23,839 bases of DNA from a virus. Below, one piece after another: positions 1-23,839 of this stretch. The notes beneath the pieces are model-generated. The model was not told the origin of the DNA and did not search any database. It saw only the letters and a list, made by a program, of their open reading frames with translations. The stretch is from IMG/VR virus record IMGVR_UViG_3300025276_000215, positions 1 to 23,839 of that record; one strand, 5' to 3'. The translations under genes were made by a program, and so were the position numbers. Every line of letters begins with the position of its first letter. Within the stretch, counting starts at the first letter, position 1.

Positions 1-1
1 T

Positions 2-679
2 AAATTACAACAAGCCGCTAGTCGGAGATTAGTCGCGACAAAATCACAGCAAAATGAAGAAACTTACGAGTCTAAGAAAAAAACAGAAGTGAAAACGCTC
101 AAGCACACGATGAAGATGGATACCGATGGTTACAAAGCAGCAAAAGGGGCTGCTGATGAATTAGTCGGATTGCAGAACTCTAAACATAAATCATTAGCAG
201 CGATCGGCAAAGCTGCTGCAATGTTTCAAATCGTCAATGATACTGCTAGAGGTGCAATATCTGCTTTTGCTTCCCTTGCGCCGATTCCCGTTGTTGGCCC
301 GAAATTGGGTGCTGCCGCAGCCGCAGTAGTAGTAGCATATGGAGCGGAAAGGCTTTCTACTGCTGCTTCTAACTCTTTTGCCGTAGGTACTCCAAATATT
401 CCGCAAGATCAGCTTGCAAATGTACACAAAGGGGAAATGATAATCCCTGCTACTTTCTCAGAAGCGATTAGGAGCGGTGATATTTCTCTCTCTTCTTCCG
501 ATTCTACTGATTCTGAAAGTGGTGTTTATGCCCCTATTACGAATATTAATATTAATTTTGACGGCGCACAATTTGTCGGTGATATGAATGATGATGATAT
601 TGTGATGATCGGGGAAAGACTTGGAGAAATGATTGTTGAAAATACAATCCCAGCAATACCAACAAGGAGTTCAAGCTAA
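2..679 (+). CDS. Tail tape-measure protein, C-terminal part (5' partial)
   Basis: The reading frame is open from base 2, so the gene begins outside the window; the GTG at 89 is only an internal codon. The visible part has a polar, lysine- and glutamine-rich start, an Ala/Gly-rich hydrophobic stretch (APIPVVGPKLGAAAAAVV), then HKGEMIIPATFSEAIRSGD, a C-terminal pattern common at the end of phage tape-measure proteins, which set tail length. It is followed with a 1-nt overlap by tail genes, which fits the usual order. The family assignment rests on the C-terminal pattern and position; the N-terminal part was not seen. Confidence 0.75.
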   Translation, partial: KLQQAASRRLVATKSQQNEETYESKKKTEVKTLKHTMKMDTDGYKAAKGAADELVGLQNSKHKSLAAIGKAAAMFQIVNDTARGAISAFASLAPIPVVGPKLGAAAAAVVVAYGAERLSTAASNSFAVGTPNIPQDQLANVHKGEMIIPATFSEAIRSGDISLSSSDSTDSESGVYAPITNININFDGAQFVGDMNDDDIVMIGERLGEMIVENTIPAIPTRSSS

Positions 680-1470
680 TGCGATTTTTTGACACTAACT
701 TTCTATTTAAAAACCTCGGAGGCACTTATACCGCCAGCTCCGGCGCAATCGTGGCTTATTTAGCGTTTGATGAAAGCAACAAATACTCTTGGGCATCTAA
801 CGGACAAAGTAATGATGGCGACAGTATCTATCTTGAAAGAGTTTTGCCAGCATCAACTCCAATGAATAGAATTTTTATTAAGAATACCAATATTACTGAT
901 GCTACTATTGAAGTAGATATTGGCGCTGGATATGTAAGTCTTGCAACAGCCACATCATTTACTTTGATTAAATCGAATGCTGGCGATAATTACTTCTACG
1001 AATTAGACAACTCTTTGTCAATTACACGAATCAAAATTACTGGAAGTAATACATTGATCGCTAATAGAGAAAAGACAATTCAGCAAGTATTAGGATTTAG
1101 TGAATTAGGTATTATTTTAAATAATCAAGATATTCAGCCAAAACGCAATCGAATTCAATCTATAACAAAACTCAACAGCGGAAAAGTCGATGTCATAAAC
1201 AAAGGACGTGATTTCGCTTTTAAAGTTAAGCTTAAAGCTCACTACAATACTGCTGACAATGCTTTAATCAATACGCTACTACAAAGAGAGGGGGAGGTTT
1301 GGATTTGGCTAAATAACAATTTAGAAAATATCATTGTCATGCCCCAAGAGCCTTACAGATTCCAAGATATTTACAAAGTAGCTTTTCAGAAGTCCGATTC
1401 AGTACAATTTTCTAATAACGCCTTCTTTTCTGGGATTGACGTTACTTTTAATTTCGTGGAGGTTGCTTGA
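679..1470 (+). CDS. Putative phage tail protein (263 aa)
   Basis: The start ATG overlaps the stop of the tape-measure gene by one base and has an AAGGAG site at 664-669. The protein is beta-rich, with many Asn, Thr and Ile residues, and has no signal peptide or membrane segment. Its place directly after the tape measure and before a larger tail protein suggests a distal-tail or baseplate component at the tail tip. I do not recognise a named family, so the role is inferred from position. Its stop overlaps the TTG start of the next gene (TTGA), which suggests coupled translation. Confidence 0.7.
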   Translation: MRFFDTNFLFKNLGGTYTASSGAIVAYLAFDESNKYSWASNGQSNDGDSIYLERVLPASTPMNRIFIKNTNITDATIEVDIGAGYVSLATATSFTLIKSNAGDNYFYELDNSLSITRIKITGSNTLIANREKTIQQVLGFSELGIILNNQDIQPKRNRIQSITKLNSGKVDVINKGRDFAFKVKLKAHYNTADNALINTLLQREGEVWIWLNNNLENIIVMPQEPYRFQDIYKVAFQKSDSVQFSNNAFFSGIDVTFNFVEVA

Positions 1471-2693
1471 CACTAACTATTCAGCAAATGTATGAAAGAT
1501 ACTCTGTGAGAGAATTTTGCCGTAAGGTCGAGGTAAAAAGACGGAATACGGATGGAAGTTACGAGTACGACTGGCAGGATGTTGAAGATTTATCTGGACT
1601 TAAGCTTTTAGAAGGTTCTGTTAATTCGATAAATTACAAAATATCTAACAATAGCTACAACTTCGGGATCGTCACGACTAACAATGTTGCATTAAAGTTA
1701 AATTCTAAAAATGGTCAATTTGATGATGAAGCTAACAGTGGATCAGTTTTTGCTGGCTTTAGTAGACATAAATCACTTGTTAGAATAAAGGACGGTTATG
1801 TCGATTATTACACCGATGCAGCAAACCCAGTCGAAGTCTATAATACAGTTTTTCAAGGTTTTATTGATGCGACCAGCGCAAGTACTAAAGTAAATAACGA
1901 GAACTTACTGCAAAACTTGCAATGTGTAGATATGCTATCTTTTTTGCTGAAAGAGTATACTTTAGCAGATATGGGTATTCTGAGTAGCTCAACTTTTGAA
2001 ACAATTATTTACGAAATATTAAATAGGGCTGAATTCACAGATTTCTTTACTGTTGATACTCTTAATATAGCGCCTGGGCACAATGCAACTTCGATCGTTA
2101 TTTCTGAATATGAACCTCAAACTCAAATATTTACTATTCTTGAAAACATTTCTGTCGGTCATTCTTTCTTTTACGTTAAAGATGAGGTATTCTATTACCA
2201 GCCAATTACTTCCGGTAATGTTTCGACCTTCGTTGTAGATTCAAAGAAATTAGAAAAATTTTCCAGCTTTAAAAATGGAATCTCTAATGTATTTGAAGTC
2301 TTCTACTGGGATAAAGAGCCTAGTGTCAACTTTACAGCATCGGGAAATAAATATAATAAATCTCAAAAGATTAACGTAGACTGTGTGACTAATAACACCC
2401 AGCGCCAGAGTTTAATTGAGGCAATCGGCACAATAGCAAAGATTGAGAGGCGCGAATTTAAGATAAGTATTCCTTATTTTATGGAAGTTTTCATTTTAGA
2501 TAAAATAACTGTTGAATCTCCGTCAATCATTCCTGATGATGCCTTCATCTGGGGAATCTCAAGGTGGGGTGGTGAAAGCCGCTGGAGAAGATCTTTGCAA
2601 GCTGATAATATTCCTAATAGCGTGGAATGGCTAGTAAAAGACGTAAAGCATTCTAACTTTAAAACAACCCTCAAACTTCAAGAAATAGTATAA
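1467..2693 (+). CDS. Putative tail-tip/baseplate protein (408 aa)
   Basis: The start is a TTG overlapping the previous stop, with GGAGG at 1458-1462 just upstream; the next ATG (1488) would lose that site. The protein is beta-rich throughout, with aromatic residues such as the WGISRWGGESRW stretch near residue 365. Position between a tail protein and fibre genes fits a baseplate hub or central tail-tip protein that links the tube to the fibres. No catalytic motif such as a peptidase or lysozyme is visible. Function is inferred from gene order and composition. Confidence 0.7.
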   Translation: MTLTIQQMYERYSVREFCRKVEVKRRNTDGSYEYDWQDVEDLSGLKLLEGSVNSINYKISNNSYNFGIVTTNNVALKLNSKNGQFDDEANSGSVFAGFSRHKSLVRIKDGYVDYYTDAANPVEVYNTVFQGFIDATSASTKVNNENLLQNLQCVDMLSFLLKEYTLADMGILSSSTFETIIYEILNRAEFTDFFTVDTLNIAPGHNATSIVISEYEPQTQIFTILENISVGHSFFYVKDEVFYYQPITSGNVSTFVVDSKKLEKFSSFKNGISNVFEVFYWDKEPSVNFTASGNKYNKSQKINVDCVTNNTQRQSLIEAIGTIAKIERREFKISIPYFMEVFILDKITVESPSIIPDDAFIWGISRWGGESRWRRSLQADNIPNSVEWLVKDVKHSNFKTTLKLQEIV

Positions 2694-3361
2694 TGGCAAA
2701 CGAATTTACAAAACCAACATCTATCACGCCGGCAGTAATAGGGGCTATTGCTAACCCAGATGAATATAATAAAAATATTGCTGGTCAAAGTAAGGACTCT
2801 TTAGTCTGCATTGATGCGGACGGCTCATTTACTGACGGTAATATCGGCGATGAAACGCTAGGTCTTAACGGGACTTTAATAAACGATATTAAGTTGCGCG
2901 AGGGAGGAGTATTGAATTTTTACAATATTTCTGGAGTCTTTCAAAACGCTGTAAATTTAGGGCAAGCTACAACAACTTTGATCGGACAGTCTAAGTTATT
3001 AACAAACGCTCTATTAGCCGCCGCAACTAACTCTACTGATTCTGCAACCGCATCTTCTATCGCAAGTCTCTTTTCTGCTAGTTCACTAGCAATAAATGGT
3101 ACTGTAAGTATACCGGTAAAAGTTGGGGGTGTTTTTGTAGAAGTAGTATTAAAGTGGGGTACTGTAAGCTCTACTACTGATAGTGATCAAACCTTTACTT
3201 TCCCTTCAGCTTTTCCTTCTAATGCTTACGCGGCCTTTGCAATTGGAGCCACGGGAATAGGATTTTCTATTCCCACTTTAACGACAACACAAATAACTCT
3301 TGATAGATCTAATACTATCGCCGGCACTAATAATGTATATTATTTTGTGATAGGGGATTAA
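2693..3361 (+). CDS. Tail fibre protein with gp53-like C-terminal tip domain
   Basis: The start overlaps the previous stop by one base (TAATG). The N-terminal two thirds are Ala/Ser/Thr-rich, like fibre shafts. From about residue 145 the pattern LKWGTVSSTTDSDQTFTFPS, a run around FPSNAYAAF, and the ending YYFVIGD match the layout of gp53-like tail-fibre C-terminal domains (W-G near the start, FP-x-aF-P in the middle, a final aromatic-x-x-I-G). These trimeric tips usually bind the host surface. The domain call is from remembered pattern, not a search. Confidence 0.7.
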   Translation: MANEFTKPTSITPAVIGAIANPDEYNKNIAGQSKDSLVCIDADGSFTDGNIGDETLGLNGTLINDIKLREGGVLNFYNISGVFQNAVNLGQATTTLIGQSKLLTNALLAAATNSTDSATASSIASLFSASSLAINGTVSIPVKVGGVFVEVVLKWGTVSSTTDSDQTFTFPSAFPSNAYAAFAIGATGIGFSIPTLTTTQITLDRSNTIAGTNNVYYFVIGD

Positions 3362-3376
3362 ATATTCTAATTAATT

Positions 3377-3952
3377 ATGATAATAAAAGTAAACTATAAT
3401 CCCAAAACTTTTCTGGTCGAAGGCTATTACCCGGAATCAGTCAAATACAAGTCTATTCCAAAGCCTTTTATCAGAATAGAAGATCACGAGCAAGATAGTA
3501 GTAAAAAGATGTGTGTTATTAACGGGAAATACACGGAATACAGAAAGCCAGATGCTCAAGCCCTAGAAGAAGCTAAGGTTCTTAAAATTGCCGATTGTAA
3601 GAAGGCCTTTAGAGAAGCTCTTTCGAAAGCGATAAAAGTAAGAGAAAATTACTATTTAAAGTCTAGCTCTGACTCTAATCTTTTCCTAGCTGGGCATTAT
3701 ATGCTTCGCGATGAGACTAAAACTTGGCAAGCCTTTGATTCAAAGAGTAAAAAAATCTTTAATAAGAAAGGTGAGCCTTTACACTTAGAATTGACTAAGT
3801 CAGAGTTAGTAAACGCCTCTAATTCTTACGAAGAGAATAAGACATATAATTACTTACAGCGGAGTCATAAGATTTTAGCTATTAGTAGAATAGCGACTCT
3901 TGAAGATTTAAACTCGTTCGATGCTACCTTAACTTCAACTTCTCAAACTTAA
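3377..3952 (+). CDS. DUF4376-like tail fibre-associated protein (191 aa)
   Basis: Lies between two fibre genes, a common place for tail-fibre assembly or DUF4376-type proteins. The N-terminal half (residues 1-60) is a short beta-rich part with a PKPFIRIEDHE stretch. The middle holds an Ala/Lys-rich helix (LKIADCKKAFREALSKAI, about 72-89), followed by a region ending in a helical SHKILAISRIATLEDLNSFD segment. That helix plus a late helical end is reminiscent of DUF4376 proteins, but this is a weak match. There is no Shine-Dalgarno; the leader is AT-rich. Alternative: fibre chaperone. Confidence 0.55.
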   Translation: MIIKVNYNPKTFLVEGYYPESVKYKSIPKPFIRIEDHEQDSSKKMCVINGKYTEYRKPDAQALEEAKVLKIADCKKAFREALSKAIKVRENYYLKSSSDSNLFLAGHYMLRDETKTWQAFDSKSKKIFNKKGEPLHLELTKSELVNASNSYEENKTYNYLQRSHKILAISRIATLEDLNSFDATLTSTSQT

Positions 3953-3963
3953 AAAACTTAATT

Positions 3964-4860
3964 ATGATAAAATTTAAAAACTTCTTTAAAGGCCCCGGTA
4001 ATTTCTTCGAGAATACTGACAACGCGCAGGATAACCCTTTAGTAATGAATGGTAGCTGGTACAGAAACGGCGTTAAAGTTACAGCAACTGCAGACGATAT
4101 TAATAAAGCAACCGGTTCCATTCAAGATGTTTTTCAAATCACAAGCGAAGGAACTACCACTGAGATTAATTCTGATATGAAAAAATCCCTGATTGGTATC
4201 TATGGAAGTAATACTCAGACCCTTAATTTTTCAGTTCCTACGTTAGCAGATGCTAATACTCCTTACCGTAGCTTCAGGGTTCTAAACTCCTCTTCAGAGA
4301 GCGTTATAATCAACTTTGCTGGAGGGCATCGGCTTACAATGCTGCCGCTAACATCCGCCGTTCTTTTCTTTGCTGGTGATGGAGAATCTTGTTGGTTCGA
4401 TTACTTCTCCTCCTACGACACAACCGGAACAGGACCAAAGGCAGTTCTAAGCTTATCGCCGACAATTAGAAGCTTAGTTCTTAAAAGCACAGGAGGAAAT
4501 CCAGTTTTATCTCTAAATGGAAACTCTATAAGCCCCTCAGATCACGATTCTTTCGATGCTGTAACAACAGATGCAACCCCGACCACAATTCGAACGATTA
4601 CTCTAGAAACTGGAGCTAGTAAAACGGTAAGAGGAACTATTAAGGCTTTTGGTGATGATTTCGGAATTTCTGATTTTAGCTTTGGAATTAAAAATATTGG
4701 TGGAAACAACAGTGCAATAGGAGAACCCAATATCTTTGTTGATTCAGATAGTGGAAATTTATCCATAATTTTGAACCATGACGGAGCTGATACTGAAATC
4801 TTAGTCAATGGAACATTAGCAGCTAACATTTCGTGGAGTTATGACGAAATCCTCTTTTAA
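3964..4860 (+). CDS. Second tail fibre/receptor-binding protein (298 aa)
   Basis: Near residue 30 the segment SWYRNGVKVTATADDINKAT resembles the 'vTATadelN' motif found at the start of many fibre proteins. From about residue 194, FDAVTTDATPTTIRTITL leads into a beta-rich domain ending in ISWSYDEILF; this layout (Thr/Asp-rich start, a conserved GN-L-I stretch, a Trp near the end) is common in C-terminal fibre domains. The leader is AT-rich without a clear Shine-Dalgarno. It ends the fibre block; membrane genes follow. Likely host recognition, inferred. Confidence 0.65.
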   Translation: MIKFKNFFKGPGNFFENTDNAQDNPLVMNGSWYRNGVKVTATADDINKATGSIQDVFQITSEGTTTEINSDMKKSLIGIYGSNTQTLNFSVPTLADANTPYRSFRVLNSSSESVIINFAGGHRLTMLPLTSAVLFFAGDGESCWFDYFSSYDTTGTGPKAVLSLSPTIRSLVLKSTGGNPVLSLNGNSISPSDHDSFDAVTTDATPTTIRTITLETGASKTVRGTIKAFGDDFGISDFSFGIKNIGGNNSAIGEPNIFVDSDSGNLSIILNHDGADTEILVNGTLAANISWSYDEILF

Positions 4861-4886
4861 CAAAAATAAAACATAGGTCAACAAAA

Positions 4887-5276
4887 ATGCTCGATAAATG
4901 GCTTGTTAAGTTTAGTATTATTGATTTGAGTTTGTATTCAATTGGAGCGGCAATAATAGCTTCTGCTGCAGCTTTACTTTACTCCTTATTTAAAAATTTT
5001 TTTAAGTGGGGAGGAAAAGAACTTTATAAATCTGTTATAGCAGAAGCGAAAGAGTTGTTAGTGACTCCTGATTTAGAAGAAATAAAACAAAATATATCCA
5101 AAATACAGAAGAATGTTTTACAATTAACAGGAAAATTCAAAAAATATCAAGAAGAGAAACACGATCTCGAAGGGGAACACAAACAAGTAGTCCAAGTAAT
5201 AATAAACGATGATCACGAATTAAGAGAAACGCTTAAAGATCATTATTCAAAAAAACAAACAAAAAAAGATTTGTAA
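4887..5276 (+). CDS. Membrane protein with coiled coil, holin-like (129 aa)
   Basis: A hydrophobic segment at about residues 12-35 (LSLYSIGAAIIASAAALLYS) is followed by an amphipathic, Lys/Glu-rich helical region (about 58-129) likely to form a coiled coil. A single N-terminal membrane segment with a long charged tail right after the fibre genes suggests a lysis or holin-related membrane protein, but no family signature decides it. AGG at about 4876-4878 is the only weak ribosome-binding hint. Alternatives: a membrane-bound accessory or superinfection-exclusion protein. Confidence 0.5.
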   Translation: MLDKWLVKFSIIDLSLYSIGAAIIASAAALLYSLFKNFFKWGGKELYKSVIAEAKELLVTPDLEEIKQNISKIQKNVLQLTGKFKKYQEEKHDLEGEHKQVVQVIINDDHELRETLKDHYSKKQTKKDL

Positions 5277-5328
5277 ACAAAATATAATCAATTACTTATT
5301 TGTTTCCAAAACAAGCAAAAAAAACACA

Positions 5329-5553
5329 ATGAAAATATTAAAATTTATAGAAACAAGAAATAAAGCCGTGGGTTTAGTTTTTCCACAAATAAAATTAGCA
5401 CTTAAGCTAGTAACTATCTTCATCCCTCAAGCTCGTTTAGCTAAAATAGCAGCAGGAATCGCTATCTGGGCGGTTGAGTCTTTAGTCAAGAACAGTAAGA
5501 CTAAAGTAGATGATGAGGCACTAAAGATTGTTAAGGACATCGTTAAAGAATAA
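5329..5553 (+). CDS. Small hydrophobic holin-like protein (74 aa)
   Basis: A hydrophobic stretch covers about residues 15-52 (KLALKLVTIFIPQARLAKIA, then AGIAIWAVESLV), followed by a charged tail ending in TKVDDEALKIVKDIVKE. Two short amphipathic or membrane helices with a Lys/Asp C-terminal tail resemble some small phage holins. The position, next to another membrane protein and a cell-wall-type protein, supports a lysis role. The leader is A-rich with no Shine-Dalgarno. It could equally be a membrane-active regulator; no experiment-level evidence is visible. Confidence 0.5.
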   Translation: MKILKFIETRNKAVGLVFPQIKLALKLVTIFIPQARLAKIAAGIAIWAVESLVKNSKTKVDDEALKIVKDIVKE

Positions 5554-5596
5554 CCTGCTTTAAAACCTAAACACACTTACCAAAAATAACATTGAT

Positions 5597-6016
5597 ATGC
5601 AAGAAACTATCTTAATAAGAGAAAACATGGGGAACAAAGCGGTTTTAAGCCGCTGGCTACTTGATACAAAAATCATAGCAAAGACATTAGAGAATCCTTG
5701 GTTAAACAATGTTCCTAATTTTTCCTGCATTCCAGCAGGAAAGTATATTGCAAAAAAATACAACAGTGAAAAATACCCTGATGTTTGGGAACTCCAAGAC
5801 GTAAAAGGGAGAACATTAATATTGATACACATAGGAAATGTAGAGAGAAACACAGAGGGGTGTATTTTGGTTGGAGATAGCTGGGGTTTTTTGAACAGGA
5901 ATATGGAAGATGGAACTGTAGAACAAGAGATTGCGGTTCTTAATTCAGGAAAAACCCTCAAAAAATTGAGAAAAATATTAGATGATGTTTTCACTATAGA
6001 AGTTATAAACACTTAG
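5597..6016 (+). CDS. DUF5675 family protein with L,D-transpeptidase-like signature
   Basis: The 139-aa sequence has the DUF5675 layout: an early Arg/Trp part (residues 17-35), IPAGKY near 45-50, and near 72-92 the signature RTLILIHIGNVERNTEGCIL. The H78-x-G-N...T-x-G-C89-I arrangement looks like the His and Cys of YkuD-type L,D-transpeptidases (HG...S-x-GCI/V-R), which cross-link or cleave cell-wall peptides. The family is of unknown function; the catalytic reading is my inference. It sits between holin-like genes and a small membrane protein, so a cell-wall role during lysis is plausible. No Shine-Dalgarno is clear. Confidence 0.7.
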   Translation: MQETILIRENMGNKAVLSRWLLDTKIIAKTLENPWLNNVPNFSCIPAGKYIAKKYNSEKYPDVWELQDVKGRTLILIHIGNVERNTEGCILVGDSWGFLNRNMEDGTVEQEIAVLNSGKTLKKLRKILDDVFTIEVINT

Positions 6017-6018
6017 AT

Positions 6019-6210
6019 ATGTTCAGAAAATTCTTCAAACAAGTCAGACTGCTAGACATAATCTTTGCAACTCTAGCACTTCTAATGATCGCATCTGGGT
6101 TTTACTTTATCTACACCCAGCGTCAAGCCTACCGAATAGTTTACTCAAGCACCGATTATTCTAAGGGCCACGATTTCGAAGTTGAAGACAGAATACTATT
6201 GAAGCTCTAG
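6019..6210 (+). CDS. Small single-pass membrane protein (63 aa), spanin-like?
   Basis: Starts 2 bases after the previous stop. One strong membrane segment covers about residues 14-32 (IIFATLALLMIASGFYFIYT) with positively charged residues before it and a mostly polar C-terminal part. This topology (N-in, C-out) fits an inner-membrane spanin subunit or another small lysis accessory protein, but the outer part is short and has no coiled coil. Last gene of the late-gene run; the next genes face it. Confidence 0.5.
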   Translation: MFRKFFKQVRLLDIIFATLALLMIASGFYFIYTQRQAYRIVYSSTDYSKGHDFEVEDRILLKL

Positions 6211-6272
6211 AAAATATTACTAGCTACACAATAAGTGATGAGTAAGAGAAGGGGGATAAATACTAGTTCCAT
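6207..6272 (-). CDS. Possible 21-aa hydrophobic peptide (MELVFIPLLLLITYC...)
   Basis: A 22-codon frame lies 10 bases after the VRR-NUC stop and overlaps the stop of the converging gene. The encoded peptide is almost entirely hydrophobic after its first residues (LVFIPLLLLITYCVASNIF). No Shine-Dalgarno is seen. It is listed because tiny hydrophobic genes are frequent elsewhere in this window, but it could easily be chance. Confidence 0.2.
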   Translation of the reverse strand: MELVFIPLLLLITYCVASNIF

Positions 6273-6282
6273 TGTTTTGAAG

Positions 6283-6774
6283 TTAAATTATTTTATAAAA
6301 CTCCCTAACTTCTCCAAGAATAACATCTCGAAAAAATATAGGATTGTTGGTAATGTAAGCTTTAAAGCCGATTTCATTAAGCCAGTCGTGATAAGCAATC
6401 TGCTCTTTTTCAATCTTTAATTTAGAATAGCTCTTATCAATTCTCTTAAATTCAACAAAAATAACTTGTGAGTATTTACCGCAAGTAGAACCTAAAACTA
6501 ACTGAACGTCCGGCCAGCTTGCTTTAGTTCCCTCTGCCTTTTTTTTCATTCTCTGACCAATCCCCATCTTACCGCCGTTATCAACTTGAACAAACTCCAT
6601 AAGCTTCTTGCCGTACTTATACTGAACTTCGCTAGCAAGGGCGTTAAACTCTTTATGACAATGCTGTTGAATCTTGGTCTCTAAAGCGTTATGGAATTTG
6701 GACAAGATTAACTCAGCGGCCGTGTTAGGGTCTTTGGGAATGTCTTTGTTGTAGACTAGGTTAATCACTTTCAT
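6283..6774 (-). CDS. VRR-NUC domain nuclease (163 aa)
   Basis: The C-terminal half carries a PD-(D/E)xK core: SWPDVQLVLGS (P88, D89), then QVIFVEFKRI (E108, K110), and KIEKEQIAYHDWLNEIGF with Q125, which matches VRR-NUC proteins (phage and Fan1-like nucleases acting on branched or single-stranded DNA). The N-terminal 70 residues are helical. It is the last gene of the leftward recombination operon, next to an SSB-like gene, so a recombination or junction-processing role is likely. No clear Shine-Dalgarno; the ATG is the first in frame after an AT-rich leader. Confidence 0.8.
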   Translation of the reverse strand: MKVINLVYNKDIPKDPNTAAELILSKFHNALETKIQQHCHKEFNALASEVQYKYGKKLMEFVQVDNGGKMGIGQRMKKKAEGTKASWPDVQLVLGSTCGKYSQVIFVEFKRIDKSYSKLKIEKEQIAYHDWLNEIGFKAYITNNPIFFRDVILGEVREFYKII

Positions 6775-6843
6775 TTAATATATTTAAATCGGTGAAATAT
6801 TACTAAATCACCCGATTAGCACAAGTATAGTTTAATTACCATT

Positions 6844-7245
6844 TTAGAAGGGTATATTTTCTGAGTCAAACTCTTCTACAAAATTATTCTCTTGAGGAGC
6901 TAATCCAGCTGTAAAACTACCCTCAAACTTAGCGCTATTAATAACTAGCTTAATATAAATAATATCCTTACCAGTTTCTTGATCCGTAAAGCTATCAGCC
7001 ATCATCCCGAACTCAGCTTCAAACGACTTACCTTTCGAGTGCAATAAAGCACTTGTTGTAGCTGAGTCTATTTGAGATTTAAAAGCAACAAATGGTAACG
7101 CTTTAGAGATCCACTTATCACCTTTTTTAGATGAAACTGAAACTTTACCGCTAATAGTTTTGTCGCTTTCCCTTAGTTCGAAGCTTGACTTGTCGAAGGA
7201 ATTAGTGTCTTTGCTCCAGACGTTTTGTAATCTTAGTTTTTGCAT
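6844..7245 (-). CDS. ssb: Single-stranded DNA-binding protein (SSB-like)
   Basis: A 133-aa protein with a beta-rich body and the acidic, Pro-Phe-ending tail EEFDSENIPF. That tail is typical of SSBs and recruits partner proteins. The body does not match the classic E. coli SSB closely, so this is a phage-type OB-fold SSB by inference. The Shine-Dalgarno AGGAG (ctcct at 7253-7257) overlaps the stop of the upstream gene, so translation is likely coupled. Genes for a VRR-NUC nuclease, a YqaJ exonuclease and a NinB-like protein are in the same operon. Its 5' end and leader occur a second time at 7897-7928. Confidence 0.8.
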   Translation of the reverse strand: MQKLRLQNVWSKDTNSFDKSSFELRESDKTISGKVSVSSKKGDKWISKALPFVAFKSQIDSATTSALLHSKGKSFEAEFGMMADSFTDQETGKDIIYIKLVINSAKFEGSFTAGLAPQENNFVEEFDSENIPF

Positions 7246-7259
7246 GTTTATTCTCCTTT
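7228..7259. repeat. Direct repeat copy 1 (32 bp), SSB leader and start
   Basis: Identical to 7897-7928. On the minus strand it spans the ribosome-binding site, ATG and first codons of the SSB gene. Confidence 0.85.
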
Positions 7260-7452
7260 AATTTTGTTTATAATAATGCGCTATTAGCGACCGTAGTTTC
7301 TTCTTCATCACTCTTTCGAAAAGCGCCGTTGGCTTATAGACATATTGCCCGAAAGAAGGATCCCATTCCCTTGTTACGTCTAATAAAGCATCAAGTTCTT
7401 GTCGGTTTTTTCTTTCCGCTTGGCTCTCTGCAACTTGGTAATCCATAATCAT
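7258..7452 (-). CDS. Hypothetical protein (64 aa)
   Basis: A small charged protein with aromatic residues (REWDPSFGQYVYKPTALFER) and a basic C-terminal helix (about 47-62). Its ATG shares one base with the stop of the preceding gene (TAATG type), and its stop abuts the SSB ribosome-binding site. The tight spacing supports real translation within the recombination operon. No family is recognised. Confidence 0.65.
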   Translation of the reverse strand: MIMDYQVAESQAERKNRQELDALLDVTREWDPSFGQYVYKPTALFERVMKKKLRSLIAHYYKQN

Positions 7453-7859
7453 TATTTTATGACTGTAATTTCGTTCTTAGAAACTAGCCCATCAACTAAC
7501 TTACCAAGAATATCTTTCATATCCTTAACGTCAAAACCCATATTTTCAAAAGCTTTGTTGAGAATCGCCGCTTCCGTTGTAGCTGTATTCTTCTCTATTT
7601 GTAATTCTAAAACAGAAGAGCTGACCGCTATATGAATTTTTTGTGCTATCTCCTCATCGGAAGCTTTATTCAAACCCCGCGCATCAAACAGTTCTTTCTC
7701 TATTTTTTGAAATTTATATTTAGTCTCTAGCTCAAAAATTTTGCTCTCTTGCTCAGAGCAGTTAATCTCTTTATTAAGCGCCTCAACTTCGATTTGAAGT
7801 GATTTATTTTCTTCTGTTAGTTTTGTGTTTTCTTCTGTTAGTTTTGTGTTTTTGAACAT
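7452..7859 (-). CDS. Coiled-coil protein (135 aa)
   Basis: Begins MFKNTKLTEENTKLTEENKS, a tandem TKLTEEN duplication, also visible in the DNA as a repeated 21-nt unit near 7813-7854. Residues 5-60 are strongly coiled-coil in composition (Leu/Glu/Lys heptads) and the rest is helical. The start has only a weak AGGA site. A scaffolding or partner-binding function in the recombination operon is possible, but nothing specific is visible. Confidence 0.65.
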   Translation of the reverse strand: MFKNTKLTEENTKLTEENKSLQIEVEALNKEINCSEQESKIFELETKYKFQKIEKELFDARGLNKASDEEIAQKIHIAVSSSVLELQIEKNTATTEAAILNKAFENMGFDVKDMKDILGKLVDGLVSKNEITVIK

Positions 7860-7887
7860 TTGTTTTTTCCTATTTATTTGTTAGTTT

Positions 7888-7914
7888 TTAAATCCTTAAT
7901 CTTAGTTTTTGCAT
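7888..7914 (-). pseudogene. Duplicated SSB start: 8-codon remnant (MQKLRLRI)
   Basis: Bases 7897-7928 repeat 7228-7259 exactly (32 bp). The repeat contains an AAAGGAG site, spacer, ATG and the first SSB codons (MQKLRL). Here the frame then diverges and stops after eight codons. This is either a leftover of a gene duplication/rearrangement that separated the NinB-like gene from the coiled-coil gene, or a short leader peptide kept for coupling. It lies directly after the stop of the upstream gene. Confidence 0.6.
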
Positions 7915-7928
7915 GTTTATTCTCCTTT
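7897..7928. repeat. Direct repeat copy 2 (32 bp)
   Basis: Identical to 7228-7259. On this copy the start codon leads only into an 8-codon frame, and its ribosome-binding site overlaps the last codons of the upstream NinB-like gene. Confidence 0.85.
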
Positions 7929-8408
7929 TTTGTTAATTATAATTGGTTCGGGTACAATTACCTCATAGAATTCAGCAGCCCAATTAATAACTGCATCAAG
8001 GTATTTTGCCGTATTTTCTCTACTTCCTTTGTCATTAGAAACAGATATTGGCTCGCGATAAACTTCACCATCCAACTTAGAAACTTTTTCAATATAAACA
8101 CCGCAACTCTTCATCATCTCTCTTTTAATATCACAATGGAGTTCCTCGTCACTCTCGTAGCATTGCCCTTTGTCTTCAGCAGCTTTTCTAATGCTAGGTA
8201 AGACAACAGACCAATAATAACCCCTCTGGTCGCTCGTTGGTCTTTGAAGCATTGCCATTATTTTCTTGCAATTCTCAGTGCCCTTTCTAACAAAAACATT
8301 AATGAAACCCGATTTAAGAGCCATTCCCTTACGAATATTGTCACTATTGCGAGCTTGTAAATCACCCCACTTTGATTTGTCTTTTATGTCGAAGTTTATT
8401 AAGTCCAT
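7917..8408 (-). CDS. NinB-like recombination protein (163 aa)
   Basis: A layout seen in NinB/Orf-type phage recombination proteins: RPTSDQRGYYWSVVLPSIRK (about 56-75; an Arg/Gln then YYW segment), a stretch with conserved Asp/Glu/His and Lys (SDEELHCDIKREMM), a Ser-rich turn, then YLDAVINWAAEFYEVIVPEP (134-153), where a WA pair precedes a proline-containing end. NinB-type proteins are thought to help load recombinases on SSB-coated DNA. The match is from memory and moderate. It overlaps by one base the YqaJ gene upstream, which supports a shared recombination role. Confidence 0.6.
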   Translation of the reverse strand: MDLINFDIKDKSKWGDLQARNSDNIRKGMALKSGFINVFVRKGTENCKKIMAMLQRPTSDQRGYYWSVVLPSIRKAAEDKGQCYESDEELHCDIKREMMKSCGVYIEKVSKLDGEVYREPISVSNDKGSRENTAKYLDAVINWAAEFYEVIVPEPIIINKKGE

Positions 8409-9034
8409 TATTTAAGTTTCTCCAAAATTTCATCTCTTAAGCCGGCGCATTTTTTAGCTTCCTCTTCAAGCCTAGCAATGAAAGGCTCATCTCTAAACTG
8501 CCTAATCACAATCAGGCTTTTCTCAGAATCTTTAGTTTTTCCTAATGCTATAAAATCGCACCATTTTCTATTAGAAACCCATAGCCCAAATTGAACTTGG
8601 CATTTATACGCTGATGGCATGACATTTGGTCTCTTTAACAAAATTGAAGAATGTCCTTCGGCTTCTAAGCATTTAACCTCGATTAATCCATTATCACCGA
8701 CTAATCCATCGGGAGAATAAGCGAAATTCTCGCACTCACTTAAGATAATTCCAATCTCCTCAACTTCACAAAAAGCGTATTCTTGATAAAGCTGTCTAGC
8801 TAACTCCTCGCGCTCATTACCGTCTTCCATAGCTAAACTTTTGAAGCCTCCCCCTACTTTAAGCTCCTCGTATGCTAATTCTAAAGCTAACTGTTTAGCA
8901 TATTTCGGCAAAGTGGCACTTTGCTTGCCAGTTGTTGGAGCTAAAAGACTAGATGCATTACTAGCGGAAACCTTACCCTTCTTGATCTCTAGCCATTCTT
9001 CAGTTCCTTGAATTAGTTGTTTAAGTATTTTCAT
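8408..9034 (-). CDS. YqaJ-type (lambda-exonuclease-like) DNA exonuclease
   Basis: A 208-aa protein with the YqaJ family landmarks: GTEEWLEIKKGKVSASNAS at 10-28, a D/N-rich MEDGNERE near 69-76, the catalytic SPDGLVGDNGLIEVKC (D109, E119, K121), and KCQVQFGLWV (Q146). The family digests one strand of double-stranded DNA ends for phage recombination by single-strand annealing, usually with a RecT/Beta-type partner, which I do not see here. The Shine-Dalgarno GAGGTGAT, just upstream of the ATG, lies within the preceding gene's end. Strong call. Confidence 0.9.
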   Translation of the reverse strand: MKILKQLIQGTEEWLEIKKGKVSASNASSLLAPTTGKQSATLPKYAKQLALELAYEELKVGGGFKSLAMEDGNEREELARQLYQEYAFCEVEEIGIILSECENFAYSPDGLVGDNGLIEVKCLEAEGHSSILLKRPNVMPSAYKCQVQFGLWVSNRKWCDFIALGKTKDSEKSLIVIRQFRDEPFIARLEEEAKKCAGLRDEILEKLK

Positions 9035-9581
9035 TTATCACCTCTTTATTTGTTTCAACAAGTCTTTTAAGTGTCTTTAAAATCCCTGCATGACTTGAAG
9101 CTAGTAAATCCTTCAAAGCTTTAACTCCGTAAGCTAGACAAATGTCAGCCGCTGATTTATCAGTCTTTCCAAGCAGCTCTTGAATTTCAATTGTTTGCTC
9201 ATCAGTTATTTTCTTAACTTGTAACGAGCTTTGCGAAACATTACGAACGCGGAGACAATCAACTTCTTGGCTTTTTACTTTAGTTTGCGAAATACCAATC
9301 TTTAGCTTCTTGCCAACTGATTCTTCAATGTACTTATCACCAGTCACTTTCATAACCATTTTAGCATTAGTAACATTGCAAATCCAAGGCTTAACCCACT
9401 TGTGATTGTCAGAGAATCTGATTACTCGCTTCTCCTCTTTAGTATTAAGAACTGGATTTTCCACCGCTTCCCATCCTGCAGAGGCAATTGTTAGAACTAC
9501 ATCTTCACCGTTAGGCAATTCTGCGTGTCCTAGATAGTTTTTATTTGGATTATGAAGCCAATGCGTTTTTGTTTTAGTCAT
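9021..9581 (-). CDS. Conserved phage protein beside YqaJ (186 aa)
   Basis: I chose the ATG at 9581 (MTKTKTHWLHNPNKNY) because GGAGG precedes it with good spacing and its start overlaps the stop of a small gene. The sequence NPNKNYLGHAELPNGEDVVL, the stretch SVGKKLKIGISQTKVKSQEV and VDCLRVRNV are typical of a widespread phage protein that sits near YqaJ/SSB genes; its N-terminal part is beta-rich (OB-like?), the C-terminal part helical. A role in recombination is inferred from neighbourhood only. It might be the missing annealing/loading partner. Confidence 0.7.
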   Translation of the reverse strand: MTKTKTHWLHNPNKNYLGHAELPNGEDVVLTIASAGWEAVENPVLNTKEEKRVIRFSDNHKWVKPWICNVTNAKMVMKVTGDKYIEESVGKKLKIGISQTKVKSQEVDCLRVRNVSQSSLQVKKITDEQTIEIQELLGKTDKSAADICLAYGVKALKDLLASSHAGILKTLKRLVETNKEVINENT

Positions 9582-9699
9582 TATCAAGCCCTCCATCATA
9601 AGTAATACCATATTTCTCACCCATTTCAGCAAAAGGCTCAAAAGCATTTACCATTATTTCAGCCATTGCTTCATCGACTATTTTTATTTCTTTAGACAT
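9574..9699 (-). CDS. Small acidic protein (41 aa)
   Basis: Begins MSKEIKIVDEAMAEIMVNAF and ends in YDGGLDND. The stop overlaps the start region of the 186-aa gene (ATGACTAA), and the ribosome-binding site of that gene lies inside this one, so the two are likely translated together. Net negative charge; no family is recognised. A GAGAG sequence upstream is a possible ribosome-binding site. Confidence 0.6.
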   Translation of the reverse strand: MSKEIKIVDEAMAEIMVNAFEPFAEMGEKYGITYDGGLDND

Positions 9700-9709
9700 A
9701 ACTCTCTTT

Positions 9710-10006
9710 TTAATTATTTAGACTTTGTGTGTCGTAATATTCAGATCTTAAATCCGATTCCTCATCTTCATTTATTAATTTATTCTCTTGATATTTCTCT
9801 TCAGCAGCTTCTTGCCATTTTTTAGCATACTTAGCATGATTTAAAGTAAATTCAGAGTTAAAGCCTATTTTACTGATAGCCTCAATCTCTAAAACATCTT
9901 TACAATCTTCGCAATGCTGCAAGTAATCTTTACGGAGTTCCGGCAAAGTATCAGCTTCTAATGCGCCCGAATTTTCTTCTAAATCTATTGAGTAGTAAAT
10001 TTTCAT
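9710..10006 (-). CDS. Hypothetical acidic protein (98 aa)
   Basis: The ATG at 10006 (MKIYYSIDLEENSGALEADT) is preferred: the frame is open further upstream, but only through a low-complexity repeat that leaves most frames open. The protein is rich in Glu and Asp, with four aromatic/Cys positions (DYLQHCEDCKDV) and a helical C-terminal half. It starts 16 bases after the Gly-rich gene's stop. No Shine-Dalgarno is clear. Function unknown. Confidence 0.6.
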   Translation of the reverse strand: MKIYYSIDLEENSGALEADTLPELRKDYLQHCEDCKDVLEIEAISKIGFNSEFTLNHAKYAKKWQEAAEEKYQENKLINEDEESDLRSEYYDTQSLNN

Positions 10007-10022
10007 TTTGTAATTGTTTTTG

Positions 10023-10245
10023 TTAAGCGCCATAGCCATAGCCATCGCCAGATCCATCGCCATAGCCATAGCCATCACCAGATCCAAAGCCATAGCCATA
10101 GCCATCACCAGATCCAGAGCCAGATCCATCGCCATCGCCATTGCCAAAGCCATAGCCATCACCAGATCCAGAGCCATAGCCAGAGCCAGAGCCAGAGCCA
10201 TCGCCATAACCATAACTATCGCCAGATCCATAGCCGCCGCCAGCG
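10023..10245. repeat. Low-complexity hexanucleotide-like repeat region
   Basis: Units resembling GGCTAT, GGATCT and GGCGAT follow one another for about 200 bases on the minus strand. No stop codon is found in several frames on either strand. Repeats of this kind can change length by slippage in steps of six, keeping the frame. Confidence 0.75.
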
Positions 10246-10271
10246 CTTTCTACTTTATGCCTTATAATCAT
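10023..10271 (-). CDS. Gly/Tyr/Ser/Asp repeat protein (82 aa)
   Basis: After MIIRHKVESA the protein is built of short units such as GYGYGDGSGDG, i.e. Gly alternating with Tyr, Ser or Asp. The DNA is a matching hexanucleotide-type repeat. Its ATG overlaps the end of the preceding DUF6948-like gene (frame shift of the overlap, 17 bases). Low-complexity Gly/Tyr/Asp proteins occur in several phages next to DUF6948-like genes, as I recall; the function is unknown. Because the same DNA is open in other frames on both strands, the choice of frame rests on start position and the reasonable composition. Confidence 0.55.
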   Translation of the reverse strand: MIIRHKVESAGGGYGSGDSYGYGDGSGSGSGYGSGSGDGYGFGNGDGDGSGSGSGDGYGYGFGSGDGYGYGDGSGDGYGYGA

Positions 10272-10632
10272 CCTGGCCCTCGATTGACTTAATACTTTCT
10301 AATGAGCAAGGTATAAGTTCTACCGCTTGCAACCAATGTGAGCTAGTTGGAGCGCAGACTTTGCTGTCACTATGTAATCCGCTAATCGCAACTTCACTTA
10401 AAGAAATTCCTGCGTTAGTAGTTTTCCAATAGTACAACCTTCTAGCATCAGCGATAATTACTTCTGATCCACTTTTTTCGATAAGTTTACCAAAAAAAAC
10501 ACCAGCAGAATATGTTCTAACAATAACCTTTTTACCTACTAACGAATTCAATCCAGATTCGCTTGACTCTCTATTACTAAAGAGCTTCTCTATTTCTTTA
10601 AATTGACCTAAAGTCAAATCGTCTATGTTCAT
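10255..10632 (-). CDS. DUF6948-like phage protein (125 aa)
   Basis: Contains GKKVIVRTYSAGVFFGKL (33-50), then EVIIADARRLYYWKTTNAGI, with LSEVAISG, and ends SIEGQDDYKA. This is the layout I associate with DUF6948, a small beta-rich domain of unknown role found in phages. It is the first gene of the leftward unit starting at about 10700 and shares a 17-base overlap with the Gly-rich gene. No Shine-Dalgarno is visible; the leader is AT-rich. Recognition is from memory and not searched. Confidence 0.65.
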   Translation of the reverse strand: MNIDDLTLGQFKEIEKLFSNRESSESGLNSLVGKKVIVRTYSAGVFFGKLIEKSGSEVIIADARRLYYWKTTNAGISLSEVAISGLHSDSKVCAPTSSHWLQAVELIPCSLESIKSIEGQDDYKA

Positions 10633-10685
10633 AATTTATTTATTTTGAGTTAAGAAAAATTAGTTTTTATTATCGTCTGCAAAGT

Positions 10686-10745
10686 ACTTTACAATGATGT
10701 GAATATTAATGTCAACTATTAAAGTTAACTATTTTAGTAATAATT
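10686..10745 (-). promoter_or_regulatory. Promoter/operator of the DUF6948-to-VRR-NUC unit
   Basis: On the minus strand TTGACA (10715-10710) is followed after 18 bases by TAAAGT (10691-10686), a usable sigma70 promoter. The upstream 40 nt (10706-10745) recur at 20149-20188 with one mismatch, including a palindromic AGTTAACT here. The repeat overlaps the last codons of the GNAT gene. Likely a shared operator or activator site plus the -35 box. Confidence 0.6.
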
Positions 10746-11130
10746 TATTAATATCACCTAAAGTAGCTCTGTGTAACGCTTTAGACTCCTTAAAAATCTC
10801 ATCAAGCTCAATGTCAAGATGTATAATAAACACAGTTGTATCTTCTGAAAGTCTCGCAAAGTTCCAGAAGCCGCTTTTCTCTAAAACTCTACAACTCGCA
10901 GGATTAACTCCTCGCACGACTGCCATTAGTTTTAACACTCCGGCTCTCTTGCAATCTTGAAGATATTTACCGAGTTCTTTAGTCATTATTCCCTTGTTCC
11001 AAAATTCGGGGTCGAGATCAAATTCGATGTGGGGCAGTTTTGTTTTGTAATAATTGACTAGATTAATCCGCCCGATTTGTTTTTGGTCTTTGTCTTTGAT
11101 TTGGTGAAGGTGGGAGATTTTAGCTTTCAT
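10729..11130 (-). CDS. GNAT-type N-acetyltransferase (133 aa)
   Basis: Shows the GNAT layout of RimJ/RimL-type proteins: IEFDLDPEFWNKGIMTKELG (36-54; strand, then acetyl-CoA-binding loop region), a central LKLMAVVRG strand, and NPASCRVLEKSGFW (76-89), the classic end of the acetyl-CoA site. These enzymes move an acetyl group from acetyl-CoA to an amine. Substrate unknown. The N-terminal part is short. Weak AGGA site upstream of the ATG. Phage GNATs may modify host proteins or protect phage ones; nothing here decides it. Confidence 0.75.
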   Translation of the reverse strand: MKAKISHLHQIKDKDQKQIGRINLVNYYKTKLPHIEFDLDPEFWNKGIMTKELGKYLQDCKRAGVLKLMAVVRGVNPASCRVLEKSGFWNFARLSEDTTVFIIHLDIELDEIFKESKALHRATLGDINKLLLK

Positions 11131-11176
11131 AATTCCTATTTTATTAAACCCCCGCTATTACTAGCTTAAAAGGGGT

Positions 11177-11209
11177 AGTTTGTCTAAAGTTTGTCTAAAG
11201 TTTGTCTAG
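11177..11209. repeat. Three tandem 11-bp repeats (AGTTTGTCTAA)
   Basis: Units at 11177-11187, 11188-11198 and 11199-11209; the third ends in G. They lie in the 98-base gap between the GNAT gene and a 57-aa gene. A period of about one helix turn is typical of protein-binding iterons, so this may be an operator or origin element. Confidence 0.6.
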
Positions 11210-11228
11210 GGTTTGGATATTTTAATCA

Positions 11229-11402
11229 TTAGCTTTTTCTACCGTCACTAACTTTATTATCGAACAAAGTCTCAAGTGCGAACTTTAGCTCTCTATAAAG
11301 AAAATCCTCGCTAAATTGCGCCTCATTTTCCTTGCGCTTTTTGTGATTTGCTAGTGCCGTTAGAACTTCTTTTTCTAGTTGTATTGATGGTTGTTTAGTC
11401 AT
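11229..11402 (-). CDS. Small charged protein (57 aa)
   Basis: Begins MTKQPSIQLEKEVLTALANH and is mainly helical with mixed charge; no Cys and no membrane segment. A good AAGGAG site precedes the ATG by a normal distance, and gene spacing is tight, which supports translation. It is in the same leftward run as the zinc-ribbon-like gene. No family is recognised. Confidence 0.65.
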   Translation of the reverse strand: MTKQPSIQLEKEVLTALANHKKRKENEAQFSEDFLYRELKFALETLFDNKVSDGRKS

Positions 11403-11417
11403 ATTTCTCCTTTTTAA

Positions 11418-11780
11418 TTATTGTCTAAAGTTAAACTCATCAGCTAAAACCTTTTTAACTTCTGGTCTTAGCTCTTGAGTTTCTAAAATAGCTCCGATAT
11501 GAGATAATTTCATATCGCAAAGCTTGATGTAATGAAGGTATTCATCCCCATTTTTACCGTAAGATCCCCACCCGAAATTTAGCCTTATTTTTTCGTGAGG
11601 GTCAGTGTCATAAATAGCTGCATCAATAAAATCAGCTCCGTTGAATTTCCTGTAGTCTAAGCCGCCATCAATTGAAGTGTTACCGCAATCGCAGATTTGA
11701 TGGTCGTGACGATGTCTACTTATAATTCTTTCGAAGCACTTGTTGCAGATTACTGAATTTAATAAGATTTGTTTAGCCAT
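11418..11780 (-). CDS. Zinc-ribbon protein, DUF7695-like (120 aa)
   Basis: CNKC (C12, C15) and CDC (C30, C32) frame a small zinc ribbon with RHRHDHQICDCGNTSIDGGL, a layout I associate with DUF7695. The second half (WGSYGKNGDEYLHYIKL, DMKLSHIGAILETQ) resembles a separate small domain with Trp and a conserved helix, often seen downstream of such ribbons. A good AAGGAG site precedes the ATG. Probably nucleic-acid binding or protein contact; precise role unknown. Confidence 0.65.
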   Translation of the reverse strand: MAKQILLNSVICNKCFERIISRHRHDHQICDCGNTSIDGGLDYRKFNGADFIDAAIYDTDPHEKIRLNFGWGSYGKNGDEYLHYIKLCDMKLSHIGAILETQELRPEVKKVLADEFNFRQ

Positions 11781-11804
11781 TATTTCTCCTTTATTTAAAT
11801 TATA

Positions 11805-12077
11805 TTATGACCAAATTCTATGGCACTCTGCTACGTGTTCAAGGCCTCCATACCCCTCTATCTGATACTCGACATTATCTGGTATTGATATAACTTCAAG
11901 CTCAGCATGTAATCCGCTAGCCATCGCCCCTAGCTTTTCTACACATTCCACTAAGACAGGATTACTTCTGTCAATATTAAAGCCCCCTCTAGAACAAACC
12001 CCTTTTGATGCAAAAAATTCATGGGCTTTATCTGATAGTCCAAACCCTCCATGACACCTATTTATTACTACTTTCAT
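11805..12077 (-). CDS. Conserved phage protein (90 aa)
   Basis: I place the start at ATG 12077 (MKVVINRCHGGFGLSDKA) because AAAGGGA precedes it; an upstream in-frame TTG (12095) lacks a ribosome-binding site. The sequence DRSNPVLVECVEKLGAMASG and the VISIPDNVEYQIEGYGGLEH part are typical of a small phage family of unknown function that I have seen in other phages. It is compact, with a helix-turn-beta feel. No catalytic motif. Confidence 0.65.
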   Translation of the reverse strand: MKVVINRCHGGFGLSDKAHEFFASKGVCSRGGFNIDRSNPVLVECVEKLGAMASGLHAELEVISIPDNVEYQIEGYGGLEHVAECHRIWS

Positions 12078-12091
12078 ATTTTTCCCTTTAT

Positions 12092-12547
12092 TCAAATTGT
12101 TTTATAAAATTTCTCATAAACTTTTCTCGCTTGCTTTTCAGCAGAGCAAATAAGTTTATCAAAATCCTCGTCCTTAGTGTCATTCTCCGCTAATCTTGAA
12201 CAGAACTCAACTAATCTTTTAGTAATTGCTGCAATATCACGATAAGTATTTGTAATATTACCTTCTTTCTCGTCAAAAATAAGCTGAGTTAGAAAGTGAG
12301 TTGTCAGAACCATTTTCCTACCTTTTAAATAAGTATTGTCGGCGCAAAATAACTTTATTTTAAACACTCGTCTAGCTACTCTATTTGAGATTTTCTTCAT
12401 TTTAAACTTATTAAAATCACAGAAATTCATCAAATGTTTTGAGCAGTAGTTTCTAATTGCTCTTGAACTTCTATCGTTATCATCAGCTAGTGAGAATAAG
12501 ATTAGAGAAGGTAGCATTAATTGACACAGTCTTTTATCGTTTAGCAT
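12092..12547 (-). CDS. Hypothetical helical protein (151 aa)
   Basis: Mostly helical, basic, with several Cys (C8, C34, C43, C68). Starts MLNDKRLCQLMLPSLILF and ends EKQARKVYEKFYKTI. No membrane segment of normal length, no known motif. It lies downstream of DnaB in the replication operon; a helper role is only a guess. Confidence 0.6.
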   Translation of the reverse strand: MLNDKRLCQLMLPSLILFSLADDNDRSSRAIRNYCSKHLMNFCDFNKFKMKKISNRVARRVFKIKLFCADNTYLKGRKMVLTTHFLTQLIFDEKEGNITNTYRDIAAITKRLVEFCSRLAENDTKDEDFDKLICSAEKQARKVYEKFYKTI

Positions 12548-12556
12548 TTTTATTAG

Positions 12557-12769
12557 TTATTTGATTAATTCTCTAAAGCTTGAAAGCTTAAAATTAGTAT
12601 TATCTTTGATGATTGACTCCATCTTGTCAAAATTACCGGAAGTAATGAGCGCGTCATATTGATTAACACTATCGAAGTGCTGCAAAAAGATTTCGCGATT
12701 GCTTTGAAAGAACTTCGCTTTCGATGCGTGTTGTTTTATTCTTTCAAGAGCTTGTTTTACGTGTTCCAT
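12557..12769 (-). CDS. Small protein after DnaB (70 aa)
   Basis: I use the ATG at 12769 (MEHVKQALERIKQHASKAKF), which starts one base after the DnaB stop; the frame is open a further 20 codons, but that part overlaps the helicase gene. The protein is helical and basic to neutral. No Shine-Dalgarno is seen, so coupled translation with DnaB is likely. Function unknown; a helicase partner is possible from the position. Confidence 0.55.
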   Translation of the reverse strand: MEHVKQALERIKQHASKAKFFQSNREIFLQHFDSVNQYDALITSGNFDKMESIIKDNTNFKLSSFRELIK

Positions 12770-12770
12770 G

Positions 12771-14045
12771 TTAAAAATTATTTTCGCTAAATTTATTGAA
12801 CTCGCCATCAAAATTAATGACAATATCACCCCTTGGCCCGTTTCTATTTTTTGCGACCTCTACATTGACAATCTTTCTACTCTGTTGCTGATCGTCTTCT
12901 GAATCACTCCACAGATTAATAACGCAATCTGAATCCTCAGCTATTCCACCGCTTCCCTTCAATGCTTTTAGACCGGGCTTTTCTCCTAAGGCGCTTTTAG
13001 TTAGCTGACTTAACACGATTACGCTGACATGATATTTAGTAGCTAAATCTTGCAAGCCGTTAATATTTTCTTTAATTAGAGAAGCTTCATTAATATTTTT
13101 AGCATTTCGAAGCGCCATGATTTGAATATAATCGACAACAATTAGTTTTATCGGAGAAGCTCTTAATTTGCGCTTTAAGACACTTTCCATCTCTGGCAAG
13201 GTAAGATGTCCTTTTTCTGTCATAAAGTAGTTTGTGCTTAATCTATTCCATTCCTCGCGTGCTTCAGTAAACCTATCTTTCTCATGTTCAAAAATATTAT
13301 TAATTAAAATGCGAAATGGATTAATTTCTGAAAAGTGAGCCAAGAATCTTGAAAACAAGTTTTTGCGCTCCATCTCCATTGAAAAGAATAGCACGCCGTA
13401 CTGTTTTTTTAGAGCTTTTATTATCACTTGTTGCGCGAGACTAGTTTTTCCAGTTCCAGGTGCTGCTCCAATTGTGTAAAGTCTATCAGTAGTGAATCCG
13501 CCGTTTAGCATTTTATCTAAACTTAGTAAGCCACTTGGGATTATTATGTTAGAAGTTCCTTCTTTCCAAGAATCATCAAGAGCTTTATTTAAAGATTCTC
13601 CGTCCAGTATCTCAATTTCTTCGCTTTCGTAGCAAGTTGAAGCTATTAAATCTTGAGTCTTTGTAACGAGATCAATAGACGAATCATTATCAGAATCACT
13701 AAGCAATTGATTAAACCCTAAAATTAGATCTCTTTTTTTAGCAAGTTCAATGACACTAAAAGCATAAGATCGAATTGGATTCATTAGATTATTGATGTAT
13801 CTCAAGTGATTTAAATAATCTAACCCCTCCGGTAGCTCTTTAAAGAAAGAGCGAATTGTTACAAAATCTACTTCAACTTTTTCTAAATTTATTTTATTAA
13901 GAATCTCTTCGTAGATAGCTTGATTGCTCTGACTGCTGAAATGCTCACTTCTGAGAATATCACTAACTTTAATCAAAGACTCATTGTGTGTAAGTAATAC
14001 GCTTAATATAGCTTCTTCAGCTTCTGAGTTTGAGTGTTCTATCAT
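12771..14045 (-). CDS. dnaB: Replicative DNA helicase, DnaB family (424 aa)
   Basis: A full-length DnaB-like protein. The N-terminal domain (about 1-140) is helical, starting HSNSEAEEAILSVLL. The RecA-type C-terminal domain has Walker A GAAPGTGKTS (193-202), Walker B LIVVDYIQIM (301-310), a SQL switch (346-348) and the KGSGGIAEDSD loop (363-373). It unwinds DNA at the phage fork. The ATG overlaps the upstream stop (ATGA). Neighbours: a DUF6291-like protein that may load it. Strong call. Confidence 0.93.
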   Translation of the reverse strand: MIEHSNSEAEEAILSVLLTHNESLIKVSDILRSEHFSSQSNQAIYEEILNKINLEKVEVDFVTIRSFFKELPEGLDYLNHLRYINNLMNPIRSYAFSVIELAKKRDLILGFNQLLSDSDNDSSIDLVTKTQDLIASTCYESEEIEILDGESLNKALDDSWKEGTSNIIIPSGLLSLDKMLNGGFTTDRLYTIGAAPGTGKTSLAQQVIIKALKKQYGVLFFSMEMERKNLFSRFLAHFSEINPFRILINNIFEHEKDRFTEAREEWNRLSTNYFMTEKGHLTLPEMESVLKRKLRASPIKLIVVDYIQIMALRNAKNINEASLIKENINGLQDLATKYHVSVIVLSQLTKSALGEKPGLKALKGSGGIAEDSDCVINLWSDSEDDQQQSRKIVNVEVAKNRNGPRGDIVINFDGEFNKFSENNF

Positions 14046-14785
14046 TTGATTTCTATTAATTGTTTAAATTGCGCTTTAATCTCGCTTTTTACTGCTTCTG
14101 ACAACTTGTAAGCTTTAGTTTTCATTAAAGGAAAACAAGTTATTACCGCTTTTTCTCCGATTTTTACCGATTTGAAATAATTGTCTTTTGCGATTGCGTT
14201 TAATTTTGCAATAACGGGGTCTTGAACTTCTGAAATTGAGTCGTCTTTACTTTCCCAATTTAAAAGTTTTTGCTTCCAGTTCTTAACTGCATTACCTTTG
14301 CTGTCTTTCCAATTTCCGGCAGAGTAGTAATCGAAGAATTTCTTAGGATTTACAGAGTTACCTCGTTCCTGACAATATTTTTTTACTTCTTCAAGTGTTG
14401 GTGAAATAAAACCCTTGGGTTTTTTACTCTTAACTTCTTTCTTACTATCACTCTTACTATCACTCTTACTATCACTCTCTGCTACGTTTGCTACGTTTTG
14501 TTTGCAATTGCTAGCATTTGCTACCTTTTGTTTACCACCCTTTGAACCCGCTAAAGATCTAGCTTCACAAGTCTTTAGGTACTTTTCTTCATCTCTTAAG
14601 AATTGATTTAAAAAGGGTTCAAATATGATTGAGATTAAAGTATCTTCAGGTAAACTTAAGTCTGCTTGATAGTTAGAAATAGTTTTAAATAACTTTCCAG
14701 CTTGCTGATCTGAAAGTTTGTTCAGAATAGATAAGCTATCTTTATGAATTATAAAACTCTTACGTTTTGTTGTTTGATTTGTCAT
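14042..14785 (-). CDS. DUF6291-like replication protein (247 aa)
   Basis: The N-terminal part (KSFIIHKDSLSILNKLSDQQ, then AGKLFKTISNYQ) is the DUF6291 layout. After a linker with repeated SDSK units, residues 120-180 contain PTLEEVKKYCQERGN and FFDYYSAGNWKDSKGN, with NWKQKLLNWE, a pattern seen in phage replication proteins (DnaD- or primosome-like). Position directly upstream of DnaB suggests an initiator or helicase loader. Its start overlaps the small upstream gene by 26 bases; no Shine-Dalgarno is clear. Confidence 0.7.
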   Translation of the reverse strand: MTNQTTKRKSFIIHKDSLSILNKLSDQQAGKLFKTISNYQADLSLPEDTLISIIFEPFLNQFLRDEEKYLKTCEARSLAGSKGGKQKVANASNCKQNVANVAESDSKSDSKSDSKKEVKSKKPKGFISPTLEEVKKYCQERGNSVNPKKFFDYYSAGNWKDSKGNAVKNWKQKLLNWESKDDSISEVQDPVIAKLNAIAKDNYFKSVKIGEKAVITCFPLMKTKAYKLSEAVKSEIKAQFKQLIEIK

Positions 14786-14960
14786 TTTGAGTCATTTCAT
14801 TGATTAACATTACACAGTTATTTTTGAACGCATAAAGAATCTTCTTAATAGATTGCTTTTGTTCGTTAGTAGCTTTCATAGACTCAAGAACAGGCATTAC
14901 ATAGCCCACGAGTTTAGTTGCTTCATTATTTAGACTTTCTTCGATTTGATTGTTTTTCAT
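14760..14960 (-). CDS. Small helical protein (66 aa)
   Basis: First gene of the DnaB unit. It is helical with mixed charge (NEQKQSIKKILYAFKNN) and ends MTQNDKSNNKT. A long overlap with the next gene implies joint translation. Leader is AT-rich with no Shine-Dalgarno. Family not recognised. Confidence 0.6.
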   Translation of the reverse strand: MKNNQIEESLNNEATKLVGYVMPVLESMKATNEQKQSIKKILYAFKNNCVMLINEMTQNDKSNNKT

Positions 14961-15219
14961 TGTATGTTTTACATTATATTCGCAAAAGTCCTCACGGCTT
15001 GTATTTAAACTTTACCGTAATTTACTTTTGCATAAGATAGTCTGTTATTAGTATTTATTAGTCAAAGTCTATTGTAGTTAATTTCTATACATTCCGAGAA
15101 ATCATGCATAGTAAAGCGTGATTTTCTATATATTATACTTGATTTTAAAAGGCCCTATCACTAAAGTAAGGATTGAATGTTCTCCTTACTTTGTTTGAAC
15201 CCTCTTCAATCAAAGGAAA
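14961..15219. other. Non-coding region with two hairpins, likely promoter or origin
   Basis: No convincing gene is seen. On the minus strand a TATAAT lies at 15137-15132 and a second TATAAT near 14980, candidates for the DnaB-unit promoter without strong -35 boxes. Hairpins at 15098-15125 (10-bp stem, two G-T pairs) and 15163-15192 (10-bp perfect stem, arms AAAGTAAGGA/TCCTTACTTT). The AT-rich, hairpin-dense stretch directly upstream of a replication gene set could be a control region or a replication origin. Confidence 0.45.
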
Positions 15220-15261
15220 AACCGACTCAACTACCAGTCACTTTTCTAGGTTGAGTCGGTT
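15220..15261 (-). terminator. Rho-independent terminator of the 161-aa gene
   Basis: Perfect 12-bp inverted repeat AACCGACTCAAC (15220-15231) and GTTGAGTCGGTT (15250-15261), loop 18 nt. On the minus strand the stem is followed by a T-rich run (TTTTT). It lies directly after the stop at 15272, so it ends leftward transcription of the winged-helix-like gene. Confidence 0.8.
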
Positions 15262-15271
15262 ATCTCTTATT

Positions 15272-15757
15272 CTAAAGAATATCCTCCATAGTCAACTTGT
15301 CGGAAATTACGTAATTTCTAAATTTTTTATTATCAGGATTAGTAGCGATGATTTCCTTTTCGTCTTCTAGAGCCACCATTGCCCTTCTAATCCTTGATGC
15401 GCTTAGGTTACAATAAATACTACCGTAATTCCTTTCTGCATACTGAAAAACTTCACTTACCCTAGACCCATCTGTATTCTTAATGATTCTCAATATATCT
15501 AGAACTAGTACCTTTGCTCTACTTCTAGTTAAATCCTCCCCTAGCGGAGTGGAATCAATGACAATCGCAGGAATACTACAGGCATAACCTTCCAACTTCT
15601 CTTCTACGAGTCTTTTTCTTTTATTTAGGTAGGTTATTTCATATTTTATCTTCTGAAATAACTCCTTTTTATAATCTGTCTTTTGCTTAATGTCCTTAAG
15701 CTCCTCTCTCAAGAACTCCTCCTGAACTCTCTTTGTACTACTACTATCGTAAGTCAT
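15272..15757 (-). CDS. Coiled-coil/winged-helix-like protein, possible regulator (161 aa)
   Basis: I chose ATG 15757 (MTYDSSST), with GGGGG five bases upstream, over an in-frame TTG. Residues 8-55 form a Lys/Glu-rich coiled coil; residues 80-158 look like a winged helix (RAKVLVLDILRIIKNTDGSR, VSEVFQYAERNYGS, ASRIRRAMVALEDEKEIIAT). It has its own terminator downstream and a long leader upstream, so it is expressed apart from the DnaB unit. It may control the early region; this is inference. No family is recognised. Confidence 0.6.
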   Translation of the reverse strand: MTYDSSSTKRVQEEFLREELKDIKQKTDYKKELFQKIKYEITYLNKRKRLVEEKLEGYACSIPAIVIDSTPLGEDLTRSRAKVLVLDILRIIKNTDGSRVSEVFQYAERNYGSIYCNLSASRIRRAMVALEDEKEIIATNPDNKKFRNYVISDKLTMEDIL

Positions 15758-15883
15758 AACTACCCCCAAAGGTTTTAGTGAAAAAATGGTAATATCTGAA
15801 AATTAAAAATTTTCTCTACACTACACAGCGAATAAGCTCCCACAATGTTATCTTCGCTTAATGCGTACCCCGAAATCAGTTAA

Positions 15884-15949
15884 TGAAGAGGAAAGAATTG
15901 CACTTTCTACCTCCCCAAAAGGGCGCTCTACTAAATGAGCTACACTTCA
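15884..15949 (-). tRNA. tRNA-like element with reduced anticodon arm (degenerate tRNA-Pro?)
   Basis: On the minus strand: acceptor TGAAGTG paired with CTCTTCA (one mismatch), TA, D stem GCTC/GAGC with 8-nt loop, T stem GAAAG/CTTTC with loop TGCAATT, and a 5-nt variable region AGGTA. The anticodon arm is only 11 nt (CCC, TTTTG, GGG) instead of 17. Length 66 nt. The loop TTTTGGGG suggests descent from tRNA-Pro(UGG). No CCA is encoded, and the GG of the D loop is AG. Probably not a working tRNA: a remnant, an attachment-site relic, or a tRNA mimic. Confidence 0.45.
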
Positions 15950-15960
15950 TCAACCTAAGC

Positions 15961-16037
15961 CTTTCAGCTTTACAAGCCACACTAGAACCTAAAAAATTCC
16001 CCTTTGAAAAATCTAGTGCAGCTTGTAAAATTGAAAG
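15961..16037. repeat. Imperfect inverted repeat, 26-nt arms
   Basis: Arms 15961-15986 and 16012-16037 match in 22 of 26 positions, in three blocks: CTTTCA/TGAAAG, TTTACAAGC/GCTTGTAAA and CACTAGA/TCTAGTG. The two differences are symmetric 2-nt internal loops. The loop is 25 nt and AT-rich. It would fold into a long RNA hairpin or act as a two-arm DNA-binding site. Confidence 0.8.
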
Positions 16038-16240
16038 TAACGATCCTTATCCTAAATTCGTAAATCGTTGCAAAGTCTTTCAACTTCGGGAATTACTCTA
16101 AACAACGTGCTTTTATCAGTCAAGAAGAATGTTCGGTTTTTAGTAAATTAATTTGAGGAACTTCTTAGGCTCTAGTTGCCTTACGGTAATATTAAATTTA
16201 ATTACTTGCTTATTAGGTTCGGTTTTAGATAGTTTTTGTT

Positions 16241-16265
16241 CGATTAATTTAAAATTATAGGATGA
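16241..16265. repeat. Direct repeat at the methyltransferase start
   Basis: CG(A)TTAATTTAAAATTA then T/C and AGGATGA: this copy and 17181-17204 differ by one base and one extra A. Each copy ends at a start codon (methyltransferase and recombinase-like gene). Confidence 0.75.
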
Positions 16266-17191
16266 TAGATTTAATAGAAGGCGATTGTCTTGTTGAAAGC
16301 GATAAAATAGAAAGTGGAAGTGTTGATTTGATATTGACAGATTTACCTTACGGAACGGTGCGGGATATTAAAAATGTAAATCATGGAATGAGTGGAAAAT
16401 GTGATTGGGATGTTGTTATTGATACTGATAAAATAATGCAGATTGCAAACCGTATTTTAAGAAAAAACGGTAAAATGATATTGACGGCACAAAGCCTTTT
16501 TACACATGAATTAATAGATAAGGCAATACCAAACTTACCTTTTAATTATTCTATGATTTGGGAAAAAGACCATTTCGCAAATGCTTTAATCGCTAAAAAA
16601 GCTCCTGTAAATTATTATGAAGATGTTTTAGTTTTTAGTAAAAGTGGCTCTGGTGATGGTAATAAAGTCAAGGAGTATTTAATAAAAGAAAAAGATAAGG
16701 CTTATGATAAAGGGTGGACAGATAAAACATTAAGACAATTATGTGAGGTTAGTTTAAAAGGTGGTGGGCTGCTTTGTCATTATTGGAGTGTTGGACAATG
16801 GATGATGCCAACAGAAAAAAGGTATGTTAAATTGCAAGAAACAGGATTTTTTACAAAACCTTATATTAAACTAAAAAAAGAAAACAAAAGACTTGAAGCG
16901 ACCTTTAATTTATGGGAAGGCAACAAATACAAAAGCAATATTCTAAAGTACAAAAAGGACTACACAGGACACCACCCAACACAAAAGCCTATTTTATTGC
17001 TTGAAGATTTAATAAAGACATTTAGCAATAAAAATGACTTAGTAGTTGATCTTACAATGGGAAGCGGTAGTACAGGTGTTGCAGCAAAAAACACGAATCG
17101 AAACTTCATAGGAATTGAGCAAGACGAGGGATATTTTAAGATAGCTCAAGAGCGAATAACTAAAGAAGTTAAACAACAATCGTTAATTTAA
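16262..17191 (+). CDS. DNA methyltransferase, beta class (309 aa)
   Basis: Motif IV is DLPYG (27-31) and motif I, the S-adenosylmethionine site, is DLTMGSGSTG (263-272), so the catalytic part comes before the cofactor part: the beta order of N6-adenine or N4-cytosine enzymes. HHPTQKP before motif I is the usual conserved element. The middle (about 100-235) is the target-recognition region. No restriction enzyme gene is nearby, so it is a solitary phage methyltransferase, possibly anti-restriction. Base composition is more AT-rich than its neighbours and the gene is flanked by 24-nt repeats, a sign of transfer. Confidence 0.88.
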   Translation: MIDLIEGDCLVESDKIESGSVDLILTDLPYGTVRDIKNVNHGMSGKCDWDVVIDTDKIMQIANRILRKNGKMILTAQSLFTHELIDKAIPNLPFNYSMIWEKDHFANALIAKKAPVNYYEDVLVFSKSGSGDGNKVKEYLIKEKDKAYDKGWTDKTLRQLCEVSLKGGGLLCHYWSVGQWMMPTEKRYVKLQETGFFTKPYIKLKKENKRLEATFNLWEGNKYKSNILKYKKDYTGHHPTQKPILLLEDLIKTFSNKNDLVVDLTMGSGSTGVAAKNTNRNFIGIEQDEGYFKIAQERITKEVKQQSLI

Positions 17192-17204
17192 AATTACAGG
17201 ATGA
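17181..17204. repeat. Direct repeat after the methyltransferase
   Basis: Second copy of the 16241-16265 repeat. It spans the last codons of the methyltransferase gene, its stop, and the start codon of the recombinase-like gene. Confidence 0.75.
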
Positions 17205-17563
17205 CTAAAAAGCCTTTCACTCAACGCCAGATCAAAAAGATAAAACAAATACTTTTACAAGACGGCAAAACGAGGGATTATCTATTGTTATCAATAGCAC
17301 TAGAGTTAAAGATAAAAAACTGCTATCTGTTAAGACTACAAGTTGAGGATTTATGCTATTTAGAGATTGACAGCGATACAATAGTTCACGCGATACGTTA
17401 CGCTAATGAAGAGAAGCTTCAAAATAAAGACTATCTATTTTCTGGAAATGGAAGGGGTCAGCCAATCACTAGAGTGCATTGCGCTAGGATTATTAAGAGT
17501 TGGTGCTTGAAGTTGGGTTTAGAGCGTGGTGATTACTCTACTAAGTCGCTGTTTTGGAGTTGA
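17201..17563 (+). CDS. Truncated tyrosine-recombinase-like protein (120 aa)
   Basis: Matches the core of phage integrases: FTQRQIKKIKQILLQ, then RDYLLLSIALELKIKNCYLL, RLQVEDL, DYLFSG (77-82), PITRVHCARIIKSW (88-101) and YSTKSL (112-117) where integrases have a T-H-S-L-R motif. The protein stops there, before the HxLR, second His and Tyr. At the first catalytic site K37 stands where R is expected. So it lacks most active-site residues. It may be a degraded integrase, a DNA-binding regulator, or a decoy. Confidence 0.7.
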   Translation: MTKKPFTQRQIKKIKQILLQDGKTRDYLLLSIALELKIKNCYLLRLQVEDLCYLEIDSDTIVHAIRYANEEKLQNKDYLFSGNGRGQPITRVHCARIIKSWCLKLGLERGDYSTKSLFWS

Positions 17564-17692
17564 TTATTTAATATAATGAATCTCATTACAGTTATTACTA
17601 GCTTTAGAATATCTAGCATAAAAGCATTCGTCAGCATCATTAGTTATTTCCCCAACGCAGCTCGTTAGTAAGATTAGAATTAGTAATCTCAT
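17564..17692 (-). CDS. Small lipoprotein (42 aa)
   Basis: MRLLILILLTSC ends in a lipobox (L-T-S-C), so Cys12 would be lipidated after signal peptidase II cleavage; the mature 31 residues have two more Cys and a YARYSKAS stretch. Its ATG overlaps the preceding stop by one base (TAATG). Small phage lipoproteins serve as outer-membrane spanins or block superinfection at the cell surface; which one is not visible. Last gene of the leftward operon, converging with the recombinase fragment (stops adjacent). Confidence 0.7.
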   Translation of the reverse strand: MRLLILILLTSCVGEITNDADECFYARYSKASNNCNEIHYIK

Positions 17693-17892
17693 TATTTATA
17701 TTTTTCGATTAGCTCGTCAAAATTATCAGGAACTCCCTTTTTAGGAGTAATTTTGTTAATTGGAGCAAGTCCTATTTCATGAGCTTCTGCACGAGTTTTA
17801 CACTTTTTTTGCGCTTTTAGTGATGATAGAGCTATTTCAACAATTTCTAAAGCGGTTGGTTTAATTTCTTCGTTTGTTGTTTTTGTAAGCAT
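17692..17892 (-). CDS. Hypothetical protein (66 aa)
   Basis: Starts MLTKTTNEEIKPTALEIVEI and carries ITPKKGVPDNFDELIEKYK at the end. It is helical and basic, with one Cys. Its start follows the Ala-rich gene by nine bases without a clear Shine-Dalgarno; its stop overlaps the lipoprotein start. No family recognised. Confidence 0.6.
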   Translation of the reverse strand: MLTKTTNEEIKPTALEIVEIALSSLKAQKKCKTRAEAHEIGLAPINKITPKKGVPDNFDELIEKYK

Positions 17893-17901
17893 TTTTGTTA
17901 A

Positions 17902-18600
17902 TTATTTGATTTCAGTTAAATTGTAAAGTTTTCCATGTAATCTGATTTGAGTTATTTCAACAACTTCTAGCTCTTTTTTATCATTAATCTGCAAGTGAGC
18001 AATAGTTGATGATTTTTTAGGCTCTTCTTTAGGCTCTTTTTTAGGCTCTTCGCATAATCTCCAAATTTCTATTGGGAGATATTCCTTGCAAATATTAGAT
18101 GTTTCTAATTCAGATTGTTTTCTAGCGGCATCAGCAGCAGAATAATCATCACCAGCAGCATAATCATCATAAGAAGCAGCAGAAGCAGCGGTAGCAGCAT
18201 AATCATCATAAGAAGCAGCAGAAGCAGCGGTAGCAGCATAAGAAGCAGCATAAGCAGCATAAGAAGCAGCATAAGCAGCATAAGCAGCATAAGAAGCAGC
18301 AGAAGCTGCCGCCGCTTTATCTAACTCATCTCTATTAATTTTACCTTCGCCAAAAGCAATCGCAGCATCAACAGCGGCTAAAGCCCTTTCATCTTTCATT
18401 AGATGTCTAATTGTATTAGCGCAATGGCCTTTTGCTAAAGTTAGCTCTCTTAAAGAATCTGGGTTTGATTTTTTGAACAACCACAGCATCCAGTCGCCTC
18501 TTTCACAAGTTTCGTAGAATTCTTTGAAAGTTAGTTTTTCAGCGAAGTCCTTGAAGTCTTTACTCAAATGTTCGTTTACTATTTCTTGATAATTTTCCAT
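17902..18600 (-). CDS. Imm-5-like Ala-rich protein (232 aa)
   Basis: The N-terminal part has CERGDWMLWLF (32-42), the hallmark of Imm-5-like putative immunity proteins, and TLAKGHCANTIRHLM. Residues 95-165 are an Ala/Ser/Tyr/Asp repeat (units SAASYAAYAA, then SAASYDDYAA twice). The end has a Glu/Lys/Pro linker (EEPKKEPKEEPKK) and a short beta-rich tail. Proteins of this type are found in many genomes with such Ala tracts; the immunity label comes from domain naming and has little direct support. Weak ribosome-binding site. Confidence 0.65.
   Translation of the reverse strand: MENYQEIVNEHLSKDFKDFAEKLTFKEFYETCERGDWMLWLFKKSNPDSLRELTLAKGHCANTIRHLMKDERALAAVDAAIAFGEGKINRDELDKAAAASAASYAAYAAYAASYAAYAASYAATAASAASYDDYAATAASAASYDDYAAGDDYSAADAARKQSELETSNICKEYLPIEIWRLCEEPKKEPKEEPKKSSTIAHLQINDKKELEVVEITQIRLHGKLYNLTEIK
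18155..18232. repeat. 39-bp tandem duplication
   Basis: Two exact 39-bp units, 18155-18193 and 18194-18232, encode two copies of the SAASYDDYAATAA segment of the Ala-rich gene. They sit inside a longer run of GCAGCA-type trinucleotides. Confidence 0.8.
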
Positions 18601-18607
18601 AATTTAT

Positions 18608-18757
18608 TTATTCAGTTAATACACTTGCAATAACATCAAAGCGTTGAATCTCAAGCTCAAGCATCTCAATATCTCGATTCTTTTTAATATATTCAGCACC
18701 ACAGATTATTGCTAGTAGGACTACGGTCAGGGTGATGATTAAGAAGAGGTGTTTCAT
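18608..18757 (-). CDS. Small membrane protein (49 aa)
   Basis: Starts MKHLFLIITLTVVLLAIICG, a single membrane segment, then a charged helical tail (YIKKNRDIEMLELEIQRF). Its ATG directly follows the stop of the next-upstream gene. Topology is N-in with the tail outside the membrane, or a signal anchor. It has no proper lipobox. A partner of the 51-aa gene is suggested by adjacency. Confidence 0.65.
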   Translation of the reverse strand: MKHLFLIITLTVVLLAIICGAEYIKKNRDIEMLELEIQRFDVIASVLTE

Positions 18758-18913
18758 TTATTTTAAAATTTCGTTAATAAAAAGCCAAATCCCACCTATT
18801 AACATCAATGAAAGAAAAAGAACGATCGACCAGACTATCAAGTTTGCTGAAAAGTTTTGATCTTCAATCTGATCGAATGCTTGATTGAGAAACTCTAATT
18901 CATCTTTTTTCAT
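18758..18913 (-). CDS. Small membrane protein (51 aa)
   Basis: An acidic N-terminal part (MKKDELEFLNQAFDQIEDQN) precedes a membrane segment (about 25-47, LIVWSIVLFLSLMLIGGIWL). The ATG overlaps the stop of the 151-aa gene (ATGA). Tail-anchored layout. Together with the 49-aa gene, it could form a small membrane complex; not tested. Confidence 0.65.
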   Translation of the reverse strand: MKKDELEFLNQAFDQIEDQNFSANLIVWSIVLFLSLMLIGGIWLFINEILK

Positions 18914-19365
18914 CTTACAAAGCCCCCAGCCACAACTTGAGCTTCAAGAGCTGAGGTGCTGCATTTTTTACCAATATAATTAGTACCCTCTCTTTTGTCT
19001 TTATTAATAAGAAAAGTCTTGAAGTGACTAAAGAAAACTGAAGTGCTGTGGCCTATTAAAGTTATTTTTTTATCTCTAAACTCTTCAGCAATTTTAGCTA
19101 TATGCTCACGTTTTAAAGCCGTCTTAGTTTTTGAAGCGGCTCTGTATGCTTGAATATCAAGATTAACCAAGGGCTCAACTCTTGAGCTATTCCACTCGAA
19201 GCCGCCTTTTATAGCTGATCGAAGCAAATCTCTCGGATGAGAAAGGTTTTTCTCCGCATTTAGAGCTAGAACCATGTCTCTCTCATTGTTTACACCCTGA
19301 TCTTGTAGTTGTGCAGCTTTCTCAGCCCACATTATGTTTTTTGCAGTTATTCTAATCATTATCAT
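18910..19365 (-). CDS. Hypothetical protein (151 aa)
   Basis: Helical, with LSHPRDLLRSAIKGGFEW (41-58) and TLIGHSTSVFFSHFKTFLIN near 102-121. The start could be ATG 19365 or ATG 19359; GAG upstream of the second makes it a fair alternative. The gene overlaps its neighbour by 14 bases. No family is recognised; the conserved look of the first segment suggests a functional protein, perhaps nucleic-acid or partner binding. Confidence 0.6.
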   Translation of the reverse strand: MIMIRITAKNIMWAEKAAQLQDQGVNNERDMVLALNAEKNLSHPRDLLRSAIKGGFEWNSSRVEPLVNLDIQAYRAASKTKTALKREHIAKIAEEFRDKKITLIGHSTSVFFSHFKTFLINKDKREGTNYIGKKCSTSALEAQVVAGGFVR

Positions 19366-19600
19366 TCTCGATTGAAATTGATGTAAATACTAGTGGTCTA
19401 CCAGTTTTTTTAAACTTACCCTTAAATCCATCCTTACCTTTGCAGGCCTCCCTAAGGGCGCCAACCATTCCTTTTGGATGGCTCGGTGAGATTGTAGAAA
19501 GAGTCATCAATGCTGCGAATTCTTTACGAGTTGCGTCAGGATGGTTTTTTCTGAGTAGTACAGCTCTTTCTTTTAGAAGTAGATTGCGTGCTTTAGTCAT
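19352..19600 (-). CDS. Hypothetical basic protein (82 aa)
   Basis: Basic and helical at the N-terminus (MTKARNLLLKERAVLLRKNH), with PDATRKEFAALMTLSTIS resembling a helix-turn-helix-like segment and a basic Gly/Lys region. A GAGG site lies in the preceding micro-gene, and the start overlaps its stop. DNA binding is possible, by composition only. Confidence 0.55.
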   Translation of the reverse strand: MTKARNLLLKERAVLLRKNHPDATRKEFAALMTLSTISPSHPKGMVGALREACKGKDGFKGKFKKTGRPLVFTSISIENDND

Positions 19601-19683
19601 TATAATACCTCGGTTTTCAGGATTTGTCTAAATCGAAGGTAAGATCTAAAGTTGAATTGCAAGTTTGAGATTAGTTTTTTCAT
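19600..19683 (-). CDS. Micro-protein (27 aa)
   Basis: MKKLISNLQFNFRSYLRFRQ is strongly basic and amphipathic. Both ends share bases with the neighbours (TAATG at each side), which argues for translational reinitiation. No Shine-Dalgarno of its own. Confidence 0.5.
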   Translation of the reverse strand: MKKLISNLQFNFRSYLRFRQILKTEVL

Positions 19684-20027
19684 TATTTCAGTAATAAGAT
19701 TATTATAAGTATTATCATAACAAAGTTTAACGCTCTGTCAAAGGCTCTACGATCAAAAGTTCTAGTTTTCTTTTCAGTCCGCTTCGTGTATTTATTAACG
19801 GGGATAACTTCGAAAGTCTCACTCTCACTAGACGAAATAGAGTAATACTCAATGCCGCCAACTTTTATCTTAGTGACTTCGTCATTGTGTCGAAGAGTGC
19901 GTAGATAGTTCGCAATAGTCGGCCTTTGGAGTTTGTCTTTTGACCAAATTTCTGTCAACGTCATTGGCCCATCTTTACGTTCTAATATTCTTAGAATCGC
20001 GTCATGCCCCTTGTGTAATTTTGTCAT
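19683..20027 (-). CDS. Winged-helix protein with C-terminal membrane anchor (114 aa)
   Basis: Residues 5-65 look like a winged helix (HDAILRILERKDGPMTLTEI, WSKDKLQRPTIANYLRTLRH, VTKIKVGGIEYYSI). A polar basic linker (about 78-95) leads to a final hydrophobic helix, NFVMIILIIILLLK (101-114), long enough to anchor the tail in the membrane. A DNA-binding domain tethered to the membrane is unusual for a phage. It is the second gene of the leftward operon. Function unknown; membrane-bound regulator or DNA/membrane contact are options. Confidence 0.7.
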   Translation of the reverse strand: MTKLHKGHDAILRILERKDGPMTLTEIWSKDKLQRPTIANYLRTLRHNDEVTKIKVGGIEYYSISSSESETFEVIPVNKYTKRTEKKTRTFDRRAFDRALNFVMIILIIILLLK

Positions 20028-20095
20028 TAGATGATTTTGATTAATATTAGCGGAATTGTAGTAATTATTAAATATGCGATAATTGAGATAAACAT
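20027..20095 (-). CDS. Micro-protein, 22 aa, hydrophobic
   Basis: First gene of the operon: MFISIIAYLIITTIPLILIK, nearly all hydrophobic, one membrane span. A strong AAAGGAG site precedes the ATG, 18 bases or more after the promoter region, and the stop overlaps the next start (TAATG). It resembles small toxin-like or leader peptides; a role in positioning the neighbouring membrane-anchored protein is also conceivable. Confidence 0.6.
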   Translation of the reverse strand: MFISIIAYLIITTIPLILIKII

Positions 20096-20129
20096 TGTCT
20101 CTCCTTTAATTGTTAATTTCGATAGACAC

Positions 20130-20188
20130 ATTATGCGAGGGGTAAATGTTAATGTCAACTATTAAAGTAAACTATTTTAGTAATAATT
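20130..20188 (-). promoter_or_regulatory. Promoter/operator of the micro-gene operon
   Basis: TTGACA (20158-20153) and CATAAT (20135-20130) with a 17-base spacer on the minus strand. The 40 nt at 20149-20188 match 10706-10745 in 39 of 40 positions. The repeat lies partly upstream of the -35 box. Good sigma70 promoter; the shared repeat suggests a common regulator. Confidence 0.75.
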
Positions 20189-20221
20189 ACTAAGCTAGAG
20201 AGAGTAGGTTTAGCACAGCGA

Positions 20222-20250
20222 TTGACTGCAAAGTAAAAGAAAATAAAATA
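20222..20250 (+). promoter_or_regulatory. Possible promoter of the RHH operon
   Basis: TTGACT (20222-20227), 17-base spacer, AAAATA (20245-20250). Weak -10 box. It would face away from the leftward promoter about 65 bases away. Confidence 0.4.
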
Positions 20251-20316
20251 AACTTCTTTACATTACAAAACAGATAATAACAATATATAACAGATATTAA
20301 CACAAACCAATAAGCA

Positions 20317-20460
20317 ATGAATGTATTCTCAGTAAAACTACCCTTAAAACTATACAAAGAATTAGAGGTAATGTGCAAAGAATTAGAGCGATCTAAGGTT
20401 TATATAGTTAGAAAAGCTCTTGAACATTATTTAGAAAAGAAAAGGAGGGAAACTAAATGA
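20317..20460 (+). CDS. Ribbon-helix-helix (CopG/Arc-like) regulator (47 aa)
   Basis: MNVFSVKLPLKLYKELEVMC is the RHH beta strand and first helix; SKVYIVRKALEHYLEKKRRE the second helix. The size and layout fit a dimeric repressor or antitoxin-type DNA-binding protein. Its stop overlaps the next start (ATGA) and an AGGAGGG site for the next gene lies in its end. It sits beside the divergent leftward promoter with the shared 40-nt sequence, so it may bind there. No toxin gene is clear next to it. Confidence 0.8.
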   Translation: MNVFSVKLPLKLYKELEVMCKELERSKVYIVRKALEHYLEKKRRETK

Positions 20461-21065
20461 AAAAACTAACAGAAAAAGAATTTGACTCAATCAAAAGAGA
20501 TGCATTAGGGGTTAAAAATATTCCTCCTTACACTGATTTAACTGACATTAAGATCTTTGGAGAATCTTGTAGTTTTGGAGAAGATTGTAGTTTTGGGCAA
20601 TCTTCTCGCTTTGGACAACATTGTAGCTTTGGGAAATATTGCAACTTTTCCAGATTTTGCAAATTTGGAAAATATTGTACCCTTGGAGAAGATTGCGACT
20701 TTGGACAATATTGCGTCTTTGGAGAATCTTGTAGCTTTGAAGAATCTTGTAGTTTTGGACAACATTCCGACTTTGGGAAATCTTGCAGCTTTGAAGAATA
20801 TTGTAGTTTTGGAGAAGATTGTAGTTTTGGGCAATCTTGCTTTTTAGCTAATTTAAAAATAATCAACTACAAAGCCGTAGACAGAGTTGGTAAAGAAAGA
20901 AGAAAAGTCACTTGTTGGAATTTGGAAGGAACGCTATATTTTCAAGCCGGTTGTTTTTTCGACAAGGAAAAACCTTTGAAAGCTAAAGTTTTAGAAAAAT
21001 ACGGCGAAAAATGCGAGTATTTGGAAGCTATCAAATATCTAAAAAGAGTAATTAAAAAATATTAA
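20457..21065 (+). CDS. Cys-Phe-Gly hexapeptide-repeat protein (202 aa)
   Basis: From about residue 33 to 129 the protein repeats a six-residue unit of the type S-F-G-E-D-C about 16 times (FGESCS, FGEDCS, FGQHCS, ...). Cys is at 14 of the 16 unit positions. This is a probable beta-helix in which Cys residues stack, perhaps binding metal or pairing. The C-terminal part (about 130-202) is globular, with KVTCWNLEGTLYFQAGCFF. I recall similar Cys-repeat phage proteins; function unknown. The Shine-Dalgarno AGGAGGG is strong. Confidence 0.75.
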   Translation: MKKLTEKEFDSIKRDALGVKNIPPYTDLTDIKIFGESCSFGEDCSFGQSSRFGQHCSFGKYCNFSRFCKFGKYCTLGEDCDFGQYCVFGESCSFEESCSFGQHSDFGKSCSFEEYCSFGEDCSFGQSCFLANLKIINYKAVDRVGKERRKVTCWNLEGTLYFQAGCFFDKEKPLKAKVLEKYGEKCEYLEAIKYLKRVIKKY

Positions 21066-21084
21066 AATCAAAACCAAAATAATT

Positions 21085-21174
21085 ATGAAAACATTAAAAG
21101 AAAAGTTTGGATCACATTTACATAGGTATTTCAGAGGAACTTACGGGTATGAAATATGCTTCCCCAATAATTAA
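21085..21174 (+). CDS. Small protein (29 aa)
   Basis: MKTLKEKFGSHLHRYFRGTY with a further GYEICFPNN. No Shine-Dalgarno. Basic N-terminal part; low confidence because of length. Confidence 0.35.
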   Translation: MKTLKEKFGSHLHRYFRGTYGYEICFPNN

Positions 21175-21211
21175 ATAATCATGAAAAAACTAACACAAAT
21201 AAAATTAGATT

Positions 21212-21463
21212 ATGAGTAAAGAAGTAAAAAAGACAATCGGCTACGACATAACTCCACTTACAGAAGATGACTTTAAAGGAATGCAAACAACTTGCGGACG
21301 AGCTTGTTTACTGTCAGGTGTGTTTATTACTAGAAATGGCGGTCCTAAACCAATTATTTCAGAAGAAGCGTACGACTTATTGCTACATAACAAAGATTTA
21401 AAGAGTAAAGTAAGGAAGTTAATAAGGGATGAGATTATTAAACAAAAACAATTTAGATTATGA
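21212..21463 (+). CDS. Hypothetical protein (83 aa)
   Basis: A compact protein with MSKEVKKTIGYDITPLTEDD, a GRACLLSGVFITRNGGPKP stretch and a basic helical end (LKSKVRKLIRDEIIKQKQF). Its stop overlaps the next start (ATGA). No Shine-Dalgarno is clear. No family recognised. Confidence 0.6.
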   Translation: MSKEVKKTIGYDITPLTEDDFKGMQTTCGRACLLSGVFITRNGGPKPIISEEAYDLLLHNKDLKSKVRKLIRDEIIKQKQFRL

Positions 21464-21849
21464 AAACTATCAAGGAAAGAATAGCGTATATTGAAGAGCA
21501 ATCTAAGGAAGACTTACAACAAATTGTATCAGATGCCGAACATTTTAGAGCAGTTACTAGAAAATATGAAGCTGAAATTGCTATCTCAGTAATCAAAGAG
21601 CTTCAGCAAGAGCTTAAGGAGCTTAAGAAAGACAAATGGGAATTGATAAAATCAGCGCCAAAAGACGGGACTGAAATTCTTTGCTTTGAGGACAGAATGG
21701 GAATAGGACAAATGGTTCTTTATTACCGAGACGGATATTGGAGAGAAAAATGCAACGGCTTAGGGTTGAAAAATATCCCTACACATTGGCAGCCACTAGG
21801 CATCCCACCAAAAGAAAAGGAGGATAAAATAATAAATTTGGAGGATTAG
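21460..21849 (+). CDS. DUF551-like protein (129 aa)
   Basis: A coiled-coil N-terminal part (1-60; QQELKELKKDKW) is followed by a region with the DUF551 layout: WELIKSAPKDGTEILCFE, YYRDGYWREKCNG and IPTHWQPLGIPP. DUF551 is a small phage domain of unknown function. The fusion with a coiled coil is not rare. The start overlaps the preceding stop by four bases. Confidence 0.7.
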   Translation: MKTIKERIAYIEEQSKEDLQQIVSDAEHFRAVTRKYEAEIAISVIKELQQELKELKKDKWELIKSAPKDGTEILCFEDRMGIGQMVLYYRDGYWREKCNGLGLKNIPTHWQPLGIPPKEKEDKIINLED

Positions 21850-21853
21850 AGAA

Positions 21854-21982
21854 GTGTTTATTGGTTTTTTGGGAATTGTAGGCTTAGTAGTATACGCACT
21901 ATTTATCATTCAATTCACAGTTTGCGCTGCAAAGCATGGGTTTACGGAAGCTATTAGAAGATTAAAAAATTTTACAGAATAA
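21854..21982 (+). CDS. Small membrane protein (42 aa), GTG start
   Basis: A GTG codon with GGAGG nine bases upstream starts MFIGFLGIVGLVVYALFIIQ, a membrane segment, then a Cys and a basic helix (KHGFTEAIRRLKNFTE). Tight spacing after the DUF551-like gene supports it. Confidence 0.55.
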   Translation: MFIGFLGIVGLVVYALFIIQFTVCAAKHGFTEAIRRLKNFTE

Positions 21983-22084
21983 ATGACGTTGTTACAGAGT
22001 CTTCAATCAAATAACAGTCAAATAAGCCCAGCACTACAACCTAAAGGCTGCAACAGTTTGTTACAGGGCAATAATTGGAATTAA
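21983..22084 (+). CDS. Possible small protein (33 aa)
   Basis: MTLLQSLQSNNSQISPALQP, with a later LLQG-type end, starts right after the previous stop. The DNA contains two TTGTTACAG repeats (near 21990 and 22058). No Shine-Dalgarno, so it may be chance or a short regulatory stretch. Confidence 0.25.
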   Translation: MTLLQSLQSNNSQISPALQPKGCNSLLQGNNWN

Positions 22085-22088
22085 TCAA

Positions 22089-22442
22089 ATGAGTAACGTA
22101 AAAGAGCTAAGAGAGCTGATAATAAAAGCTAATAAAACAGAATTAAAATATATTACTAAACTCAGTAAAGAAGATTTGGTAGGAAAAGGATTTGAGCATT
22201 CATTACAGAGCATTTCAAAAGCTGATTGGAGAGAAGAGCCTACAACTCTAATTATAGTTTTGAGAGCCTTACGAAAAATCGAAGCTGGATATGATGGGCT
22301 TAACGAGTCTATATTTGAGTTTGTAGATGTAGATTACTATGAGAATAACACAAGATCACTATGTCCTTGGGATTTAACTAAAGACTTAGACGGACAGAGC
22401 GAAGAGACAATATCAAAACTATTAAAATTAATTAAAGAATAA
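22089..22442 (+). CDS. Hypothetical protein (117 aa)
   Basis: Helical, acidic C-terminal half (PWDLTKDLDGQSEETISK). GGAA lies upstream of the ATG. No membrane segment and no recognised motif. Followed by the strong promoter at 22446. Confidence 0.55.
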   Translation: MSNVKELRELIIKANKTELKYITKLSKEDLVGKGFEHSLQSISKADWREEPTTLIIVLRALRKIEAGYDGLNESIFEFVDVDYYENNTRSLCPWDLTKDLDGQSEETISKLLKLIKE

Positions 22443-22445
22443 GGC

Positions 22446-22474
22446 TTGACACCCCCAAAGTTATGTTCAATAAT
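22446..22474 (+). promoter_or_regulatory. Rightward promoter upstream of the XRE/HNH genes
   Basis: TTGACA (22446-22451), 17-base spacer, AATAAT (22469-22474). A short GAGC/GCTC repeat follows at 22483-22495. It likely drives the genes from 22519 onward, including the XRE regulator, which could control this promoter. Confidence 0.65.
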
Positions 22475-22518
22475 AACTCACCGAGCAATTAGCTCACTTA
22501 ATCAAAAAGGTAAAAATT

Positions 22519-22896
22519 ATGACAAATAAAATCACACTTGAAGAGTTTTTTGTAGGAATGACTAATGACGTGAACGTAGTGCGCAAATCGAACTACAACT
22601 CTTATCTTTATCAGTTAGCTAGAAAAGCAGCAAAAAGAAAAGGTTTAAATTTCGATGTCATGAATGACTGCGATTTATTCAAGAATAAAAGAAGTTGGAC
22701 AGCTTTAAGAAACAAGGCTGCGGCTTTAGATGAAGAAGACCGCAAAAACTGGATGAAGAAGCACGAAAAAGAAATTATTTGTGCCGCTGATGCTTTAAAA
22801 AAATTAGGATATTTAACTTTTAATCCTGATATTTTATTTGAAAAAGCAGAAGAATTTGTAAAAGAAAATTTTATTGAATTTCAAGATAATGAATAA
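22519..22896 (+). CDS. Hypothetical protein (125 aa)
   Basis: First gene after the promoter at 22446. Helical, rich in Lys, Asn and Asp (KKHEKEIICAADALKKLGYL), with an N-terminal TLEEFFVGM. Weak AAGG site. No family recognised; a DNA-packaging or regulator helper is possible from position, not sequence. Confidence 0.55.
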   Translation: MTNKITLEEFFVGMTNDVNVVRKSNYNSYLYQLARKAAKRKGLNFDVMNDCDLFKNKRSWTALRNKAAALDEEDRKNWMKKHEKEIICAADALKKLGYLTFNPDILFEKAEEFVKENFIEFQDNE

Positions 22897-23071
22897 AGAA
22901 CAATTCAAAGCAAACCGCCAATCCCTAAAACTTTCTCAAAGGCAACTAGCAGAAGAACTAGGACTCGCTAAACACGGCAACACAACAATCAGGAGAATAG
23001 AGGCTGGAGCAAATGCGAGCGGGTTATTGCTGCGTTGTTTTGAGTTATTATTAATAATTAAAGGAAAATGA
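22889..23071 (+). CDS. XRE-family helix-turn-helix regulator (60 aa)
   Basis: I chose ATG 22889 (MNKEQFKANRQSLKLSQRQL), which overlaps the previous stop by eight bases; an in-frame TTG lies further up. The LSQRQLAEELGLAKHGNTTI and RRIEAGANA elements are the classic XRE helix-turn-helix. It resembles small Cro-type regulators, likely to control the promoter just upstream. Its stop overlaps the next start. Confidence 0.8.
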   Translation: MNKEQFKANRQSLKLSQRQLAEELGLAKHGNTTIRRIEAGANASGLLLRCFELLLIIKGK

Positions 23072-23391
23072 ACCTACAAAAGAAGCCCTTAAATCTCAGA
23101 AACGGCTACAAAGACGAGAAGAGACTAAAGAGAATAAGACAAATGCGCTGTATCGTCTGCGAGAGGCTAGGAGTAGATCAAACAACTAGAACCGAAGCCC
23201 ATCATCTAATCGGGTACGGAATGGGAAAGAAAGCCAGCGACCTACTCACAATCCCTCTTTGCTCTAGCCATCATGCTAGGGGGAACATGGGGGAGGCTAT
23301 TCACGAAACACCGATTAAGCAATGGCAAGTGGTATTCGGGAGACAAGAAGAGTTATTGCTATTAACTAACGAAAAACTAGAGTGCCTCTAA
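23068..23391 (+). CDS. HNH/Ref-like nuclease (107 aa)
   Basis: Contains CIVC (C28, C31), EAHHLIGYGMGKKASDLLTI (H45, H46), then PLCSSHHARGN (C65, H68, H69) and a later His at 79. This is the layout of Ref/DUF968-type HNH proteins, where the Cys/His set binds zinc and the His residues cut DNA. Ref-type proteins act in recombination, and phage HNH proteins often sit next to packaging genes. The start overlaps the XRE stop (ATGA). Confidence 0.75.
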   Translation: MNLQKKPLNLRNGYKDEKRLKRIRQMRCIVCERLGVDQTTRTEAHHLIGYGMGKKASDLLTIPLCSSHHARGNMGEAIHETPIKQWQVVFGRQEELLLLTNEKLECL

Positions 23392-23440
23392 TAGGGGCTT
23401 AAGGCAACTTCCGCCACGGGGTGGAGCTAAACAAATTAAC

Positions 23441-23797
23441 ATGAATAATAAACAAAAAAAAGCAAAGTCGCTATTAGATAACTTCTTCGGCTTAGATCAA
23501 TTCGAGAAATATGACTTTAATGAAGCGGAAAGAACTAAGGCCCCCATGCCACGCTATTTTAAACTCAAAGATATTCTGAACCCCTCTCCGTCTACTTACA
23601 TTCTTTTTAGGAAATGGATAAGGGCTATAACAGAAGGCACTCTTGCTAAATATGGCGAAGGGAGTTCGTTTAAACTATATAATTCACTTTTAATGGTTCT
23701 TGCAGCTTTGGAGCTAAATATTACCGACTCAAAGATAGAAGTTTGGGAAGGTAAATATCCAATTCTAGCTATGTTAAATGACACAAACTTAAATTAG
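23441..23797 (+). CDS. Hypothetical protein (118 aa), possible packaging protein
   Basis: Helical and basic at the start (MNNKQKKAKSLLDNFFGLDQ), with SYILFRKWIRAI-type hydrophobic stretches (STYILFRKWIRAITEGTLAK). Position after an HNH gene and before a further rightward gene would suit a small terminase subunit, but no helix-turn-helix is clear. No Shine-Dalgarno at normal spacing. Function uncertain. Confidence 0.5.
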   Translation: MNNKQKKAKSLLDNFFGLDQFEKYDFNEAERTKAPMPRYFKLKDILNPSPSTYILFRKWIRAITEGTLAKYGEGSSFKLYNSLLMVLAALELNITDSKIEVWEGKYPILAMLNDTNLN

Positions 23798-23799
23798 TA

Positions 23800-23839
23800 A
23801 TGTTTAAAGACAGCTTTAAAAAGAAAATAAAAGGAATTT
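23800..23839 (+). CDS. Start of a further gene (3' partial)
   Basis: ATG at 23800 opens MFKDSFKKKIKGI and runs off the window. Too short for identification; a terminase or portal gene would be expected here in a typical phage layout. Confidence 0.4.
   Translation, partial: MFKDSFKKKIKGI

Follow-up and report, generated by a model that had tools for sequence, protein, structure and literature searches.

The window, a 23,839-nt stretch of viral DNA, carries on its minus strand a tRNA-like element at positions 15884 to 15949. Read from 15949 to 15884, it is UGAAGUG UA GCUC AUUUAGUA GAGC G CCC UUUUG GGG AGGUA GAAAG UGCAAUU CUUUC CUCUUCA. The first open reading frame (ORF) below the element (15272 to 15769, minus strand) encodes 165 amino acids and was assigned to no family by inspection of the ORF list and family searches; no relatives of its protein were found in viral contigs or phages. 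A DUF6291 gene and a DnaB gene lie downstream of this ORF, and a second hairpin at its end (15211 to 15270), which gave a sub-threshold match to a microRNA family, is perhaps a terminator. Elsewhere in the window, positions 20457 to 21065 encode a 202-amino acid protein built of repeated CSFGEDCSFGQ-like units, with weak left-handed-helix matches that fall under the Pfam cut-offs.

The D arm of the element comprises 4 bp and an 8-nt loop and the T arm 5 bp and a 7-nt loop, with all pairs formed in both stems (4/4 and 5/5) and a variable region of 5 nt. The acceptor stem forms 6 of 7 pairs, the exception being a U6.U67 mismatch, giving 15 of 16 intact pairs across the acceptor, D and T stems. 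By comparison with the tRNA-Pro(UGG) sequence L406, the anticodon arm (15913 to 15923, minus strand) has collapsed to 3 bp and a 5-nt loop, CCC-UUUUG-GGG, occupying 11 nt rather than 17. The initial annotation had described these arms, the single acceptor mismatch and the short anticodon arm in the same terms, and the covariance-model search it proposed agreed with it: the Rfam tRNA model RF00005 matches 15883 to 15949 on the minus strand at 38.9 bits (cut-off 29), with E values of 1.1e-6 for 601 nt searched against 4227 families and 3.6e-6 for a 2001-nt stretch. The ARAGORN search, also proposed there, returned no tRNA and no tmRNA in the whole window, and cmscan with default filters did not report the element. 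The tRNA resemblance, with its parts correctly placed, is beyond chance; the sequence, the tRNA match, the loss of the anticodon arm and the pairing potential are all directly observed. As tRNA finders rely on the anticodon arm, tRNA-like RNAs lacking it are overlooked.

A decoding tRNA has a 5-bp anticodon stem with a 7-nt loop and U54 U55 C56 in its T loop; here the stem has 3 bp, the loop 5 nt, and the T loop reads UGC at these positions. Phage tRNAs whose arms are complete can also combine G55 with A18. Folded in isolation, the 66 nt have no clear folding advantage over shuffled sequences (z -1.45, 17 of 200 shuffles equally good) and their minimum-energy fold differs from the cloverleaf. 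When the element is numbered as a tRNA, on our own reading of the sequence, it retains U8/A14, G19/C56, U54/A58 and G26/A44, and carries U15/A48 and A18/G55 at positions where tRNAs usually have G15/C48 and G18/U55. Among the matches listed, positions 15 and 48 are G/C in 214 and U/A in 6 of the 314 tRNA-like sequences compared. The 18/55 pair was tabulated in 203 distinct tRNA-like sequences, those among the matches listed from three scans made without selection on base 18: G/U occurs in 194, G/C in 4, A/G in 2, C/G in 2 and A/U in 1. Within this set, again among the matches listed, G18 is absent from all four sequences with G55 and present in 198 of the 199 without it. A further scan for G55, the pattern of which excluded G18, gave at least 120 viral stretches, 119 of which could be parsed, and A18 was present in 115 of these 119 among the matches listed. 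A18/G55 thus reads as a coupled change in the sequences compared, not as decay as such. Since most sequences from the G55 scan have ordinary anticodon arms, the pair may be inherited and does not prove selection after the arm was lost. The at least 120 viral stretches (L334-L451) bear G55-type tRNA-like genes, nearly all with A18 among the matches listed, and one G55-type sequence, with TTCCCCTATTCCAAGGGG, is repeated in more than 12 contigs.

Outside the anticodon arm, the best match among the 314 phage and genome tRNA-like sequences listed is the phage tRNA-Pro(UGG) L406, at 41 of 55 positions, a value equalled by a short-arm element, L116. Both L406 and a second sequence, L380, have in common with the element GAGCGCCC...UUGGG...GGGAGGU in combination with A18/G55. 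From this resemblance we infer tRNA-Pro as the best guess for its origin.

The acceptor stem can be extended by five predicted pairs between GUUGA (15950 to 15954) and UUAAC (15879 to 15883), both on the minus strand, giving a stem of 12 positions that contains a single U.U mismatch; pairing at least as good as that of this extension was seen at 164 of 20000 random places. With the extension, the element folds as a four-way junction (z -2.6), the exact cloverleaf lying 2 kcal/mol over the minimum. A 26-bp hairpin, detected as an inverted repeat (15961 to 16037, minus strand; z -7.4), stands 11 nt 5' of the element. The minus-strand RNA forms 25 of its 26 pairs, and three G.U pairs would, from the sequence, be C.A on the plus strand; the non-Watson-Crick pairs therefore suit a minus-strand RNA. 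The initial annotation had overlooked both the acceptor extension and the 26-bp hairpin. Further 5' on the same strand, an 8-bp hairpin (16039 to 16069) appears in the predicted fold only, and a predicted 9-bp closing stem joins CCCGAAGUU (16082 to 16090), near the expected transcript start, to GAUUUCGGG (15869 to 15877). An end stem as strong as this one, which was chosen after the fold was seen, occurs at 15 of 5000 random places.

The 230 nt from 16090 to 15861 are predicted to form a single closed unit (z -4.86, none of 200 shuffles as good). Most of this z-score is supplied by the 26-bp hairpin, removal of which leaves z -2.25, and pair probabilities in the long fold are low, at 0.00-0.17 for the acceptor stem, 0.04 for the anticodon arm and 0.43-0.46 for the T arm. 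The stretch ranks among the most stable of the window, behind a low-complexity repeat near 9930-10110. That repeat (9710 to 10292) is open in several frames (GSGDGYG / MALAMAMD) and is the window's most stable predicted RNA. A sigma-70-like promoter match, TTGACT-17-TAGAGT (16095 to 16123, minus strand; 9/12 positions), lies 4 nt before the closing stem; it is weak alone, with 7 such matches in the region against 4.3 expected, and was picked after the fold was seen. No terminator match was found for the predicted 230-nt RNA, and no Bacteroidota-type promoter was found near the element.

These features could belong to a cis-regulatory leader that depends on the 26-bp hairpin and the closing stem, with the tRNA-like part a remnant serving as scaffold. 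The z-score of the hairpin, the location before an early operon and the ability of the 5' end to pair with the 5' arm of the hairpin (inverted repeat I5) point in this direction, but the tRNA match is too strong for coincidence and we consider such a leader improbable; no ligand or switch is, to our knowledge, known for it.

Comparison with related phages, as proposed in the initial annotation, yielded no relative of this RNA, either in the closest phages or in a pattern search of viral contigs, where the exact pattern around the collapsed arm occurred 0 times. Phage G001 (41 kb) and a contig of 9.5 kb contain tail-protein relatives; the closest phages found are G001 by its tail genes and G002 by DUF6291, and in both the corresponding place lacks the element. 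The tRNA model matches one of three related records tried, namely G002, where the match is an ordinary tRNA-Thr located elsewhere. A scanner for tRNA-like domains, run on 0.88 Mb of related loci, gave six matches beyond the ARAGORN tRNAs, none of them at the place of the element in the window. The match in L099 has the same sequence as that in L101, one of two in L096 is a tRNA-model match of 34.3 bits, and the two other matches look like chance. The DUF6291-related phages thus contain tRNA-like elements missed by ARAGORN at L096 9072-9167, L099 4153-4227 and L101 6348-6422. A weak tRNA-model match in another phage record (L478, 1501 to 1615) resembles a tmRNA 3' end. A candidate in Vibrio phage D479 was rejected as the D arm of an annotated tRNA. 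The closest phage DNA to the window, a methylase gene, comes from Cellulophaga phage phi10:1, whereas the sigma-70-like promoter and DUF968 presumably point to a host elsewhere.

On this evidence the element may be a decayed phage tRNA-Pro(UGG) gene, having lost around six anticodon-arm bases and one acceptor pair and now functionless, a reading to which we give a little less than an even chance. The likeness to L406 and L380 flanks both sides of the arm, as though both strands of the stem had lost bases, the acceptor carries its U6.U67 mismatch, and conservation was seen in no relative found. Related phages also often carry ordinary tRNAs: the tRNA model has a match at E <= 0.1 in 17 of 50 related records, with 15 of these above the cut-off, and most of the matches are ordinary tRNAs. 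Decay sits less easily with intact D and T stems and with core contacts that are almost all in place despite 14 differences in 55 positions from the closest tRNA compared, with a collapsed arm that forms a perfect 3-bp hairpin, and with an acceptor stem lengthened by five pairs. All of this would also fit a tRNA, absent from the sequences compared, that lost its arm recently. Of the decayed tRNA-Pro put forward in the initial annotation, the proline ancestry stands by resemblance to L406 and L380, and the results do not divide decay from reuse.

The same annotation had offered an old attachment site, a piece of host tRNA left after integration, beside a recombinase-like gene. The neighbour survives in part: an ORF 1.3 kb away (17201 to 17563, 120 amino acids) has one PHROG integrase match at 7e-5 and is perhaps, judging by this match, an integrase remnant, but it is a weak fragment with no Pfam match. 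The attachment site itself did not bear up and is very unlikely. The integrase-like ORF favours it, but the element is a full cloverleaf rather than a tRNA 3' end, its G55 is uncommon, and a second copy is absent from the record, no stretch of at least 11 nt from 15850-15960 being repeated elsewhere in it. Sampled genomes gave matches of only 21-28 nt at E <= 0.01, in 4 of 395 Bacteroidota and 4 of 369 Gammaproteobacteria (8 of 764 in all), a sample that may not include the group of the host.

Short anticodon arms are found elsewhere. A search pattern in which 8-14 nt take the place of the 18 of an ordinary tRNA gave at most 55 stretches in viral contigs and at most 33 in a genome collection, both being upper counts in which some tRNAs are mis-parsed (L126, L128, L174, L193). 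Among 32 distinct, well-paired short elements from the loci compared, the collapsed arm contains a hairpin of at least 3 bp in 24, where shuffles predict 10.4. The scan for normal arms covers sequences among the matches listed and yields no proportion between the two kinds of arm. A short arm would also result if an ordinary tRNA gene had been misassembled or misread in sequencing, and it is true that the window is a virus record with no stated coverage and that two short-arm genome matches, L169 and L187, have N within the arm. However, around six bases are gone at a single place with well-paired stems around it, and isolate phages also show short arms repeatedly, making an error highly improbable. 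In a literature search mainly of titles and abstract openings we found no paper on phage tRNA-like elements with collapsed anticodon arms; PMC13092985, in the portion available, omits predicted pseudogenes and covers 4-bp anticodon stems.

One short-arm element, L142, belongs to Lacticaseibacillus casei-group phages. In these phages, arrays of tRNA-like sequences (L325-L332, L482-L499, L142, L162), mostly unannotated and with shortened or replaced anticodon domains, lie between arpU and terminase. Amid the arrays is a near-invariant 62-78-nt leader, which folds as two hairpins (z -2.6) and has matches in 43 phage records, each of them from Lactobacillus or Lacticaseibacillus phages. We compared 28 loci, from 26 of the 43 leader-bearing phage records and two viral contigs, many of the remaining records being duplicate phages. 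Elements with altered anticodon domains occur below the leader in 22 of the 28 loci and, where these genes are annotated, below arpU and before terminase. An element with a GCAACCG or GCAACUG acceptor follows the leader in 18 loci, 30 to 373 nt from the leader core; a GUGAGAG element takes its place in 4, only a tRNA-Leu-like element is present in 1, and none of these in 5. The GCAACYG elements have six unrelated middles, one of which is the short-arm form, and in 22 of the 28 loci an extra mini element directly precedes the leader. ARAGORN calls a gene in 7 of the 28 loci, three untyped and two ordinary tRNA-Ile.

We aligned 20 related sequences, comprising 14 of the 18 GCAACYG elements, the four GUGAGAG elements, L130 and the element of the window. 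Pairing holds in 99.6% of acceptor and T-stem cells against 79.8% in shuffles, a difference partly by construction as the elements were found through these pairs, and sliding the partners lowers pairing to 31-51%. Changes on both sides affect 9 of 12 pairs, for example GCAACCG to GCAACUG, and are not by construction. These compensatory changes in acceptor and T stem suggest that, in L. casei-group phages, selection keeps tRNA-like RNAs that lack a normal anticodon domain. In Lbab1, a lytic Lactobacillus phage of the Herelleviridae, the leader lies approximately 280 nt below a ROOL RNA (157 bits), amid tRNA matches; within its locus, L496, the ROOL RNA and leader region spans 1-520 and 801-862 and the tRNA matches 539-645 and 1461-1533. 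The window has no such leader at 15850-16000, for which the same phage collection gave one unrelated match.

The reading that we tentatively place first, at only just short of an even chance, is that the element is a non-decoding tRNA-like domain within a structured early leader RNA; the relic is a close second, nearly equal, and no result here separates the two. Under the favoured reading, a phage-type tRNA, most like tRNA-Pro(UGG), would have become a domain unable to decode, forming the 3' end of a structured minus-strand RNA of approximately 230 nt upstream of the replication-gene operon. We infer a transcript, its folding as a unit, any binding partner and any function; the parts would run in the order promoter (near 16123-16095), closing stem, 8-bp hairpin, 26-bp hairpin and the tRNA-like domain on its 12-position stem. 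The elbow, where D arm meets T arm, is retained with the anticodon gone, and enzymes that read the acceptor and T arm, such as a nuclease that targets tRNA or RNase P, could therefore still bind the element while the ribosome could not use it. Within the early operon's leader, the element would most likely act as a module for binding or processing, or as a decoy. A possible role as a mimic, also offered in the initial annotation, gains plausibility from the fold of the RNA around the element and from the parallel in L. casei-group phages. Either way the code-reading arm has been lost, from a dying tRNA gene or from a look-alike reused for another purpose. Should such elements be mimics, they may act as decoys against tRNA-cutting defences or offer a route for the processing of phage messages by tRNA enzymes; should the element of the window be a relic, it is ordinary. 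The mostly unannotated L. casei-phage elements are the more interesting discovery. It is possible, though doubtful, that tRNA-derived RNAs form a loose class in phages, having kept the acceptor/T-arm half and elbow and lost the anticodon domain, and that instead of decoding they serve in operon leaders as tRNA mimics, whether as decoys, docking modules or processing signals. The 230-nt RNA of the window and the hypervariable L. casei elements below arpU would be members, and conflict with host enzymes that target tRNA may have diversified the variable half.

Among known RNAs, the phage tRNA-Pro(UGG) sequences L406 and L380 share with the element the D arm, G26, the ends of the anticodon arm, the AGGU variable region and A18/G55, but have a full anticodon arm of 5 bp and 7 nt, and L406 differs at 14 of 55 other positions. 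The tRNA-like domain of tmRNA likewise has an acceptor and T arm and no usable anticodon, whereas the element has a D stem and gave neither an ARAGORN tmRNA nor a tmRNA model match. Fragments of tRNA arising from integration, as presented in the accessible part of PMC9897764, are similar in placing a tRNA-like sequence beside a recombinase-like gene; the element differs in being a whole cloverleaf without a repeat. According to the available part of PMC7790460, the bacterial Y RNA YrlA is a non-coding RNA that likewise bears a tRNA-like domain, is uncut by the anticodon nuclease studied and may compete for the nuclease. The element, however, gave no Y RNA match in Rfam, and no Ro60 domain was found in 30 proteins of the window scanned with Pfam, the record probably being a fragment. 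ROOL and GOLLD are large RNAs of phages, described in PMC12286853 as having no known function and as commonly lying close to tRNA islands, whereas the RNA of the window is predicted at approximately 230 nt and matches neither in Rfam. The L. casei-phage elements resemble the element in retaining acceptor and T arm with a shortened or replaced anticodon domain, the phiAT3 type also having G55, but they belong to other phages and another genome place, with a 7-bp acceptor and a conserved leader of their own. We therefore regard them as a parallel to the element of the window rather than a demonstrated family.

Follow-up and report, generated by a model that had tools for sequence, protein, structure and literature searches.

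A 40-nucleotide element repeated ahead of two leftward gene groups in an uncultivated phage is probably a promoter-operator module used twice

Why does a phage carry almost the same 40 nucleotides at two distant sites, each time ahead of genes read leftward, and does this repetition place the two gene groups under one control? The question arose from a preliminary description of the window, by which we mean the whole stretch of DNA analysed (23,839 nucleotides, viral record IMGVR_UViG_3300025276_000215). It had reported 39 matches in 40 positions between 10706-10745 and 20149-20188. Realignment confirmed this agreement, with T/A at 10726/20169 as the sole mismatch, and lengthened it to 44/47 identical positions (10699-10745 against 20142-20188).

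10706..10745, minus strand: copy 1, the conserved box with its -35; minus strand AATTATTACTAAAATAGTTAACTTTAATAGTTGACATTAA, 39/40 to copy 2.
20149..20188, minus strand: copy 2, the repeated element; minus strand AATTATTACTAAAATAGTTTACTTTAATAGTTGACATTAA, 39/40 to copy 1.

Read jointly on the minus strand, both copies give AATTATTACTAAAATAGTTwACTTTAATAGTTGACATTAA, with TTGACA close to the downstream end. The pair is beyond chance, since 100 dinucleotide shuffles yielded no match to the 40-nt element. A search for further copies, which the same description had called for, found no third one among the 23,839 bases when as many as three mismatches were tolerated; because the record is probably a fragment, the full phage genome may hold extra copies beyond it.

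As had also been claimed, TTGACA lies inside both copies and both stand upstream of leftward genes. The hexamer occupies 10715-10710 in copy 1 and 20158-20153 in copy 2 on the minus strand, so that both copies point left. By sequence match, each has the attributes of a sigma-70-type promoter, namely TTGACA and a TATAAT-like hexamer 16-18 bp apart with correctly oriented genes following.

10686..10715, minus strand: predicted core promoter of copy 1, TTGACA-N18-TAAAGT, 10/12.
20130..20158, minus strand: predicted core promoter of copy 2, TTGACA-N17-CATAAT, 11/12, among the three top-scoring sites in 6000-23839.

The core of copy 1 is the weaker, with a mediocre -10 and an 18-bp spacer. Promoter-like matches alone prove little, because the scanned region contains 62 sigma-70-like matches against 55.9 in shuffles, which is no enrichment. 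The distribution of identity between the copies is more informative. Aligned at the -35, they share 29/30 positions upstream of it, the whole hexamer (6/6) and 10/17 of the spacer; on either side of this stretch the agreement drops to background (4/15 further upstream, 12/37 downstream). The shared part is thus a box abutting the -35 and not a whole promoter, a profile that suits either a regulator box or a strong upstream element for RNA polymerase. Coding constraint cannot explain the identity, because the upstream-most 17 nt are coding in copy 1 and non-coding in copy 2.

In copy 1, a GNAT-like gene (10729-11130, minus strand) ends within those 17 nt, which contain its last codons and its stop. 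Copy 1 is therefore internal to a longer leftward cluster, where it heads a 96-nt gap. Copy 2 sits in a divergent region, with the leftward micro-gene operon on one side and a rightward RHH gene on the other. Strong Shine-Dalgarno sequences precede only some genes of the window, and the window holds no Rfam families or tRNAs.

6844..10632, minus strand: recombination block downstream of copy 1, with a DUF6948 protein, a low-complexity ORF, small ORFs, a YqaJ exonuclease (8408-9034) and an SSB-like protein (6844-7245).
20027..20095, minus strand: hydrophobic micropeptide of 22 aa, the first ORF after copy 2, MFISIIAYLIITTIPLILIKII, with an AAAGGAG Shine-Dalgarno.
19683..20027, minus strand: winged-HTH protein (IclR/MarR-like) of 114 aa, the second ORF after copy 2, with a Pfam HTH_IclR match (3.3e-5) above the cut-off; candidate regulator.
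17564..19600, minus strand: remainder of the micro-gene operon, small genes downstream of copy 2.
20317..20460, plus strand: RHH (CopG/Arc-like) protein of 47 aa, divergent from copy 2, with matches to Pfam RHH_1 (1.7e-8) and to PHROGs CopG-like, Arc-like repressors.

The SSB assignment was made by eye from the tail of the protein, which has an acidic C-terminal tip. Around the start of this gene, 7228-7259 and 7897-7928 form a perfect 32-nt duplicate, TAATCTTAGTTTTTGCATGTTTATTCTCCTTT, in which the SSB-like gene's Shine-Dalgarno and initial codons recur upstream; this suggests a short recent duplication. Three genes of the window (20555-20876, 9999-10276 and 18124-18333) consist of short in-frame tandem repeats, their types being an 18-nt hexapeptide-like unit, GSGDGYG-like or its other frame, and AASYAAY-like.

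From the identity, position and orientation of the copies, and from the profile of their identity, we infer that transcription starts at both, that the gene groups are co-regulated and that a protein binds the box. The two copies are probably one phage promoter-operator module used twice, by which both gene groups would fire in the same infection phase. Each copy would supply a sigma-70-type core, with TTGACA as -35 and a -10 of its own, preceded by the shared box of about 30 bp abutting the -35. This box would most likely bind a regulator or, alternatively, serve RNA polymerase as a strong upstream element, so that the recombination block behind copy 1 and the micropeptide/winged-HTH operon behind copy 2 would be expressed together.

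The alternative role of the box leads to an explanation that dispenses with a phage regulator altogether, in which the copies are strong early promoters for the host polymerase that share an AT-rich, UP-like region. The core of copy 2 is near consensus, the upstream region is AT-rich, and the early promoters of T4, whose extended consensus includes UP elements, provide a precedent (PMC2988021). The core of copy 1 is weak for such a reading, however, and the box has fixed G and C positions with no clear match, by eye, to the E. coli UP consensus. A UP function would not require near-identity over 30 bp either, although a recent duplication could account for it. We consider this explanation a real possibility that falls short of being the probable one.

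Direct orientation of the copies would also agree with recombination (att or excision) sites bounding the 9.4-kb replication segment, and a weak integrase-like ORF of 120 aa (phrog_216, 7e-5) lies between them. That ORF is short and has no Pfam or PDB match, inspection by eye showed no inverted core typical of tyrosine recombinase sites, and each copy falls on a -35 element, all of which speaks against att sites. Such a role is very improbable.

Comparison with other genomes bears on whether the pair reflects shared control or a chance event. Among 2.9 million viral contigs, and among the genome contigs of GTDB, nothing matched exact or near-exact patterns of the element, and neither the element nor degenerate tandem 13-bp versions of it returned anything convincing from viral contigs, genome contigs, phage records or plasmids. 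The layout, on the other hand, recurs. In several distant relatives that share the SSB (48-57% identity) and/or DnaB (31-35%), among them G003/G004/G014, L049, L053, L055 and L056, each genome has several TTGAC promoters that are nearly identical to one another and lie at SSB, replication and small-ORF operons. These promoters fall into two classes, and their box sequence differs from that of the window. Class A (TTGACTTTAACATTttACATTGTAAACTTA; for example L042 85- and 3450+, L049 and L055) stands ahead of replication, SSB and small-ORF operons, and its conservation begins at the -35 and extends through the spacer (14-15/17) into the leader further downstream (24-29/37). Class B (GTAAATAATTCATATATTTAC, with TTGACA immediately after; L042 6142+/6831+, L052 and L056) is conserved upstream (22-24/30), and its best-conserved copies contain the 7-bp inverted repeat GTAAATA-N7-TATTTAC.

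The window pair, conserved upstream of TTGACA, has the geometry of class B. The sequence of its -35 region also resembles class A: the likeness of copy 2 was equalled by 1 of 2000 shuffles and that of copy 1 by 53 of 2000, and within the window copy 2 ties for the best segment, whereas 38 of 3962 overlapping windows do as well as copy 1 or better. These similarities hint at, but do not prove, common descent of the window element and the promoters of the relatives. Not all relatives have the layout: G020, G001 and G002, which stand nearest by SSB or DnaB identity, lack a comparable TTGACA pair, and the DnaB relatives L003/L004 (62% identity) likewise have no matching element. A separate likeness concerns the DNA methylase gene, in which 370 bp (16274-16643) are 87% identical to Cellulophaga phage phi10:1, with no such stretch elsewhere in 9000-23839; a recent exchange is probable.

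These comparisons also weigh on another account, in which about 47 bp were duplicated recently and by accident, with no shared regulation. The element exists in two copies only and is absent from relatives, and the perfect 32-nt duplicate at 7228/7897 indicates that short duplications do happen in this phage. Because there are only two copies, a recent duplication without selection explains their identity equally well. Against an accident, both copies stand ahead of leftward units and are oriented alike with respect to the genes, the identity ends at a promoter landmark, and the relatives have repeated promoters in these same genomic modules. An accidental origin is unlikely. Co-regulation through a shared promoter/operator, as the preliminary description proposed, stays the best reading given the profile around the -35 and the two leftward units, and because relatives repeat near-identical promoters, with a class B box that also lies directly upstream of TTGACA. 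The part of the proposal that is not supported is the naming of the RHH protein as the obvious regulator.

Two substructures were found inside the element.

10708..10733, minus strand: two tandem 13-bp units in copy 1, possible half-sites, AATAGTTAACTTT / AATAGTTGACATT; an equally good 13-mer direct repeat arises in 2.6% of shuffles.
20151..20176, minus strand: two tandem 13-bp units in copy 2, AATAGTTTACTTT / AATAGTTGACATT; equally good in 4.7% of shuffles.

The unit consensus is AATAGTTnACwTT; its repetition in the box is only marginally significant against shuffles, and further weak copies of the unit occur at chance level only. The second substructure is an imperfect dyad, GTTwACT-TTAAT-AGTTGAC (GTTAACT in copy 1), which overlaps the -35 and pairs at 6/7 positions in copy 1 and 5/7 in copy 2.

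This dyad is one of the points in favour of the winged-HTH protein, which would bind the element and so control both its own operon and the recombination block. The protein is encoded by the first full-size gene after copy 2, its HTH_IclR match lies above the Pfam cut-off, and its ATG overlaps the TAA of the micropeptide (TAATG), an arrangement of translational coupling. Autoregulation is common for regulator genes of the winged-HTH type. A single-sequence structure model of low confidence gave the HHH-beta-wing order, with a confident hydrophobic C-terminal helix at 93-113; the protein may act elsewhere because of this predicted membrane tail. Against its candidacy, the dyad is imperfect and single-strand folding of the dyad or element is no better than in shuffles, and no homologue of the protein appeared in the viral-contig scan. 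It has no sequence match in the PDB either. We regard the winged-HTH protein as a possible, tentative candidate.

The preliminary description had instead considered the RHH protein the obvious regulator, which would bind the 40-nt element and co-repress both leftward units. That argument rested on adjacency, and the winged-HTH gene, lying inside the copy-2 operon, has an equal or better claim. The RHH gene is indeed adjacent to copy 2 and divergent from it, and its product is a credible CopG/Arc-like repressor. A single-sequence structure model of the protein did not show the expected beta strand. The gene's own leader, however, holds a different repeat.

20273..20302, plus strand: three tandem 10-bp units, a candidate RHH autoregulatory operator, GATAATAACA / ATATATAACA / GATATTAACA, 14 nt before the RHH start codon.

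Three TAAC motifs at exact 10-bp phase are unique in the window and occurred in 0 of 60 shuffles, in a set of phased-repeat and RHH comparisons chosen after the sequence had been inspected. This repeat differs from the 40-nt element in both sequence and period, the TAAC units are not conserved between the two 40-nt copies, and no short tandem half-sites are common to the RHH leader and the element. Relatives point the same way: in the sequence scanned, no RHH was detectable in those with repeated promoters (G003, G004, G014, G022 and G023), and among all relatives scanned only G021 had a detectable one.

G021 provides an argument for RHH control, and it also shows why that argument does not carry over to the window. 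Its RHH gene adjoins the SSB gene, and a 29-nt stretch of the RHH leader reappears in inverted orientation, with 27/29 identical, in the promoter ahead of that phage's recombination block (L060 9577-9605 and 12978-13006). The same leader has ATTAAC twice at 10-bp phase. It is plausible from these sequences that in G021 the RHH protein controls the recombination genes, and that it does so via an RHH-type motif absent from the window's 40-nt element. Binding of the window's element by its RHH protein is accordingly rather unlikely, and its standing as the obvious regulator is unsupported. In a rough order of plausibility, either no phage regulator (strong early promoters) or the winged-HTH protein in an autoregulatory loop comes first, followed by the RHH protein and then by another HTH protein or a host factor.

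A wider scheme can be imagined, in which the box upstream of TTGACA belongs to an undescribed early-control system, widespread among uncultivated phages sharing the SSB and DnaB; each would have its own multi-copy promoter-box placing recombination, replication and micropeptide operons under a single regulator, which in this phage might be the membrane-tailed winged-HTH protein. We consider this unlikely as stated. If the module reading is true, the micropeptide/winged-HTH operon can be assigned to the expression phase of the phage's recombination genes, and the element offers a definite 40-bp stretch with which to look for its regulator. As the relatives show, promoters nearly identical within a genome recur among these uncultivated phages, which allows regulons to be read from sequence alone.

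By layout, the window pair resembles two phage systems in which one protein acts at many sites. In the Bacillus phage SPbeta, the 15-bp SPBRE motif is present at about ten promoters, and its binding by MrpR, a repressor with a tyrosine-recombinase fold, has been proven (PMC10516654). As there, a short conserved element is repeated in intergenic promoter regions of the phage, SPBRE being bound by one repressor that controls several operons; unlike SPBRE, the window has two 40-nt copies in another sequence context, with candidate binders only. Cluster A mycobacteriophages carry more than 20 asymmetric 13-bp operators/stoperators for one phage repressor, many of them in short intergenic spaces away from promoters (PMC9283540). 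The copies described here share with L5-type stoperators a dispersed arrangement and a fixed orientation to transcription, but there are only two and both are at promoters, and the number 13 common to both cases has no established meaning. In T4, early promoters share an extended consensus with upstream elements and middle promoters have a MotA activator box at the -35 region (PMC2988021); unlike those middle promoters, the window's copies keep a consensus -35 hexamer, and no MotA/AsiA-like factor was identified. Similar in layout too are the relatives' repeated promoters, with several near-identical TTGAC copies per genome and, in class B, conservation upstream as here, although their box sequence differs and class A is conserved downstream. 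As in a dispersed-operator system, the same element stands at more than one phage promoter, here in two copies at two promoters of a probably fragmentary record. Phages in which one protein binds a repeated element at several promoters are already known, and by its layout the window pair may be a further instance.
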